Shown: piece after piece, positions 1-64,000 of the stretch
Layout: each line of letters starts with the position of its first letter
How positions within the stretch are numbered: the stretch's first letter is position 1
DNA from: Leptothoe kymatousa TAU-MAC 1615
GTDB taxonomy: Bacteria > Cyanobacteriota > Cyanobacteriia > Phormidesmidales > Phormidesmidaceae
NCBI RefSeq assembly: GCF_018739865.1
Contig: NZ_JADOER010000009.1
Location: 269,332-333,331, forward strand
Direction of reading: 5' to 3'
Length of the DNA stretch: 64,000 nucleotides
Position numbers and translations under genes: made by a program
The notes under the pieces: model-generated
The model's database searches: none
Told to the model about the DNA's origin: nothing
What the model saw: the letters and a program-made list of their open reading frames with translations, nothing else

Positions 1-107
1 GTATCCAACAAAAGGTTGAGATTAACATCAACAAAGCGAGAGACATTTTCCGCCCGCTCGACATAACGATTGGCCCAGTAGATGGAGTTGGCAACGCGGC
101 TTAGCAT
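1..107 (-). CDS. alpha-E domain protein, N-terminal fragment (runs off left edge)
   Basis: Reading leftward from the ATG at 107, 35 codons stay open to the window edge and begin [20 protein letters not shown]. This is the characteristic start of alpha-E (DUF403) proteins. In many bacteria these are encoded directly downstream of the circularly permuted ATP-grasp protein, which is the arrangement here: the ATP-grasp gene at 237-1676 is transcribed in the same direction. The pair is thought to form a peptide-ligase-like system of unknown product. Only the first ~35 residues are visible. The gap to the ATP-grasp gene holds two small hairpins. Confidence 0.85.
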
Positions 108-130
108 GGGAGAGAAAATAGAGAATTAAA

Positions 131-220
131 ATCGTAGGGTGGGCGCCGCCCACTGTCAAAAACAAAATCGTAGCCCAGTAATCGTAAAGTGGGCGCGCCC
201 ACCGTCAAAAAAACAAAAGT
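131..220. repeat. Two direct copies of a palindromic GTGGGC repeat
   Basis: Two ~37-base units (131-167 and 181-217) share the pattern ATCGTA..GTGGGCG..CGCCCAC..GTCAAAAA. The first forms a 7-bp stem with a one-base loop (139-153). The second is a perfect 14-base palindrome (189-202). A related hairpin lies at 590-606 of the 17 kb region (17590-17606). They sit between the ATP-grasp gene and the alpha-E gene and could shape or separate expression within that operon. Confidence 0.7.
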
Positions 221-236
221 CCAAACCAAAAGCAGA

Positions 237-1676
237 TCAGCTCGCGGTGGCGGCCACCACCCAGGTGTCCTTACTGCCCCCACCCTGGGAAGAGTTCACC
301 ACCAGGGAGCCTTTTTTCAGGGCGACACGGGTGAGGCCACCGGGGTTCACATAGATGTCTTCGCCGTGGAGAATAAAGGGACGCAGGTCCACATGGCAGC
401 CCTGGAATTCGCTGTTGATCAAGGCGGGCACCCGCGACAAACACAGGGTGGGTTGGGCAATGTAGCCCCGGGGATTGGCCTTAATTTGGTCCGCAAAGGC
501 ATCCCGTTCGGGGTCGGTGGAATGGGGACCCACCAGCATGCCGTAGCCGCCGGATGCGTTGGTGGCTTTAACCACCAGCTCATCCAAATGGCCTAGGACA
601 TAATTCTGTTGCTGGGCATTTTCGCATAGGTAGGTGGGCACGTTGGGAATTAGCTGTTCTTCGCCCAGGTAGTAGCGCACCATGTCGGGCACATAGCTAT
701 AGACCATTTTGTCGTCGGCGACGCCCGTACCGGGGGCGTTTGCGATCGCAACCCGGCCCTGGCGATATACGTCCATTAGCCCTGGCACCCCCAGCATGGA
801 ATCGGGCCGGAAGGTGAGGGGGTCAAGAAAGTCGTCATCAATGCGTCGATAGATCACATCCACCCGCTTTAGCCCTTTGGTCGTCTTCATTTGTAAATAG
901 CCATCGGCCACCACCAGGTCGCGCCCTTCCACCAGTTCAATCCCCATTTGCTGGGCCAAAAAAGAATGTTCAAAATAGGCGGAATTGTAAATCCCTGGCG
1001 ACATCAGCACCACCTGGGGGTCGGGCATAGTATCCGGGGCCAGGTGCAGCAGGGAGGCCAGTAGCTGGCTGGGGTAGGCATCGACGGGGTTAATGTTGAG
1101 GGCTTCAAATAGGGCCGGGAAGGCGCCCTTCATCACCCGTCTGTTTTCTAGCACATAGGACACCCCCGAGGGACAGCGGAGATTGTCTTCAAGCACGTAC
1201 CAATTGCCGTTGCGATCGCGAACTAAATCTGTTCCAGTAATGTGACACCAGATCCCTTTGGGGGGCTTAATGCCCAGGCAGGGCTTGAGGAACCCTGTGG
1301 CCGATTCAATCACCTCCCGGGGAATTATTCCGTCCTTGAGAATCTTTTGGTCGTTGTAGATATCGTCTAAAAAACAGTTGAGCGTTTCAATGCGCTGCTT
1401 TAGTCCCCGCTCTAACCACTGCCATTCTTCGCTGGGCACCACCCGGGGCACCACGTCAAAGGGAAAAATTCGTTCTGTGCCCTGGTTGTCGTTGTAAACG
1501 TTGAAGGTTACACCGAGCTTAAACAGCATGTTTTGCGCCATCTGCTGCCGTAGCATCAGCTCATCGATGGAAATGTTGCTAATGCGTTGCACCAACAGTT
1601 CTGCCTCCGGTCGCGGCACACCGCGACTGACAAACAGTTCATCGTAAAAGTCGCCGGGATCGTAGGTGTTAAACAC
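237..1676 (-). CDS. Circularly permuted ATP-grasp type 2 protein (DUF404/DUF407)
   Basis: A 479-residue protein starting MFNTYDPGDFYDELF, the usual length and start of circularly permuted ATP-grasp type 2 proteins. Typical segments are GIWCHITGTDLVRD with VLEDNLRCPSGVSY (about residues 140-175), and later LVVKATNASGGYGMLVGP and VDLRPFILHGEDIYV near the C-terminus. The family is predicted to join a carboxylate to an amine using ATP, but its substrates are not established. It is the first visible gene of a leftward operon with the alpha-E gene. Cytosolic; no signal peptide. Confidence 0.92.
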   Translation of the reverse strand: MFNTYDPGDFYDELFVSRGVPRPEAELLVQRISNISIDELMLRQQMAQNMLFKLGVTFNVYNDNQGTERIFPFDVVPRVVPSEEWQWLERGLKQRIETLNCFLDDIYNDQKILKDGIIPREVIESATGFLKPCLGIKPPKGIWCHITGTDLVRDRNGNWYVLEDNLRCPSGVSYVLENRRVMKGAFPALFEALNINPVDAYPSQLLASLLHLAPDTMPDPQVVLMSPGIYNSAYFEHSFLAQQMGIELVEGRDLVVADGYLQMKTTKGLKRVDVIYRRIDDDFLDPLTFRPDSMLGVPGLMDVYRQGRVAIANAPGTGVADDKMVYSYVPDMVRYYLGEEQLIPNVPTYLCENAQQQNYVLGHLDELVVKATNASGGYGMLVGPHSTDPERDAFADQIKANPRGYIAQPTLCLSRVPALINSEFQGCHVDLRPFILHGEDIYVNPGGLTRVALKKGSLVVNSSQGGGSKDTWVVAATAS

Positions 1677-2280
1677 AGCATGTATTCTCTAAGCGCATAC
1701 TCCACTGATTAACGGTAAGCGACATCGTAAATTGTAAGCATGCATACATCTGAGTAAAATTTAATACCGAATTAAGTTTAATAACAACCCCAATGCTGAA
1801 ACAAGAGGAGCTGTTAATAAACAAATTCATGATTTAGATCCAGTAATGTTTATCTGATATCATCGTAACTCCCGCCAAACCTGAATTTTCGTAATGAGCG
1901 ATAGCCTCCTTCAGGAAAGCCCTGAGCAACTCTGATCGCTATTAATCCATGCCCTACTATGGTTGGTAACTCGCAAAACCCGCTACGTGGGGTCCCCCCG
2001 AGTTCCACACACCCCCATGGCTAGGGCGGACCGCCGCCCTAGAACCCTCGGAAAAATATCTATGTTGTCCCAAATAGCGTCTTTAGGCGTTGGCGAGGTG
2101 GTTTAGAATTTTGCGCGCTGCGACAAAATTCTAAAAAGAGAGGATATCGCTTTCCTGTTAGACAAGCTATTTAATCTAAAACCCTTTAGCGTCGAACACT
2201 ATGGTCTCCGCAGATTGAGCTTATCGCCCCCCTCATTATCCTTGCCGGAGAGGTTATTTTTGTGCAGTTACCTTGTGTTA
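1677..2280. other. Intergenic region with a dispersed repeat and a hairpin
   Basis: No convincing gene. It holds one inverted copy of the GTAGGGCGG/AACTCGG repeat family (about 1974-2048). It also holds a perfect 12-bp inverted repeat with a 10-base loop (TTTAGAATTTTG at 2102-2113, complement at 2124-2135). There is no U-run beside the hairpin, so an intrinsic terminator is not supported. Confidence 0.6.
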
Positions 2281-2850
2281 CTAATTCTGTTTTTTTAGAT
2301 TATGACCACAGTGGCCACAAAAACGATCTTCTGGTGCTACTTTTGTTCCACATTGAGTACAAAACTGTTGCGCAGCTGACGGCTGGGGCGGCGGGCTAGC
2401 CGGTGGCTGGGCCATGGAATCCATCTTTAATTCCATATTGCCCATGCGCATTTCCATTGGGTTCATGGACATTTGCATATTGCCCATCGCCATGGGCTTA
2501 TCCATGGTCATGGGCGACATTGGCTCCATGGTGGGGGGCGATGGGGGCGCCTCTGTTGTGAGCTGCACCGATAGCTGTTGTGATGTAGCGCTGGGGGCAC
2601 TGGTGGCGGTGCTAATGCTATTGCCCTGCACATAAATACAGGTTTCGCCCTGGGCTGTGAAAATCTTGAAAATGGCCCCACCGGCCTGTTGATATGCCGT
2701 GGGTGGGGCTGTCCACACCCCTGTAGTACTGGTGCTGGTAGCCTGTTGCTGCTGCCCCGGCAGCGCCATAAGGGTGGTAATGGTGGTTTGATCGCCCTGG
2801 TTGTCTAGGTAGACCCGGTGACCGGGGGCGAGTTCACATAGGTATGCCAT
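2281..2850 (-). CDS. Zinc-ribbon protein with Met/Pro-rich linker
   Basis: A 189-residue protein. The N-terminal ~90 residues (start MAYLCELAPGHRVYLDNQGD) look like a small beta-rich domain. Residues ~105-150 are a low-complexity stretch dense in Met and Pro with recurring MSMNPMEM-like units. The C-terminus is a double-CxxC zinc ribbon (FCTQCGTK ... RFCGHCGHNL). Zinc ribbons of this type are common protein-interaction or nucleic-acid modules. The function cannot be assigned. The Met-rich linker could bind soft metals, but that is speculation. It stands alone with long spacers on both sides. Confidence 0.75.
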   Translation of the reverse strand: MAYLCELAPGHRVYLDNQGDQTTITTLMALPGQQQQATSTSTTGVWTAPPTAYQQAGGAIFKIFTAQGETCIYVQGNSISTATSAPSATSQQLSVQLTTEAPPSPPTMEPMSPMTMDKPMAMGNMQMSMNPMEMRMGNMELKMDSMAQPPASPPPQPSAAQQFCTQCGTKVAPEDRFCGHCGHNLKKQN

Positions 2851-3229
2851 GGTGATGGTTTAGCTCCGCAGCACTGTGTCTAAGGAATGCCGATTAAATA
2901 ACTTCCAATTTTGCCGGACTAACTCCGAGGGAGACGTTGCACGAACGACTCCGCTCAGTCCTCTGTGGCTAGCGATGTCAATTATGGATTTAATTGATTG
3001 CGTTTTTCTAATAATGACGGCTAGTGTTCCCTAGGGATTAAACATCAGTATTTCTTAATCCTAGGATTGAGCCATAGCCGTTGGATCACGGCTGGGATCG
3101 CCTGGTGTAGGGGAGCTAATTTTTGACATATCAATTTTTTGACAATTATTTACCAGACCGTGGTGACTACTGAGGCAATGGGTTAGAACATAATCAAGAT
3201 CTGTGGAACAATGGCTGGGGAAATTTCAA
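2851..3229. other. Intergenic spacer with possible -35 elements
   Basis: No gene seen. It contains a 12-base palindrome AATCCTAGGATT (3057-3068) and two TTGACA hexamers (3123-3128 and 3139-3144) followed by AT-rich DNA. These could be part of a promoter for the DUF2141/TIR genes, though no good -10 element is evident. Confidence 0.35.
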
Positions 3230-3667
3230 ATGAAGTATCAAATTGTGTTAGGTGTCGTAACCCTGCTGCTGGGGGCCTATCCCGGGCAGGCTCAAACAGA
3301 ACCGGCTCAGTTGACGGTGGACATTCGCGGCTTTAAAGCACCCCAGGGGCAGGTGTGTCTGAACCTGTTTGATAGCAGTACCGGCTTTCCTAGCGATCGC
3401 AACCAGGCATTGCAAAGTCTGTGCCAGGCCGCCACCGAAACTGCGGTTATTTTTGAGGATTTGGCCCCCGGTAGCTATGCCGTATCCGTATTCCACGATG
3501 CCAATGAAGACAACGAACTCAACCGTAACTTTGTGGGCATGCCCACCGAAGGGTTTGGTTTTTCCCGCAACCCTACTGTGCGCGTGGGGCCACCCAAGTT
3601 TGGGGATGCCGTCGTGCTGGTGGCGGGGACAGAAACCCATATCGAAATTGAGCTGAGTTACTTTTAG
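3230..3667 (+). CDS. DUF2141 secreted protein
   Basis: A 145-residue protein starting MKYQIVLGVVTLLLGAYPGQAQ, a clear signal peptide. The mature part is one DUF2141 domain (VDIRGFKAPQGQVCLNLFDS through EIELSYF), a periplasmic or outer-surface beta-sandwich family of unknown function common in cyanobacteria and proteobacteria. A longer reading from GTG at 3203 is possible. The ATG at 3230 is preferred because GGGGAAA precedes it and the signal peptide begins there. The TIR-WD40 gene follows after 29 bases on the same strand, so the two may be co-transcribed. Confidence 0.85.
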   Translation: MKYQIVLGVVTLLLGAYPGQAQTEPAQLTVDIRGFKAPQGQVCLNLFDSSTGFPSDRNQALQSLCQAATETAVIFEDLAPGSYAVSVFHDANEDNELNRNFVGMPTEGFGFSRNPTVRVGPPKFGDAVVLVAGTETHIEIELSYF

Positions 3668-3696
3668 TCGCCAATCACAGGGGGAGCACCGGGGCC

Positions 3697-6600
3697 ATGG
3701 GAGATTTTTACGACGTTTTTATTTCCTATGGGCGGGCGGACAGTAAGGCATTTGTCGTTCAATTGGTTCAGCAGCTAACCGATGCGGGCCATCGGGTTTG
3801 GTGCGACTTTAACGATATTCCCCTGGGGGTGGACTTTCAAAACCAGATCGATAGCGGCATAGAAAAGGCCCACAACTTTGTGTTTGTGATTGCCCCCCAC
3901 GCCGTCAATTCTGCCTATTGTGCCAAGGAGATTGAGCTGGCCTGCCGCTACCAAAAGCGCATTATCCCAATTTTGCATGTAGAACAAATTTCGCGCGATA
4001 CCTGGCTGCAGCGCAACCCCAACGGCACCGAGGCCCAGTGGCAAGACTACCAAGCCAAGGGTCTCCATTCTAGTTTTGCCAATATGCACCCTGGCATTAG
4101 CAAAATCAACTGGGTGTATATGCGCGAAAACGATGATGTGGCAACGGCGCTGGCCGATGTGGGCCATATTGTTCAGCGCCACCGGGACTATGTGGAACAG
4201 CACACCCGGCTACTGGCCAGGGCCCTAGCCTGGCAGCGGCAGCAACAACAAACCGAATTTCTATTGCTGGGAGAAACCCGCCAGGCCGCCGAAACCTGGC
4301 TAAAGCGTCGGTTTGGGGAATCTCAATCCCCCTGTGAGCCCACCGACCTCCACTGCGAGTTTATTACCGAAAGCATCAAAAACGCCCACAACAACATGAC
4401 CCAGGTGTTTTTGGCCTATGCCCAGGCCGATGCGGCGGTGATGCACACCATTCGCCATTCCCTGCAACGGCAGGCCCTGACCGTTTGGACCAACCAAACC
4501 GACATTGCCACCGGGGACGCCTTTAAGCGAGCCGTGGCGCGGGGCATTGAAGAGGCCGATACGCTGGTATATTTGCTGTCCCCCGATTCGCTTAAGTCTC
4601 AATATTGCCAGCAGGAGCTGGACTATGCCATTGCCCTCAACAAGCGGATAGTTCCTGTTTTAGTGCGGCCATTGCCGGGGGCAGTGCCCCATGGTCCCCT
4701 GGGGGAATTGCAGTATATTGACCTGACCGACAATGTGGCACCGGCCGACTACGGTTCAGACGAGAGTGCCTTAATTAAGGCGCTCAAACAGGATGCGGTC
4801 TATTACGACCAGCATAAAACCCTGCTGACAAAGGCCCTAAAATGGAAACGGCAACAGCACAATCCCAGCATTTTGTTGCGGGGCTATGACCTGCGCCAGG
4901 GGGAAGCCTGGTTAAAGACGGCCCTAGGCCGACCGGCCCATGGGGCCACCCAGTACCATCAGGCCTTTATCCAGGCGAGTATCAAACACCCACCGCCCCC
5001 ATCCATCGATGTGTTTATCTCCTATTCCAGTGCCGATGGGGATATTGCCCGCATGGTAAACAACGCATTGCAAAGCCAGGGTAAAACCACCTGGTTCGAT
5101 CAAGAAAGTATTGCCGCAGGGACGGCTAATTTTCAACAAGAGATTTACCGGGGCATTGAAATATCCGACAACTTTTTGTTTATTTTGTCCCCCCGGTCGG
5201 TAAAGTCTCCCTACTGTAAACAGGAGGTGGAGCATGCGGCCCGGTTTAACAAGCGCTTGGTTACCCTGTTGCACCATCCCATCGATACCGCCGATCTCCA
5301 TCCTGAGCTGGCCAAGGTGCAGTGGCTCGATTTTAGTCAGCGGCGGGGGAACTTTACCACCCACTTTAACCAGCTGGTGCGCATTCTCGATACGGATCGG
5401 GACCATGTGCAAAGCCATACCAAATGGCTACAGCGATCTTTGGAATGGCAACAAAAAGACCAAAGCCAGGATTTGTTATTGCGGGGGGCGGAAAGCGCGA
5501 TCGCAACCCAGTGGTTGCACACAACCCACACCCAACAAAAACGCCCCGCCGTTACCCCAGAGCAACGGGCCTTTATCACCGCCAGCCAAACGGCCCTAGA
5601 CGCCGAAGCCCGGCGCGACAAACAACGGGTGCGGGTGTTGCAATCCTTGCTGGCGACGATGAGCGTGCTCGCCGCCATTGCCGTCGTAGCGGGCGGTTTT
5701 GCCTTTCGCCAAAGCAGTCGCCTAAACCTGGACCAAACCGCCGAACGGGTGAGCCGGTCCCTGGCGGTAAAGCCCGTGGAAGGCTTGATCCAAACCTTGG
5801 CACTGGTGGGCAAAAGCCGATCCCAGCTATGGAACATTCGACCCTCCGTGCGTTCTGCTTTGCGCAACGCCATTGGCACCATTACCGAACGCAATCGGTT
5901 AACCGGCCACGATGCCGCAGTGTGGTCGGCGGTGTATGGCCCCGATGGGCAACTGATTGCCAGCGGTGGCTTTGACCATGTAGTACGACTGTGGGATGCC
6001 CAGGGGAATCCGGTGGGCAGTCCCTTCCAGGGGCACACCGATGACATTTGGTCCGTGGCCTTTAGTCCCGATGGGCAAACCCTAGCCAGTGCCAGTTCCG
6101 ATGGCACCGTCAGGCTGTGGGATCTAGAGGGGAACAACCTCGGCGTTTTTCTAACCGAACGCGACAGCCATGTAAAAACAGTGGCCTTTAGCCCCGACGG
6201 TGCCTGGATTGCCAGCGGCGACCAGGGGGGTGCCGTGCGGCTGTGGAACCGCCAGGGAAAGTTAGTCACACCACCGTTTCAGACCGACGGCACCGTGTGG
6301 TCCGTGGCCTTTAGCCCCGATGGCAAACAGATTATTAGCGGTGGAGAAAATGGGCTAGTGTATATTTGGACCGCCCAGGGAAAGCGGGTAAACACCCTGG
6401 AGGGGCACCAAGGGGGCATCCTGGCGGTGGCCGTTAGCCCCGATGGCCAGCTTATTGCCAGCGGCGGCACCGACCAAACAATTCGTCTGTGGAATCGCCA
6501 GGGAAAGTTGTTGCACCAAATAGAAGGCCATAGCGACACGGTGGTCTCCTTAGCCTTTAGCCCCGATGGCCAGTGGCTTATTAGCGGTGCCGACGACAAT

Positions 6601-7698
6601 ACGGTGCGGGTGTGGGACCGGGCCGGGCAGCCGGTGGGGCCAACGCTCATTGGCCATGAATACTATGTGTATTCCGTTGCCTTTAGCCCCGATGGGGAGA
6701 CCATTATTAGCAGTGGTGAGGACGAGACTATTCGGCTCTGGTCGCTGCGGGATGTGTTGCAACGTCGGGCCACTGAGGTGCATAGGGGGCCGGTTAATGC
6801 CATGGCCAGTAATGGCCAAAGCCTGGTGACCGCCGGGGATGACGGCACCATAAAACTGTTGGGTAGCGATGTGGACCCTTTTGTTGGCCATGGCGGTGCG
6901 GTGCTGGCGGTGGACATTAGCCAGGATGGGCGCACCATTGTCAGCGGTGGTGCGGACAAAACAGTGCGGTTCTGGAATGGCCAGGGGCAAACCCTCGCCA
7001 CGGGGGATGCTCACACGGATAGGGTGAATGCCGTGGCCATCCATCCTACCCAGCGGTTGGTGGCCAGTGCCAGTGATGATAAAACGCTGCGGCTGTGGGA
7101 TTTTGATGGCAATTCTGTTGCCAAGGCGGACCACGGCGACGGGGTGAATGCGGTGGTGTTTAGCCCCGATGGCACCCGGTTGGTGAGCGGTGGAGATGAC
7201 CGCACCCTGCGGTTTTGGGATTTGCAGGGGACCCCCATGGGAGATCCGATTGAGGGTCATCGGGATAATATTAATGCCCTGGCCTTTAGCCCCGATGGTG
7301 AGTATATTGTCAGCGCCAGTCGCGATCGCACCCTGCGGTTGTGGACGGGGGACGGCGAACCCGTTGGCACGTCGTTTAATGGCCACCAAAGTGATGTAGT
7401 GGCGGTCACCTTTAGCCCCGATGGTGAGTATATTGTCAGCGCCAGCCGGGACCAAACCCTGCGGCTGTGGGATTTGCAGGGTAATCCCATCGGTGAACCG
7501 TTGACGGGGCACAATGCCACGGCCAGTACGGTGTTGTTTAGTGGCGATGGGCAGTGGATTTTAAGCGCCAACAGCGATGGCTTTTTGCGCCGTTGGGAAG
7601 GGGGAAGTTTGGCAGAGTGGGTGACTTGGGGTTGCGATCGGATTCGTAATCATTCGGCGGCGGCTGGGGAAAAAACGGCTAAGGCTTGCGGATTCTAA
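3697..7698 (+). CDS. Three-TIR, transmembrane, 14-WD40-repeat protein
   Basis: A 1333-residue protein. Three TIR domains begin near residues 5 (YDVFISYGRADS), 233 (TQVFLAYAQADA) and 436 (IDVFISYSSADG). Each keeps the conserved Cys-x-x-Glu of the putative NAD-hydrolase site (YCAKE, YCQQE, YCKQE). A similar helical linker of the form HxxLLxxALxWxRQQ..LLxGxxxxxxxxWL follows each TIR domain. A hydrophobic segment around residues 647-668 is probably membrane-spanning. From ~733 to ~1310 there are 14 WD40 repeats, enough for two seven-bladed propellers. The tail WGCDRIRNH resembles the short C-terminal motif common after such propellers. GGGGGAG precedes the start. The layout (catalytic domain plus repeat sensor) fits a signalling or immune-type receptor; the function is inferred. 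It converges on the ROCO gene, 19 bases away. Confidence 0.93.
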   Translation: MGDFYDVFISYGRADSKAFVVQLVQQLTDAGHRVWCDFNDIPLGVDFQNQIDSGIEKAHNFVFVIAPHAVNSAYCAKEIELACRYQKRIIPILHVEQISRDTWLQRNPNGTEAQWQDYQAKGLHSSFANMHPGISKINWVYMRENDDVATALADVGHIVQRHRDYVEQHTRLLARALAWQRQQQQTEFLLLGETRQAAETWLKRRFGESQSPCEPTDLHCEFITESIKNAHNNMTQVFLAYAQADAAVMHTIRHSLQRQALTVWTNQTDIATGDAFKRAVARGIEEADTLVYLLSPDSLKSQYCQQELDYAIALNKRIVPVLVRPLPGAVPHGPLGELQYIDLTDNVAPADYGSDESALIKALKQDAVYYDQHKTLLTKALKWKRQQHNPSILLRGYDLRQGEAWLKTALGRPAHGATQYHQAFIQASIKHPPPPSIDVFISYSSADGDIARMVNNALQSQGKTTWFDQESIAAGTANFQQEIYRGIEISDNFLFILSPRSVKSPYCKQEVEHAARFNKRLVTLLHHPIDTADLHPELAKVQWLDFSQRRGNFTTHFNQLVRILDTDRDHVQSHTKWLQRSLEWQQKDQSQDLLLRGAESAIATQWLHTTHTQQKRPAVTPEQRAFITASQTALDAEARRDKQRVRVLQSLLATMSVLAAIAVVAGGFAFRQSSRLNLDQTAERVSRSLAVKPVEGLIQTLALVGKSRSQLWNIRPSVRSALRNAIGTITERNRLTGHDAAVWSAVYGPDGQLIASGGFDHVVRLWDAQGNPVGSPFQGHTDDIWSVAFSPDGQTLASASSDGTVRLWDLEGNNLGVFLTERDSHVKTVAFSPDGAWIASGDQGGAVRLWNRQGKLVTPPFQTDGTVWSVAFSPDGKQIISGGENGLVYIWTAQGKRVNTLEGHQGGILAVAVSPDGQLIASGGTDQTIRLWNRQGKLLHQIEGHSDTVVSLAFSPDGQWLISGADDNTVRVWDRAGQPVGPTLIGHEYYVYSVAFSPDGETIISSGEDETIRLWSLRDVLQRRATEVHRGPVNAMASNGQSLVTAGDDGTIKLLGSDVDPFVGHGGAVLAVDISQDGRTIVSGGADKTVRFWNGQGQTLATGDAHTDRVNAVAIHPTQRLVASASDDKTLRLWDFDGNSVAKADHGDGVNAVVFSPDGTRLVSGGDDRTLRFWDLQGTPMGDPIEGHRDNINALAFSPDGEYIVSASRDRTLRLWTGDGEPVGTSFNGHQSDVVAVTFSPDGEYIVSASRDQTLRLWDLQGNPIGEPLTGHNATASTVLFSGDGQWILSANSDGFLRRWEGGSLAEWVTWGCDRIRNHSAAAGEKTAKACGF

Positions 7699-7717
7699 GC
7701 CGTTGGGAACCCCATGG

Positions 7718-10700
7718 TTAGGATGTGGGGTAAATCTCTTTGATGTGTTCTTTGCAAAGCCAGAGCACGTCGCCTTCTGGGGTGGTGGTACGGGTAAGGC
7801 CACCCCAGACTTGTTCGGGGTCTTTTTGTTTTAGGAATTGGTGCAACATGCGCAGGGCGGCACCGCTGATTTTGCTAGGGCGATCACCACGTTCGTCGTC
7901 AATAAAGCTGCGATCCTCATCGTCGAATTTAACTTCTGGTAGTTTATCGATTAAGGATTCGGTAAGGGCCAGGTCATTTTGGATCAGTTCGCTGTAGATG
8001 GGGGCGGATAGATTAATCCAGGGGCCGATGACGGGGGTGACGTATTTGAGAATACCGAAGAGGCGGTTGATGTGGGGCGTCATTACCTTAAGCCACTGCT
8101 TGGGGTTGTCGATGGGGTAGAGACCGCCTGCTTTGACGGGGTGGAGACAGCCGGGATGTTCGCAGTAGAGTTGCAGGTTGATGCGTTGGCAGCCGAGATC
8201 TTTTTGCCAGGGTTTACGGTCGTCGGGACGGAGGACGAAAATGCTGGGGCAGGGGGATTCGAGTTGTTTTTGGACAGTACGAATTTCGCGGATAAGGTCC
8301 CGCTGGACAAGTTCACGGAGTTCTGTAAAGCCCTGAGACATAGACTTTTGCAGAGAATCGATTTTTTCAATTACGGCATTTTGCGTGGTGTAGTGCAAGC
8401 CGAAGAGCAATCGCGTGACTGAAATTGTCTCTAGACACTGCTCACAGTCAATGGTTTCCTTGGGTGGTGTTCGTTCCAGCCGTTTAGTGAGGTTGGCATA
8501 GTCAAACTCATGTTTGCAGTCTTCGTGGAGTGGATCAGGGCAGGGAATTAGCCGGGTAATTTGTAAACCTGGATAGCGCTTAAGGGTGAGTTCAAACCCT
8601 TCTCGCAAGATGCCGAAGAAGCTATGGGGCATTGGTCCACGAACGGTGAGGGTCACATGGTCTGCATTTGTGCGAGTATCTCGAGTAACTCGTAACAGAC
8701 CTAAATGCCTGGGATTACTACGTCCGTCGCCAAATAATACACCAGTTCGCCAGTGGAGATTTTGAGTAAAACGATGCTGACGAGCTATAAACCAGGTCGG
8801 AATACCAGCTAAAATTTCACTGAGCTGATATTTCATTGTAATCTCTTTACAGTTAGGTTCCTCTTTTATTTGTTTCCACAATCCCTGAAAATCAGGTGGT
8901 TCATAATCTAGACGCTCTACTACTAGACTTTTATCTTCTGGATCGTCAGGTATTTTATAAGAGAGATCAAACTGTTCCATCAGTTCAAGAAAATATTCTC
9001 GCAATCCAGGCAAAAGTTGCCTCCATAGCTCATTCATGCATTGACGAGTGAAGATTCCAAAGTTACTAATAACAGCCTCAGCTGAGAGAACTTTGCTGAT
9101 ATATTCTGTAACCCACTGTGGTTTAAGAATCACTAAATTATTAAGACCAGGGTTATCTTGAAAAAATAAAATATCTCCCAACTCATGCATCCAGTTGGCA
9201 AGAATAGGCTGCCCCTCATACGAAACATTACATTTATCCATCGCGGACCAGAACTGTTCAGTTGTAGCCTGCTTGGATTTGATTTGACGAATTTTAGTCG
9301 CAAATGTTAGCCAGGTAGCAGGCCATACTTCTCCCATGAGTGGCAATTCAGCTGCCGTATTAGTAATAGTTTGTTTTAGTGCATCAATCCCAGCACCAGT
9401 CTTGTTACTAATTTCATAAAGGCTAACAATTTGAGGAAATTGTTCTTTTAGTTCTGAGAGAGGGAGATCAGCATCCCGTTCATCTGACCAAGTAGCGACT
9501 AAAATGACCGGAGATTCTGGAGCATTCGCGCGAATTGTTTTGAGCCAATAAATGAGTTTACCTTGTTCATAACCAAGACGAGCATTGAAGGCCAAGAGGA
9601 ATAGAGAACGATTGGTAAGAAAAAATTGATGGGTAGCATGATAAATCTCTTGACCACCAAAATCCCATGTATTTAAAGTCATAAAGACATCTTCTTCGTG
9701 CGGGTGTTTCAGCTTTAATGCGTTTATCTCAATTCCATGAGTCGAAGATTGTTGAACCTCGAAACTTTCACCGCGGAGAGCACGAAGAAGTGATGTTTTA
9801 CCGACTCCTCCTTCTCCTATAACTAACAACTTAGAAATCCACTGACGTTTATCATGAAATTTCTGTGCTCGCATGTAGGCTAAAACAGCCTGTGTCCCCT
9901 GCTCCATTATTTCCGGTGGCGGAAATTGAAGATTAGGATTTCCACTTAGATAAAGTGATGTTAGAGTTTTTAGCTGCCCCAATTCCTTAGGTACCGTGAT
10001 TATCTTGTTCAGGCGAAGATCAATTCGATCTACATTTTTGAGTAATCCTAACTCCTTAGGAACACTTGTTAATCGGTTTGCACTAAGGTCCAACCAAGTA
10101 AGAGTTGTAAGCTGCCCCAATTCTTTCGGAACAGTTCTCAACTGGTTATTTCGAAGCTCAATTCGAGCTATATTCTTAAGTAATCCTAGCTCCTTAGGCA
10201 CATCTGTTAAGTAGTTTGCGCTGAGCTTAAGCTCTTTCAGACTAATGAGTTGTCCTATCTCCGAAGGTATAGTTTGTAGTTTATTATTCCGAAGATCAAT
10301 CTTTTCAAGATTAGCGAGTCTTCCTATTTCTGGGGGTATAGTTTGTAGTTTATTATTCCGAAGATCAATCTCTTCAAGATTAGTTAGTTTGAAAGCTGAC
10401 GGAGGGATCGCATTCAGGTCAAGAAACGCCAGCTGAAGTATATTTGTATAAGAAGCTTCTTCAATTCGCTGTTTTACTAATTCAATTCCTTGTAATACCT
10501 CTTTTGGTCCTTTCTTGAAAGCTTTCTGAGAGGGTGAGACAAGATAAGGATTATTTCTAATATCTAATCGAATTAAATTAGAGAGTTGGCCTAATTCTAC
10601 TGGCAAAATATCTAATTGATTGTTACTAAGGTCTAGCTGGTGTAAATTAAAGAGCTGACCCAATTCTGCTGGTATTGTTATTAGCTGGTTATTACTAAGG

Positions 10701-10981
10701 TCTAACCGAATTAAATTAGAGAGTTGGCCTAATTCTACTGGCAAAGTATCTAATTGATTATTGCTAAGGTCTAGCTGGCGTAAATTAAAGAGCTGACCTA
10801 AAACTTTAGGTACTATCTTTAATTTATTATTACTAAGATTGAGTTGCTTTAAATTAAAAAGTCGTTTGGTAATTAATACTGGAAAAGTCTCTAATTGCAA
10901 ACCTGATAGATCTAAATTTATTGCTTTTGTGTCTAAGGCTTCCTTAATTCGTCGATTTGCTTCAGTTTTTTGAGATTCCAT
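7718..10981 (-). CDS. LRR-Roc-COR (ROCO-family) GTPase
   Basis: A 1087-residue protein. About 13-14 leucine-rich repeats (residues ~20-365) fall in two blocks, split by a helical insert around 150-185. The Roc GTPase follows: P-loop GEGGVGKTS (~388), DFGGQE (~440), and a non-standard guanine-specificity motif TWSDE (~495) in place of NKxD. The COR dimerisation region covers roughly 560-780. The C-terminal ~300 residues, including CEQCLE and YCEHPGC, are not recognised. Bacterial ROCO proteins are GTP-cycled dimers, and some cyanobacteria have many copies. The 5' two thirds of the gene is clearly more AT-rich than the 3' third, suggesting a mosaic origin. It points at the TIR-WD40 gene. Confidence 0.9.
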   Translation of the reverse strand: MESQKTEANRRIKEALDTKAINLDLSGLQLETFPVLITKRLFNLKQLNLSNNKLKIVPKVLGQLFNLRQLDLSNNQLDTLPVELGQLSNLIRLDLSNNQLITIPAELGQLFNLHQLDLSNNQLDILPVELGQLSNLIRLDIRNNPYLVSPSQKAFKKGPKEVLQGIELVKQRIEEASYTNILQLAFLDLNAIPPSAFKLTNLEEIDLRNNKLQTIPPEIGRLANLEKIDLRNNKLQTIPSEIGQLISLKELKLSANYLTDVPKELGLLKNIARIELRNNQLRTVPKELGQLTTLTWLDLSANRLTSVPKELGLLKNVDRIDLRLNKIITVPKELGQLKTLTSLYLSGNPNLQFPPPEIMEQGTQAVLAYMRAQKFHDKRQWISKLLVIGEGGVGKTSLLRALRGESFEVQQSSTHGIEINALKLKHPHEEDVFMTLNTWDFGGQEIYHATHQFFLTNRSLFLLAFNARLGYEQGKLIYWLKTIRANAPESPVILVATWSDERDADLPLSELKEQFPQIVSLYEISNKTGAGIDALKQTITNTAAELPLMGEVWPATWLTFATKIRQIKSKQATTEQFWSAMDKCNVSYEGQPILANWMHELGDILFFQDNPGLNNLVILKPQWVTEYISKVLSAEAVISNFGIFTRQCMNELWRQLLPGLREYFLELMEQFDLSYKIPDDPEDKSLVVERLDYEPPDFQGLWKQIKEEPNCKEITMKYQLSEILAGIPTWFIARQHRFTQNLHWRTGVLFGDGRSNPRHLGLLRVTRDTRTNADHVTLTVRGPMPHSFFGILREGFELTLKRYPGLQITRLIPCPDPLHEDCKHEFDYANLTKRLERTPPKETIDCEQCLETISVTRLLFGLHYTTQNAVIEKIDSLQKSMSQGFTELRELVQRDLIREIRTVQKQLESPCPSIFVLRPDDRKPWQKDLGCQRINLQLYCEHPGCLHPVKAGGLYPIDNPKQWLKVMTPHINRLFGILKYVTPVIGPWINLSAPIYSELIQNDLALTESLIDKLPEVKFDDEDRSFIDDERGDRPSKISGAALRMLHQFLKQKDPEQVWGGLTRTTTPEGDVLWLCKEHIKEIYPTS

Positions 10982-11420
10982 AAGAAGAGTGAGGTAATTT
11001 GAATAAATTAGCTAATTTGAGATTATTCATTAAGATATGCCAAGGTGTCGTTATATAAATTTGAAATATTTCCATGAAAGACTTTTCAAGTATTACTAAT
11101 AACTTGGTAATCAAATCATCTAAATTTTCTGCGTAATCTCTTGAGTTCAAAAACTGTAGGCTGAAATCTCATAATTCTATTTTATTGTCAAAATAATATT
11201 AGGGAACGGATTTCCTTACCTCTTTATATTCTAGGATATTCAAAAAATCGAGATTATTTAATTTACCTGTAAGCAACGTGAATTAGTTTTTTGGAACTAT
11301 CACCCATAGTAAAAAGGTCATTCAGTTTTACCTATCTAAAGTTGAGGAAGGTTTCTTTCGACTCTGCGCGAGAAACGCTACAGTGTGTAAACCAAGTCAG
11401 AATGACCACAATTCTTACCT
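10982..11420. other. AT-rich intergenic region upstream of the ROCO gene
   Basis: No supported gene. A 62-codon open frame over 10962-11150 overlaps the ROCO start and has no family resemblance. The DNA is AT-rich like the 5' part of the ROCO gene and presumably contains divergent promoters. Confidence 0.5.
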
Positions 11421-11846
11421 ATGGCTGGCGTTGCGCACCGATCACGACTAATCCGCCTGCTCCTAGGCATTCTAATGCCGCCAGTCACCATAGCCGTCAG
11501 CTATGTACTAATCAACATTTGGGCCAGCAACTTCAACATCGGCCTAGCCATCGGCTGGCTTATCCTCGACTATTCCTTGCGGCTAGCTATTTTCCAACTC
11601 TTGGCCTACTCATTGCTAATGGAATTTCTAATCGTTCCCAAGCTGAGAAATATCTATGCCATCGCCATCATCAGCGGCATCCTAATGATTTTGGCCATCA
11701 CCTCCACCTTTATGGCATTCTTCGGCCAAGGCACTACCGCTCCCTTCGCCTATGACAAACTCACCCCGGTTCTCGGCTTTACCATCGGAGCAGTGCTAGG
11801 CTACATCCTTAAAAGGCTGCACCCCACTCGCCACACAAATATCTAA
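11421..11846 (+). CDS. Small integral membrane protein
   Basis: A 141-residue, strongly hydrophobic protein with about four membrane helices: roughly residues 10-32, 38-68, 75-100 and 115-132. It starts MAGVAHRSRLIRLLLGILMP, a basic N-terminus followed by a helix. No family recognised. The competing overlapping frame (11291-11755) lacks this hydrophobic pattern. It converges on the DUF3616 gene, whose stop is about 20 bases beyond its own. Confidence 0.6.
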   Translation: MAGVAHRSRLIRLLLGILMPPVTIAVSYVLINIWASNFNIGLAIGWLILDYSLRLAIFQLLAYSLLMEFLIVPKLRNIYAIAIISGILMILAITSTFMAFFGQGTTAPFAYDKLTPVLGFTIGAVLGYILKRLHPTRHTNI

Positions 11847-11867
11847 GACGACTTAATAGGCCAGCCC

Positions 11868-12863
11868 CTATGGCTTATGAATATGCCATAGCTGCGGACC
11901 ACCGTCCTTTAGGCTATCAAAAACAATCAGCACCCGATAGCCAGTTGCGGTCTCTTCCACCACCGTAATCCCTTCCGCCTTACCCATGGCACCATCGTCA
12001 CCAATGGGGGGCACAATCTCCTCTAACCGGATGCAGGCAGGGGGCATGGGCACCGGACGGTCGGTGCCGTACACCATGTCCGACCCATCCCAAAAGTAAA
12101 TCCCGTAGGGTCCCGGTGCATCCCCCATGGGTCCACCAATAATTAAAAATCCCCCATCCACGGCGGTCATATCGCGAATGGCACCCCCATTTAGCTGCAC
12201 AAACCGAATCTCGTAGTCTGTTATCTCTTTTTCAAACCCTTTGCTGGGGATTACCATCACCGGCACATAGTTGCCGCGCAAAATGGGACCGCGAAAGCCG
12301 AGATAAAGCCGCTCGTCTTGGAATGCTAAACCTTCGATGTCAATGCCGTTTTCTTTACTAGGAATCTCGACAAATCGCTTTAGGTAGTTATCCTCCGCAA
12401 ACAGTTTTTTTAGGTTGTCAACCTGTTGAATATCCTTGACCTTGCCGCTTTTTGGCTTAAGAGCAACCTGGAAAATGCGGTTGCGATCGCTTTCTTTCTC
12501 AATTCTGTCATCCGTCAGCCGGTCACGATTTTCCGCCGCCGTTTTCTCCGCCACTTTCACCGTGCGTCGTTTCTGAGAATGGGAACCAATTATGTAAAGA
12601 CAGGTTTTGTCATTATCAAAGGCAATACTTTCAATATCAATTTCCAGGGCATCTTTCCCAGCGGGCAGTTCAATTTCCAGGTCCCGATCCACTTCGTAGA
12701 TGTGGCCAGAGGTATTTTTTAGCAGCTGCACCCGCTTTTTACTTTCGTCTGACCCAACGGCCAGATACGCCGTGTTATTGATATGGAAATATGCGATCGC
12801 GCTTAGATCCTCAGCTTTATGGATTTTGCCCTTAAAGGTCACAGTTTGGGAAATTAGCGGCAT
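11868..12863 (-). CDS. DUF3616 domain protein
   Basis: A 331-residue protein from the ATG at 12863, which is preceded by GAGGTG. The open frame continues upstream to 13004, but that part reads through intergenic repeat sequence and is unlikely to be translated. The protein has beta-propeller-like strands (LSAIAYFHINNTAYLAVGSD; ENGIDIEGLAFQDERLYLGFRGP), typical of DUF3616, a family of unknown function. No signal peptide. A 7-bp inverted repeat (AGTGCCA/TGGCACT, 12879-12900) lies just upstream and could be an operator. Confidence 0.8.
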   Translation of the reverse strand: MPLISQTVTFKGKIHKAEDLSAIAYFHINNTAYLAVGSDESKKRVQLLKNTSGHIYEVDRDLEIELPAGKDALEIDIESIAFDNDKTCLYIIGSHSQKRRTVKVAEKTAAENRDRLTDDRIEKESDRNRIFQVALKPKSGKVKDIQQVDNLKKLFAEDNYLKRFVEIPSKENGIDIEGLAFQDERLYLGFRGPILRGNYVPVMVIPSKGFEKEITDYEIRFVQLNGGAIRDMTAVDGGFLIIGGPMGDAPGPYGIYFWDGSDMVYGTDRPVPMPPACIRLEEIVPPIGDDGAMGKAEGITVVEETATGYRVLIVFDSLKDGGPQLWHIHKP

Positions 12864-13132
12864 AATGCACCTCATCAAAGTGCCACTCTCAAATGGCACT
12901 GTTTTATGTATACCGTCATAAACAGTACCGGTAAAATGCAAAACCAACTGCTCAGGGATTTCCTCCCCGAACCCCTCCTGTACGTGGGGGCCTAACTCCC
13001 CCACACCCCCCGAAAGTAAGCTGCCCTACATCGCAAAAAATCAGGTGAGGCAGGGGTTACGGTGGTGTCTATGGGTCAGACTATCCCATAGACATCCATA
13101 TGAGACCTTACAGACGCCAATAGCAATACCAT

Positions 13133-13566
13133 TACCAAAAAGTCTATCCACCAAAAAAGGCAACACCTAAACCATAGACCTCGCCGTACCCCCCTTACTT
13201 TCGCAATTGAGAATAACCGATGCAGTCTGTGGGGTCGTAGGGCGACAGACCGCCCTACCCAGGGGGTTTGGGGAACTCGGAGGGACCCCAAGCAACCGGT
13301 TTTGCCACCTACCGACCCCCTAAATTCTGCTACCAAAAAGTCTATCCACCAAAAAAGGCAGCACCTAAACCATAGACCTCGCCGTAACCCCTATTGTCGC
13401 AATTGAGAATAACCCGATGCATTCTGTGGGGTCGTAGGGCGACAGACCGCCCTACCCATGGGAAACCCAGTATGCTATTTGAGAAAACCTTCATACTTCC
13501 GAAAAGGGAACTCGGAGGGACCCCAAGCAACCGGTTTTGCCCCCTTACCAACCCCCTAAATTCTGC
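13133..13566. repeat. Tandem duplication, 198-base unit, second copy with ~48-base insert
   Basis: Copy 1 (13133-13330) and copy 2 (13331-13566) both begin TACCAAAAAGTCTATCCACC and end CCCCCTAAATTCTGC. Both include the dispersed element GTAGGGCGACAGACCGCCC ... GGAACTCGGAGGGACCCC. Copy 2 has about 48 extra bases (13459-13506) replacing the short GGGGGTTTG segment of copy 1. Confidence 0.85.
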
Positions 13567-13617
13567 CAAGTCATACAGCAACAGCCCCACCCATAACGGA
13601 TAAAAAAATCATCGCAA

Positions 13618-13664
13618 CCCCAAACGCCCCCTTTAGCCCCCTACCAATCCCCAAAAAAATCCCC
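13618..13664 (-). other. G-quadruplex-type tract on the minus strand
   Basis: C-runs at 13618-13621, 13627-13631, 13637-13641, 13649-13652 and 13661-13664 give five minus-strand G-runs of 4-5 bases separated by 5, 5, 7 and 8 bases. The first four satisfy the usual G4+ N1-7 rule. The tract lies about 100 bases before metG on its template strand. Confidence 0.5.
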
Positions 13665-13761
13665 AAACAAAACCAAAAACCCCGCTACTATTGAGCCAAA
13701 ACAACTAAACCGCTAGGGTGTATAAGGCACATGACTTGGCACACGACAAAGCAAACCTAGA

Positions 13762-15435
13762 ATGCGATATCTGATCACCAGCGCACTTCCCTACATCAAC
13801 GGAATTAAGCACTTGGGCAACCTGGTGGGGTCGATGTTGCCCGCCGATGTGTACGCCCGCTTCCTCCGCCAGGAAGGAGAAGACGTCCTCTATATATGTG
13901 CCACCGACGAACACGGCACCCCTGCAGAAATTGCCGCCCTCGAAGCCGAACTAGACGTGGCCGAATTTTGCACCCGGCAGTACCAAAAGCAAAAGGACAT
14001 CTACGAACAGTTTGGCCTATCCTTCGACTACTTTGGCCGCACCTCCGCCCCCGAAAACCACGAGCTCACCCAGCACTTCTACCAGCAACTGGCAGAACAC
14101 GGCTTTATCGAAGAACGGGAAATCAGCCAGATCTATTCCCTAGACGACGAACGCTTTTTGCCAGACCGCTATGTCACCGGCACCTGCCCCCACTGCGGCT
14201 ATGAAAAGGCCCGGGGCGACCAGTGCGAAAATTGCACCAAGGTGCTGTCCCCCACGGATTTAATCGATCCAAAGTCCACCATTTCCGGCAGCACCAACCT
14301 AGAAGTACGCAGCTCCAAGCATTTGTTTTTGCTGCTAGACAAGCTCAGCGACGAGGTACGCACCTGGGTAGATGCCCAAACCCACTGGCCCAAACTCACC
14401 ACCGCCATTGCCAACAAGTGGCTAGACGAAGGGCTGCAAAGCCGAGGCATTACCCGCGACCTCAGCTGGGGGGTGTCGGTGCCCGCCGAAGGGTTTGAAG
14501 GCAAGGTTTTCTATGTGTGGTTTGATGCCCCCATTGGTTATGTGTCGGCCACGAAGGCCTGGGGCGAAAGCACCGGCAACGACTGGGAAAGCTGGTGGAA
14601 AGGCGAAGATATCCACTACACCCAGTTTATGGCCAAGGACAATCTGCCGTTCCATACGATTATGTGGCCCGCCACCATTTTGGGTAGCCGCGAACCGTGG
14701 AAAATGGCGGACTACATTAAGGGCTTTAACTGGCTAAATTACTACGGCGGCAAGTTCTCCACCAGCTCCAAACGGGGGGTGTTCCTCGACCAGGCCCTGG
14801 ACATTGCCCCGGCGGACTACTGGCGCTATATGCTCATGGCCAGCGCCCCCGAATCGTCTGATTCTGCCTTTACCTGGGAACAGTTCCAAAACCGGGTAAA
14901 CAAGGAACTGGCGGACAACCTGGGCAACTTTGTTAACCGCATTTTGAAATTTACCAAGTCTAAGTTTGGTTTAGAAGTGCCGGAAGGGGGCACCCCCGGT
15001 GAGGCGGAAGCGGAGCTGGAGACCACCTGCAAAGACCTGGTGGAAAAATTGCGGGGCCACCTGCGCCAGCAGGAATTTCGGCGGGCGACGGAAACCTTGA
15101 ACGCGCTGTGGACGGCGGGTAACCAATATATCGATGTGCGGGCGCCCTGGTCGTTGTTTAAGACCAACAAGGACGAAGCGGCGGTGGTGATTCGCACCTG
15201 CATTAACCTGATTCGGCTATATGCGATCGCAAGCGCCCCCTTTATTCCCCACGCCGCAGAAACCCTGTATGACGCCCTGCAGCTCACCGACGACGAGCGC
15301 AACAGCACCATGGCCGCCGCCACGGACCTCACCATCCTGGCCGCCGGTCGCCCCTTTGCCGTGCCCGCCCCCCTATTCCAAAAGCTAGACGACGACCGCG
15401 TCGCCGAACTCAAAGCCCAGTACGGCGGTGACTAG
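13762..15435 (+). CDS. metG: Methionine--tRNA ligase
   Basis: A 557-residue class I aminoacyl-tRNA synthetase that charges tRNA-Met. It has the HIGH-type motif KHLGN (residue ~17), ICATDEHGTP, a four-cysteine zinc knuckle CPHCGYEKARGDQCENC (~140), the YVWFDAPIGY segment, and a KMSKS-type loop GGKFSTSSKRGV (~330). The anticodon-binding helical domain follows. This MetRS type differs from the usual cyanobacterial one (which starts ...YYVNGLPHIG) in its motif wording and zinc knuckle. It may be a transferred or second copy. An intrinsic terminator follows, then an ABC importer. Confidence 0.93.
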   Translation: MRYLITSALPYINGIKHLGNLVGSMLPADVYARFLRQEGEDVLYICATDEHGTPAEIAALEAELDVAEFCTRQYQKQKDIYEQFGLSFDYFGRTSAPENHELTQHFYQQLAEHGFIEEREISQIYSLDDERFLPDRYVTGTCPHCGYEKARGDQCENCTKVLSPTDLIDPKSTISGSTNLEVRSSKHLFLLLDKLSDEVRTWVDAQTHWPKLTTAIANKWLDEGLQSRGITRDLSWGVSVPAEGFEGKVFYVWFDAPIGYVSATKAWGESTGNDWESWWKGEDIHYTQFMAKDNLPFHTIMWPATILGSREPWKMADYIKGFNWLNYYGGKFSTSSKRGVFLDQALDIAPADYWRYMLMASAPESSDSAFTWEQFQNRVNKELADNLGNFVNRILKFTKSKFGLEVPEGGTPGEAEAELETTCKDLVEKLRGHLRQQEFRRATETLNALWTAGNQYIDVRAPWSLFKTNKDEAAVVIRTCINLIRLYAIASAPFIPHAAETLYDALQLTDDERNSTMAAATDLTILAAGRPFAVPAPLFQKLDDDRVAELKAQYGGD

Positions 15436-15487
15436 GCCCTTGGCCAATACCTATCCCCCTAGAAGGTAGCCCCTTCTTAGGAGGTAG

Positions 15488-15512
15488 CCCCTCCCGAGAG
15501 GGGAAGTTTTTT
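15488..15512 (+). terminator. Intrinsic terminator after metG
   Basis: CCCCTC (15488-15493), a 4-base loop and GAGGGG (15498-15503) form a GC stem followed by AAG and six T. It lies 53 bases after the metG stop and before the importer genes, so it either ends metG or attenuates read-through into them. Confidence 0.75.
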
Positions 15513-15544
15513 AACCTCTTGCTGTTTAAGAGACTTCACTATCC

Positions 15545-16555
15545 ATGACACACGTTTCCCCCAAAACTCTCATCGCCCCCGCCCTACTCTGTGCCACCCT
15601 GTTCGGCTGTGGCGGCAGTGGCACCGATAACTACGGCAACCCCGTCGCCACCACCGATGCCGATATTCCCTACGTCGCCGTTACCCAAATCGTGGAACAC
15701 CCGGCCCTAGATGCGGTGCGCGATGGCCTCCAAGACAAGTTAAGGGAAGAAGGTTTAGAAGCCGATAGCTCGCTCAAATGGGTGTGGGAAAGTGCCCAGG
15801 GCCAGCCCGCCAATGCGGCCCAGATCGCCCAAAAGTTTGTGGGGGACAACCCGGATCTGATCGTCGCCATCGCCACCCCCTCGGCCCAGGCGGTGGTGGG
15901 CAATACCGACACCATTCCCGTGGTATTTTCCGCCGTTACTGACCCCGTTAGTGCAGAGCTGGTGCCCAGCCTGGAAGCCCCCGGTGGCACCGTTACCGGC
16001 GTCAGCGATCTCTCCCCTATTGATGAGCACCTGGCCCTGGTGGCCGATATTGCCCCGGAGGCAAAAACCGTGGGTGTGATTTACAACGCTGGGGAATCTA
16101 ACTCCGTTAGCCTGGTGAATTTGCTCAATGCCGAAGCCGAGGCCCAGGGGTTTACCATCGAAGAGGCAACCGTATCCACCTCCGCCGATGTGGCCACCGC
16201 AGCGGAGAGCCTGGTGGGTAAAGTGGATGCCATTTATGTGCCCACGGATAATACGGTGGTGTCGGCCTTGGAGTCGGTGATCCAGGTGGGCAATGAGAAC
16301 CAGCTGCCGGTGTTTGCCGGGGATACGGATTCGGTGAAGCGGGGTGCGATCGCAACCGCCAGCTTTGACTACTACGAAGTCGGTCGCCAAACCGGTGATA
16401 TGGTCACCCGCATCCTCGGCGGTGAGAACCCCGGCGACATTCCCGTAGAGCTAGCCAAAAATGTAGACCTGGCCGTAAATTTAGCCGCCGCCGAAGCCAT
16501 GGGGGTCACCATTCCCGATTTGATTAAGAACAGCGCCGACCAGGTATTTGAATAA
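15545..16555 (+). CDS. ABC importer substrate-binding lipoprotein (TrpX-like family)
   Basis: A 336-residue protein with a lipoprotein signal (LLCATLFGC, lipidated Cys about residue 23) and one ABC substrate-binding domain of the PF04392 type: VAVTQIVEHPALDAVRDGLQ, IVAIATPSAQAVV, IPVVFSAVTDPV, DAIYVPTDNTVVSALE. Members bind small ligands such as tryptophan or tyrosine, or remain uncharacterised. It is the first gene of a set with a permease and an ATPase on the same strand. The ligand cannot be read from sequence. The position behind a tRNA synthetase gene suggests an amino acid, which is inference. Confidence 0.88.
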   Translation: MTHVSPKTLIAPALLCATLFGCGGSGTDNYGNPVATTDADIPYVAVTQIVEHPALDAVRDGLQDKLREEGLEADSSLKWVWESAQGQPANAAQIAQKFVGDNPDLIVAIATPSAQAVVGNTDTIPVVFSAVTDPVSAELVPSLEAPGGTVTGVSDLSPIDEHLALVADIAPEAKTVGVIYNAGESNSVSLVNLLNAEAEAQGFTIEEATVSTSADVATAAESLVGKVDAIYVPTDNTVVSALESVIQVGNENQLPVFAGDTDSVKRGAIATASFDYYEVGRQTGDMVTRILGGENPGDIPVELAKNVDLAVNLAAAEAMGVTIPDLIKNSADQVFE

Positions 16556-16637
16556 CCGTCATCCCGTAGCCGTTATTTCCCTGAAGTAACGAAAACAATC
16601 TAGAGAGACTGCCCCCCTTACCTGTTTGATGCTTGAA

Positions 16638-16661
16638 TAGCTAACGGATGTCCGTTAGCTA
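16638..16661 (+). promoter_or_regulatory. Hairpin touching the permease start codon
   Basis: A perfect 11-bp inverted repeat with a 2-base loop: TAGCTAACGGA (16638-16648) and TCCGTTAGCTA (16651-16661). It ends three bases before the ATG at 16665. In mRNA it would occupy the ribosome-binding region, and no separate Shine-Dalgarno sequence is visible. Confidence 0.5.
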
Positions 16662-16664
16662 CTA

Positions 16665-17537
16665 ATGTCCCTTGTTGCCTTTCTTGGAGCCATTGAAACC
16701 GGTTTGCTCTATGGCTTTCTTAGCCTGGGAGTTTACCTCTCCTTTCGGGTGCTTAAGTTTCCAGACCTGACGGTAGATGGCAGCTTTCCCCTCGGGGCCG
16801 CCGTGGTCGCCACCCTGATCACCAAAGGCGTTAACCCCTGGCTTGCCACCGGCGTTGCCATGGCGGCGGGGGCCTTGGCCGGTCTATGCACGGCGTTCCT
16901 GAGCGTGCGGTTTAATATCCTCAATTTGCTGGCCAGCATTCTCACCATGATTGCGCTTTACTCCATTAACCTGCGCATTATGGGCCGGCCCAATGTGCCG
17001 CTGCTCAACCAGCCCACCCTATTTGATGGTTTAGAAAAACTTCTCCCCATCTGGGTGATTTTGCTGGTGGGGTTAGGCCTCACCAAGCTGGCCATGGACT
17101 TTTTTCTCACCTCCGATGTGGGGCTGGCCATGCGCGCCACCGGCATGAATCCAGTAATGGCCAATGCCCAGGGCATCTACACAAACCGGTTAATTTTGTT
17201 GGGCATGGCCCTGAGCAATGCGCTGGCGGCATTGTCGGGGGCGCTATTTGCCCAGGTGAATGGCTTTGCCGATGTGGCGTTGGGGGTGGGTACGGTGGTG
17301 GTGGGTCTGGCCACGGTGATTCTGGGGGAGGCGATGTTCCCCAGCCGCACGGTGCGCTGGGCCACCCTGGCGGTAATTTTGGGCTGTTTGGTCTATCGCC
17401 TGGTGATTGCCTTTGCGTTAAATGCGGATTTTCTAGGGTTGCGGGCCCAGGATTTAAATCTGGTGACGGCGGTGATTGTGGTGCTGGCGCTGGTGTTGCC
17501 CCAGGCAAATTTGTTGGCAAAATTGAAACGTAATTGA
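16665..17537 (+). CDS. ABC importer permease
   Basis: A 290-residue polytopic membrane protein with 8 or more hydrophobic segments and the branched-chain-type permease signature (FPDLTVDGSFPLGAAVVA; GLAMRATGMNPVMANAQGI; LSGALFAQVNGFADVALGVG). This family usually pairs with PF04392 binding proteins and one ATPase to import an amino acid or similar ligand. It lies 109 bases after the binding protein and 92 before the ATPase. Confidence 0.9.
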   Translation: MSLVAFLGAIETGLLYGFLSLGVYLSFRVLKFPDLTVDGSFPLGAAVVATLITKGVNPWLATGVAMAAGALAGLCTAFLSVRFNILNLLASILTMIALYSINLRIMGRPNVPLLNQPTLFDGLEKLLPIWVILLVGLGLTKLAMDFFLTSDVGLAMRATGMNPVMANAQGIYTNRLILLGMALSNALAALSGALFAQVNGFADVALGVGTVVVGLATVILGEAMFPSRTVRWATLAVILGCLVYRLVIAFALNADFLGLRAQDLNLVTAVIVVLALVLPQANLLAKLKRN

Positions 17538-17589
17538 CCTAGGCGTATGCACGAAATGCTCCCCCCAACATCCTTTATTTTGATTAATT

Positions 17590-17606
17590 GGTGGGCGGTG
17601 CCCACC
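17590..17606. repeat. Palindromic GGTGGGC hairpin
   Basis: GGTGGGC (17590-17596), loop GGT, GCCCACC (17600-17606). It matches the hairpins at 139-202 and lies between the permease and ATPase genes. Upstream in the same gap is AGGCGTATGCACGAAA, which recurs at 44827-44842. Confidence 0.6.
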
Positions 17607-17629
17607 CTCCGATGTATTTCAATTAACCG

Positions 17630-18415
17630 ATGATTTCCCTTGCTGACATCCATGTGACGTTTAACCTTGGTACTCCGTTGGCAAAACCGGCGCTGCGGGG
17701 GGTGAATTTGGATATTGCTGCCGGGGAATTTATTACGGTGATTGGCAGCAACGGGGCGGGTAAGTCCACATTGTTGAATGTTATTAGCGGCGATATTGGT
17801 TGCGATCGCGGCTCCATCACCATCGAAAACCAAACCGTTACCCCCTGGTCCACGGCCCGGCGGGCCACCCTCGTTTCACGGGTGTTTCAAAATCCGCTGG
17901 CGGGCTCCTGCGCCGATTTAACCATCGAAGAAAATTTGGCACTGGCCTTTCGACGGGGCCAACCGCGAGGATTGCGGCCCGCCCTCAACAACCGGCTGCG
18001 GCATCAGTTTCGGGCCACATTGGCTAGCCTGGAACTAGGGCTGGAAAATCGACTTAGCGATCGCATTGGCCTATTGTCCGGCGGTCAGCGGCAGGCCCTT
18101 AGCTTGGTAATGGCCACCCTGGCCCCCGCCAAAATATTGCTACTAGACGAACACACCGCCGCCCTAGATCCCAAAACCGCCCACTTCATCATGGGGCTCA
18201 CCGCCCAGCTCGTAGCCGAACATCACCTAACGACATTAATGGTGACCCACAGCATGCGCCAGGCCGTAGCCGTAGGCAATCGGCTGCTAATGCTCCACGA
18301 AGGCCAAATTATTTTTGATGCCGCCGGGGCCGACAAAACCAACCTCACCATTAACGATTTACTCAGCCGATTTGCTGGGGATGCCCTCACCGACGACAGC
18401 CTGCTGCTGGGTTAG
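17630..18415 (+). CDS. ABC importer ATP-binding protein
   Basis: A 261-residue ABC ATPase starting MISLADIHVTFNLGTPLAKPAL. Walker A is GSNGAGKST (~43-51), the Q-loop region RVFQNPLAGS, the signature LSGGQRQALS (~150), Walker B ILLLDEHTAALDP (~172), and the switch His is in MVTHSMRQA. It powers the importer formed with the preceding permease and lipoprotein. Confidence 0.92.
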   Translation: MISLADIHVTFNLGTPLAKPALRGVNLDIAAGEFITVIGSNGAGKSTLLNVISGDIGCDRGSITIENQTVTPWSTARRATLVSRVFQNPLAGSCADLTIEENLALAFRRGQPRGLRPALNNRLRHQFRATLASLELGLENRLSDRIGLLSGGQRQALSLVMATLAPAKILLLDEHTAALDPKTAHFIMGLTAQLVAEHHLTTLMVTHSMRQAVAVGNRLLMLHEGQIIFDAAGADKTNLTINDLLSRFAGDALTDDSLLLG

Positions 18416-18515
18416 GGCTTGTTAAAAATTAAAATCATGGCCCTATGTATTTAAGTCATGACTTAACAAACTTTTCATGCTTAAACCACAAAGTAGTTGC
18501 CTAACAGCCCCTTAG
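18416..18515. repeat. Dispersed ~100-base element, copy 1
   Basis: Starts GGCTTGTTAA and shares AATCATGGCC, TTAACAA and CTTTTCA..TTAAACC with the copy at 37050-37155. Near-perfect 9-base inverted ends of its first half (GCTTGTTAA at 18417-18425; TTAACAAAC at 18463-18471) are perfect in the other copy. Confidence 0.7.
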
Positions 18516-19181
18516 TTCCCCAAAAATACTGAAACTATTATCAACGAATATAGGTCTGGGGCCTTGGGGATAGATTCCAGGTGTGCCCATATTTGTCAAA
18601 TATTAGAAACAAAATTAGGGCTGTACGACCTCTGCTTATTAAGCCTATCGACCGAAAACGAAAGAAATCGTGATATTACCTTTACCTTTCAAGGCAACCT
18701 TCTTAAAAGATACTTCACATTTTTTAAGCGGTTTTGTCATTCTTGATGCAGCTGATTCCAATGCGATCAATTACTCTAACACCTAATTATTACGCGTTTT
18801 CCCTGACCAATCTACCCATGCCCCATAAATTGGAGTAGAAAAAATATTCTCTCAGGAAAGTTACATTACTTAAAATATGCTAATGTTGACACACAATAAC
18901 GCAGCATCACTAACGTCCTAAGCAAACTCGCGTGACTTTATTCCTGTTTTAAGGCTTCAGGAGCCTATATTTTCTCTATTGTTATTTCACTACATATGAT
19001 TTTTCATCTGTATACATAGAGAAACGTCTGGGTACCCACAGGTGTTTTCAGGGTACGCGGGGTTGCTTTTATCTTTTAATCCCTACGCTTCGTAGAGTAG
19101 TTTCCATTTCACCCGTACTGCCTCGACAACGAGGTGGAGTCATTTTTTCTCTGTAGTTCGCGCTATCAACACATCACTCGT
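18416..19181. other. Long spacer upstream of the sigma factor; dispersed repeat copy at its start
   Basis: 18416-18515 is one copy of a ~100-base element also found at 37050-37155. The rest is AT-rich. TTGACA at 18886-18891 may be a -35 element for the sigma gene, giving a leader of over 200 bases, but no strong -10 is seen. A 60-codon open frame (18564-18746) has no recognisable features and is not called. Confidence 0.45.
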
Positions 19182-20138
19182 ATGAATTCTTCTCAAACAT
19201 CCAATGATTTGGTTCGTACATACCTTAAAGAAATAGGGCGCGTACCACTTTTGACCCATGAACAAGAAGTTGTTTATGGCAAGCAAGTTCAAAAGTTCGT
19301 CGCCTTTCAAAAGCAACGTAACGAATTAAGCGAAAGCCTAGAGCGAGAGCCTAGCCAGCAGGAATGGGCCGAAGCCGCTGGGGTGTCCATCGCTGAGCTA
19401 ACCCAGGCTGTCGAAGCTGGCGAACTGGCCAAACGCCGCATGGTAGAAGCGAACCTGCGACTGGTCGTATCTGTTGCCAAAAAATATATCAAGCGCAACG
19501 TTGACCTGTTGGACCTAATCCAAGAAGGGACCATCGGCATGCAGCGGGGCGTAGAAAAGTTTGATCCCCTCAAGGGCTATCGCTTTTCCACCTATGCCTA
19601 CTGGTGGATTCGCCAGGCCATTACCCGTGCAATTGCGGAGAAAAGCCGCACCATTCGCCTGCCCATTCATATTACAGAAAAGCTTAACAAGATTAAAAAA
19701 GCCCAGCGACAGCTTTCTCAGAAACTGGGTCGCGCCGCCACTGTGTTGGAATTAGCCGACGAAGTGAAGCTTACCCCCAAGCAGGTGCGAGAATATCTAG
19801 ATAAATCTCGCACCCCCCTCTCCCTAGATTTACGCATTGGCGACAACCAAGATACAAATCTAGGAGACCTGCTAGAAGATCCAGGTCAAACACCTGAGGA
19901 CTATGCCACCCAGTCCCTGCTGCGCAAGGATCTCGATCGGCTAATGGCGGAACTCACCCCCCAACAACAGCGGGTGCTACACCTGCGGTTTGGCTTGGAC
20001 GACGGCAAGCACATGACCCTGGCCAAAATTGGTGAACTGCTTAGCATTAGCCGCGAGCGGGTGCGCCAAATTGAGCGCGAAGCCCTAACTCGCCTGCGCA
20101 AGCGCCAGTCCGATATGCGTGAGTATCTAGCCAGCTAG
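19182..20138 (+). CDS. Group 2 RpoD-family sigma factor (SigD-like)
   Basis: A 318-residue sigma-70 factor from ATG 19182. A longer frame opens with GTG at 19134, but homologous proteins begin near [17 protein letters not shown] (region 1.2). Region 2: [25 protein letters not shown] and [14 protein letters not shown]. Region 3: [13 protein letters not shown]. Region 4: [23 protein letters not shown], the helix-turn-helix that reads the -35 element. It lacks the long N-terminus of the housekeeping factor, which fits a non-essential cyanobacterial group 2 factor used under light or stress changes. The SigD-like label rests on overall wording only. It converges on a membrane-protein gene with four bases between stops. 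Confidence 0.9.
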
Positions 20139-20142
20139 GTAA

Positions 20143-20604
20143 CTAGATTCGGTTCATTACCCAATCTCTCCAGTGGCCCGGCATCAGGTCAACGCCAATG
20201 GCAGATTTAACCAAGTAGCCGATCACCACCACCGAGACGCTCACCACCACATTAAGGGCAATGATTAAGCCAACAGCCGCAATCAAATTGCCAATGCGGC
20301 TGCCTGTGCTTTGTTGTCGTCGATTTTTGTGGCGCGTATCTTCCCCCACCAGCAGTCTGAAATAGAACCGCGAAATAATTAGATCGACGGTGAAGTTCAG
20401 ATCAACAATTTTGGGCGAGGGCTTGCCCATGGCCAGGTTAACAATGCGGCGCATCTCCTGCCACTGTTGGCCACTGAACTCTTGGGCAACGGCGGGATTG
20501 ACCAGGGTTAAAAGGCTATCAGCCGTTCTAGCCCCCCTGGTGCCAGGCTCCCTAGCAGGCTGAGATTTTTGGTTACCCCGTTGCGAATTTATCCTAGGAA
20601 ACAT
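20143..20604 (-). CDS. Hypothetical protein with C-terminal membrane segment
   Basis: 153 residues. The N-terminal ~40 are basic and polar, the middle contains a soluble helical part (EFSGQQWQEMRRIVNLAMG), and residues ~105-135 form one long hydrophobic segment. No family recognised. It follows the membrane-protein gene at 20614-21084 by nine bases on the same strand, so the two are probably co-translated and may work together. Confidence 0.6.
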   Translation of the reverse strand: MFPRINSQRGNQKSQPAREPGTRGARTADSLLTLVNPAVAQEFSGQQWQEMRRIVNLAMGKPSPKIVDLNFTVDLIISRFYFRLLVGEDTRHKNRRQQSTGSRIGNLIAAVGLIIALNVVVSVSVVVIGYLVKSAIGVDLMPGHWRDWVMNRI

Positions 20605-20613
20605 TGAGTTCGA

Positions 20614-21084
20614 TTAGGTCGTAATGGTTAGGTGAAATCTGTGGCCTAGGGCGAGGGCGAGGTAGCTCAACCCGCCGAGAAAAGCGGTATATTTCCAGGG
20701 AAAGCGCTGTTGCCGGGCAAACTCTTTCACGCCGGCCCCCAACAATACGATCAGCAAGCTTCCCAAGAGCCAAAGGGTAATCAAGGTGCTGGACCAAATT
20801 TGAGGCGGTGTCAGGGGAATGGGCATTGCCTTGGTAATGGGCCAAGGATGGATAAAGGCATAGACAATCACCATGGTGGAGAAACAGGCTGCCGATAGCA
20901 CCACTCCCCCCATGCCCGTTATGGCCGTATAGCCCACCAAAAGACAAATAAGTCCCCACGTCGCCGCACCCACGTCGCAGCTAGATAGGTAAAACCCACC
21001 CACCGTGTAGCCCACTAAAATGGCTACGGCGTAGCGGAACTGATGATATCTAGGCCGAACTAGGGCGGTGTAGAGTTTATTCAT
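20614..21084 (-). CDS. Multi-pass membrane protein of unknown function
   Basis: 156 residues from ATG 21084, preceded by TAGG. The frame extends to a TTG at 21108. At least four hydrophobic helices are visible (around 24-45, 50-75, 80-98, 112-130), with a last one near 138-150. It starts MNKLYTALVRPRYHQFRYAV. No family recognised. First gene of a two-gene unit with 20143-20604. Confidence 0.6.
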   Translation of the reverse strand: MNKLYTALVRPRYHQFRYAVAILVGYTVGGFYLSSCDVGAATWGLICLLVGYTAITGMGGVVLSAACFSTMVIVYAFIHPWPITKAMPIPLTPPQIWSSTLITLWLLGSLLIVLLGAGVKEFARQQRFPWKYTAFLGGLSYLALALGHRFHLTITT

Positions 21085-21299
21085 CAAATGCCTAGAAAAC
21101 GACGACAATTGCCACGGGGTAGATTGTTTTGCCTGCTGCCCAAAGCTTTTAGCCAGATGCCCAGGGCAGGCTTACTTTTCCCGAAATTCTATACTTAGTA
21201 CCAGGCAACAGGCAGGCATCAAGTCTCCTCGGTAGACAAACAACCAGGCCCCCGGTACATATACTGAAATTACAGGACACCATAGGAATCCAAAAAATC

Positions 21300-22277
21300 A
21301 TGGCAGAGTCACCCAATGGCGCAACAACACATCAGACTGTACAGCTTGGGGCTGATGGGCCAACCGTTTCAGCCCTTGGCGTGGGTACCTGGTCCTGGGG
21401 CGATTCCTTGTTCTGGCAGTATGGCAAAGGCTATGGCATCGAAGACGTTAGGGCGGCATTTGAGGCATCCTTGGCGGCGGGCGTCACCTTTTTTGATACG
21501 GCGGAGGTCTATGGTTTAGGCAAGTCCGAAGAACTACTGGGAGAGTTTCTACAGGGGACAAAGTCCCCCGTTGCCGTGGCGACTAAATATTTTCCATTGC
21601 CCTGGAGATTTTCGGCCTCAGCCGTGGCAGATACCCTCACGGCCAGCCTCAAGCGACTGCAGCTACCAACGGTGGCCCTTTACCAGGTGCACTGGCCCTT
21701 TGACTTTTTGATGGGGCAAAAAACATTGATGAATGCCCTGGCCGCTGAGGTGAAACAGGGGCGAATTCAATCCATCGGGGTGAGTAACTATTCCGCCAGC
21801 CAGATGCACCAGGCCCATGGCTACCTGGCAAAACAAGGGATCCCATTGGCCGTGAACCAGGTGCAATATTCTCTTTTGCATCGCAAGATTGAATCCAACG
21901 GGGTGCTGAGCGCGGCCAAGGACCTAGGGGTGACCATTTTGGCCTATAGTCCCCTGGCCCAGGGCTTAGTAACGGGCAAATATACGGTGGAAAACCATCA
22001 GCCTCCCACCGGTGCCCGCCGTTTGGATCCCCGCTTTAGCAAGGACGGCCTAAAGAAAATTGCCCCGGTGATTGCGACATTGCAGGAGATTGGCCAGCGC
22101 CATGGCAAAACCCCGGCCCAGGTGGCGCTAAATTGGTTAATGGGGCAGGGGACAGTGGTGCCCATTCCGGGGGCAAAAAATGCTAGCCAGGCCAGCCAAA
22201 ACGCCGGGGCATTGGGCTGGGCCCTCACCCCAGAGGAACAGGAACAGCTGAGTGAGGTGAGTCAACCATGGCGGTAG
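21300..22277 (+). CDS. Aldo/keto reductase
   Basis: A 325-residue TIM-barrel NAD(P)H-dependent oxidoreductase. The catalytic tetrad is visible as Asp and Tyr in FFDTAEVYG (~68-76), Lys in VATKYF (~98) and His in YQVHWPF (~130). The cofactor-binding end is PIPGAKNASQASQNAG (~285). It reduces carbonyl substrates that cannot be specified. Its last 10 bases overlap the start of the next gene, so the two are translationally coupled. Confidence 0.92.
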   Translation: MAESPNGATTHQTVQLGADGPTVSALGVGTWSWGDSLFWQYGKGYGIEDVRAAFEASLAAGVTFFDTAEVYGLGKSEELLGEFLQGTKSPVAVATKYFPLPWRFSASAVADTLTASLKRLQLPTVALYQVHWPFDFLMGQKTLMNALAAEVKQGRIQSIGVSNYSASQMHQAHGYLAKQGIPLAVNQVQYSLLHRKIESNGVLSAAKDLGVTILAYSPLAQGLVTGKYTVENHQPPTGARRLDPRFSKDGLKKIAPVIATLQEIGQRHGKTPAQVALNWLMGQGTVVPIPGAKNASQASQNAGALGWALTPEEQEQLSEVSQPWR

Positions 22278-23053
22278 AAACGCAGGCAGGCGTGCATAAC
22301 ATTTTGAGCCGCACCCAGGGACAGCGGGTGAGCGATGGCGACACCGTTTCGCTGGTCGTGCCAGCAACCCGGCAGCTGGTGTTGGTGTGGCCCCAACTGG
22401 GCGACTTTGACAGTTTGGAATATGCCTGGTGGCTGCGGCGCGGGGCCGATAGCCTGGCGACGAAGGGGATAACCGTGCGGGCGGTGGGCATTGGCGATCG
22501 CAACTCGGGTAAAGCCTTCTGTGCCTACACCGGCTTCCCCGAAGAGTCCCTATTGCTCGACCCCGACGGTGCGTTACACCAAGAACTGGGCCTATACCCT
22601 GGGCTAACCCTGGCGGTACCGGGGTTTAATCAGCGCCAAAATGCTTGGTTAAATCTGTTACTAATGTGTGCCGGCATTGGTAGCCCTGGCACACTACCGG
22701 AAGTTTTTCGTGGTTATCTGGGCGATCGCAATGCCCCCCAGCTAATCGAAGATGAAGAAGTGGTGCAGGCCCCACCATTACCGCCGATTAAGGGAGAGTT
22801 TTTTAAGCGAGCTGGGGGGAAAGGGTTTCAACGACCGTTTGAGCTGGCTACCCTACGGTTGCGGAATATGGCGGAGGTGTTGGGCAAGTGGAACACCTAT
22901 GTGCCGGATGTGAGACACATTACCCAGCGGGGAGCCACCTATGGCCTTGGGGATGGCAAAGTGGTGTATGAACATTGCGATCGCAATATCTTAGGCTTTG
23001 CGACTAATATGGGCAATCCATTGTCGTTTTTAGACGAGGTGGATTGGGGTTAG
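22268..23053 (+). CDS. Peroxiredoxin-like (AhpC/TSA-type thioredoxin-fold) protein
   Basis: A 261-residue protein related to the PRX-like AhpC/TSA proteins: VLVWPQLGDFDSLEYAWWLRRG, then VRAVGIGDRNSGKAFCAYTGFPEESLLLDPDGALHQELG. The usual peroxidatic TxxC motif near the N-terminus is absent (WPQLGDF takes that place), so classical peroxidase activity is doubtful. The single Cys in AFCAYTG lies further on. It overlaps the aldo/keto reductase by 10 bases, suggesting a shared redox role. Confidence 0.8.
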   Translation: MAVETQAGVHNILSRTQGQRVSDGDTVSLVVPATRQLVLVWPQLGDFDSLEYAWWLRRGADSLATKGITVRAVGIGDRNSGKAFCAYTGFPEESLLLDPDGALHQELGLYPGLTLAVPGFNQRQNAWLNLLLMCAGIGSPGTLPEVFRGYLGDRNAPQLIEDEEVVQAPPLPPIKGEFFKRAGGKGFQRPFELATLRLRNMAEVLGKWNTYVPDVRHITQRGATYGLGDGKVVYEHCDRNILGFATNMGNPLSFLDEVDWG

Positions 23054-23068
23054 GCAAAGCAGAATAGC

Positions 23069-23166
23069 TTTTCCCCTCTTGGGAGGGGCGATGGGGTGGG
23101 TTGACCATTAGCGCCATTGTTCGAAACCCACCCCGCCTTCGGCCCCCCTCCCAAGAGGGGAGAAAA
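23069..23166. repeat. Large nested inverted repeat (cruciform-like)
   Basis: The left arm starts TTTTCCCCTCTTGGGAGGGG and continues to TGGGGTGGGTT. The right arm has AACCCACCCC and CCCCTCCCAAGAGGGGA, so two nested stems span ~98 bases. It lies between the convergent ends of the peroxiredoxin-like gene and the DUF4334 gene and may end transcription from both sides. Confidence 0.7.
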
Positions 23167-23192
23167 TTCTGGATTTCCCCTAAATTCATTGC

Positions 23193-23741
23193 CTATTCTC
23201 CAGAATCTCGCCTTAGAACAAAAAAGAACGGCTGGGGAGATTCCTTATAGTCCATTACCCCCAGCACCGTATCATCATCCACCTGCCGAAAGGCATCATT
23301 AATGGGCAAATAATCATAAATCATCGTGGCGCTGACCTTGCCGCGATAGTCCATCATCCGCAGTCTGGCCTGACTCTCTTCTGTTTTTAGCAGCGACGGG
23401 GTTAGCCCCAGCAGCGGCTGCATAAATTCGCTTTTGAGACCGGGCAGCTTTAAGCCCCATTTCATGGCCATGGGTTGGGGGGCGACTTTGATAATCTCTC
23501 CTTGGGGGGCTAGGAACAATAGGGGGTGGACGGTTTCAGGATCGATAAATTCTTTGCCATACCAGTTGGTGGCTTCCAGCAGGCCATCCATGGGGTGGGC
23601 GGTGTGGAGGCCGGAGCCTTGCCAGCGGCCTTGCATAAAGTCCAGGGTGACGGGGGCTAGGGAGTCGAATAACTGGAGGGCTTTTTCGGTGGTTGTTTTG
23701 CCTGCTTGCAGGATCGACTGAGCGTTTTCTGGGGGTTCCAT
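23193..23741 (-). CDS. GXWXG/DUF4334 protein
   Basis: 182 residues from ATG 23741; the frame is open upstream to 23894 but the extra part is not conserved in the family. The N-terminal GXWXG domain carries MQGRWQGSGLHTAHPMDG and NWYGKEF. The C-terminal DUF4334 domain carries LRMMDYRGKVSATMIYDYLPINDAFRQVDD. The family is of unknown function and usually occurs as this pair of domains. A truncated copy of the first half lies at 26383-26613. Confidence 0.85.
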   Translation of the reverse strand: MEPPENAQSILQAGKTTTEKALQLFDSLAPVTLDFMQGRWQGSGLHTAHPMDGLLEATNWYGKEFIDPETVHPLLFLAPQGEIIKVAPQPMAMKWGLKLPGLKSEFMQPLLGLTPSLLKTEESQARLRMMDYRGKVSATMIYDYLPINDAFRQVDDDTVLGVMDYKESPQPFFFVLRRDSGE

Positions 23742-23983
23742 TTTTGTTTGGTGGAGTGGACCGAGAACCGTATATTTTTTTGGGGCATTGCCGATCCTCG
23801 GGATGTTTTCATCTGAGAAATTCTGATCCATTGCATCATAATCAGATCGGTTCATCCCCAAAATCAGCAACGGCGATTTTTGAGTATTTTGCATAAAAGT
23901 GCGTTTTGGCGCTGAGTAATCTATGTAGACCTCATCGTCACACGGCCCACCCCTGTAATCATATTCAGATTTTTCTCCCCACT

Positions 23984-25132
23984 ATGTTTCTACGTCATTC
24001 ATGCAGCGTTCTAGCCCTGGCAGGCATTCTAGTCGGTAGCTGGCTGGCTCCCGCCCTGGCTATGGAGCCGTCCAGAAGAGGCTCGGACCGACTATGGGCA
24101 GAAAGTCGTGATTTACCACTGGTGGAGAATGCCCCCGATTTAAGTAAGCCGCTGACCCGGTCGGACTTTATCATTTCTACGGCTTATTTTTCCCAGCAGC
24201 TATGGGAGTTTGAGCGCGCCCACTCGGCAGAACTGGAAAGGCTTTGCTTGGACTTTGAAGAGAAAGAACGCTATCTGTGGACTCGCATAGATGGCTTGAA
24301 TGGGGACGGATCTGGCAGCCTGCGCAATGAGGTAGCCAGGGCTATTGAAATGGCAGGACAGGTTGCTCAGCGAGCTGAAAAGCGCGCTGAACAGCGGGCC
24401 ACACAAACCAAAAATAGGTCTAAACAATTGGCGGTGCCTGCGCCCTATAACGGTAATGCGGATCTATATCGGCTGCAGGAAGAGTTTGGTTTGGATATGC
24501 GACTGGACGACGGTTCATTTCAGCTAGACCAGCCCCTAACCCAAGCTGACTATCTTGACTATATGCGTCAGCTTGAGGTTATTTATAGTCGCGTATTGTT
24601 TGCTGGAAATTCTTTTTTTACCACCGATCCGGTTGAATTTGCTTTAGAAAACCAAACTGTTATCAACACTGAGCAATCCTTTTCTGACATCTTTGATGCC
24701 CTTGGTCAGGTGCGATCGCACCTAACTGAGCTACGGGCATTGACTAGAACCCTCAACGGGAAACAGGCCGACAGTGCCCACACGGCTAGGCAAAAATCAG
24801 CCGTCGGCAGCGTGGCGGAGATTCCAGATCTTACCCCGGCTGATCCGGCCTACGGGGCACTGGAGTTTTTTAGGGAGATCACTGGGTTGGGGGAACTGCT
24901 GGGAGCTGATGGACGCTTTGATGGCCAGGCGGCACTCACTCGAGGGGAGTTTGTTAGTTATAGTCTTTATTTAATAGACGCCCCCATGGTTAGTCTTTTA
25001 GCCATCGGGTGCGGCTTTAACTCCGCTGAGTATATTAGGGATATACGGCGTTCATCTAGTCCTATGGTTGATGAGCTACAGCAGATGGTGCGAGAATTGG
25101 AGGGTGCGATCGCAGATATCAACCCCCAGTAA
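23984..25132 (+). CDS. Secreted protein with SLH-like repeated segments
   Basis: 382 residues from ATG 23984 with a clear signal peptide (MFLRHSCSVLALAGILVGSW ... ALA, cut near residue 26). Three segments share an SLH-like pattern: PLTRSDFIISTAYFSQQLWE, PLTQADYLDYMRQLEVIYSR and ALTRGEFVSYSLYLIDAPM. Between them are charged helical stretches (AEKRAEQRATQTKNRSKQ). It is probably periplasmic or attached to the cell envelope; the function is unknown. The last ~90 bases plus downstream DNA are duplicated, in degenerate form, at 25959-26110. Confidence 0.7.
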   Translation: MFLRHSCSVLALAGILVGSWLAPALAMEPSRRGSDRLWAESRDLPLVENAPDLSKPLTRSDFIISTAYFSQQLWEFERAHSAELERLCLDFEEKERYLWTRIDGLNGDGSGSLRNEVARAIEMAGQVAQRAEKRAEQRATQTKNRSKQLAVPAPYNGNADLYRLQEEFGLDMRLDDGSFQLDQPLTQADYLDYMRQLEVIYSRVLFAGNSFFTTDPVEFALENQTVINTEQSFSDIFDALGQVRSHLTELRALTRTLNGKQADSAHTARQKSAVGSVAEIPDLTPADPAYGALEFFREITGLGELLGADGRFDGQAALTRGEFVSYSLYLIDAPMVSLLAIGCGFNSAEYIRDIRRSSSPMVDELQQMVRELEGAIADINPQ

Positions 25133-25164
25133 CCCACCAGCAGTCCCTTTTTCCCATGGTGCAG

Positions 25165-25893
25165 CTAGGTAAATTGGTCAGGATCCACCCCTAGCGCCCG
25201 TAGTTGTTCTGCTAATTTAGCCGCTTTTGCCTCTGCTGCACTTGCCTTAGCGTCTGCCTGAGCGGCCCGCTCTGCTCCGGTGGGTAAGAGTTGGCCATCG
25301 TGATCGCACCATCTTAGCCAGGTAGCGGTTACATCTTCAAAGGTGCCGTCCCATAGGGTGAGTCCTAGTCCAATGCGGTCTAGCCAGGGTTGCTCAAGCG
25401 GTTCATAGTGCCCATGGGTTAGTCCAAAGATATGTAAAACGTCATCTCCCAGCTGCTGTAATGGGTCAAATACTACATAGTAGGTCACTCCCAGACGAGC
25501 ATAGTCCTGCAGCTTGCTGCCCAGCTCATTACCCACTTTGTTAGATACAATCTCGACAACGACATCGGGGGACTTGCCAAATTCCCATACCAGATATGTC
25601 CGATTTTTCTTTTCACGAAAGTCCTGAGGCGCTTCTACATCCATGCTGATGAATACGTCTGGCACAATGGGCGGACGATGCACCGATGAAAAAATGCCAA
25701 TATCTGCATCGGCGATAAAGGGACGCTCCATTCCCAGACTGGCCCAAGAGCTGTAGAGAATTTCAATCAGCATGCGCTGGAGTTTGGCTGAGAAGAAATT
25801 ATCCACAGGGGTATCGTCCTCGATTACCAGTTCATGGATCTGAGGGGCTAGTTCAGCGGGTGTTAGGGTATCTGGGGTCGTTGCTGGGGTCAT
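25165..25893 (-). CDS. Uma2-family (DUF820) restriction-endonuclease-fold protein
   Basis: 242 residues. The PD-(D/E)XK-like core is visible as PIVPDVFISMD (~75-85), the VWEFGKSPDVVVEIVS segment (~100-118) and LQDYARLGVTYYVVFDP. The C-terminus is an Ala/Glu/Lys-rich helix (AAQADAKASAAEAKAAKLAEQ), common in cyanobacterial Uma2 proteins. These occur in many copies per cyanobacterial genome and their role is unsettled. It sits between the intact secreted-protein gene and a broken duplicate of that gene's 3' end. Confidence 0.9.
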   Translation of the reverse strand: MTPATTPDTLTPAELAPQIHELVIEDDTPVDNFFSAKLQRMLIEILYSSWASLGMERPFIADADIGIFSSVHRPPIVPDVFISMDVEAPQDFREKKNRTYLVWEFGKSPDVVVEIVSNKVGNELGSKLQDYARLGVTYYVVFDPLQQLGDDVLHIFGLTHGHYEPLEQPWLDRIGLGLTLWDGTFEDVTATWLRWCDHDGQLLPTGAERAAQADAKASAAEAKAAKLAEQLRALGVDPDQFT

Positions 25894-25958
25894 GGGCTAG
25901 CGGTCCTTAGACGGCATTCAAAGCAGCTATCACTAGGTTAGCAAATACCCTATTGTGA

Positions 25959-26110
25959 CGATACAGCGGGTACCTAATCCTAGGGTTGATGAGCTATATC
26001 AGATAGTTCGGGAATTAGACGTTGCGATCGCAGATATCAAATGAGCTGGGAATTAGGGTTTGCGATCGCAGATATCAAACCCCAGTAACTCACCAGCAAT
26101 CCCCGTTCCT
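25959..26110 (+). pseudogene. Remnant of the 3' end of the secreted SLH-like gene
   Basis: From about GATACAGCGGGTACCTAATC through GGTTGATGAGCTA..CAGATAG to CAGTAACTCACCAGCAATCCC, this tracks 25040-25150 (the last codons, stop and downstream flank of the intact gene). A short unit containing GGGAATTAG..TTGCGATCGCAGATATCAAA occurs twice in a row here but once in the intact gene. No open frame of useful length remains. Confidence 0.75.
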
Positions 26111-26218
26111 GATGGAAAAGATTTTCTAACAACATCGTGCCAAATAACAATACGATAACCTGATTAATCGTCCCCGCCGTAACTCCTATTTAATGCCATT
26201 TGAGATGACCTGATAGGC

Positions 26219-26294
26219 TGGGTCGTAGGGCGGCCTCCCGGCCCTGCCCAGGGGGTTTGGGGAACTCGGAGGGACCCCAAGCAGCTGGTTTTGC
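26219..26294. repeat. Dispersed GTAGGGCGG/AACTCGG repeat, copy near 26.2 kb
   Basis: GGTCGTAGGGCGGCCTCCCG followed by GGGGGTTTGGGGAACTCGG and AGGGACCCCAAGCAGCTGGT. It closely matches 13230-13305 and the matching parts of 13430-13540, and inverted copies near 1974-2048 and 12957-13020. Confidence 0.8.
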
Positions 26295-26382
26295 TTCTCA
26301 TTCGATCATATCTCGATTCAGCATAAACGAAGTCATAAGCCTTACAGATTTTCTCTGGTGGACACGAAACGCCCCTAGGAGT

Positions 26383-26613
26383 CTAAAAAAATAAGGGATA
26401 GACGATTTCGGGCTCGATAAATTCTTTGCCGTACCAGTTGGAGGCTTCTAACATGCCATCCATGGGGTGGGAGGTGTGCAGTCCGGAGCCTTGCCAGCGG
26501 CCTAGCATAAAGTCTAGGTTGACGGGGGCTAGGGAGTCGAATAGTTGCAGGGCTTTTTCGGTTGTTGTTTTACCTGCTTGCAGGATTGTCTGACAGGTTT
26601 CTGGGGTTTCCAT
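26383..26613 (-). pseudogene. Truncated copy of the GXWXG/DUF4334 gene
   Basis: From the ATG at 26613, 76 codons match the first half of the gene at 23193-23741 (LGRWQGSGLHTSHPMDGMLE; NWYGKEFIEPEIVYPLFF) and then stop. The entire DUF4334 half is missing. The DNA identity extends upstream of the ATG into the former leader (GAATCGAGAACCGT). The break point lies next to repeat-bearing DNA. It may still be expressed as a lone GXWXG domain. Confidence 0.8.
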
Positions 26614-26862
26614 TGTTGTTGATTGGTGGGATGAATCGAGAACCGTGTTGTTCCAAGATATTCTATTGGCAAATGTGAAATCGGTAATCCTGATATTTGG
26701 TAGGGGCACACCCTTGTGGTTGCCCTGCGACATTGCTAGGTACCCATGCAAAATCTCATGATACGTGATTTTCTCTTGGAAATCTTGGATCATGGCGACG
26801 GTATTGCCGGGCAAGCACAAGGCATCGCCCCTACGAGATATTCATTATTTGCAACAATTTGT

Positions 26863-29800
26863 CTACAATTCTGTGCCGATGCCATCGCACAATGCCAGAT
26901 CTTCATCGCTAATTTCGACTGGATTATGGGCCACATGATAGCGGACCCAATCGCAACCACGAACAACCAATGAATCTAAGCTTAGAGCCTCTAAGTCCCA
27001 AAGTTTGATGGTGTTGTCACCACTGCCACTGACGAGGGTCTTGCCATCGGGACTGAAGCCCACACTAATGACCCAATCATCATGGCCATTAAGGGTGCGG
27101 ATTTCCTCGCCTGTTTCCACATCCCAGAGTTTGATGGTGTTGCCGCTACTGCCACTGACGAGGGTCTTGCCATCGGGACTGAAGCTCACACTAACGACCC
27201 CATCATCATGGCCATTAAGGGTGCGGATTTCCTCGCCTGTTTCCACATCCCAAAGTTTGATGGTGTTGCCGCCACTGCCACTGACGAGGGTTTTGCCATC
27301 GGGACTGAAGCTCACACTAACGACCCCATCATCATGGCCATTGAGACTGCGGATTTCCTCGCCTGTTTTCACATCCCAGAGTTTGATGGTGGTGTCACTA
27401 CTGCCACTGACGAGGGTCTTGCCATCGGGACTGAAGCCCACACTTCTGACCCGATCATCATGGCCGTTGAGGCTGTGAAGTTCCTCTCTTGTTTCCACAT
27501 CCCAGAGTTTGATGGTGGTGTCCCAACTGCTGACACTGACGAGGGTCTTGCCATCGGGACTGAAGCCCACACTTCTGACCCAATGATCATGGCCGTTGAG
27601 GCTGTGGAGTTCCTCGCCTGTTTCCACATCCCAGAGTTTGATGGTGGTGTCCCAACTGCCACTGACGAGGGTCTTGCCATCGGGACTGAAGCCTACACTC
27701 AGGACCTCAGACTCATGCCCATTGAGGATGCGTATTTCCTCTCCTGTATTCACATCCCAGAGTCTGATAGTGTTGTCACCACTGCCACTAACGAGGGTTT
27801 TACCATCGGGGCTGAAGCCTACACTATGGACAAAAGAATCATGAACATTAAGAGTGCGTATTTCCTCTCCTGTTTCCACATTCCATAATTTGATGGTGCC
27901 GTCACCACTGCCACTGACGAGGGTTTTACCATCGGGGCTAAAGCCCACACTACTAACTCTAGCATCATGCCCATTGAGACTATGGACTTGGTTGCTTTTC
28001 AATAAGACTTGTTGCAGTACATTCAGTCCCTCCGGTTGGATAACCTGATACTTTTGTAAAGCAGTACCAGCCCGAATAGCTTCAGTCCACGCATCCAAAT
28101 CTTTACCTTCATTCAATAGCGATAAAGAAAGCAGACCCGACGACCGCGCCTGATTTAGTGCAGCTTGCTTAATCGCTTGCTTAGCTACTCGCCATTGCCA
28201 AACAGCAACACCCCCAACAGTCATTGCCAACAATAACAACGAAGCCAATCCTCCAATCACCATTCGCTGCCGCTTCGTCTCTGCTGCCTGACCAGTCTCC
28301 AACGCTCCCCGACTTGAGGCTACATACTCCCCCTGCAACACCGTCGGTCTCGGCTCCTTCTCCGCCGCCTGCACTATCCACCGCTGCGCCTCCGTCAGCT
28401 CACTCCCCCGCAGCAGCACCTCTTCTCGCCGCCCCTTCTCATCCCACTCAATCGCCTTCAACAACAACCCAGTGTGATATCGCAAATGCACTGGGTCCGT
28501 ATCCAACGTCCGCAACAACTCCTTAAAGTTCGCCTCAAACTCTCCCTCATTAGCATTAAAATCAGTCCATTGAACCTTTGCCAACTCCGGATGCAGATCT
28601 TTCGCTTCCACCGGACGATGCAACACCGTCACCATCCGCTTATTCAGCTTCGCCGCATACTCCACCTCATCCGCACAATAGGGCGACTTCACCGACCGAG
28701 GCGACAGCACAAACAAAAAGAAATTCGATGTCTCAATCCCTTTATAAATCTCCTGCTGAAAATCCGCCCCCGACGCAATACTCTCCTGATCAAACCAGGT
28801 ACGCTTACGCTGCCGCTGCAATGCATTATTCAACTTCCGCGCAAAGTCCGAATCGGCCCGCGAATAGGAAATAAACACATCCGGCGACACCGCTGCTGTT
28901 TGTTTTTTGCTGGCCTCAATAAACTCCGTCTGAATCTCCGTCGGGCCATTAGTATCCCTAGCCTGGGCAACATCCTGCCATGCCTGGGCATGTTGCAACT
29001 CATAGCCCTGCAACAAAATACACGGGTTCCGCTGCTGCCGCTCCCATTTCAGCGCCTTGGTCAATAAAACCTTGTGCTCATTAAAATACGTCGCATCCTG
29101 CTTCAGCACCCGCAGCAGGTCGTCCTCATCCTTAAGGTAATCTTCCTCGGTCTCGTTATCGGTCAGGTCAATATATTGCAGATTCCTAAAGGCCACCGGA
29201 ATATCCGTCTCATCCACGGTCCCCGCCAGCATAATGATTAACCGCTTATTTAGCTTGATAGCTAAGTCTATTTCATACTGACAATATTTAGACTTCAGCG
29301 AATTGCGGGACATTAAATACAACACATTGTCCGCTTCTTCCACCCCCCGCTTCAGTGCCGCTTCAAAGTCGCTGCCAAATTCAATATCCGATCGATAGGT
29401 CCAAGTGGTAATCCCTGCCCGCATTAGAGTGCGTCTCACCTGATCCGTAGTCTCAGCATCTTCCTCTGCATGGGACAAAAACACCCGGGTCATCAGGTTA
29501 TCGCCGTTTTTGATGCTTTCGGTAATGTACTCGTAGTGCAGGTCCGTCGGCACCACCGGCGGCTGACTCTCTTTAAACCGAATGGCCAACCATGCTTTTG
29601 CGTTTTGTCGATCTTCCCCAGTGAGCAAATAGCGTGTTTGTTTTTGATTACGCTCCCACTCCAGAGCATCCTTCAACAGCATCGTATGCTGATGAACATA
29701 GTCCTTTTCTCGGCTCAGCAGCTCCAGCAGTCCTTCAAAGGAGTCCCCATAGTCGTCGGTGCCCTCTCGAAAATAGACCCAGTTGATCTTGCGAATTGCT

Positions 29801-30195
29801 GGGTGCATATTGGCAAAATGGGAATGCTTACCTGCGGCCTTATAGGCCTCCCACTGGTCCTTGGTGTCTTCTGGATTGCGATACTGCCAGGTGTCGTAGC
29901 TGATCTCCTCCACATGCAGCAGCGGAATAATCCGCTTTCTGTGCTTTAGCGCCTGCTCAATTTCCAGATTGCAGTAGTCTGAGTTCACCGAATGGGGCGA
30001 AATCAGGTACAGAAAGTTATCCGCCTTTTCAATGCCATCATCGATTTGCCTTTGGTAGTCCACCCCCAGCGGAATATCGTTATAGTCAAACCAAACCTTG
30101 TAGCCTAGCGCTGTGAGGCGTTTGCTAAGCTCCTGGGCAAATTGCTTACTATCGGCACGACCATAGGAAATAAACGCATCCTGGAAGGGGTTCAT
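26863..30195 (-). CDS. Three-TIR, transmembrane, 8-WD40-repeat protein
   Basis: A 1110-residue paralogue of the protein at 3697-7698. TIR domains begin near residues 5 (QDAFISYGRADS), 235 (TRVFLSHAEEDA) and 435 (PDVFISYSRADS). Each keeps the Glu after the conserved Cys (YCNLE, YCQYE, YCADE) and is followed by the same helical linker. A hydrophobic stretch around 644-668 is probably membrane-spanning. Eight WD40 repeats from ~733 are nearly identical (VGFSPDGKTLVSGS, TIKLWDVETGEE) and differ mainly at a few loop positions. The C-terminal tail VRGCDWVRYHV..LCDGI is a common cap after such propellers. Likely a receptor-type TIR effector; the trigger and product are unknown. Confidence 0.93.
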   Translation of the reverse strand: MNPFQDAFISYGRADSKQFAQELSKRLTALGYKVWFDYNDIPLGVDYQRQIDDGIEKADNFLYLISPHSVNSDYCNLEIEQALKHRKRIIPLLHVEEISYDTWQYRNPEDTKDQWEAYKAAGKHSHFANMHPAIRKINWVYFREGTDDYGDSFEGLLELLSREKDYVHQHTMLLKDALEWERNQKQTRYLLTGEDRQNAKAWLAIRFKESQPPVVPTDLHYEYITESIKNGDNLMTRVFLSHAEEDAETTDQVRRTLMRAGITTWTYRSDIEFGSDFEAALKRGVEEADNVLYLMSRNSLKSKYCQYEIDLAIKLNKRLIIMLAGTVDETDIPVAFRNLQYIDLTDNETEEDYLKDEDDLLRVLKQDATYFNEHKVLLTKALKWERQQRNPCILLQGYELQHAQAWQDVAQARDTNGPTEIQTEFIEASKKQTAAVSPDVFISYSRADSDFARKLNNALQRQRKRTWFDQESIASGADFQQEIYKGIETSNFFLFVLSPRSVKSPYCADEVEYAAKLNKRMVTVLHRPVEAKDLHPELAKVQWTDFNANEGEFEANFKELLRTLDTDPVHLRYHTGLLLKAIEWDEKGRREEVLLRGSELTEAQRWIVQAAEKEPRPTVLQGEYVASSRGALETGQAAETKRQRMVIGGLASLLLLAMTVGGVAVWQWRVAKQAIKQAALNQARSSGLLSLSLLNEGKDLDAWTEAIRAGTALQKYQVIQPEGLNVLQQVLLKSNQVHSLNGHDARVSSVGFSPDGKTLVSGSGDGTIKLWNVETGEEIRTLNVHDSFVHSVGFSPDGKTLVSGSGDNTIRLWDVNTGEEIRILNGHESEVLSVGFSPDGKTLVSGSWDTTIKLWDVETGEELHSLNGHDHWVRSVGFSPDGKTLVSVSSWDTTIKLWDVETREELHSLNGHDDRVRSVGFSPDGKTLVSGSSDTTIKLWDVKTGEEIRSLNGHDDGVVSVSFSPDGKTLVSGSGGNTIKLWDVETGEEIRTLNGHDDGVVSVSFSPDGKTLVSGSSGNTIKLWDVETGEEIRTLNGHDDWVISVGFSPDGKTLVSGSGDNTIKLWDLEALSLDSLVVRGCDWVRYHVAHNPVEISDEDLALCDGIGTEL
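26995..27990 (-). repeat. Eight tandem 126-base WD40-coding repeats
   Basis: The marker TTTGATGGTG-type boundary recurs near 27004, 27130, 27256, 27382, 27508, 27637, 27763 and 27889, i.e. every 126 bases with one 129-base unit (an extra Ser codon, VSVSSWD). Adjacent units are almost identical at DNA level, including silent positions. Confidence 0.9.
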
Positions 30196-30369
30196 GGAAG
30201 GGGCTGCAATCGGGGACTATGGGTGAGTATACAGCCGATAAATTGCTGAAAATGTAATCGAACCGAAAGTTTTTACGTACGTTAATTGATGCGCATGCTG
30301 ACTATCGATATATCCCCGTTATATAAGTAGATGGCCGGAACTATGCCAAGCCTATCGAGGCCCCCTTCC

Positions 30370-30432
30370 GTCCCCCAATTCTGGGGGAAACTAAACTCAA
30401 AGCCTCCAGAATTAGGAGTTTGAGGGAATAAA
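30370..30432. repeat. CCCCCAATTCTGGGGG hairpin repeat
   Basis: CCCCCAATTCTGGGGG and the adjacent weaker CTCCAGAATTAGGAG are palindromic. Related hairpins occur at 30936-30958, 34268-34330 and 39613-39645. They sit in gene-poor gaps and are typical cyanobacterial dispersed hairpins. Confidence 0.6.
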
Positions 30433-30486
30433 CGACTTTTGGCCTCTTTGACGATTACTGGATCTTAGAAAACATCCATCATGTTT

Positions 30487-30852
30487 TCATTTAGTGACTG
30501 TTTGACGAATAGTAGTCAGCACGTCTGATAAATGATGGATTACGTCATCATTGGTAAACCGTAAAACTTGATAACCATAGCGTTCGAGCTGTTCTGTTCT
30601 AGCGATATCGTAGTCAAGTTGTGTATCGTGAATAGCACCATCGATTTCAATCATCAAACGACAGGCAGGACAATAAAAGTCAACAATGAAGCGACCAATC
30701 GGATGCTGTGCCCGAAACTTAAATCCATCTAGCTGACGAGCTTTTAATGCGGTCCAAAGTGTCTGTTCAGCGATAGTCATATTCTTTCGTAACCGTTTAG
30801 CTGCCGCCGCAATTTCGGGTGTTGTGCTCCTAATTCTTTTTGAATGATGCAT
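30487..30852 (-). CDS. DUF559 endonuclease-like protein
   Basis: 121 residues, full length for the family. It has MTIAEQTLWTALKARQLDGFKFRAQHPIGRFIVDFYCPACRLMIEIDGAIH, the Vsr/PD-(D/E)XK-like core with Asp in VDFYC and Glu in IEIDG, then YGYQVLRFTNDDVIHH. The family is a small predicted nuclease found in many copies in cyanobacteria; its role is unknown. Confidence 0.9.
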   Translation of the reverse strand: MHHSKRIRSTTPEIAAAAKRLRKNMTIAEQTLWTALKARQLDGFKFRAQHPIGRFIVDFYCPACRLMIEIDGAIHDTQLDYDIARTEQLERYGYQVLRFTNDDVIHHLSDVLTTIRQTVTK

Positions 30853-30994
30853 CAGGACACCATCATAGACCTCGACTAAAAATACCCAAAAAATAGTAAT
30901 TGATTAGATCTACGAATTTGAAATGCACATCAAAGCCCCCAGTATTGGGGGTTGGGGGCCTAAAAAAGCTGTTAACCTTACAAAACTTGAACCG

Positions 30995-31711
30995 ATGAAC
31001 CTTACCCCCATTGCCGATAACCTGTGGTGCGCCAGCCAGCCCCTTCGCTTTATCGGCCTAGAAATAGGCACCCGCATGACCGTAGTACGTCTGGGCAACG
31101 GCGACCTGGTGCTTATTTCTCCCATTGCCCTGGATGCCGCCCATCGTCTTCAGTTAGATACCCTGGGTACAGTGCGCCACATCATTGCGCCCAATCTGTT
31201 TCACCATATGTTTGTGGGCCAAGGGCAGTCCCTATATCCCAATGCAACGGTGTGGGGGGTGGAGGGTCTCGCGGAAAAACGACCCGACTTAAAGCTGGAT
31301 GACCTGGTGAACCAACCTGGCAGTTTTAATGGCGAACTGGACTACATGCCGTTCCGTGGGTTTGCGTCGATCTTGCCCCAGGGGATTTGCATGGCCAATG
31401 AAACGGTTTTCTACCATCGCCCCAGCCGCAGCCTAATTCTTACGGATATCGCCTTTAACTTTGGTCAAAATAGCAGTCTTTCTGTGCGTCTGGGCACCCG
31501 CATTTTAGGGGGCTACAACCAACTGCAACCCAGCCGTTTAGAAAAGTGGGGCACCCGCGATAAGGCGACGGTGGCAGATTCTGTGCGCCAGGTTTTGGCC
31601 TGGGACTTTGACCGGGTGATTCCGGCCCACGGCAGCATTGTGGAAACAAATGGCAAGGCGGCGTTTAAGGCAGGCTATGAATGGTTTCTGGACTGTTCTT
31701 TATCGCCCTAG
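30995..31711 (+). CDS. DUF4336 protein (metallo-beta-lactamase-like fold)
   Basis: 238 residues from ATG 30995. The upstream open frame reads through a palindromic repeat and is not used. Segments typical of DUF4336: NLWCASQPLRFIGLEIGTRMTVVRL, HIIAPNLFHHMFVGQ, SLILTDIAFNF and DRVIPAHGSIVE, resembling a metallo-beta-lactamase scaffold with few metal-ligand His. The function is unknown. Its stop codon overlaps that of the convergent gene at 31708-32322. Confidence 0.85.
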   Translation: MNLTPIADNLWCASQPLRFIGLEIGTRMTVVRLGNGDLVLISPIALDAAHRLQLDTLGTVRHIIAPNLFHHMFVGQGQSLYPNATVWGVEGLAEKRPDLKLDDLVNQPGSFNGELDYMPFRGFASILPQGICMANETVFYHRPSRSLILTDIAFNFGQNSSLSVRLGTRILGGYNQLQPSRLEKWGTRDKATVADSVRQVLAWDFDRVIPAHGSIVETNGKAAFKAGYEWFLDCSLSP

Positions 31712-32322
31712 CTGGCGTTTCTGACGGCATATTTGCGTCGAGAATAGCTTTCTAGGGCAACGGCCTGGCGCTTGGGGGTGACCTTATTTCTGGCTTTGTG
31801 CAACCAAACGGCTACGTCGTTTTCGGTTAGGCGAATTTTTTGCCCCAGGGTTTGGATAAAGATGGAATGGTTGGAGATTTCAATATCGCGCACGGGGTAC
31901 CACTCGCTGCGGGTGCGAATTAGGAAATCTAGATTCCACATGGACGTGCTTTTTTGGTTGCGTTGGATCCACCACTTGCGCCACAGTTCATTGGGGCTGG
32001 TGCAGTTGACCTCATAGGCCGGGGGCACCTTGCTGTATTGATAGGTGTAAAACTCGGTGTTGCCCTTGCTTTCGTTGGGGATAAACCCTTTTTCTAGCAA
32101 AATTTTGTTGATCAGCTGCCAGTAGGGGGAGCTTAGCTTCACTAAAAAGCAGTGGGGATCTTGCACTAAATGGCTAGACGCTAAGAGACCTTCGTTTTTG
32201 ACGAAGAGCTGATTGTTGTCGCAAATATTATGAGCCCTGAGATAGCTGCTGTTGATGATGACGGGTTCTTTGTTCAGAGACTTGTCCAGAAAGGTACAAA
32301 TTAGGTCTAAATCGTGTGCCAT
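31708..32322 (-). CDS. Hypothetical protein
   Basis: 204 residues, no signal peptide or membrane segment, Trp-rich in the middle (ELWRKWWIQRNQKSTSMWNL) and basic at the C-terminus (KRQAVALESYSRRKYAV). Not recognised. The two convergent TAG stops overlap at 31708-31711. Confidence 0.65.
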   Translation of the reverse strand: MAHDLDLICTFLDKSLNKEPVIINSSYLRAHNICDNNQLFVKNEGLLASSHLVQDPHCFLVKLSSPYWQLINKILLEKGFIPNESKGNTEFYTYQYSKVPPAYEVNCTSPNELWRKWWIQRNQKSTSMWNLDFLIRTRSEWYPVRDIEISNHSIFIQTLGQKIRLTENDVAVWLHKARNKVTPKRQAVALESYSRRKYAVRNAS

Positions 32323-32691
32323 TCTATTTTTCCAATCAATGTGATTTTCAGGGGTGGCTCAAGGCTCATTTGCTTATGTTTAAGTATGCCCTTAAACATA
32401 GAAGACTTTTATAAATTGACAGAACAAACTTCCGGAATCGCTGAATCCGTTGATACACGAAGTCTCTTAAATTATGTTTATTAAACTCTTTTTGATTAAG
32501 GAGACATCAATCTTAAAATTAAAAACGAATAGTTCAGTATTTTCTCCCTGCGATCTTTTGCATAAAAACGTTAGCGGATTGCGCAGGACCAACAAGTTTT
32601 TTATTTATTGCTGTCTGCAGGGGAGAAACCGATCTATTTTTTTAGATCGTCTTGCTTGACATCTACCTACTAGGTGGTAGATACTTTGATT
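32323..32691. other. AT-rich intergenic region upstream of the TetR gene
   Basis: No gene seen apart from weak open frames. It ends in the TetR promoter/operator described separately. Confidence 0.5.
32656..32685 (+). promoter_or_regulatory. TetR promoter with overlapping operator (site 1)
   Basis: TTGACA at 32656-32661 is followed after 18 bases by GATACT (32680-32685). Between them lies CTACCTACTAGGTGGTAG (32663-32680), with the perfect core palindrome ACCTACTAGGT. Two further copies of the motif precede the SDR gene, which points to autoregulation. Confidence 0.65.
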
Positions 32692-33267
32692 ATGGAAAAA
32701 AGCACTGCCCAACGCATATTGGATGTCGCCCAGGATATGGTGCGTAACCGGGGCTATAGCGCCTTTAGTTACGCTGATATATCTAAGCAGGTGGGTATCC
32801 GCAAAGCGAGTATCCATTATCACTTTCCGTCTAAGGATGAGCTGGTGAAGGAGCTGGTGGTGCAATATCGGCAAACCATGGGAAAGGCCTGCGATCGCAT
32901 TGCCAAATCCCGAGCCAGCCTAGATCAACAGCTGATCCAGTTTGCCAATCTCTACCGAGACGGATTGAGCAATGGTCAAATCTGTTTATGTGCCATGCTG
33001 GCCGCAGACTTTGCCGTACTCCCCGAATCCGTGCACGCAGAGATTAAAATCTTTTTCCGCGATACCGAAGCCTGGCTGGGCGAACTACTGCAGCAAGGTT
33101 GCGATGACGGGATTTGGACCTGTCAACCGTCGGTCACCCAAGAGGCTAAGGGCTTAATCGCCATGCTTCAAGGGGCCCAGCTGCTGGCCCGTTCAGCAGA
33201 CAATAGCACCGCCACCTTCGAGCAGGTGGTTTATCCCTTGTTAACCGCCAAGTTTTCTAAGTCATAG
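32692..33267 (+). CDS. TetR/AcrR-family transcriptional regulator
   Basis: 191 residues from ATG 32692. A GTG 18 bases upstream would start inside the operator and is rejected. The N-terminal helix-turn-helix is ILDVAQDMVRNRGYSAFSYADISKQVGIRKASIHYHFPSKDELV, with the hallmark YHFPSK. The C-terminal ligand-binding part contains ICLCAMLAADFAVLPE. By family precedent it represses its own gene and the adjacent SDR until a small molecule binds. Matching operator motifs at 32663, 33356 and 33387 support this. Confidence 0.92.
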   Translation: MEKSTAQRILDVAQDMVRNRGYSAFSYADISKQVGIRKASIHYHFPSKDELVKELVVQYRQTMGKACDRIAKSRASLDQQLIQFANLYRDGLSNGQICLCAMLAADFAVLPESVHAEIKIFFRDTEAWLGELLQQGCDDGIWTCQPSVTQEAKGLIAMLQGAQLLARSADNSTATFEQVVYPLLTAKFSKS

Positions 33268-33273
33268 CCCACC

Positions 33274-33319
33274 AGCCATAGCCCACCAGGGGGCTGCTCA
33301 AACCTGGTGGGCTATGGCT
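33274..33319 (+). terminator. Long hairpin after the TetR gene
   Basis: A perfect 17-bp stem (33274-33290 and 33303-33319, starting AGCCATAGCCCACCAGG) with a 12-base loop, seven bases after the TetR stop. No U-run follows, so it may act as a structural or bidirectional terminator rather than a classical intrinsic one. Confidence 0.5.
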
Positions 33320-33355
33320 GCTTGCATCCACCCCGGGTAGTTTGTCCACATTCAA

Positions 33356-33404
33356 CTACCTACTAGTAGATATTTTATTTTATAAACTACCAACTAGTAG
33401 GTAA
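33356..33404 (+). promoter_or_regulatory. Paired operators (sites 2 and 3) upstream of the SDR gene
   Basis: CTACCTACTAGTAGATAT (33356-33373) and CTACCAACTAGTAGGTAA (33387-33404) are both centred on ACTAGT, 31 bases apart (about three helical turns). They flank TATAAA (33381-33386), a likely -10 element. Together with site 1 they suggest a consensus of CTACCTACTAGTAGGTAG. Confidence 0.7.
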
Positions 33405-33430
33405 AAGTCACTTAACCACGAGGAACCATC

Positions 33431-34213
33431 ATGTCTTTATCATTTACCGGCCAAAAGCTAATTGTTATCGGCGGCAGCAGCGGCATGGGCAAAGCCGTTG
33501 CCCGCACTGTGCTCGACCATGGTGGGGCCGCTGTGCTGGTGGGTCGCCGGGCCGAAAAGCTCCAGGCCGCTGTGGACGAACTCAAGGCCTACGGCACCGT
33601 GGTGGCCGAGCGGGCCGACATTTCCCAGCCGGAGAAACTGCAGGCCCTAATTGCCAAAATTAACCAGACCCACGGCGATGCCACCCTGTTGGTGAATGCG
33701 GCCGGGGTGTTTTTGCCCAAGCCGTTTTTAGACTACGAAGCCGCCGACTACGATCTCTATTTGGACCTGAACAAGGCCACCTTTTTTATTACCCAGGCCG
33801 TGGCCCGCAACATGATCCAAAACAACAATGGCGGGGCCATTGTCAACATCGGTTCCATGTGGGCCAAGCAGGCGGTGCAGGCCACCCCATCCTCCGCCTA
33901 TTCCATGGCCAAGGCGGGGCTGCACTCCCTGACGCAACATCTTGCCATGGAGCTGGCGGATAAGCATATTCGGGTGAATGCGGTGTCTCCAGCGGTGGTG
34001 GAAACCCCCATCTATGAAGGCTTTATCCCCAAGGACGACGTTCACGGAGCACTGCAGGGGTTCAACAGTTTTCACCCCATGGGTCGGGTGGGTACGCCGG
34101 AGGATGTGGCCCATGCGATCGCATTTTTACTCTCCGACAACGCCGCCTGGGTCACCGGTGCTATTTGGGATGTGGACGGCGGTGTGATGGCCGGACGTAA
34201 TCAGTATAACTAG
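33431..34213 (+). CDS. Short-chain dehydrogenase/reductase (SDR)
   Basis: 260 residues. Cofactor motif GGSSGMGKA (~14-22), VGRRAEKL after it (an Arg pair favouring NADPH), NAAGVF (~89), catalytic Ser in NIGSMW and YSMAK (~157-161), and the end [10 protein letters not shown]. It reduces or oxidises an unidentified carbonyl/alcohol. GAGGA precedes the ATG. The paired TetR-type operators upstream indicate that the neighbouring regulator controls it. Confidence 0.93.
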
Positions 34214-34566
34214 GTGAACTCAATCTTTTGCAAGATACAACCAAGCTATTAAACTGCTTGTTTCTGCCCCCAAACCCCCAATTTTGGGGGCTTTGAGTCT
34301 GGCCTCCCCCAGAATTGGGAAGAGGGGGTCTCGATATCTGAAAATTAATTTAGGATCACCTACTTAACTCCGAGTTAGAAAATGGCCCTCCTTCAGCATT
34401 CCTACCCCCTAACTCCGAGTTAGAAAGTGGCCCTCCTTCAGCATTCCTAACCCCTAACTCCGAGTTAGAAAATGGCCCTCCTTCAGCATTCCTACCCCCT
34501 AACACCCACTTCCGAAAATGCTATCTTTAGCTGACAAAAACGTCCCTGTAGTGATGGAGATAACCG
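34214..34566. other. Intergenic region with hairpin repeats and a tandem palindrome array
   Basis: 34265-34330 holds CCCCCAATTTTGGGGG-type hairpins. 34365-34524 holds the 45-base tandem array described separately. No gene. Confidence 0.7.
34365..34524. repeat. Three-and-a-half tandem 45-base units with palindromes, upstream of bicupin
   Basis: Units start at 34365, 34410 and 34455, and a degenerate one at 34500, each exactly 45 bases apart. Each full unit carries the palindrome TAACTCCGAGTTA, extended to CTAACTC-C-GAGTTAG in units 2 and 3, then GAAA(A/G)TGGCCCTCCTTCAGC. The array ends about 40 bases before the bicupin ATG, where repeated regulator sites are often found. Confidence 0.85.
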
Positions 34567-35217
34567 ATGAAATTACACACCGACTACCGCCAGCGTGTTG
34601 TTGTCCATACCGATAGCTTACCCTGGGTCGATTCCCCCATGGCCGGTGTCCAGCGGCAAATGTTAGAACGCGATGGTGAAGAAGTAGCACGCGCCACATC
34701 CATGGTGCGCTATGCCCCTGACAGTTACTTTTCCGCCCACACCCATGGTGGCGGAGAAGAGTTTCTTGTGCTAAGCGGTGTATTCTCTGACGAACATGGA
34801 GATTTCCCCCCGGGCACCTATGTGCGCAATCCGGTGGGTTCCAGCCACACCCCCTACAGCAAAGAGGGGGCAACCATATTAGTAAAACTGCAACAGATGG
34901 ATCCCGCAGATCAGCAACAGGTCACCATTGATACCAACAACACACCCTTTGTGCCGGGGTTGATCCCTGGGCTCCAGGTGCTGCCTTTACACAGCTTTGG
35001 CACGGAGCAAGTTGCCCTCGTTAAATGGGCACCGCATACAAAATTTCAAACCCATCGCCATTGGGGCGGGGAAGAAATCTTTGTTGTGGAGGGCACCTTC
35101 GCCGACGAACAGGGCGTTTACCCAAAAGGTACCTGGCTACGCAACCCGCCCAACAGTGTCCACACCCCCTTCAGCGAAGAAGGGTGCCTAATCTATGTAA
35201 AAACGGGACACCTGTAA
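34567..35217 (+). CDS. Bicupin protein (two ChrR-like cupin domains)
   Basis: 216 residues with two similar cupin halves. Residues ~55-100: SAHTHGGGEEFLVLSGVFSDEHG. Residues ~160-205: QTHRHWGGEEIFVVEGTFADEQG. Both keep the HxHxGGEE metal-binding motif, and each ends with a YVRNP/WLRNP..S.HTP(Y/F)S.EG segment. This resembles the cupin domain of ChrR anti-sigma factors, but there is no N-terminal zinc anti-sigma domain. It may be a metal-dependent dioxygenase-like enzyme or a sensor. A tandem palindrome array precedes it. Confidence 0.88.
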   Translation: MKLHTDYRQRVVVHTDSLPWVDSPMAGVQRQMLERDGEEVARATSMVRYAPDSYFSAHTHGGGEEFLVLSGVFSDEHGDFPPGTYVRNPVGSSHTPYSKEGATILVKLQQMDPADQQQVTIDTNNTPFVPGLIPGLQVLPLHSFGTEQVALVKWAPHTKFQTHRHWGGEEIFVVEGTFADEQGVYPKGTWLRNPPNSVHTPFSEEGCLIYVKTGHL

Positions 35218-35339
35218 ATCTGTTGCGTAGGGCTACAGGCCTAATGACGAAATACGTATGTGGGGTGAAACCCTCTGTTGCAAGAGATACTTTCTGAGAT
35301 ATTTAAAGGTAGCTCAGGCGACGGATCGCTGGCCTAGGC

Positions 35340-35573
35340 TTAAAAATACTCAACCATTCTATTGGTGGGTGCCTGGCGGCGAACAACGGAAACTAGCAAA
35401 ACTTCACTGCCTTTACCTTCAATATCTTTCACGTAGCGACGCTGTTCTTGCAGCGCTTCACTTTCCGACTCAAACGGCCCAAAATAGTAGCCACGGCTAG
35501 GGGAAGCGGCTAAAATCTCTAACCACCAGGACCTGTCGAGGAGGCTAAACAGCTGATGTATAAACTTTTTCAT
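35340..35573 (-). CDS. DUF1816 protein
   Basis: 77 residues: MKKFIHQLFSLLDRSWWLEI, then SRGYYFGPFESESEALQEQRRYVKDIEGKGSEVLLVSV. The WWLEI...YYFGPF...EA pattern is that of DUF1816, a small family almost confined to cyanobacteria, with a fold related to CpcD-like linker domains. The role is unknown. Confidence 0.8.
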   Translation of the reverse strand: MKKFIHQLFSLLDRSWWLEILAASPSRGYYFGPFESESEALQEQRRYVKDIEGKGSEVLLVSVVRRQAPTNRMVEYF

Positions 35574-35789
35574 AATAGGGTGGACTCATTGAAATACAGT
35601 TCGGCGTTGCTGATTTTCACTATGACTTTTCAGAAACGGTTGAAAGATCTGTGGGGACAGATCGCATCGCTCTTGAAATCAACAACAGTATGAATCACGT
35701 CCTAAACAGACGCACCTTTTCCCTTATACTCCCCTGAGAAATCTCTGCACTGTTGGCCTTGATACTTTTTTATAAATAAAAGTTATTAA

Positions 35790-35817
35790 ATGATAATCTA
35801 TGCAAATCAATTATCAT
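35790..35817. promoter_or_regulatory. ATGATAAT...ATTATCAT inverted repeat
   Basis: Perfect 8-base arms (35790-35797 and 35810-35817) separated by 12 bases in AT-rich DNA. It lies downstream of the VOC gene and about 215 bases upstream of the DUF1816 gene. The half-sites resemble Fur half-sites, but the spacing is too wide for a standard Fur box. It could also be a weak hairpin. Confidence 0.35.
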
Positions 35818-35846
35818 CATAAAAAATAAATTCAAGGCGCAACAAC

Positions 35847-36272
35847 CTAAGCACCCAGGGGTTCTTGGGAAAATTCGACGATATTACCATCAGGATCCTT
35901 AACCATGGCAATTATTGAGCCATTGGGAAGCCGAGTTGCCTTCAAACGTATCATAGCGGCTTCCCGCTCTAGTTTTGTCAAAATTTCGTAGATATTGTTT
36001 GTCAGTAGGGTGATGTAGCGATAGCCACATGCGACAGCAATATCCGTGCTGATGGGGTGGGTGGGTGTTGTTTTAAACTCCACGAGTTTGAGTAGTGACT
36101 GGCCATGGCTCAGCTGCACCATGCGCCCTTGCCCAATCAGGGCTGTTGTCAGTTCTTGCACCACCGTTAAGCCGAGCAGATCCCGATAAAAGTGCAAAGA
36201 ACGCTCCAGGTTGGCGGTGACTAATCCAACATCGATCGCCGTTCTAGGCGATGTTGGGGAAAGAGTGTTCAT
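35847..36272 (-). CDS. VOC/glyoxalase-family protein
   Basis: 141 residues with one vicinal-oxygen-chelate domain: IDVGLVTANLERSLHFYRDLLGLTVV at the N-terminus and MVKDPDGNIVEFSQ at the C-terminus (metal-ligand Glu in VEF). The substrate is unknown. Single gene, minus strand. Confidence 0.88.
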   Translation of the reverse strand: MNTLSPTSPRTAIDVGLVTANLERSLHFYRDLLGLTVVQELTTALIGQGRMVQLSHGQSLLKLVEFKTTPTHPISTDIAVACGYRYITLLTNNIYEILTKLEREAAMIRLKATRLPNGSIIAMVKDPDGNIVEFSQEPLGA

Positions 36273-36342
36273 GGCTCAATTTTTTATGCGGTCTCCCCTA
36301 GGGTAGGGCAAAGCGGCTGTCTGGTGTTGGCGGCCCCTAGGG

Positions 36343-36380
36343 TAATGCCCCTTTATCCAAAAATGAACAAAGGGGCATTA
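36343..36380. terminator. 12-bp hairpin between glutathione peroxidase and VOC genes
   Basis: TAATGCCCCTTT (36343-36354) pairs perfectly with 36369-36380 across a 14-base loop. It lies ~140 bases beyond the glutathione peroxidase stop. A second inverted repeat (CCGTAAGGG/CCCTACGG, about 36439-36470) is nearer. Either could stop transcription; neither has a U-run. Confidence 0.4.
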
Positions 36381-36515
36381 AGAGAGTATGGATTTTGTAA
36401 ATCTCAGGAACCTAGGCGTTGGCACCGAAAAGCTTTTTCCGTAAGGGCATTGCATCCCATGTCCCTACGGCCTTTAGCCTGGGTGTTTGGGCGCTCCCCT
36501 TGGCCGCTTTTAGCC

Positions 36516-36977
36516 CTATAGGGCCTTTTCAATGGCCGCTTTTAGCTCAGGGGCATCGGGGGCGGTTTTGGGGTCAAATCGGGCAACAACTTCACCGTCA
36601 CGACCGACGACAAACTTACCAAAGTTCCATTCGATATCGTCGCCTTCACCCACTAGAAACTGATATAGGGGGCTACGGTTAGCACCGTTAACGTCCTGCT
36701 TTTCTAGCAGGGTGAAGTCTACGTCGTACTTGGTCTTGGTAAAGTCCTTGATCTCGTCCGCTGTGCCGGGTTCCTGGGCACCAAACTGGTTGCAGGGCAC
36801 GCCGACAACGACTAGGCCCTGGGCGCCATATTTCTGATCTAGTTCGACTAGGCCGCTATATTGGGGCGTTAAACCACACGCACTGGCAACGTTAACGAAT
36901 AGAACGACTTTATTTGCGATCGCATCGGGACTTAATGGCTGACCATCTAGTGTAGCTAGATTACTGGGTACAGGCAT
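36516..36977 (-). CDS. Glutathione peroxidase-family peroxidase
   Basis: 153 residues, normal length. The catalytic tetrad is visible: Cys in NVASACGLT (~34), Gln in NQFGAQEPG (~68), and Trp and Asn in IEWNFGKFVV (~121). The active residue is Cys, not selenocysteine. It reduces hydrogen or lipid peroxides, in cyanobacteria often with NADPH or thioredoxin as donor. Single gene. Confidence 0.93.
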   Translation of the reverse strand: MPVPSNLATLDGQPLSPDAIANKVVLFVNVASACGLTPQYSGLVELDQKYGAQGLVVVGVPCNQFGAQEPGTADEIKDFTKTKYDVDFTLLEKQDVNGANRSPLYQFLVGEGDDIEWNFGKFVVGRDGEVVARFDPKTAPDAPELKAAIEKAL

Positions 36978-37049
36978 GATGGATTAACGATTTGGACAAC
37001 GCTTATATTATCAACCATCTTTGGTTCTAGGGGTACTACTCCACCGCTA

Positions 37050-37155
37050 AGGGCTTGTTAAAGATTAGAATCATGGCCTTGTTCCTTGAAATCATGGCTT
37101 AACAAGCTTTTCAGGATTAAACCGTGAAGTGGTTTCTTAACAGCTCCTAAGGAGG
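37050..37155. repeat. Dispersed ~100-base element, copy 2
   Basis: GGGCTTGTTAAAGATTAGAA through GGCTTAACAAGCTTTTCA to TTTCTTAACAGCTCCTAAGG. It matches 18416-18515 along its length. The first half is bounded by the perfect inverted repeat GCTTGTTAA (37053-37061) / TTAACAAGC (37099-37107). Confidence 0.7.
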
Positions 37156-37171
37156 CACCATGCCCCAAGCA

Positions 37172-38425
37172 TTAGCGCTTTAGCCAGTTCAGCCCAAACG
37201 GTAGGGTGGGGCTGTCCTCCCTGTCGGGGGCAAAGTCTGCCGGGTTTTGGTCATAGCGATTGCGCACCGGAATTTCTGGCCCCTGGGCATCGCCCACCAG
37301 GGAAGCGGTTGCTTCTAGGGCCGTCCGCAGGCGCTTGCCAGCATAGATGGACATATCCCGTGGCACATTGATGCGATCGCGCAGATAGCGCAGCCCCCCA
37401 TCACTGCCCTGGGGTGGCTTGCACGGTTCTCCCTGCATCAGGGTCGTTAGGGCACAGCGCAGGGCTTGATCAAATATCTGACTATCCACCGGATTCACCC
37501 GAACGATATTTTCCCGATGTTTTAGCACCCGGTGCAGCGCTTCCTCGCGAGAGTTTTCGGGCTCTGCATATCCCACGTCTGGCAGCCCCAGCCAAGGCCC
37601 CTGATCCACCCGTTGCTGGTTGGCCCTGGCCTGGTCTTCCCCATTTTCCCAACAGCCCCCCATCTGGGGCGGCAGATCGTGCACATGGGTATGGAAATCG
37701 CTTTGGGTGCCCCGGTAGGTGGGTCGGGTTTCCATGGCCTCAAACCAGGCGGCAAAGCCCGGATTCTCTTCTCGCATGGAATAGCCTTTGTAGTAAAACA
37801 AACTGGCGTTCATCCGTTCCACATAGGGCGTAAACACCACATCGACGACACTAAAATCTGCTAAAAAATAAGGTCCTGGCGTGGCGGCTAGGGCAGCTTC
37901 CACCTTGGATACCACCTCAACAAACTGCTCCCGGTTAAACTGCTCCTGGCGGGCCGACCGCACCGGCTGACACAGCCAGCTACACCAGGCCCGAAACAGC
38001 AGCCTTTCCAACCGGCGCAGGGGCATGGCCTGGGGCGACTGCATAGCAACGCCCAGGGGACCAAACGCCCGCTCTAGGGCAATTAAAATATCGTCACTTT
38101 CGGTGATCAGCTGACCGTCTAGTTCCACCGCAGGCAGCATACCGGAGGGCACCTTTTTCTTATACCAGGCTTCTTTTTGCCCATAACAAAACATGGTCAC
38201 CTTTTCGATGCGATAGGGAATCTGCTTTTCCTCTAACCACAGCCACACCTTTTGGCAGTAGGGACACCAGGCATGGTTATCGCGAAATAGGGTGACCCGC
38301 ACGTCGGCTTCGGTTTGGCCAAACAGCCGCAGCCGCGCCTGGGCATTGGTGGGGCCATTGACCCGCTCGGGTTGAATCGTGTCGAGGGCTTCTAACTCAG
38401 GCCAGGTCAAGGGAGCAGTGGTCAT
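37172..38425 (-). CDS. Glutathione S-transferase family protein, long form
   Basis: 417 residues. The thioredoxin-like N-terminal domain (~42-125) has the redox motif [16 protein letters not shown] and [22 protein letters not shown]. The helical GST domain (~130-245) includes [21 protein letters not shown] ~170-residue C-terminal extension ([35 protein letters not shown]) is beyond the usual GST length. The CPYC site suggests thiol-disulfide or deglutathionylation chemistry rather than classical conjugation. Divergent from the endonuclease I gene, 51 bases apart. Confidence 0.85.
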
Positions 38426-38476
38426 AGTATGAACAATAGAATAGCGTTGCTGTATCTACACTAGGGATAATAGCCG

Positions 38477-39526
38477 ATGATGATTAAAAAGATTTTGAGC
38501 CTCTGCTTAGCCGTTGGCCTTTCCTTGGGCCTAATGGTGGCCCCGGCCTTTGCCTTAGATCTATCACCGGGCGATCGCATTATTTTAAGAGCCACTAATC
38601 CCCAAGGGGTGCCGCTCCATGAAACCTCATCCCCGAGCCTGGTGGACCGAGCGGCCACGGGAACAGTGGCTGAAGTAATAGATACGGTGGCCAATAGCAC
38701 CTGGGTCAAGCTTAGGTTGCCCAACGGTGAGGAACGGTGGGTGGTGGAACGCTACATTGAAAGTGCGATCGCGCCGGACCCAGAAGCAGCAGTCCCCCCT
38801 GAAGACAACCCTGGCAGCAGCCCAGAGGAAACTCTCCTGCCAAACTTAAGGGGGGAGGCTCTGCGGCGTCAGTTAGCAGAAGACTTTGATGTGGAAAACA
38901 GTTTGGGCTATCGCCGTGCCCGAGACTACATGTTTAGCCAACTAGACAACAATAACGGCGTTGTGCGCGGCATCTATTCAGGTTTTGAGCAACCCATTCG
39001 CCCCAACTCCCGCACCCCCCGCAGCGATGCGTTTCAAAATGGCCGAGGTTTAAATGCCGAACATTCCTGGCCCCAGAGCAGAGGCGCAACGGGGGTGGCC
39101 AAAAGCGATTTGCACCACCTGTTTCCATCCCAGGTCAGCGTCAATAGCCGCCGCGGCAGTTTACCATTTGCAGAAATTGATGACACACAAACCAGATGGT
39201 GGTTAATTGCTGCCGATGAAACCAACGCCATCCCCACCACCAATATCGACGCCTACAGCGAAGCTACCCAAGGGGCCTTTGAACCCAGGGAACAAGTAAA
39301 AGGGGACATCGCCCGGGCCCAGTTTTACTTCTACACCATCTATCGCAACCAGGCAGATACCGGCTTCTTTCAACAGCAGCGGAATGTTCTATGTAGCTGG
39401 AATGCCATTGACCCAGTCAGTACCCAAGAACAGCAGCGCAGTACGGCCATCGCCTCACAACAGGGCAACGAAAATCCGTTCGTCCTAGATCCTAGCCTGG
39501 CCAACCGCCTTTACTGTGAGAGATAG
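38477..39526 (+). CDS. Secreted endonuclease I with N-terminal SH3-like domain
   Basis: 349 residues. The signal peptide ends near MVAPAFA (~26). Residues ~30-100 look like an SH3-type domain (DRIILRATNPQGVPLHETSS..WVKLRLPNGEERWVVERYIES). A Pro/Glu linker follows. The EndA/NucM nuclease domain (~130-349) shows NAEHSWPQS (~194), SDLHHLFPS (~211) and KGDIARAQFYFYTIYR. It likely cleaves DNA outside the cytoplasm for nutrient use or defence. A second ATG directly follows the first. Confidence 0.9.
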   Translation: MMIKKILSLCLAVGLSLGLMVAPAFALDLSPGDRIILRATNPQGVPLHETSSPSLVDRAATGTVAEVIDTVANSTWVKLRLPNGEERWVVERYIESAIAPDPEAAVPPEDNPGSSPEETLLPNLRGEALRRQLAEDFDVENSLGYRRARDYMFSQLDNNNGVVRGIYSGFEQPIRPNSRTPRSDAFQNGRGLNAEHSWPQSRGATGVAKSDLHHLFPSQVSVNSRRGSLPFAEIDDTQTRWWLIAADETNAIPTTNIDAYSEATQGAFEPREQVKGDIARAQFYFYTIYRNQADTGFFQQQRNVLCSWNAIDPVSTQEQQRSTAIASQQGNENPFVLDPSLANRLYCER

Positions 39527-40246
39527 GGAACGGCACCAACATAGATATCTAAATATCCAGACACAGCTACGGTGTACCCACAAGTCATCGTAAAATCGCT
39601 TTTGCTGTCGAAGGCCCCCCTAAATCCCCCCAGGATTGGGGAAACCCCAGAACGCCTAATTAGGAAAACGTAGATATTTCCATAAAGGGGGGCCAATGCA
39701 GGAATTTGAGCTTTAGTTCGAGATGTGTATACACGGTAGCCAGACACAGCCATTAGGGGCACTGCATACAATGTCCCTAATGGCTGTGGGAGCAGAACCA
39801 ATGTTTTTATGTGGCCACACAAAATTTCGTTGCTAGGTTAAAGCATAAACTGCTACCCCGATGGCATCCGCAACAGTCTAAAAACCATTCCCATACCCGC
39901 AGCGGCACAGGTTTTACTTCTAACAGATTTTAAAGATCGTTTTAATTTCCTAGGGCCTTAAACCGCTAGGAAATTAAAGATTTTTTGAACTCGTTCCAGG
40001 GGCAATTTTTAGCTCCGTTTTCGAGAATATGCAATTTTTTTACTCCTATCACAGCTGTAAATGGTATTGTCATCATCAGTACTCCGCAAAAAAAAATATC
40101 GGAGTTATTACAGTACTAAAAACAACTTTGTCGTTGCAGATTTGGCAAGCCATTCGCTTTGTACGTTGCTTTATGTCAGTACAAGCGGGTTAGGGGCCAT
40201 TTCAGTTATTTAACGGCGCTGCAATTTTATCCATAGGTTGGCACAT
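39527..40246. other. Long intergenic region with orphan terminator and hairpins
   Basis: It contains a CCCCCCAGGATTGGGG-type hairpin (~39613-39645), a strong terminator-like stem at 39941-39984, and a hairpin ACTCCG/CGGAGT within AGTACT-flanked DNA around 40079-40117. No protein gene supported. A small RNA gene ending at the 39941 stem is possible. Confidence 0.55.
39941..39985 (+). terminator. Orphan intrinsic terminator
   Basis: A perfect 13-bp stem (TTTAATTTCCTAG at 39941-39953; complement at 39966-39978), 12-base loop, then GATTTTTT. It is 415 bases past the endonuclease I stop, which is far for that gene, and 260 bases before the next start. Confidence 0.6.
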
Positions 40247-43200
40247 ATGTCCCAGTACTTTCTTGGGCTGAACCTCAGCCATGAGCGTTCAGCTGCCATC
40301 GTGAAAGATGGTGAGATCTTGGTGGCCATTGAACAAGAACGTCTGGATCGACAAAAATATAGCATTGGCTTTATGCTGCAATCGCCTGGGGTAACAGCGC
40401 GAATGCAGCCTCCCCACGATGCCATTCGCTACTGTTTGGATAGCTGCGGCATTACCCTAAATGATTTAACAGCGGTAACCGCCAATATGCCAGGACATGA
40501 TTTTGCGCCGACAATTATGCGCAATACGCTGCCTGCGGACATTGCCGACCGGGTCTTGGCAATTCCCAGCCACCACCTGGCCCATGCCTATTCAGCCTAT
40601 TGGCCATCGGGTTTTGACGACGCGTTGGTGCTGGTGATCGACGCCACAGGCACCACCCATCAAGACCACCGTACGGAATCTTACACCCTTTACGAGGGCC
40701 ATGGCCATACTCTGTCAACTCTCCACAGCGAAACTGTTGACTCCCATCTCACCGGTCTGTCCACCCTCGGGTTTCTGTACGAATATGTCACCCGCAAAGC
40801 TGGCTTTGTTTCTAAAATGGGCAATACCAATGTTAGCCATGCGGAGGCTGGAAAGCTGATGGGGTTAGCCCCCTTTGGTGGAGAACAGGCTAACTTCCAT
40901 GATTGGATTAAACCCGTGGACAATAGCTATAGCCTGTCCATCTCTCCCTACGACATCTTTTTAGAAATAGCGGCCCTAGAAAAGACCTACGACAACGGCG
41001 AGGGCAAACCCTATTTACGGCCCTATTTGGTAGATTTAGCCTACAAGATTCAGTCGGAGCTGGAAAAGGCACTGAAGCATATTGTTAAACTGGCCATGGA
41101 GCGCACCGGGCTGAAAAAGCTCTGCATCGCTGGCGGAGTGGGGCTAAATTCGGTGGCCAACTACAGACTCTTTAAAGACCTAGGGTTGGACGATATTTTT
41201 ATCTTTCCGGCGGCGAGTGATAGTGGCATTGCGGCTGGGGCCGCCCTATGGGCCTATGGCCAACAGGGGGGTGTTAAGCGGCCGGCATTGACCCAGGCCA
41301 CCCTGGGCCATGGCTATGGGCCACCCCAGGTTAGTCAGGCCCTAGAACAATTTGAAGACCTGATTGAGTTTGAAGAACTAACCCCCGCAGACATGGTGGA
41401 GCGCAGTGCCCAGGCCCTGGCCCAGGGGAATATTGTTGCCCGATTTGAAGGGGGCGCTGAGTATGGTCCCCGAGCCCTGGGGCACCGATCTATTATGGCG
41501 GATCCGACATTTAAGCGGATGCGCGACATTATTAATGCCCGGGTAAAATTCCGCGAGGCATTTCGTCCCTTTGCTCCGGTAATTCCGTTAGAAGCGGTGG
41601 ACCAGGTGTTTGAACTGGATGGAAAATCGCCGTTTATGTTAATGGTGGCCCCGATTAAGCCCGAGATGCAACAACAGATTCCGGCGGTCACCCATGTGGA
41701 CGGCACCGGACGGGTCCAGACGGTAACCGCCGAGCACAATCCTTATTTTCATCAGCTCTGTCATCAGCTGGTGGATCTGCGCCAGGGACCACCCGTATTG
41801 CTGAATACCAGCTTTAATGTGGCGGGACAACCCATTGTGGAAACACCGGCAGAGGCGATCCAAACCTTTTTGAATACGGATATTGACTATCTGGCCATTG
41901 AAAATGTGTGGATTGCGAAAAAGCACGTGCGGGTGCAAAACTATGGAGAACATCTGTCGAAGACGGGCGATGCCGTGGTGCCCCAAGGGTTGCCCCCCAA
42001 CCAGCCCGCCGTTACTGAGCTAATGGCAAAATTGGATCGGGCGCTCTTTTTTGGGAAGTGCGATCGCTGTCCCTGGAGTGACACAGAACTCAAGCAGCTA
42101 TCTAAGCTGGGAGCCCGGTACAAAGAGACCAGCGTTCTCTTCCCCGACTCTCCTGTCATGGGGCCGCTCCATAGCCGAGTCACCCAAGACGTCGTCTGGA
42201 TTTTTGATCCCCTCAACAGCTCTACCCTGGTGAACCTGGCCGAAGAAAGTGGTCTTTCTAAACAACATTTTACGGGAAGTGCCAACCAAAAATCGGAGTT
42301 GAAGGCCCCCGCAAAGGTGAGCGGCCATAGCCTCAGTTCCGCCATTCGCCTGGCCTCTAAAGTAAATGGCGTCCGAGGGCGCCAGCTGCATCAGCCAACC
42401 CAGCCCAGAAGCTACAGCTTTGACCAGGTGAAGCTCCTAATGGCCCTGGTGTCCGACCAACCCGGTTGGCAAGAAAACATTCGCCATCAACTGTGTCTGA
42501 CCCATGGGGAACTGGCCCAACAGATCCAGTGGGCCCACGAACAGCTAAAACACTATGGGGTGAAGCTGGCCCACCGGGAAGCCGCCGAAGATAGCATAGA
42601 CTCTCCTTTGCCCAGCGCCAGTGCCCACACCCTGGCCCCCTTTGAAGCCAGCGACTTTACCCTGCGACATCAGCTAGGGGAACTGCGCCATTGTTTGCAG
42701 CAGGCCGACTATACCCTGACAACAATTTGCCAAAAACTAGATGTGGAATCGTTGCAGTCCATTGAACCCACACGGCTGCACTATTACGATCGTTTTCGCC
42801 TAGGCCATAGCCAGCTAGACGATCTGATTAGACTATTTCTGTTGCGGGTGGCCTTACCCCAAACTCGCCTACAGGAGATTTTAGGCCCATCGCTAACCCA
42901 GCTACTCATAGGGTTAGGGCTGCTGATTCAACGGGGGGAACAATGGTCGTCACGCATTGACCTATTTTGTGTGGAGGGATTGTATATCGCCACGGACCAC
43001 CGGTATATGCTGCTGTCAGAAGATAGCATGGACGAAAGTCCGGTGATGTACATCGGAGCCGACAGCCAGGGGCTGGTGTATACGGCGCCCCGCCATTCTG
43101 TTGCTGCGATTCTAGACCTGTGCTGTGGCAGCGGCGTCCAAGGCCTAGTGGCCAGCCGCTATGGCCAGCAAATCACATCGGTCGATCTCAACCCCCGGGC

Positions 43201-44188
43201 GATTCGGTTTTCCCGATTCAATGCCCAGCTCAATGATATTCGCAATATTCAGTTTCACCAGGGCAGTTTATATCAGCCGGTGGCGGGGCAAACCTTCGAC
43301 ACAATTTTGGCCAACCCTCCCTTTGTGCCCAGCCCCAGTCGAGACCTTGGGTTTCGCGATGGGGGCGCCAATGGAGAAGAGATCTTAGCCGCCATTATCC
43401 GTGACAGTGCTAGGCACCTAAAGCCCCAGGGGCAGGTGTTTATTGTCACAGACCTGGTGGATGTTCAACAATATCAAGCCAAGCTAAACCAGTGGTGGGG
43501 TGGGGGCAAGGCCCATCAGCTAGTGCTGTGTACGGCGGATCGCGACGATGTGCTGTTCTCGGTGCCCCACAGCCATGCCCCCTTTGGCCAAAGTTTAGAG
43601 GAGTACAATACTGAACTGGAAAGGTGGCTAAACAACTTCCATGGGGCAGGTTTGCAGGCCGTAAACTTTGGCTACATCCTAATTCAACAACAGTCTCAGC
43701 AGCCATCGGCGTCCTATTTCTGTCGCACCATCCATAACCCCACCCAGGGAATTTACGATTTTGTGGCAGGCTATTTCCACATGCGTCAGCTATTGGCATC
43801 CCCTAGCCGAGAGGATTGTTATTTATCTCTCTTGCCAAACCTGAGGTTCCGCATTGAGTCGGGTCTGGGGGACACTCAGCAACACATTGAGCTATTTGTG
43901 CCAGACGATCCGTATTTTACGACCTATCAAATCAACGAAGACCTATACGAAACCCTGCAAACCATCCAGCGACTAAGGCCCCAATGGTCCCGGTTTGTGA
44001 CACCGGCCAACCAGGCCCAGCTAGAAGACCTGATCTGCAAGGGATTGTTGCAGCTAAGTGTGCAACGGCCCCAATCCCCCGAGCGTCAGAATTTGGAAAA
44101 ACTCTTTTCCCAGTCTGGGGAAACGGCGGGCATTGTGGAGCTGAGAACAAAAACAACGCCCACCTGTTTGTCGGCCTATTTGGGCTAG
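40247..44188 (+). CDS. Carbamoyltransferase-methyltransferase fusion
   Basis: 1313 residues from ATG 40247 (a TTG at 40238 is less likely). Residues 1-~570 are a NodU/CmcH-type O-carbamoyltransferase: LGLNLSHERSAAIV, the metal-site motif SHHLAHAYSAY (~108), GGVGLNSVANY (~296), YGPRALGHRSIM (~405), FRPFAPVIP. After a ~330-residue region not assigned to a known family, residues ~940-1100 are a class I SAM methyltransferase with DLCCGSGVQGLVASRYG (motif I, ~957) and the catalytic NPPF (~1023), as in N-methyltransferases of the HemK/RlmG type. The product would be a carbamoylated and methylated metabolite, which is inference. It is not adjacent to the NRPS operon. Confidence 0.9.
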   Translation: MSQYFLGLNLSHERSAAIVKDGEILVAIEQERLDRQKYSIGFMLQSPGVTARMQPPHDAIRYCLDSCGITLNDLTAVTANMPGHDFAPTIMRNTLPADIADRVLAIPSHHLAHAYSAYWPSGFDDALVLVIDATGTTHQDHRTESYTLYEGHGHTLSTLHSETVDSHLTGLSTLGFLYEYVTRKAGFVSKMGNTNVSHAEAGKLMGLAPFGGEQANFHDWIKPVDNSYSLSISPYDIFLEIAALEKTYDNGEGKPYLRPYLVDLAYKIQSELEKALKHIVKLAMERTGLKKLCIAGGVGLNSVANYRLFKDLGLDDIFIFPAASDSGIAAGAALWAYGQQGGVKRPALTQATLGHGYGPPQVSQALEQFEDLIEFEELTPADMVERSAQALAQGNIVARFEGGAEYGPRALGHRSIMADPTFKRMRDIINARVKFREAFRPFAPVIPLEAVDQVFELDGKSPFMLMVAPIKPEMQQQIPAVTHVDGTGRVQTVTAEHNPYFHQLCHQLVDLRQGPPVLLNTSFNVAGQPIVETPAEAIQTFLNTDIDYLAIENVWIAKKHVRVQNYGEHLSKTGDAVVPQGLPPNQPAVTELMAKLDRALFFGKCDRCPWSDTELKQLSKLGARYKETSVLFPDSPVMGPLHSRVTQDVVWIFDPLNSSTLVNLAEESGLSKQHFTGSANQKSELKAPAKVSGHSLSSAIRLASKVNGVRGRQLHQPTQPRSYSFDQVKLLMALVSDQPGWQENIRHQLCLTHGELAQQIQWAHEQLKHYGVKLAHREAAEDSIDSPLPSASAHTLAPFEASDFTLRHQLGELRHCLQQADYTLTTICQKLDVESLQSIEPTRLHYYDRFRLGHSQLDDLIRLFLLRVALPQTRLQEILGPSLTQLLIGLGLLIQRGEQWSSRIDLFCVEGLYIATDHRYMLLSEDSMDESPVMYIGADSQGLVYTAPRHSVAAILDLCCGSGVQGLVASRYGQQITSVDLNPRAIRFSRFNAQLNDIRNIQFHQGSLYQPVAGQTFDTILANPPFVPSPSRDLGFRDGGANGEEILAAIIRDSARHLKPQGQVFIVTDLVDVQQYQAKLNQWWGGGKAHQLVLCTADRDDVLFSVPHSHAPFGQSLEEYNTELERWLNNFHGAGLQAVNFGYILIQQQSQQPSASYFCRTIHNPTQGIYDFVAGYFHMRQLLASPSREDCYLSLLPNLRFRIESGLGDTQQHIELFVPDDPYFTTYQINEDLYETLQTIQRLRPQWSRFVTPANQAQLEDLICKGLLQLSVQRPQSPERQNLEKLFSQSGETAGIVELRTKTTPTCLSAYLG

Positions 44189-44199
44189 GGCTAGGGCTA
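44182..44199. repeat. (GGGCTA)3 at convergent gene ends
   Basis: Three perfect GGGCTA hexamers. The TAG at 44186-44188 ends the carbamoyltransferase, and the complementary TAG at 44197-44199 ends the minus-strand DUF302 gene, so both stops lie inside one microsatellite. Confidence 0.85.
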
Positions 44200-44694
44200 G
44201 GGCGCGATCGCAGCATTGGTCAAATTATTCAATGCCCCGGATATGGTTTTTAAGCTTTCCACACCGCAGCCATTGAGGCGATGGCGACCGCCCAAATATT
44301 GCGGATCGTTATAGGCTAGCTGGGTTTCGCCCCCTTCATCTTCCCAAATTAGTAACTTTTGGGGCAGGTCAATGGCCATGGTTTGCTGACACTGCATCAG
44401 GGGCGTACCAATCTTCGGGTTACCAAAAATCACCACCCGGGTGGGGCGCAGGTCCAGACCCACTCCGGCGGCATTGGCATCGTGCTCAACGGTGGCGAAC
44501 AGATTTAGCCCCTTGGCCTCCAAAACCTTCTTAAATCGGGTTTCGGTTTCATCAACGCTGTGGGGGCTAGACTTAACCACTAACCCGGTGGGGGCAGTGG
44601 CCTGGGCAACCGCACGGGCACGGAAAAAATAGGCGGCGGTTAAACCGGTTAGCAGGGCCATTAACCCAAGACCAAGGACATTACTCTTATGCAT
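44197..44694 (-). CDS. DUF302 protein, membrane-anchored or exported
   Basis: 165 residues. The N-terminal hydrophobic segment (~6-26, LGLGLMALLTGLTAAYFF) is a signal anchor or signal peptide. A DUF302 domain follows: VVKSSPHSVDETETRFKKVLEAKGLNLFATVEHDANAAGVGLDLRPTRVVIFGNPKIGTPLMQ. The family of small alpha/beta proteins has no settled function. Confidence 0.88.
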   Translation of the reverse strand: MHKSNVLGLGLMALLTGLTAAYFFRARAVAQATAPTGLVVKSSPHSVDETETRFKKVLEAKGLNLFATVEHDANAAGVGLDLRPTRVVIFGNPKIGTPLMQCQQTMAIDLPQKLLIWEDEGGETQLAYNDPQYLGGRHRLNGCGVESLKTISGALNNLTNAAIAP

Positions 44695-45197
44695 GTTTGG
44701 AGTGGGAGCTAGAACACTAGCTTTTAACTATGCCCCAGGACACAGAAAATTGGGCATGTTACAGATTTTTTTAATGGATATTACAGTGCGGCTAAACGTA
44801 AGGATGCTTTTTGGGAAAAGCCAGTAAGGCGTATGCACGAAAATAAAATCCTAGACAAAATTCTGTTATGCAACGTCCCCCCCTTGTCAGACAATTCTGA
44901 AACCGTTGAAATGAAGAGGTTTAGCTATTCTCTCTGACTTATGTATACACAGTAGCCCCTCTTGAAAGGAGATCCGGGGTGGACTCCACGCAATCCTACT
45001 GACCCATCAAGTAAAAATAAGCACACCTTGCCAATTCACCACGTAAGCCCGTTAGCAATTTTCCATCCAGTTTGACCAGCCAATTCAAAAAAAATACAGA
45101 TTTCTCAATAATATTCCGACTTTAGTTGAATTTTTTCCGTAATTTTGCTTAGTATATTCTGTTAAAAGTCACTGACCTCTAAAACAGGGGAAATACC
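44695..45197. other. Intergenic region upstream of the response regulator
   Basis: No gene seen before the small frame at 45198. It contains a second copy of AGGCGTATGCACGAAA (44827-44842; the other is at about 17543-17558) followed in both places by a CCCCCC run. It presumably contains the DUF302 and response-regulator promoters. Confidence 0.45.
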
Positions 45198-45329
45198 ATG
45201 TTTTTAGCTGAATATTTCCCACCCGTGCCTGCCTATCAAGCATTTCAAGTGTTTAGTGCCCAATTCATCCCACCAAACATCCTAAAACTTATTTTTTTAG
45301 AGATTGTTGAGGTGAGGGACCATGGCTAA
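45198..45329 (+). CDS. Possible 43-residue leader or coupled small protein
   Basis: ATG 45198 has a good ribosome-binding site (AGGGGAAATACC before it). The frame starts MFLAEYFPPVPAYQAFQVFS, includes FIPPNILKLIFLEIVEV and ends at TAA 45327-45329, overlapping the response-regulator start by eight bases. The overlap and strong ribosome site suggest translational coupling. There are no homologues I recognise. Confidence 0.4.
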   Translation: MFLAEYFPPVPAYQAFQVFSAQFIPPNILKLIFLEIVEVRDHG

Positions 45330-46128
45330 AATCCTCCTCATCGATAGTAATCGCTCCAGTCGCCAGGTCCTCGAACAAGCCTTTGCCCTTTACGAACACG
45401 ATGTCGTCTCCACCAAGCAAGGGGATAAGGGGCTGACCATGGCCGTTAGCGAAGCGCCGGACCTAATTGTGATGGATGTGGACGCCCAGGGCCTGAACGG
45501 CTGGCAGGCGATCAAAATCCTTAAAGAATCGAGCGCCACCTGGTCTATCCCGGTGATTGCCATGGCCGCCCCCAATGTATCTGGGCAAATGCTGCTCCAA
45601 ACCGGGTTCGATACCTACGAACGTAAGCCTGCCACGGCACGACACGTTTTGCAAAAAATTGATGCCCTGCTGGTGCGCCACGCGGAACTGCGCCAGCCGA
45701 TTCCGATTCCGCCCGAATCGTCCGACCTAGACTATGCAGACCTAACGAGCCACACCTCCGTTGTGTATGTTTCCGACGATATCGCCGATAGCCAAACCAT
45801 GGCCGAAATCGTCCAAGGGGCGGGCTATGGCTACGCCAATGTATCCGATGTCTTCCAGGTATTGCCCAGACTCATTGACCACAAACCTCAGCTAATCTTT
45901 CTAGAGCTGGACTTGCCCGTGGCCAATGGCTACGAACTATGCGCCCAGGTGCGCCGCATCGCCATGTTCAAAGAAACGCCCATTGTGCTGGTGGCCAATA
46001 GCGATCGCATCGTCGATCGGATGCGGGGCAAAATGGTCGGCGCTGCCGCATTTATCACCAAGCCGATCAAACCCAAAACGGTAATCAATTTTTTAATCAA
46101 ATACCTATCAACGTCCAAACGGCCCTAA
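45322..46128 (+). CDS. Double-receiver response regulator
   Basis: 268 residues with two receiver (REC) domains and no output domain. REC1 (~1-120): ILLIDSNRSSRQVLEQA, phospho-acceptor Asp in LIVMDVDAQGLNGW, Lys in ERKPATA. REC2 (~145-265): VVYVSDDIADSQTMAEI, LIFLELDLPVANGYELC, FITKPIKP. In REC2 the acceptor position reads Glu (FLELDLP), which would mimic permanent phosphorylation. It probably acts through protein-protein contacts with an unknown partner. GAGG precedes the start. Confidence 0.9.
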   Translation: MAKILLIDSNRSSRQVLEQAFALYEHDVVSTKQGDKGLTMAVSEAPDLIVMDVDAQGLNGWQAIKILKESSATWSIPVIAMAAPNVSGQMLLQTGFDTYERKPATARHVLQKIDALLVRHAELRQPIPIPPESSDLDYADLTSHTSVVYVSDDIADSQTMAEIVQGAGYGYANVSDVFQVLPRLIDHKPQLIFLELDLPVANGYELCAQVRRIAMFKETPIVLVANSDRIVDRMRGKMVGAAAFITKPIKPKTVINFLIKYLSTSKRP

Positions 46129-46147
46129 GGCCCTAAGCCACCGGCCC

Positions 46148-47278
46148 TCAGGCCACCATGGGGATATCCTTGGCTAGCACTTCCGCATAGAACGTCTGTA
46201 ACTGCTGGGTAGCACCGCGCCAGCCCCAGCGCTCCGCTTCAATTCTGGCATTGCGGCGCAGCAGCTCATTTTCGGTACGGGCGGCGAGCAGCCGCTGGGT
46301 GGCCTTAATTGCCCCATCGTCATCGTGGGGGTCAAACAAAAAACCATTGGTGCCATCGGTGACAATGTCGGGAATGCCCCCCGCATTGGCCGCCACCGTG
46401 GGACAACCGGCCGCCATGGCCTCCAGCAGCACCAGCCCCAGGGTTTCGGTGCGGGATGGAAAAATAAACGCATCCGCCGAGGCATAGGCAGAAGCCAGGG
46501 TTTCGCCACCTAAATAGCCGACAAAGTTAGTGGCGGTGCCAGCAAAATGCTCCTCTAGCTCTTCGCGGTAGGGGCCATCGCCCACCAGGGCCAGCCGCGC
46601 ATCGGGAATCGCTTCTAAAATCGGCTTAATCCGATCCACTTCCTTTTCCGCCGATAGGCGACCCACGTAGAGCAGCAACGGCGCATCGGGGTGGCCTTCG
46701 CTCAGTCGGTCGCGCATTTCTCGGCTGGCCAAGCTGGGGCGAAATAGGTCCGTATCCACACCCCGCTGCCACACCTGCACATTTTCAATGCCGTGCTCGG
46801 TGAGCTCATCCTGCATCGCCGTGGAGGTACACAGGTTAACGCGAGCGTTATTGTGCACCGCCTTCAGCAGCTCCCACAGCATGCCTTCAAACATGCCAAA
46901 ACCGTAGTGTTCTAAATATTTGGGCAGGTGGGTGTGGTAGGACGCCACCAAAGGAATCTCTAGGGCTTTGGCATAGTAAACCCCCGCCAACCCCAGCACC
47001 GCCGGATTCACCACATGGATCAAATCAGGGTTAAACGCTTCGATGCCTTCCCCAATGGAGGGCCGGGGCAAGGCCAGTTTTAGCTCTGGGTACAGGGGCA
47101 TGGGAAAGCCAGACACCCCTTCAATTTTGGCACCCTTATATTCTGTTAGGCCCCCCTCTGGGCAAAACACGCAGACATCATCCCCCAAGGCCTGGAGCTG
47201 TTCGACAGTATGCTTGAGGCGAGTTACGATGCCGTCGACTTTAGGGAGAAAGGTTTCGGTAAACAGAGCAATGCGCAT
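46148..47278 (-). CDS. sqdX: Sulfoquinovosyl transferase SqdX
   Basis: 376 residues from ATG 47278; the frame extends 11 codons upstream. GT4-family glycosyltransferase that moves sulfoquinovose from UDP-sulfoquinovose to diacylglycerol, the last step of sulfolipid (SQDG) synthesis at thylakoid membranes. Features: MRIALFTETFLPKVDGIVTR, VASYHTHLPKYLEHYG, YVGRLSAEKEVDRI, and FPSRTETLGLVLLEAMAAGCPTVAA (E-x7-E region). It lies downstream of sqdB on the same strand with a ~240-base gap. Confidence 0.95.
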   Translation of the reverse strand: MRIALFTETFLPKVDGIVTRLKHTVEQLQALGDDVCVFCPEGGLTEYKGAKIEGVSGFPMPLYPELKLALPRPSIGEGIEAFNPDLIHVVNPAVLGLAGVYYAKALEIPLVASYHTHLPKYLEHYGFGMFEGMLWELLKAVHNNARVNLCTSTAMQDELTEHGIENVQVWQRGVDTDLFRPSLASREMRDRLSEGHPDAPLLLYVGRLSAEKEVDRIKPILEAIPDARLALVGDGPYREELEEHFAGTATNFVGYLGGETLASAYASADAFIFPSRTETLGLVLLEAMAAGCPTVAANAGGIPDIVTDGTNGFLFDPHDDDGAIKATQRLLAARTENELLRRNARIEAERWGWRGATQQLQTFYAEVLAKDIPMVA

Positions 47279-47519
47279 ACGGTTAGCAGTGGTTGAATGC
47301 GGGTGTATCAAAAAATACTGGGCTGTTGATTATTCAAGCGTGAAATTGTCCAAGGCTCAAGCCCCTGTGGACAGTTATTTAGACCGTTATGGCCCAAAAA
47401 AGAGGAAGTAAGCCCAGCAGAATCACCCACTGAGTCTTACTTCCTGCCGTCTACTAATAAAGTCGGAAGTCAGAAAACGAAAACTTCCGAACTCTAACTT
47501 CCATAGCCTGAATATCCAC

Positions 47520-48719
47520 CTAGCTAGCGGGGATGGGAGTGGGGGCTGTGGACGCTTTTTTGGTCCACTTGGACGTACAAACAATCTTCGAAGTATCGCA
47601 ACGGCCAACATACTTCTTGGCGATTTCTGTTACTTCCAACATCAGTCCCTTGTCCAACTGGGTGGGCTGGAGACCCATATCCAAGAAGCACTGGTTGTCA
47701 ACGATTAGCTCGTTTTCAGCCGCTTCGTTACGGGGGTTCTCCATGTACTGGATTTCAGCCCCGGCAATGTCGGCCACAATTCTAGCCAGGTCGCGCACCC
47801 GGTGGGTTTCGGTCATCTGGTTTAGAATTTTCACCCGGTCACCCTTCTTGGGGGGATTATTGATGGCCAGCTCCACACAGCGAACGGTGTCTTGAATGTG
47901 GATAAAGGCACGGGTTTGACCGCCGGTACCATGCACCGTTAGGGGATGGCCAATGGCGGCCTGCATCAAGAAACGATTGAGAACAGTACCGTAGTCTCCA
48001 TCGTAGTCAAACCGGTTGATTAACCGCTCATCCATGGCGGTTTCGCGGGTGTTGGTACCCCACACAATGCCCTGGTGGAGGTCGGTTACCCGGACTTCGT
48101 CGTTCTTGTTGTAATACGCAAAGAACAGCTGGTCTTGGGTCTTGGTCATGTGGTAGATGCTGCCGGGGTTAGCGGGGTGCAGAATCTGTTTTTCGATCAC
48201 CTTGCCGGTGTCGGTTACCACCTGGATGTCGAGATACCCTTCGGGAATCTTCATGCCAGCGGTGCCGTAGCCGTAAACCCCCATGGTGCCTAGGTGAACC
48301 ACGTGAATATCTAGATCGGATTCGACGATGGCACAGAGCACGTTGTTGGTGCCGTTGAGATTATTGTCAACGGTGTAGCGCTTGTGCTTGGGCGACTTCA
48401 TGGAATAGGGAGCGGCCCGTTGTTCAGCGAAGTGAACAATCACGTCGGGGGCGTAGTCACAAACCAGGTGAAAGAATTTGTCGTACTCCTGGGCAATGTC
48501 CAGGTTGTGGAAATCGATAGTCTTGCCCGTTAGCTCTTGCCATGTTTCCAGACGCGTGGTCATGGAACTGATGGGAGTTAGGGAACCGATTTCCAGCTCA
48601 TTGTCGATATTGCGTCGAGACAGGTTATCGACAATGGTCACATCATGACCTGCGTTTGATAGATGCAGTGCAGTGGGCCAGCCACAAAAGCCGTCTCCAC
48701 CTAATACGATTACTTTCAT
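47520..48719 (-). CDS. sqdB: UDP-sulfoquinovose synthase SqdB
   Basis: 399 residues. SDR-type enzyme that makes UDP-sulfoquinovose from UDP-glucose and sulfite, committing to sulfolipid. NAD site GGDGFCGWPTALHLS (~7-21), DNLSRR, HLGTMGVYGYG with the active-site Thr, YHMTK (the YxxxK pair), and LHQGIVWGTNTRET. First gene of the sulfolipid pair, sqdX following on the same strand. Confidence 0.97.
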   Translation of the reverse strand: MKVIVLGGDGFCGWPTALHLSNAGHDVTIVDNLSRRNIDNELEIGSLTPISSMTTRLETWQELTGKTIDFHNLDIAQEYDKFFHLVCDYAPDVIVHFAEQRAAPYSMKSPKHKRYTVDNNLNGTNNVLCAIVESDLDIHVVHLGTMGVYGYGTAGMKIPEGYLDIQVVTDTGKVIEKQILHPANPGSIYHMTKTQDQLFFAYYNKNDEVRVTDLHQGIVWGTNTRETAMDERLINRFDYDGDYGTVLNRFLMQAAIGHPLTVHGTGGQTRAFIHIQDTVRCVELAINNPPKKGDRVKILNQMTETHRVRDLARIVADIAGAEIQYMENPRNEAAENELIVDNQCFLDMGLQPTQLDKGLMLEVTEIAKKYVGRCDTSKIVCTSKWTKKASTAPTPIPAS

Positions 48720-48976
48720 CCTTTAGCGCTTAAGCCTCCTTCATGATTAGCAAGAATTATACAGAATATGTGTATAGAAACGTTATCTCATGATCTGTGG
48801 AGACGGTGGCAAGAACATGGAGCCAAACTTTGGTAAGCGTTGCTACAGCTGGCGGGACGGCCTCTAACGCCACTGTTCTAGGCCATTGGGATTACTGAAA
48901 TATAAAGTTGACTAAGTGTATTCCACATTCTTTGAAGAAAGAAAAATACGTGGCTGGTTGAGGCGCTTACTGTTCA

Positions 48977-49009
48977 GCCTTTAGGCAGGGCACGGTGCTG
49001 CCTAAAGGC
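48977..49009. terminator. 12-bp hairpin covering the phytase-like gene's stop
   Basis: GCCTTTAGGCAG (48977-48988) pairs perfectly with 48998-49009 across a nine-base loop. The stop codon of the minus-strand gene (49002-49004) is inside the stem. No U-run. Confidence 0.45.
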
Positions 49010-50156
49010 CAATAAGCTTAAACAGCCAGATTTGGGTCTCTTGGCGACTGTCAAAGTTATTGTCGCTGACCAGAATCAGGCTAGGGCTGCCGTCCTTGAG
49101 GGTGGGGCCGAGGGCCATGGCTTCTAGGTTATCTGGGGCCAATGGGGTGAGGTCAGCGACGAGCTGCTTGCGGATGGGGGTGATGCCGCTAATGTCTCCC
49201 TGGAGGGTTGCGATCGCACTGGTATCCGTCGCCACCCCGGTGGCCAATTGGTATAGCTTCACCGACAGCCCCTGGAGGCCAAAGGCGCGCTCTAGGGCCA
49301 AAAAGTGGCCCCCCACATCAATGGCTAAAATTTCTGACAGGCCGTTGACCACAGCCCCCAGGGGGGCATCGTCCATGGGGTACCAATGCTCCGACAGCAG
49401 GGTGGAACGGCCCAAGCCTTCGGAGTTTGGATCAATTAAATAGTGGAGCCAGCGGTTTTTAAATGGAATTTCTGGATCTAAATCCAGGTCTTGGTAGAGG
49501 GGACCTTCGGTGGCGGCAAACAGGCGAAAGGGTTCGTAGGAGCCACCGGGGGCGCTGATGGTGAGGGCTTCAAAGCCGATATTCTCTTGAATCCCTTGGG
49601 TTTGCTGCTTGGGGGCATTGCCGTCGGAGTCTGTGCCAAATAAATAGCGGTCCGGCAGGCGCAGGGTATTTTTTAGCTGCCCGGTGGCCAGGTCAAATTC
49701 CTGTAGCTTGGGGGGAATCTGCTGCCTAAAGGACCCTTCACTGGAAATAATCAGGCTGTTACTGGGGGTGAGGGCCAGACCCTCTGCATCCAAAGGTGCG
49801 ATCGCGGCCCCGTTTTCATCTTTCAGTAAAGTTACGGATGTTAATTTGGCATCGTTGATGGCGGTGGGACTTAACTCCAGGGCCAGGGTATACACCCGAG
49901 GTTGTTGGCGATCGTCTGAGAGGGCATAGTACTGATTGCGTTTGCGATCGTAGGCAATGGCAGATAGGCCCCCCACTTCGGTGCCGTCAAACGACTCCAT
50001 GGGCAGCACCACATGGTCCACCGGCTCCACCGACAGGTCTAGAAACAAGCGCTCCTCCGCACTAACCTGGGGAACGGCACAGCCCGCGATCAAAAGACCA
50101 ATAATTGTTGCCCACAGGCAATTTGTTAACCCTTGTTGCCAGTTTTTATTACCCAT
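49002..50156 (-). CDS. Phytase-like esterase-domain lipoprotein
   Basis: 384 residues with a lipoprotein signal (IIGLLIAGC, lipidated Cys ~26). The rest matches the phytase-like propeller family: GTEVGGLSAIAYDRKRNQYYALSDDR, DAEGLALTPSNSLIISSEGS, NIGFEALTISAPGG, LEAMALGPTLKDGSPSLILVSDNNF. The family is named for esterase-like activity of phytase; its true substrates are mostly unknown. It would be anchored in a membrane facing the periplasm. Confidence 0.87.
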   Translation of the reverse strand: MGNKNWQQGLTNCLWATIIGLLIAGCAVPQVSAEERLFLDLSVEPVDHVVLPMESFDGTEVGGLSAIAYDRKRNQYYALSDDRQQPRVYTLALELSPTAINDAKLTSVTLLKDENGAAIAPLDAEGLALTPSNSLIISSEGSFRQQIPPKLQEFDLATGQLKNTLRLPDRYLFGTDSDGNAPKQQTQGIQENIGFEALTISAPGGSYEPFRLFAATEGPLYQDLDLDPEIPFKNRWLHYLIDPNSEGLGRSTLLSEHWYPMDDAPLGAVVNGLSEILAIDVGGHFLALERAFGLQGLSVKLYQLATGVATDTSAIATLQGDISGITPIRKQLVADLTPLAPDNLEAMALGPTLKDGSPSLILVSDNNFDSRQETQIWLFKLIGL

Positions 50157-50206
50157 AGCTCATACCTGTCCATAAGCTCACATAGCCTAGCAGACTGCTT
50201 ATGGAA

Positions 50207-51832
50207 TTAAAGTGCCACAGGCTTTAATTTTGTAGTAATTTGACCATGATCGAGTTTAATTATGCGATCGCACCAGTCAAAATACTTGTCATCATGGGTA
50301 ATCACTAGAATAGTTTTCCCCCGTGCCTTTAACTCTGGCAAAAACTGAGTATAAAAGATCTTAGTAAACATGGGATCCTGGTTAGAGGCCCACTCATCAA
50401 AAATATAGAACGGCCGATCTTCTAAATAAGCGGTAAGCAAAGCCAATCTCTGTCGCTGTCCACGGGATAGCGCTGTTGTAGACAACTTGCCATCCTGAAT
50501 TTGCACTTTGTGGTTCAACTGTAACTTTGTCAGATATTCTTGGGCATGGATGTCCAAATGGGGATTTTCTAACCCCAGAAGATCTTCAAATAATTGAAAG
50601 TCAGCAAATACTACCGCAAATAATTGACGATAGTGTTCTCTACTATTATCGACTACTTTTTTGCCATCTATGTATAGGTTGCCAGTTTCAGGTAAATATA
50701 GGCCTGTAATAAGTTTGGCCAATGTAGTCTTGCCACTGCCGTTACCCCCCACTAAAAATACAATTTCGCCAGAGGTAAATTTCAGATCAATGGGTCCAAG
50801 GGTAAAAGTACTATCTTCTTTTTCACGGTAGTAGGTATGGGTCACATTTACCAGTTCAACCGACTGCCAAGACTCTATAGCATCTGGTAATTTTGACTGT
50901 TGAGAAGTCTCAGGGATAAGCTTTAACCCCAGAGCTTCAATCTTCTCAAATGCAACATTAGCCTTCGTTAAGGTTGGCATTGCGCCCATAATTGAAAACA
51001 ACATAGCGCGTACATATAGCAACGTCAGGATATACCCCGTCAGAATCTCTGCATCAAATTTTATATACTTAGGAAAGATAAAAATAATCAATCCCATTAC
51101 AAAAAACAGCAAAAACTTAGCCCACGTTTGGGTTAAGGAATGCATTACGCTCCACTTAAAGAAACGTCTTTGTATAGAAGCCGCAGTTGGTTCAAGGTTT
51201 TTATCAAGAAAAGCCTGACGTCTATGGCTATGGAGTTTTAATTCCTTAAGTCCTCCAGTCAATAAGCGAAAATATTCAATCAGTTGCTTGGATTCTTCCC
51301 TCGCTAACTTGAGAATTTCATGCCCCTTAAACAGCACGAGTTTATAGGAGAGAGCTCCAATCAGCATGCAAACTGCCATTGCCACAAATAGCTGCCACGA
51401 CAACCAAAAGAGATAGCTAAAGCATACCAACACAATCACAACATTGGTGCATAACGGCAAAATTGGCAGCAATGAGCTTCCCACAGAAGTGACATCTTTT
51501 ACCAACGCAGTTAATAAATCAGCACTTCCGATTTCTTCTAATTCACGTAGCGGTGCTTTGAGGATTTCTCGGCTTAGTTGTAACTGCCAGTCAAAAACAG
51601 CTTTACGATATAAATAAGAAAGTAGAATCTGAGAAATAATTGCTGTTGTTAGGGCAAAGCATACCAGGACCATGAATTTCCAGGCCGATTGACTGGAAAT
51701 TTCATCAGTATTAAGTGCTGTATGAATCAGTGTGATTAAGCTGGCATTGCCAATACCACTAATAAAAGCAGTTAACATTGCTAAAACAGCAATATAGGGA
51801 GAGCTTCGTAGCAAATAGCTAAGTAATCGCAT
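50207..51832 (-). CDS. Cyclic-peptide-type ABC exporter (SyrD/PvdE-like)
   Basis: 541-residue half-transporter. About six membrane helices fill residues 1-300. The ATPase domain has Walker A GGNGSGKTT (~361), the signature as LSRGQRQRLALL (~451) and Walker B YIFDEWASNQDP (~473). The LSRGQ and DEWASNQDP wording is typical of the cyclic-peptide exporters beside NRPS clusters. It starts five bases after the terminal NRPS gene, so it is the last gene of that operon and probably exports its product. Confidence 0.92.
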   Translation of the reverse strand: MRLLSYLLRSSPYIAVLAMLTAFISGIGNASLITLIHTALNTDEISSQSAWKFMVLVCFALTTAIISQILLSYLYRKAVFDWQLQLSREILKAPLRELEEIGSADLLTALVKDVTSVGSSLLPILPLCTNVVIVLVCFSYLFWLSWQLFVAMAVCMLIGALSYKLVLFKGHEILKLAREESKQLIEYFRLLTGGLKELKLHSHRRQAFLDKNLEPTAASIQRRFFKWSVMHSLTQTWAKFLLFFVMGLIIFIFPKYIKFDAEILTGYILTLLYVRAMLFSIMGAMPTLTKANVAFEKIEALGLKLIPETSQQSKLPDAIESWQSVELVNVTHTYYREKEDSTFTLGPIDLKFTSGEIVFLVGGNGSGKTTLAKLITGLYLPETGNLYIDGKKVVDNSREHYRQLFAVVFADFQLFEDLLGLENPHLDIHAQEYLTKLQLNHKVQIQDGKLSTTALSRGQRQRLALLTAYLEDRPFYIFDEWASNQDPMFTKIFYTQFLPELKARGKTILVITHDDKYFDWCDRIIKLDHGQITTKLKPVAL

Positions 51833-51837
51833 GGAAA

Positions 51838-54800
51838 TTAGTGATTAGTATTTTGTATCTTGTTCAAATAGTGTTTCAATTTAGCCGCTAGTTTTGGGGA
51901 GTTTACAATAGATGTATGAGTGCCTTTAATTTCATAGGTTTCTAATCCTTGAAGGGCTAAATTTTTCCAGCCTAAATTTGGATCTGTCTTCAGTCCAGGT
52001 GGTCGTTCACTAGCCCTAAATAAGATAGCTTTTCCATCTAAAGGCTTAATTTTGTAAGCTTTTCGAGCGCTTACATTAGCCACATTTACAGTAGTAATTT
52101 CAGTCGGTAACATTCGCTTGACTTTGCGCACTAACCCACTACAAAAAATATTGGCATAGTAGGGATGGGATGATTTTTTTATCAGCGATATCAACATCAA
52201 ATTAGTCCATTTTTCAAGTGGACTAATTTGATCAGATGCTGCACTGTACTTCTTTAGTTTTGCATTTATTTGTTTCTCAACTGTAGCCGCAATGGCTTTT
52301 CCATCCTCATTGCGAGTAGGATTAGTCAGGTCAATAGATTTTGGTTGCTTAAATTGCTTGAAAAGCTTACCAGGTTTATTCCAAATTCGTTTAATAGTGT
52401 CTACACCTAACCAAGTTAAAACGGACGCTACACGTGGTGCTAGGGGTAATAGTTCAACAGAATTGGGGCCACTTGTATCAAACAGGGCTAATAAATCTAC
52501 GGATTCTCCTTGCTGCTTAAACTGTTGAGCCATTTCCCAGGCAATGGTGCCCCCAGTGGATAAACCGGCAAGATAGTAAGGCCCTTGGGGCTGAATCTTT
52601 CGAATTTGGGAGATATAAAATTCTGCCATTTCATAAATGCTGTTAGATGGCTGAATTTTGCCGTCTAAGCCACGAGGCTGTAAACCATAAACTGGCTGAT
52701 CCTCGCCTAATGCCATGGCTAAATCTCGATATATTAGGAGATTGCCACCGCCCCCATGGAGATAAAATAGGGGCGGTTTGGTGCCCGTGGGTTTAATGGC
52801 GACCAAGGATTCCCAAGGGGCTAACCAATCTTTCTGGCGGATAATCTGGGCAATCTCTCTAATCGTAGAAGCCTGAAAAAGGGTCGCTAAAGGTAACTTT
52901 TTACCAAAGGTCTTCTCAATATCAGCAAATAGTTGGACGGCTAAAAGAGAATGACCACCCAAGTCAAAAAAGTCATCGGTGATCTGCACGACAGGAACGT
53001 TTAGTATCTGTTGCCAAATCTGGACTAGCTGAAGTTCTAACTCATCAATGGGAGCCTCTGATTCATCAACAGAGTCTAAGCGATTACCGTAGTCGGGAGT
53101 GGGTAATGCTTGACGATCTACTTTGCCATTGGGAGTAAGCGGTAGTGCCTCCAGCAAAACAAAGGCTGAGGGTACCATCGCTTCAGGGAGTTGCTGTCGT
53201 AGAGACTGGCGCAGATCCTTTACTTGTATAGTTTGCTCTGGCTGAGGGACCACGTAGGCGACCAGTCGCTTTGTCCCATTGTCTTCATGGACTGTGACAA
53301 TAGCTTCTCGGATAGCACTCTGGTGAATTAGCGTTGCTTCGACCTCTCCAAGTTCGATACGAACACCACGAATTTTCACCTGGCGGTCAGCGCGACCCAA
53401 AATCTCGAGATCGCCCTCCAGTCGATAGCGACCTAAATCCCCTGTGTAGTAGAGAATGTCATCTAAATCATCGCGATGGGGGTTGGGGCGAAACTGCTGA
53501 TATCGCTTTTCAGGCGCATTGATATAGCCCAGGGTACGGAAGGGGGTCCGCAGCACGATTTCTCCCACTTCTCCAAGACCACAGAGTTGACCGCTACGGG
53601 AGAAAATCAAGGCCTGGGTTTCAGGGATAGACATACCAACGGGTTGAATACCCTCTGTGGGCTCAGCCGGAATTGGGTAGTAGCATTTGGCCAGGGTGGT
53701 TTCAGTGGGACCATACAGGTTAACTAGTTCACCAGCTGCAGAGAATGCCTCGCGCCATTGATTGATTAGCTGGCTCGATAAGGGTTCACCTGCAAAAAAA
53801 ACCCATTGCAGGTGCGGTAGCTGGAGTCCCTCAGGACGATTCATTAACCAGGTTTTAGCGAGTGTAGGGACCGTATGTAGAACGGTTATTTTCTGCTGAT
53901 GTAGCCAGGGTAGTACCTGATTCGCAGACAGGTCAGCTTCGGGAACAGGCAAACACAGTGTTGCCCCGCTGGTGAGGGGTAAAAAGATATCGCGCAGCAC
54001 TACATCAAAAGACAGTGCGGTGAGTTGAGCACTCCGATCTGTTGGGCCAACTTTAAAGGTTTGGCGCTGCCAGCAGAGGAAATGGGCTAACCCTTTATGG
54101 CACCCAAGAACACCCTTGGGCTTGCCTGTTGTTCCAGATGTAAAGAAAATATAGGCTGGATCATTTGGTTGAATGGCAGGCAACTTCTGCTGATCTATAA
54201 CAACTTTTTGTTTTTTGGCACTGATAATTTCTGCAGTATTTGGATTAATCTGCTCAGTCGAAATAGCCTGAGTCCAAATATCCGTTTCAGCACTCACCCA
54301 TAGCAGGCAGGAGGCCTTGGATTCCTCCAGCATTACTTGACGTCGTTGGGCAGGCAGCTGAGGATCAATCAGGACAAGTACACCTCCAGCTTTGAGAACA
54401 CCCAATATGCTGGCAATAAGGCCGAAGCTGCGTAGTCCGGATACTGCGATCGCATCCCCCGGTGTGATGTCTTTACTCAGTAGATAATGTGTAATATCCG
54501 TAGCTTTCTCAACCAGCTCCCTGTAGGTCCAACTATCAGTCCCTTGAAGAATCGCACTTTGTTCAGGAGATTGTTCTCTCCAAAGATTTACCAGATCAGG
54601 AACTAACTCATATTCACTGACCAGCATTGTTTCAGTAGGATCTGGTAAATAAGCCTTTGCTGCCTCACTCACTAGTGAATAGTGATCAACCGAAAGCGTA
54701 GAATTTTGGACAACCTGTTCTAATAAGCCTTGGAATTGCTGAACAATGTCCTCCATTCGCGATGATTGAAACAAAGCCTTTTGGTAAACTAGGTTCAGGT

Positions 54801-56193
54801 GGAGCCGGTTTTTAGACTCCTTGACGTATAACGTCATCATAAATTTAGAACCGCCGTGACCAGACTTTATTCGACTGACATTGATGTCTGATATTGGCTT
54901 TTGAGTTTTAGGAATATTAACAAAATTGAGCATCACTTCAAAAATTGGATGCCGTGCCAAAGAACGCTCTGGATTTAGCTCTGCCACTAACTTTTCGAAG
55001 GGTACATCTTGATGGGCATAGGCATTAAGCGTTGTTTCCCGCACCTGTTCCAAAAGCTGCTCAAATGTAGGACTGTTACTTAAATCGGCACGTAATGCTA
55101 GTGAGTTTAGGAACAAACCAATGAGCTTTTCTGTTGCCCCTTGAGGTCGGCCAGCAATCGGCGTGCCCACAATAATGTCCTCTTGGCCAGTATGTCGATA
55201 CAGCAGAACATTAAAAGCGGCTAACAGCGTCATAAACAACGTTGCATTAAACCGTTGACTTAGGGACTTTAGTTGAGATGTCAGATCGGCTGATACTGTT
55301 AGCTTACAACTAGCGCTTTGGAAGTTTTGCTGACTGGGACGGGGATAATCAGTCGGCAACTGTAGTAAGGGGAGCGGACCACTCAGTTTCTGCAGCCAAT
55401 AGTCAAGCTGTTGTTTAAAGTTTTCTGTTGTAGATTGCTGATTTTGCCAGTTAGAAAAATCGGCATATTGAATCTTGGGCAACGGGAAGGAAGAAGACTG
55501 CCCCTTGCAAACGTTGGTATAAATGCTAAAAAGCTCATTATAAAAGAGACCGACGGACCAGCCATCAAAAATAATATGGTGTATATTAATAATGAGAATA
55601 TGCTCTGTTGTCGCTAGCTTTAACAAGCGTTGGCGCAAAAGGGGTTTTTGGCTATTGAGATCGAAGGGTTGCTTAACCTCGTTAGAAATCAGCTTTTTAG
55701 CTTCATGTTCCCGTTCTACTTCGGGTAACGTTTGCAAATCATCAACCGGTAATTTTATAGGTTCAGCAGATAGAATAATTTGTTCAGCTTGACCTTCTCT
55801 TTCTCGAAACGTGGTCCGCAAAACCTCGTGACGATTAATGACTTCACTCAAACTGTTTTCTAGAGCTGTAATATTCAGCTCTCCCTTAATCCGAAAAACC
55901 TGCGGCATGCTGTAGGCTGTCGTATCGGGATCTAATTTGTGGAGTAACCAAAGGCGTTTTTGGGCAAAGGAAAGGGGTAGCTTATTTGTCCGTTCTACAG
56001 GCTGAATTTGATTGTTATCGCCTTCAAGTTGACCAAGAAAGTCGATAATTTCTGTTTTGTGCGATCGCAATCTATGCAAAATTTCATCGGTAATTACACC
56101 TTGCGGGGCTGCATAGCGCAGGCGTTTATTTTCAATCCATAGCTTAATTTGAGATGCTTGCAATTCAGATATCAAATCAACAACAGATTTCAT
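51838..56193 (-). CDS. NRPS terminal module: TubC dock-C-A-PCP-TE
   Basis: 1451 residues. N-terminal TubC-type docking domain (1-60, VDLISELQASQIKLWIENKRLRY). Condensation domain (~68-500, PLSFAQKRLWLLH; HHIIFDGWS). Adenylation domain (~526-1010) with TSGTTGKPKGV and YGPTETT; pocket residues by GrsA alignment read D-V-R-H-F-A-L-L-A-K, which I cannot match to a known amino acid. PCP around 1071 (DLGGHSLLAVQ). Type I thioesterase from ~1140 with catalytic Ser in GLSTGGT (~1206) and His in KGTHTS (~1422), which would release or cyclise the peptide. It overlaps the A-PCP gene by four bases (ATGA). Confidence 0.95.
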   Translation of the reverse strand: MKSVVDLISELQASQIKLWIENKRLRYAAPQGVITDEILHRLRSHKTEIIDFLGQLEGDNNQIQPVERTNKLPLSFAQKRLWLLHKLDPDTTAYSMPQVFRIKGELNITALENSLSEVINRHEVLRTTFREREGQAEQIILSAEPIKLPVDDLQTLPEVEREHEAKKLISNEVKQPFDLNSQKPLLRQRLLKLATTEHILIINIHHIIFDGWSVGLFYNELFSIYTNVCKGQSSSFPLPKIQYADFSNWQNQQSTTENFKQQLDYWLQKLSGPLPLLQLPTDYPRPSQQNFQSASCKLTVSADLTSQLKSLSQRFNATLFMTLLAAFNVLLYRHTGQEDIIVGTPIAGRPQGATEKLIGLFLNSLALRADLSNSPTFEQLLEQVRETTLNAYAHQDVPFEKLVAELNPERSLARHPIFEVMLNFVNIPKTQKPISDINVSRIKSGHGGSKFMMTLYVKESKNRLHLNLVYQKALFQSSRMEDIVQQFQGLLEQVVQNSTLSVDHYSLVSEAAKAYLPDPTETMLVSEYELVPDLVNLWREQSPEQSAILQGTDSWTYRELVEKATDITHYLLSKDITPGDAIAVSGLRSFGLIASILGVLKAGGVLVLIDPQLPAQRRQVMLEESKASCLLWVSAETDIWTQAISTEQINPNTAEIISAKKQKVVIDQQKLPAIQPNDPAYIFFTSGTTGKPKGVLGCHKGLAHFLCWQRQTFKVGPTDRSAQLTALSFDVVLRDIFLPLTSGATLCLPVPEADLSANQVLPWLHQQKITVLHTVPTLAKTWLMNRPEGLQLPHLQWVFFAGEPLSSQLINQWREAFSAAGELVNLYGPTETTLAKCYYPIPAEPTEGIQPVGMSIPETQALIFSRSGQLCGLGEVGEIVLRTPFRTLGYINAPEKRYQQFRPNPHRDDLDDILYYTGDLGRYRLEGDLEILGRADRQVKIRGVRIELGEVEATLIHQSAIREAIVTVHEDNGTKRLVAYVVPQPEQTIQVKDLRQSLRQQLPEAMVPSAFVLLEALPLTPNGKVDRQALPTPDYGNRLDSVDESEAPIDELELQLVQIWQQILNVPVVQITDDFFDLGGHSLLAVQLFADIEKTFGKKLPLATLFQASTIREIAQIIRQKDWLAPWESLVAIKPTGTKPPLFYLHGGGGNLLIYRDLAMALGEDQPVYGLQPRGLDGKIQPSNSIYEMAEFYISQIRKIQPQGPYYLAGLSTGGTIAWEMAQQFKQQGESVDLLALFDTSGPNSVELLPLAPRVASVLTWLGVDTIKRIWNKPGKLFKQFKQPKSIDLTNPTRNEDGKAIAATVEKQINAKLKKYSAASDQISPLEKWTNLMLISLIKKSSHPYYANIFCSGLVRKVKRMLPTEITTVNVANVSARKAYKIKPLDGKAILFRASERPPGLKTDPNLGWKNLALQGLETYEIKGTHTSIVNSPKLAAKLKHYLNKIQNTNH

Positions 56194-58061
56194 AGTTCAC
56201 CTTCCTCCATAGTTTGAATTGATAAAGAATTAGAAGCAGCTTGCATTTCTAGCAAAGTTGTAATCCGATTGCTTAGTTCAGCAATTGTTGGAGCTTCAAA
56301 TAAATTTCTAAGCAAAAGATTAAGTTTAAACTTTTCATTAATACGCGACATTATTTGAGTGGCCAGTAATGAATGTCCGCCTAATTCAAAGAAGTTATCG
56401 TAAATGCCCACTTGTTCAAGCTTAAGAAAATCACACCAAGTTTGAGCCAGTTGTATTTCAACCGGTGTTTGAGGAGCCACTATTCTATGCTCTGAGCAAT
56501 GCCAGTTTTGATCGACAGTAGGTAATGCCTGTCGATCTATCTTTCCATTGGGGGTTAGGGGAAATGTATCTAAAAATACGAACGACGATGGCACCATATA
56601 GTTCGGCAATTTTGTAGCTAGGAAACGGTGCAACCTGTTCGAATTTAAGCTGTCTTGACTAGCTGTAATATAAGCTACTAAACGCTTTTCATTTGGCTGA
56701 GGTTCATCGGTAATGACAATAGCTCCTTGGACTTGAGGATGTTGATTAAGAGCTGTTTCAATCTCACCTAGCTCTACCCGGAACCCCCGGATTTTCACCA
56801 TAAAATCTTTACGTCCAAGATGTTCAAGACAGCCCCCTGACTGCCATCGTCCCAAATCGCCTGTTAGATAAATTTGACCCCGAGGATCATTAGGATCAGG
56901 TAAAAACTTTTGTTTAGTAAGCTCAGGTTTTTGCCAGTAGCCAGAGGAAAGATAACGACTTTTTATGGCAATTTCACCAGTGTTATGTCCAATTACAGGC
57001 TGGCTATTCTCATCTAATAACAGAATTTTTGTATCAGCAACGGGATAGCCAGCAGGAATTACTGGAGTTGAAAGTAATGTCTCACGAGTAACCAAAAAGC
57101 GAGTGCACATTCCTGTCTCGCTAGCACCAAAGCGCTGTACTAACGTACAGTTTCCTGGCAGGTGTTGCCAACAACGCTCTACTTCACGTCGATATAACTT
57201 ACCTGAGGGGGTCACTTGGCGCAATTTAGGAAATTGTTCCTGCTGTTCAAGCCCATGAAGCCACTGCTGAAATAGGGCTACAGGTAGATGAAACATAGTA
57301 ATTTCTTCTCGTTGTAGCCAAGGGGTTAAATTTGCTATCCCTAATTCTCTAAAGTCATATAGACAAAGGGTTGCTCCATTTAGAAGAGCATTAAAAATAT
57401 CGGCAACGGATGCTGCAAACCCTGCAGAATAGAGGAGAGCAATTTTATCATCACTGCAGATACGATAATCATTGGTCTCTAACCAAATACGATGTAAAAT
57501 GTCCTGATGAGTGCGTTGGACTCCTTTGGGTTGTCCTGTAGATCCAGAAGTATAAAAAATAGCAGCTACTGTCTCTGAAGGAATTGATAAGCTTAGATTT
57601 ATATTAGGGAGATTAATATCTAATTGTTCTAAGTTAACAACATTGCAGTTTCCGTTTTTAAGAGTTGCCGCGAATTTCCGATGTTGATTACTAGTGATGA
57701 TAATGGGCTCTCCAAAATCAGCTAAGATCGTGTCAAATCTTGCTTTTGGTAAACTAGGCTCTAGAACAACATAGGCTTTGCCAGCTTTTAATACTCCTAA
57801 AATTGCGGTTAGAATTGGAGTATCGTGATCTAGCATCAGGACAACAGGATCAGAATTTTGTTTCTGCTGAGCACTCAAGACGTGGGCAAGACGGTTAGCG
57901 CTCTCATTAAGATGAGTGTAAGTGACCTTCCTACCCTGACTAGAGATGGCTATTCGTTCAGGGAATTGATAAACGATGCGCTCAAAGCGATCGCAAATCG
58001 ATTGGTCAATTTCTGACCGGTGAAACCCAATAAACGTGTTTAGATATTCTCTTGTATCCAT
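56190..58061 (-). CDS. NRPS free-standing A-PCP protein with atypical pocket
   Basis: 623 residues: adenylation domain (~20-500) and PCP (DNFFELGGHSLLATQ, ~556-571), no condensation domain. A3 motif FYTSGSTGQPKGV (~167). Where amino-acid-activating domains have FD (Asp235 in GrsA), this reads GFAASVADIF, so Asp235 is Ala. The A5 motif is FGASE, not YGPTE. The pocket by alignment is A-A-A-H-T-S-R-M-C-K. Loss of Asp235 usually means the substrate is not a standard alpha-amino acid. The C-terminal tail (SNSLSIQTMEEGEL) is nearly the same as in the upstream NRPS. The ATG of the next gene overlaps its stop. Confidence 0.92.
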   Translation of the reverse strand: MDTREYLNTFIGFHRSEIDQSICDRFERIVYQFPERIAISSQGRKVTYTHLNESANRLAHVLSAQQKQNSDPVVLMLDHDTPILTAILGVLKAGKAYVVLEPSLPKARFDTILADFGEPIIITSNQHRKFAATLKNGNCNVVNLEQLDINLPNINLSLSIPSETVAAIFYTSGSTGQPKGVQRTHQDILHRIWLETNDYRICSDDKIALLYSAGFAASVADIFNALLNGATLCLYDFRELGIANLTPWLQREEITMFHLPVALFQQWLHGLEQQEQFPKLRQVTPSGKLYRREVERCWQHLPGNCTLVQRFGASETGMCTRFLVTRETLLSTPVIPAGYPVADTKILLLDENSQPVIGHNTGEIAIKSRYLSSGYWQKPELTKQKFLPDPNDPRGQIYLTGDLGRWQSGGCLEHLGRKDFMVKIRGFRVELGEIETALNQHPQVQGAIVITDEPQPNEKRLVAYITASQDSLNSNRLHRFLATKLPNYMVPSSFVFLDTFPLTPNGKIDRQALPTVDQNWHCSEHRIVAPQTPVEIQLAQTWCDFLKLEQVGIYDNFFELGGHSLLATQIMSRINEKFKLNLLLRNLFEAPTIAELSNRITTLLEMQAASNSLSIQTMEEGEL

Positions 58062-58139
58062 ATTTTTATTTTTCTACTAGCAATTAGAATATCCTTAAAA
58101 TTTAGTCTCATCTCTATTGGTTATAACAACTTACCAGTG

Positions 58140-61100
58140 TCATAATTCACCTTCCTCCATAGCTTGATTTGATAAAGAATTAGATGCTGATTGCATGTCT
58201 AGTAAAGTTGTAATCCGATTACCTAACTCAGCAATGGTTGGAGCCTCAAATATATTTCTAAGCAAGAGGTTAAGCTCAAAGTTCTCATTGATGCGAGACA
58301 CCATTTGAGTAGCCAGTAATGAATGCCCACCGAGTTCAAAGAAGTTGTCGTAAATACCAATCTTCTCTTGCTTTAGTAGCTCTTCCCAAATGTTACTTAG
58401 CGTTTCTTCCACTGGGTTACGAGGAGCAACAAAATCGTTTTCCAAATTTCCCTGATTCAAATCTGGTTTAGGTAGCGCTCGTCGGTCCACCTTGCCACTT
58501 GGGGTCAAAGGCAGACTATCTAAACTGATGAACACTGACGGAACCATATACTCGGGAAGAGTTTTTTTCAGACAAGCTCGCAAGTCACTGACTGTTGGAG
58601 TATTATCCTTGCTTACTACATAGGCTACTAACTGCTGACTGCCTAAGGTATCTGGGCAAGCTATTACAACTGCCTCTTCCAAACCTGGATGCCGAACTAA
58701 AACGGTTTCTACAGCACCCAGTTCAATACGAAACCCGCGAATCTTGACCTGATCATCGAGGCGACCTAAATATTCCAGGTTGCCATCCGGTAAATATCGG
58801 ACTAAATCTCCCGTTTTATACAGTCGGGTCTGGGAATCATGCCTAAATGGATTCGCAATGAACCGCTCAGTGGTCAACTCTGGACGATTGAGATAACCGC
58901 GCGCTAGACAGGCCCCACCAATGTAAAGTTCTCCAGGTACTCCAATGGGCACAGGCTGTAATTGCTGATCTAAAACATAGGTTTGGATATTCGTAATAGC
59001 TTTACCAATAGGCACCTCTTGCCGAATCGTTACGTTAGCTCCAATTGGGTAGGCTGTGGCTACCACAGTACCTTCTGTTGGCCCATAAGTATTAATTAGT
59101 CTAGGATAATCACCAATCTGAGTCTGCCAGGTTTTGACAGATTCGGGAGAGACTCGTTCGCCACCAATGATGATCAATCGCAGAGGCTCTGGCAAGGTTA
59201 CCCGATCAGCTACTAGTTCAGTAACAACTTGTTGCCAATAAGCTGTAGGTAAATCTAGAACAGTTAACTCCCAGTCTTGGCAGGTTTTCAAAAATTGCTC
59301 GATTGAGCCGAGCATCTCATCAGTACGCAGTACTAAAGTTGCCCCTGTGGTTAGACATGGATAGATTTCCTCAGCTGCCGCATCAAAACTGATGGAGGCA
59401 AATTGGAGAATACGATCTCCCATAGCTGTTTCATAGTCAGCCACTGCAGCTTGGGTAAAATTGACAATAGAATCATGTTGCACCATCACACCTTTAGGAG
59501 TTCCCGTAGACCCTGAGGTGTAGATCACATAAGCTAGATGTGCAGGTGTTGTTTCACTGATTAGATTTTGGGCATTTTCCTGAGCAATTACTTTCCAGTC
59601 ACGATCGAGGCATATGGTCGGAACAGAGATCTCAGGGAAAGAACTGAGCCACTGTTCTTGGGTCAACAGCACAGAGGTTTGAGCATCCGATAGCATAAAA
59701 GCCAAGCGATCTTTAGGGTAGTGCGGATCTAGTGGTACATAGGCCCCGCCTGCTTTAAGAATCCCCAGCATACCTACCAACATTTCTATGGAACGTCCCA
59801 CACAGAGGCCAACTAAACTATCGGGGCCAATATCTAGAGTCTGGAGATATCTGGCCAGTTGATTGGCTCGAGTATTTAACTCACTATAGGCAATGCATTG
59901 CTCTCCATGTACTACAGCGATAGCATCAGGTGTTCGTTCAGCCTGAAGTTCAAACAGTTGATGGATGCACTTTGCTGGAACAGATACCCTTGGGATTGGA
60001 TTCCATTCTGTCAATAATTGATATTGCTCTGTCTGATTGAGCAAAGGTAAATCCGCGATTAGTTGATCAGGATTAGTAACAACTGCTTCCAGTAACGTTT
60101 GAAAATGACCTGCCATGCGGCTAATCGTATCTTGCTCAAAGAGTTCAGTTTTATACAGCAGCCTACCTGCCAAGCCATCATTGGTTTCGTGCATAATCAA
60201 GGTCAAATCAAACATGACATTGCGCTGGTCACGCTTGAGCTTCAATGGCGTTACGGTCAGTTCCGGCAGATCCCATTTTCCAGAGGGTAGATTCTGGAAA
60301 ACAAACATTACCTGAAACCAGGGAGAATAACTTAGGGAGCGTTCTGGTTTGAGTAAGGATACAAGTTCTTCAAAGGGAATATCTTGATGGGCATAAGCAC
60401 CGAGGGCTACTTGTCGAACTCGATTCAATACCTCGTGGAAGTCTGGGTTACCCTGTAGCTGTGTGCGTAACACCAACATATTGAGGAAAAAACCAATTAA
60501 TGATTCAGTTTCACGGTGATTGCGATTAGCTACCGGAGAACCTACAACAATATCATCTTGTCCACTATAGCGAGACAATAAGACTTGAAAAGCTGCCAGC
60601 AGAGTCATAAATAACGTTGTTCCTGACTCCTGGCTAAGGTGTTTTAACTTTTTAGTCAAAGCTTGGCCCAAATTAAAGTGGATCCCTCCCCCCTTAAAGG
60701 ATTGTATTGCCGGGCGAGGGTAATCTGTAGGTAACTCTAATAAGGCAGGTGCTCCTGCCAATTGTTGTTGCCAGTAGTTAAGTTGAACCTCAAGAATTTT
60801 TCCTTTCAGCCACTGACGCTGCCAGACGGCAAAGTCTGCATACTGAATAGGTAGTTCAGAAAGTGGAGATGGTTCATCACGGACAAAGGCCTGATACAAG
60901 ATAGATAGCTCATGCCGTAAAGTCCCTAAGGACCAACCATCATAGGTAATGTGATGTAACCTTAAGAATAGGACGTGAGAGGTTGGCCCCAGGCATATCA
61001 GAATTGCTTGCATCAGTGGACCACGACTAAGATCAAAAGATTGTCGTGTTTTCTCCAACATCAGTTGCTCAAGTTGATTAGTTTGCTCTGCTGCTGATAA

Positions 61101-64000
61101 TCCTTGCAAATCAATAATTGGCAGTGTTACGGGGATGGGGGAACTAATTACTTGCATCGGTAACCCATCCATGGCCGTAAAAGTAGTGCGTAAGATCTCG
61201 TGGCGTCTTACCAGTTCTGACAAAGCTTGTTCTAGGGCTTCTATCTGAAGCACTCCTTCTAGCTTCCATGTTGCTGTATAGTTAGGTTGACTACCTTTCA
61301 ACTCACAAACAAACCACAGTCGTTGTTGAGCAAAGGAGGTTGGGAATACCCAAACGTTTTCCCCTTGATTGCGGTGATGGTTATTGGTTGGTATTGTCAA
61401 TGTCCCAGGGGTTATCTGCCGAGTCTCTCGTTCAATCGGCACAATGGCTGACGGAAGTATGTCGCTATGACCATCTTGAACAAGATTAATCTGTTCAGCT
61501 AAACTCTCAATGCTAGGGGCTTCAAAAATTCTGCGTAATGGGAGTTCCAGCTGAAAGATCTGACGAATACGAGATATTATTTGAGTAGCCAACAATGAAT
61601 GGCCACCGAGTTCAAAGAAGTTGTCGCGAACACCAATTTTTTCTGCTTTTAGGGTTTCTCTCCAAATCTCACTCAATGTTTCTTCTACTGGATTGCGAGG
61701 AGCAACAAAATCGTTTTCCAAATTTCTCTGATTCAAATCTGGTTTAGGCAACGCTCGTCGGTCCACCTTGCCGCTTGGGGTCAAAGGTAGACTGTCTAAA
61801 CTGATGAACACTGACGGAACCATATACTCGGGAAGAGATTTCTTCGGAAAAGCTCGCAAGTCACTGACTGTTGGAGTATTATCCTTGCTTACTACATAGG
61901 CTACTAACTGCTGATTGCCTAAGGTATCTGGGCAAGCTATTACAACTGCCTCTTCCAAACCTGGATGCCGAACTAAAACGGTTTCTACAGCACCCAGTTC
62001 AATACGAAACCCGCGAATCTTGACCTGATCATCGAGGCGACCTAAATATTCCAGGTTGCCATCCGGTAAATATCGGACTAAATCTCCCGTTTTATACAGT
62101 CGGACCTGGGAATCATGCCTAAATGGATTCGCAATGAACCGCTCAGTGGTCAACTCTGGACGATTGAGATAGCCTCGTGCTAAACAAGTTCCACCAATGT
62201 AAAGTTCTCCAGGGACCCCAATGGGAACAGGCTGCAATTGCTGATCTAAAACATAGGTTTGGACATTTGAGATCGCTTTACCAATAGGTACTTCCTGCTG
62301 AATATTGGTAGTCGTCTCAATGGGGTAGGCCGTGGCTACCACTGTACCTTCTGTTGGTCCGTAGGTATTGATCAAGCGAGGAAAGTCGCTGACGTTGCTC
62401 TGCCAGAGCTTCACTGATTCTGGGGATACCCGTTCACCACCAATAATTACTAACCGTAGGGTCTCAGGTAATGTGACGTTGCCTGCAGCCAGTTCAACCA
62501 CAATCTGCTGCCAATAGGCTGTGGGTAAATCTAGGACAGTCAACTGCCAGTCTCGGCACGTCTGCAAAAATTGGTCAACGGAACTGAGCATATCTTCAGT
62601 ACGTAAGACTAACGTCCCTCCCGCCGCTAAACAAGGATAAATCTCTTCTGCAGCGGCATCAAAGCTAATGGATGCAAATTGGAGGATGCGATCTGTTGTC
62701 GTTGTTCCATAATCAGTCAGGGCTGCTTGGGTAAAGTTAACGATGGAATTGTGTTGCACCATCACGCCTTTAGGCATGCCGGTAGATCCTGAGGTATAGA
62801 TGACATAGGCCAGGTTTTCAAGGGTTGTCGCAATCTTTGGAGGTTGGGCACTTTCCTGTGCGATCTCATCCCAATCTTGGTCAAAATACACCGTTTGAAC
62901 GGTCAACTCGGGTAGAGTGCTCAAACAATTTGTTTGAGTCAATAGCACAGATATCTGCGCGTCAGATAGCATAAAGGCCAGGCGTTCTTTAGGATAGTGT
63001 GGGTCCAAAGGAACATAGGCTCCACCAGCTTTAAGCACTGCCAAAAGTCCTACCACCATCTCAACCGAGCGTTCCAGACAAAGGCCCACCAATACATCTG
63101 GTCCCACTCCCATTTTCTTTAGGTAGTGAGCCAATTGATTAGCACGACAGTTCAGCTCTTGATAGGTTAACGATTGCTGTACCCCTGGGTTAATGGGATT
63201 ATGGTAGATAACAGCAGTTTGCTCAGGAAACTTATCTACCTGCTGTTTAAATAGCTGATGTAGTAATTTAGGCTGCAGATTACTAACTTGATAACGGCTT
63301 GACCAGTGATTTAAAAGCTGCTCTTTTTCCTGAACTGTGATAATTGGTAGTTCCAGAATATGCTGGTTAGGGTTCTCCACAATGGCGGCAAGCAACACTT
63401 GGAAATGATCTACCATTCGTTGAATGGTAGCTGCATCAAACAGGTCGGTATTGTATGACACCACTCCCCTAAGGCCCGAATCTATCTCATAAACACCAAA
63501 TGTCAAATCAAACTTGGCTGTCTGAGCTTCAAGTTGAACAGTGGAAACCGATAAACCTTTTAAATCAAGTGTTTCGTGAGGAACATTTTGCAGGGCGAAA
63601 AACACTTGAAACCAGAGAGAATGACTCTGGTCACGTTCTGGTTTTAATTCTGATACCAGGTGTTCAAAGGGAATATCCTTGTGGGCATAGGCCCCAAGGG
63701 CAGTTTTTCTAACCCGTTCCAATAGCTCTATAAAGGAGGGATTACCTTGGAGTCGAGATCTCATCACCAGGGTATTAGCAAAAAAACCAATCAGTGACTC
63801 GGTTTCCTGAAGATTACGATTGGCAATAGGAGACCCTACCATAATCTCCTCTTGGCCACTATAACGAGACAATAAAACTGAGAGTGCTGCCAACAGAGTC
63901 ATGTACAATGTAGCTCCAGCACTCTGACTCAAGGCCCTCAGCGCACGGGTAATAGTTTGATCGACATAAAAGCGTTGTCTGGATCCTGTGTAGGTTTGTA
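58140..64000 (-). CDS. NRPS, (C)-A-PCP-C-A-PCP, 5' end beyond right edge
   Basis: At least 1953 codons; the frame is open to the window edge (..TYTGSRQRFYVDQTITRAL), so the apparent TTG start at 63932 is not the true one. Order: end of a condensation domain; adenylation 1 (TSGSTGMPKGV, near 62800); PCP 1 (LGGHSLLATQI, near 61600); condensation 2 (TSFAQQRLWFV; HHITYDGWS, near 60950); adenylation 2 (TSGSTGTPKGV, near 59520); PCP 2 (near 58340); short tail ending MEEGEL. Both adenylation pockets read D-A-E-D-I-G-T-V-V-K by GrsA alignment, so both modules should load the same amino acid. The acidic E and D lining the pocket suggest a basic side chain, with low certainty. No epimerase or methyltransferase insert seen. 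Confidence 0.93.
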   Translation of the reverse strand, partial: QTYTGSRQRFYVDQTITRALRALSQSAGATLYMTLLAALSVLLSRYSGQEEIMVGSPIANRNLQETESLIGFFANTLVMRSRLQGNPSFIELLERVRKTALGAYAHKDIPFEHLVSELKPERDQSHSLWFQVFFALQNVPHETLDLKGLSVSTVQLEAQTAKFDLTFGVYEIDSGLRGVVSYNTDLFDAATIQRMVDHFQVLLAAIVENPNQHILELPIITVQEKEQLLNHWSSRYQVSNLQPKLLHQLFKQQVDKFPEQTAVIYHNPINPGVQQSLTYQELNCRANQLAHYLKKMGVGPDVLVGLCLERSVEMVVGLLAVLKAGGAYVPLDPHYPKERLAFMLSDAQISVLLTQTNCLSTLPELTVQTVYFDQDWDEIAQESAQPPKIATTLENLAYVIYTSGSTGMPKGVMVQHNSIVNFTQAALTDYGTTTTDRILQFASISFDAAAEEIYPCLAAGGTLVLRTEDMLSSVDQFLQTCRDWQLTVLDLPTAYWQQIVVELAAGNVTLPETLRLVIIGGERVSPESVKLWQSNVSDFPRLINTYGPTEGTVVATAYPIETTTNIQQEVPIGKAISNVQTYVLDQQLQPVPIGVPGELYIGGTCLARGYLNRPELTTERFIANPFRHDSQVRLYKTGDLVRYLPDGNLEYLGRLDDQVKIRGFRIELGAVETVLVRHPGLEEAVVIACPDTLGNQQLVAYVVSKDNTPTVSDLRAFPKKSLPEYMVPSVFISLDSLPLTPSGKVDRRALPKPDLNQRNLENDFVAPRNPVEETLSEIWRETLKAEKIGVRDNFFELGGHSLLATQIISRIRQIFQLELPLRRIFEAPSIESLAEQINLVQDGHSDILPSAIVPIERETRQITPGTLTIPTNNHHRNQGENVWVFPTSFAQQRLWFVCELKGSQPNYTATWKLEGVLQIEALEQALSELVRRHEILRTTFTAMDGLPMQVISSPIPVTLPIIDLQGLSAAEQTNQLEQLMLEKTRQSFDLSRGPLMQAILICLGPTSHVLFLRLHHITYDGWSLGTLRHELSILYQAFVRDEPSPLSELPIQYADFAVWQRQWLKGKILEVQLNYWQQQLAGAPALLELPTDYPRPAIQSFKGGGIHFNLGQALTKKLKHLSQESGTTLFMTLLAAFQVLLSRYSGQDDIVVGSPVANRNHRETESLIGFFLNMLVLRTQLQGNPDFHEVLNRVRQVALGAYAHQDIPFEELVSLLKPERSLSYSPWFQVMFVFQNLPSGKWDLPELTVTPLKLKRDQRNVMFDLTLIMHETNDGLAGRLLYKTELFEQDTISRMAGHFQTLLEAVVTNPDQLIADLPLLNQTEQYQLLTEWNPIPRVSVPAKCIHQLFELQAERTPDAIAVVHGEQCIAYSELNTRANQLARYLQTLDIGPDSLVGLCVGRSIEMLVGMLGILKAGGAYVPLDPHYPKDRLAFMLSDAQTSVLLTQEQWLSSFPEISVPTICLDRDWKVIAQENAQNLISETTPAHLAYVIYTSGSTGTPKGVMVQHDSIVNFTQAAVADYETAMGDRILQFASISFDAAAEEIYPCLTTGATLVLRTDEMLGSIEQFLKTCQDWELTVLDLPTAYWQQVVTELVADRVTLPEPLRLIIIGGERVSPESVKTWQTQIGDYPRLINTYGPTEGTVVATAYPIGANVTIRQEVPIGKAITNIQTYVLDQQLQPVPIGVPGELYIGGACLARGYLNRPELTTERFIANPFRHDSQTRLYKTGDLVRYLPDGNLEYLGRLDDQVKIRGFRIELGAVETVLVRHPGLEEAVVIACPDTLGSQQLVAYVVSKDNTPTVSDLRACLKKTLPEYMVPSVFISLDSLPLTPSGKVDRRALPKPDLNQGNLENDFVAPRNPVEETLSNIWEELLKQEKIGIYDNFFELGGHSLLATQMVSRINENFELNLLLRNIFEAPTIAELGNRITTLLDMQSASNSLSNQAMEEGEL

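What the first reader, a model, noticed from the sequence alone, without database searches (positions are those of the whole stretch)
26863..30195. TIR-WD40 receptor whose WD40 blades look under recent amplification and site-restricted diversification
Eight WD40 units are almost identical at DNA level over 126 bases, including silent positions. The coding differences cluster: NGHDARVSS, NVHDSFVHS, NGHESEVLS, NGHDHWVRS, NGHDDRVRS, NGHDDGVVS, NGHDDWVIS, and again at SGSGDG, SGSWDT, SGSSDT, SGSGGN. These are the loop positions on one face of a propeller. The fungal HNWD incompatibility proteins (for example HET-E) show the same pattern: concerted evolution of repeats plus hypervariable surface positions for recognition. 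Coupled to three TIR domains and a membrane segment, this suggests a recognition receptor with a shuffling sensor.
Basis: partly seen in the sequence, partly recalled or inferred. Interest (0 to 1): 0.78.

Follow-up and report, generated by a model that had tools for sequence, protein, structure and literature searches.

The report
Membrane TIR receptor with hypervariable propeller
A cyanobacterial membrane protein carries three TIR (immune or cell-death signalling) domains and, probably on the outer side of the membrane, a ring of copied WD40 blades whose one face varies at the same positions that fungi diversify in their self/non-self receptors.

Summary
Gene A (26863-30195, minus; 1110 aa) has three TIR domains, one transmembrane helix, eight 42-aa WD40 units and a two-cysteine cap. 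The units are not almost identical (DNA 70-97%, mean 81%). Variation is nevertheless site-restricted: codons 7, 9, 25, 27, those selected in fungal HNWD genes, are as variable as a set in 10 of 111,930 four-column choices. There pN is 0.53, framework pS 0.29 and pN 0.03. Adjacent silent sites are not elevated in A: selection rather than regional hypermutation. The model is an 8-bladed ring with these sites in loops of one face. Relatives mostly have 14 blades (24 of 39), homogenised gene by gene; four Microcystis nSTAND1 homologues have 5, 8, 12 and 10+4. New: in 33 relatives the propeller is nearly cysteine-free, tails have two cysteines and charges favour N-inside; no-TM WD40 proteins of the same genomes have 2% cysteine. 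The variable face is thus probably extracytoplasmic, a Toll-like topology. Ligand, NADase activity and defence role are inferred; gene A has no strain-level data, and some repetitive arrays lack the excess.

The parts
26863..30195 (-). gene A: TIR-TIR-TIR-TM-WD40(8)-cap, 1110 aa
29908..30174 (-). TIR domain 1; Glu78 in the YCNLE motif (column E in 38 of 38 homologues aligned)
   Evidence: lines up with a Glu of 7uwg
29143..29484 (-). TIR domain 2; Glu308 (E in 37 of 38)
28513..28878 (-). TIR domain 3; Glu510 (E in 37 of 38); best PDB sequence match Cat1
28195..28263 (-). single hydrophobic (transmembrane) segment, about aa 645-667
   Evidence: Kyte-Doolittle 2.13; family
27979..28194 (-). linker shared with nSTAND1-WD40 proteins
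   Evidence: 39 identities in a 110-column local alignment with L063
26968..27978 (-). eight WD40 units (aa 740-1076), modelled as an 8-bladed propeller; hypervariable codons 6, 7, 9, 25, 27 of each unit
26866..26997 (-). C-terminal cap, aa 1067-1110, with Cys1081 and Cys1103
3697..7698 (+). paralogue gene B: TIRx3-TM-WD40 with 14 diverged blades (median identity 0.45), 53% identical over TIR-part residues 1-667

Best explanation
Gene A is a single-pass membrane receptor. Three TIR domains sit in the cytoplasm; an 8-bladed WD40 propeller with a two-cysteine cap sits on the far side of the membrane (periplasm or thylakoid lumen). About five residues per blade, in the d-a and b-c loops of one face, form a combinatorial binding surface. 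Tandem near-repeat DNA lets blades be copied, deleted and recombined, which homogenises the framework, while selection keeps the contact residues different. Ligand binding would cluster receptors and bring the TIRs together into an NAD-cleaving assembly that stops or kills the cell. Shown: architecture and site-restricted excess of amino-acid change. Well supported, from relatives: gene-wise homogenisation, variable blade number, outward topology. Inferred: ligand recognition, TIR NADase activity, defence or self/non-self role.
For: Site pattern: 3 of 52,360 (columns 1-35) and 10 of 111,930 sets (all 42 columns). In A pN at codons 7, 9, 25, 27 is 0.526, framework pS 0.288, framework pN 0.031; codon-column bootstrap ratio 1.81, 95% interval 1.14-3.27. 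Silent sites beside these codons 14/128 against 119/506 elsewhere in A. At least two of the four sites are among the five most variable of 35 columns in 17 of 17 repetitive arrays. Nearest blade by framework DNA lies in the same gene for 8 of 8 A blades and 205 of 230 over the 17 arrays; in three diverged orthologue pairs it is the orthologous gene for 78 of 78. Blade numbers 12, 8, 5 and 10+4 in four Microcystis homologues. Topology. 8-blade model. TIR glutamates kept. No NACHT or NB-ARC match in aa 1-739.
Against: No strain of this species was available, so turnover of A itself is untested. Silent divergence in A is moderate (0.29), so the amplification is not very recent. Column 42 is as variable as the predicted columns 25 and 27. 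Several repetitive arrays show no excess: five of the 17 have pN below pS (pS 0.57-0.72, near saturation), L109 0.94, and five of six repetitive arrays of the control set do not exceed 1, among them L231 1.00 at pS 0.24 and L238 0.90 at pS 0.33, the latter with other sites variable. Flanking silent sites exceed the others in 6 of 17 arrays, none of them with low silent divergence. A's own charges around the helix are equal, 3 and 3. Eight blades is off the family norm of 14 and may be an assembly collapse or a contracted allele. PADLOC and NCBIfam match only at TIR-domain level.
Confidence: 0.6

Rival explanations
1. Same receptor, but the propeller is cytoplasmic and senses internal invaders as fungal HNWD NLRs do; the hydrophobic segment only tethers it.
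For: The fungal NLRs with WD40 sensors are intracellular (PMC12222747 passages); charges around A's helix are equal.
Against: Propeller cysteine 1/7970 aa in 14 TM-type against 149/7287 in 15 no-TM WD40 frames of the same eight genomes; two tail cysteines in 33 of 33 chosen family members; charge bias to the N side in 29, equal in 4, reverse in 0 of 33.
Confidence: 0.2
2. Neutral recent amplification of one blade (the Pereira and Lupas cycle); the variable sites are simply the least constrained loop positions.
For: The same positions are also among the most variable in 19 diverged arrays; five of 17 arrays, L109 and five of six control arrays have pN at these sites no higher than pS.
Against: In all seven of the 17 arrays with pS below 0.4, A included, amino-acid change at these codons exceeds the silent rate (raw ratios 1.35-5.4); L177 in the same genome has a ratio of 14 with framework pN 0. 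Lack of constraint alone should not exceed the silent rate.
Confidence: 0.15
3. Gene A is a contracted or collapsed copy: a 14-blade double propeller that lost blades, or an assembly artefact, and may be inactive.
For: 24 of 39 TIR3-type proteins have 14 blade matches; fungal alleles need about 10-11 repeats (PMC1805685 and PMC12222747 passages); another array of this genome has an N run inside it; Illumina assemblies fail on such arrays (PMC12222747 abstract).
Against: Open frame and cap are intact; eight blades model as a ring like Tako8, rmsd 1.4; one Microcystis homologue in a single-contig genome also has 8.
Confidence: 0.3
4. A dedicated mutator rewrites the contact codons, rather than selection on ordinary mutation.
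For: Two- and three-base codon differences beside unchanged codons, e.g. codon 25 in L177; same-residue codons at these sites differ more than neighbouring silent sites in A, L063, L065 and L106.
Against: Silent sites adjacent to the codons are not elevated in the low-divergence arrays; changes are not confined to adenines as in DGRs; one RVT_1 match was found in the 75%-complete genome, a 557-aa frame on another contig. Repeated amino-acid turnover can explain the same-residue codon differences.
Confidence: 0.05

Closest known systems
Fungal HNWD/NWD NLRs (HET-D, HET-E)
   Same: tandem 42-aa WD40 repeats homogenised within genes, diversifying change at codons 7, 9, 25, 27, variable repeat number in related genes
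   Different: TIR x3 instead of HET-NACHT, no NTPase found, a transmembrane helix, probable extracytoplasmic sensor, 8 repeats, ligand unknown
WRAP-type highly repetitive beta-propellers of cyanobacteria (Dunin-Horkawicz 2014 as described in PMC9218822)
   Same: recently amplified WD40 blades in putative bacterial immunity proteins, disrupted copies
   Different: the parts read here report amplification, not a fixed set of diversified contact sites; WRAP is on a STAND protein next to a TIR-STAND gene
nSTAND1-TM-WD40 proteins (e.g. Microcystis L063/L168)
   Same: similar linker, helix, repetitive propeller and two-cysteine cap
   Different: effector is an nSTAND1 NTPase, not three TIRs
TIR proteins Cat1 (9mud) and 7uwg (AbTir, name and NADase activity recalled)
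   Same: TIR domain and the glutamate position
   Different: A has three TIRs in one chain and a built-in sensor; activity untested
Animal Toll-like receptors (recalled)
   Same: TIR inside, repeat sensor outside, one membrane pass
   Different: opposite N-to-C order, WD40 instead of LRR; analogy only

Membership tests
HNWD/NWD incompatibility NLR | NACHT NTPase and (for HNWD) HET effector | tested here: not met
   Pfam scan of aa 1-739 at E up to 1 lists three TIR families and three weak sub-cut-off matches, no NACHT, NB-ARC or HET
HNWD/NWD incompatibility NLR | diversifying change at repeat codons 7, 9, 25, 27 | tested here: met
   (counting method, not a codon model)
HNWD/NWD incompatibility NLR | concerted evolution of repeats within genes | tested here: met
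   paralogues L106/L109, TIR part 83% identical, different array consensus
HNWD/NWD incompatibility NLR | repeat-number polymorphism between isolates | tested here: inconclusive
   seen only between Microcystis species genomes, in nSTAND1 homologues; no data for gene A
HNWD/NWD incompatibility NLR | self/non-self recognition function | not testable with these tools
   needs experiment
highly repetitive beta-propeller (Pereira and Lupas) | median blade identity above 60% | tested here: met
   0.80 on aligned columns
TIR NADase | catalytic glutamate position | tested here: met
   E in 38, 37 and 37 of 38 homologues; its catalytic role is recalled
TIR NADase | NAD cleavage | not testable with these tools
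   needs assay
Thoeris and other catalogued TIR defence systems | NCBIfam curated cut-off reached | tested here: not met
   ThcB4 101 of 220 bits, Retron_TIR 92 of 600 bits; best PADLOC stretches all lie in the TIR half
DGR-diversified sensor | reverse transcriptase near the target | tested here: not met
   one RVT_1 match in the genome, on contig C18, none on the window's contig C11; template repeat not searched for
membrane receptor with outward propeller | N-inside single pass, propeller outside | tested here: inconclusive
   indirect family evidence from charge and cysteine; no direct test

The most novel reading that the evidence does not exclude
Cyanobacteria carry a repertoire of Toll-topology membrane receptors (TIR x3 or nSTAND1 inside, WD40 propeller outside) whose outward binding face is diversified by blade recombination plus selection fast enough that related populations carry different specificities: a surface-facing, prokaryotic counterpart of the fungal HET-D/HET-E repertoire without a dedicated mutator.
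Probability: 0.35. Interest if true: 0.85.

Novelty: new variant of a known kind. Interest (0 to 1): 0.66.

Why it matters
If right, the same four contact codons are diversified in fungal NLRs and in bacterial TIR or nSTAND receptors, and bacteria have membrane receptors with an outward, evolvable sensor. It gives a testable list of contact residues and a simple topology test, and it shows how a receptor repertoire could be renewed in bacteria without a diversity-generating retroelement.

Tried and rejected
Near-identity of the units: rejected. Exchange of blades between loci of the genome: not seen; the best other blade matches in the genome are 72-76% identical DNA. DGR: rejected on codon pattern. 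Diverged arrays (gene B, the G004/G005 pairs) served only as controls. Known defence system: no match over a curated cut-off in NCBIfam.

Selections and rows dropped. Seventeen repetitive arrays were taken at median identity 0.58 or more; L059 (same contig as L126), L075 and L072 (six blades each; L072 below the line) were left out. L109 was missed by my anchor filter and added, where it weakens the case; L169, L173 and L177 were added there too. One search covers columns 1-35 only; one search covers all 42 and is less extreme. The 33 proteins were chosen by me: near-duplicates (L112, L114, L116, L059), contig-cut genes (L101, L124, L127, L128) and L060, L061, L064, L065 were left out; in one of the 33 (L066) the segment scores 1.32, below 1.6. 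In one search, 37 frames from 40 fetched loci had five or more blades (three loci gave none); the 8 with hydrophobicity 1.26-1.59 are in neither group: seven have cysteine-rich propellers (11-15 each), one has 6. Two of 15 no-TM propellers are cysteine-free; 10 of 14 TM-type tails have exactly two cysteines; charges there are N over C in 11, the reverse in 1. Several loci were cut at an end. Domains of the no-TM proteins were not identified. Charge and cysteine counts are my own script, not a topology program.

Papers: PMC9218822 outline, passages and whole Discussion; PMC1805685, PMC7159879, PMC12222747, PMC4986451, PMC10907252, PMC6805158 passages only (with abstracts where a passage lay there); all others search listings only. 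That I found no report of these diversified sites in bacterial arrays rests on ten searches of an open-access library; Dunin-Horkawicz 2014 itself was not read.

Full report
What is there. The frame at 26863-30195 (minus) encodes 1110 aa. Pfam gives TIR_2 three times (269 bits) and eight WD40 stretches; the first 739 aa alone give only TIR families over cut-off and no NACHT, NB-ARC or HET. One strongly hydrophobic segment, from about aa 645, separates the two halves. The window lies in a 4.07-Mb, 75% complete genome in 18 contigs. That it is a cyanobacterium is inferred: G038, placed in the same class, holds the contig that is named Cyanothece sp. SIO2G6. The genome has 26 TIR_2 matches, among them three in gene B at 3697-7698 of the window.

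The observation. The eight units were cut in one register (L1 N2 G3 H4 ... V8 ... D26). Pairwise DNA identity averages 81.3%, range 69.8-96.8; protein identity 76.2%. So the near-identity claim is too strong. The clustering claim holds. In Podospora, codons 7, 9, 25 and 27 of the repeat are under strong positive selection, around conserved codons 8 and 26 (PMC1805685 passage). Later work classifies repeats by positions 10, 11, 12, 14, 30, 32, 39 of another register, which by my count are 5, 6, 7, 9, 25, 27, 34 here (PMC12222747 passage). With the four codons fixed beforehand, 3 of 52,360 four-column sets over columns 1-35 and 10 of 111,930 over all 42 columns reach the observed entropy. Column 42 is also variable (third of 42; sixth when the diverged last unit is left out).

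Selection or relaxed constraint. In A the proportion of amino-acid-changing differences at the four codons is 0.526, the silent proportion in the framework 0.288 and the changing proportion in the framework 0.031; bootstrap over codon columns gives a ratio of 1.81 (1.14-3.27), at or below 1 in 0.5% of draws. Seventeen repetitive arrays were compared, most from cyanobacteria, with one Poribacteria and one Fischerbacteria locus. Twelve of 17 have a raw ratio above 1, including all seven with silent divergence below 0.4; the five below 1 have silent divergence of 0.57-0.72, where counts saturate. At least two of the four sites are in the top five of 35 columns in 17 of 17. Four arrays added later give 14.2 (L177), 2.89 (L169), 1.84 (L173) and 0.94 (L109). 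Results against: of six repetitive arrays in the control set only L232 (1.34) exceeds 1; L231 is 1.00 and L238 0.90 at low silent divergence, the latter with mostly other columns variable; L225, L229 and L219 are 0.88, 0.62 and 0.64. So the excess is common, not universal, and not an automatic property of repeats.

Not regional mutation. Silent differences at codons 8, 10, 24, 26, 28, beside the hypervariable ones, are fewer than elsewhere in A (14/128 against 119/506) and in L063 (11/330 against 98/1176); pooled over 17 arrays they are 0.31 against 0.33, and they are higher than elsewhere in 6 of 17, all with high silent divergence. A second array of the same genome, L177, shows the pattern at its freshest: five blades whose aligned framework has pN 0 and pS 0.02, differing at codons 7, 9 and 25. 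Its first blade also differs at position 2, outside the aligned part, and a sixth blade lies beyond an 85-N run.

Turnover. For each blade I asked where its nearest framework neighbour lies: in the same gene for 8 of 8 in A and 205 of 230 over the 17 arrays; for three diverged orthologue pairs of two congeneric genomes it is the orthologous gene for 78 of 78. The nearest relatives of A's TIR part (L057, 72%; L126, 74% over residues 377-725) have 14 blades with a different consensus. Two paralogues of genome G049 with 83% identical TIR parts have arrays of different consensus. In Microcystis, eight of 12 genomes hold a homologue of the nSTAND1 form at E 1e-200 or better (nSTAND1). Four have arrays that can be counted: 12, 8, 5, and 10+4 blades split by a stop; the first 580 residues are 90-95% identical to L168. 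In the other four the contig ends inside the array. Assembly error cannot be excluded, least so for the single-contig genome (8 blades). Gene A itself could not be tested.

Structure. An AlphaFold2 model of aa 690-1110 on six sequences has mean pLDDT 84, about 88-98 per ten-residue block over the blades, and 32 strands, which is eight blades of four. It matches the designed 8-bladed Tako8 at 1.4 A over about 330 columns, so a closed ring is likely. Site 7 falls in the d-a loop, site 9 at the start of strand a, 25 and 27 in the b-c turn; by propeller topology these share one face. No coordinates were available to measure this. Tail and linker are low confidence.

Topology. In 33 proteins of the family that I chose (TIR x3 and nSTAND1 forms) a hydrophobic segment lies before the propeller (32 of 33 at 1.6 or more). 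Lys plus Arg is higher on its N side in 29, equal in 4 (A among them), never lower. Cysteine makes 0.03% of the propellers against 0.96% of the parts before the segment, and each tail has two cysteines. WD40 loci from eight genomes gave a control: 14 frames with such a segment have 1 cysteine in 7970 propeller residues; 15 frames without it have 149 in 7287; 8 in between were set aside. Cysteine avoidance plus a paired-cysteine cap is what an oxidising, extracytoplasmic site would give. I therefore place TIRs inside and propeller outside. This is inference from composition.

Mechanism and comparison. The TIR glutamate is kept in 38, 37 and 37 of 38 homologues, and the only two PDB sequences matched at E 1e-6 are Cat1 and 7uwg, both TIR NADases as I recall. 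The likeliest working is ligand binding outside, clustering, TIR assembly, NAD loss. It works like HET-E in its sensor and like a Toll receptor in its topology, but is a member of neither: it lacks NACHT/HET and an LRR ectodomain. Literature seen here describes recurrent blade amplification and a suspected immune role in cyanobacteria (PMC9218822) but, in the parts I read, not these diversified sites or the outward topology.

Noticed in passing
window 3697-7698 (+): Paralogue TIRx3-TM-WD40 with 14 diverged blades, 53% identical to gene A over TIR-part residues 1-667.
   Followed up: partly
window 7718-10981 (-): LRR-Roc-COR protein (ROCO type) beside gene B, with 69-bp repeats at 10549-10839.
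   Followed up: no
L177 (G000:C18:19500-26500): Second repetitive WD40 array in the same genome on an nSTAND-like gene: blades almost identical in DNA except at codons 7, 9, 25; an 85-N run lies inside the array.
   Followed up: partly
L172 (G394:C3:1-4500): Microcystis nSTAND1-WD40 homologue with an in-frame stop inside the array (10 + 4 blades).
   Followed up: partly
L238 (G004:C3:326000-331000): Repetitive blade array followed by a 321-aa cysteine-containing C-terminal part; its variable columns are mostly not the HNWD ones, so the sensor may be elsewhere.
   Followed up: no
window 50207-63932 (-) and 40238-44188 (+): NRPS genes (condensation, adenylation, carrier, TubC docking, thioesterase) with an ABC transporter, and a carbamoyltransferase-methyltransferase fusion.
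   Followed up: no
window 34365-34503: Three copies of a 45-bp tandem repeat containing ACTCCGAGT.
   Followed up: no
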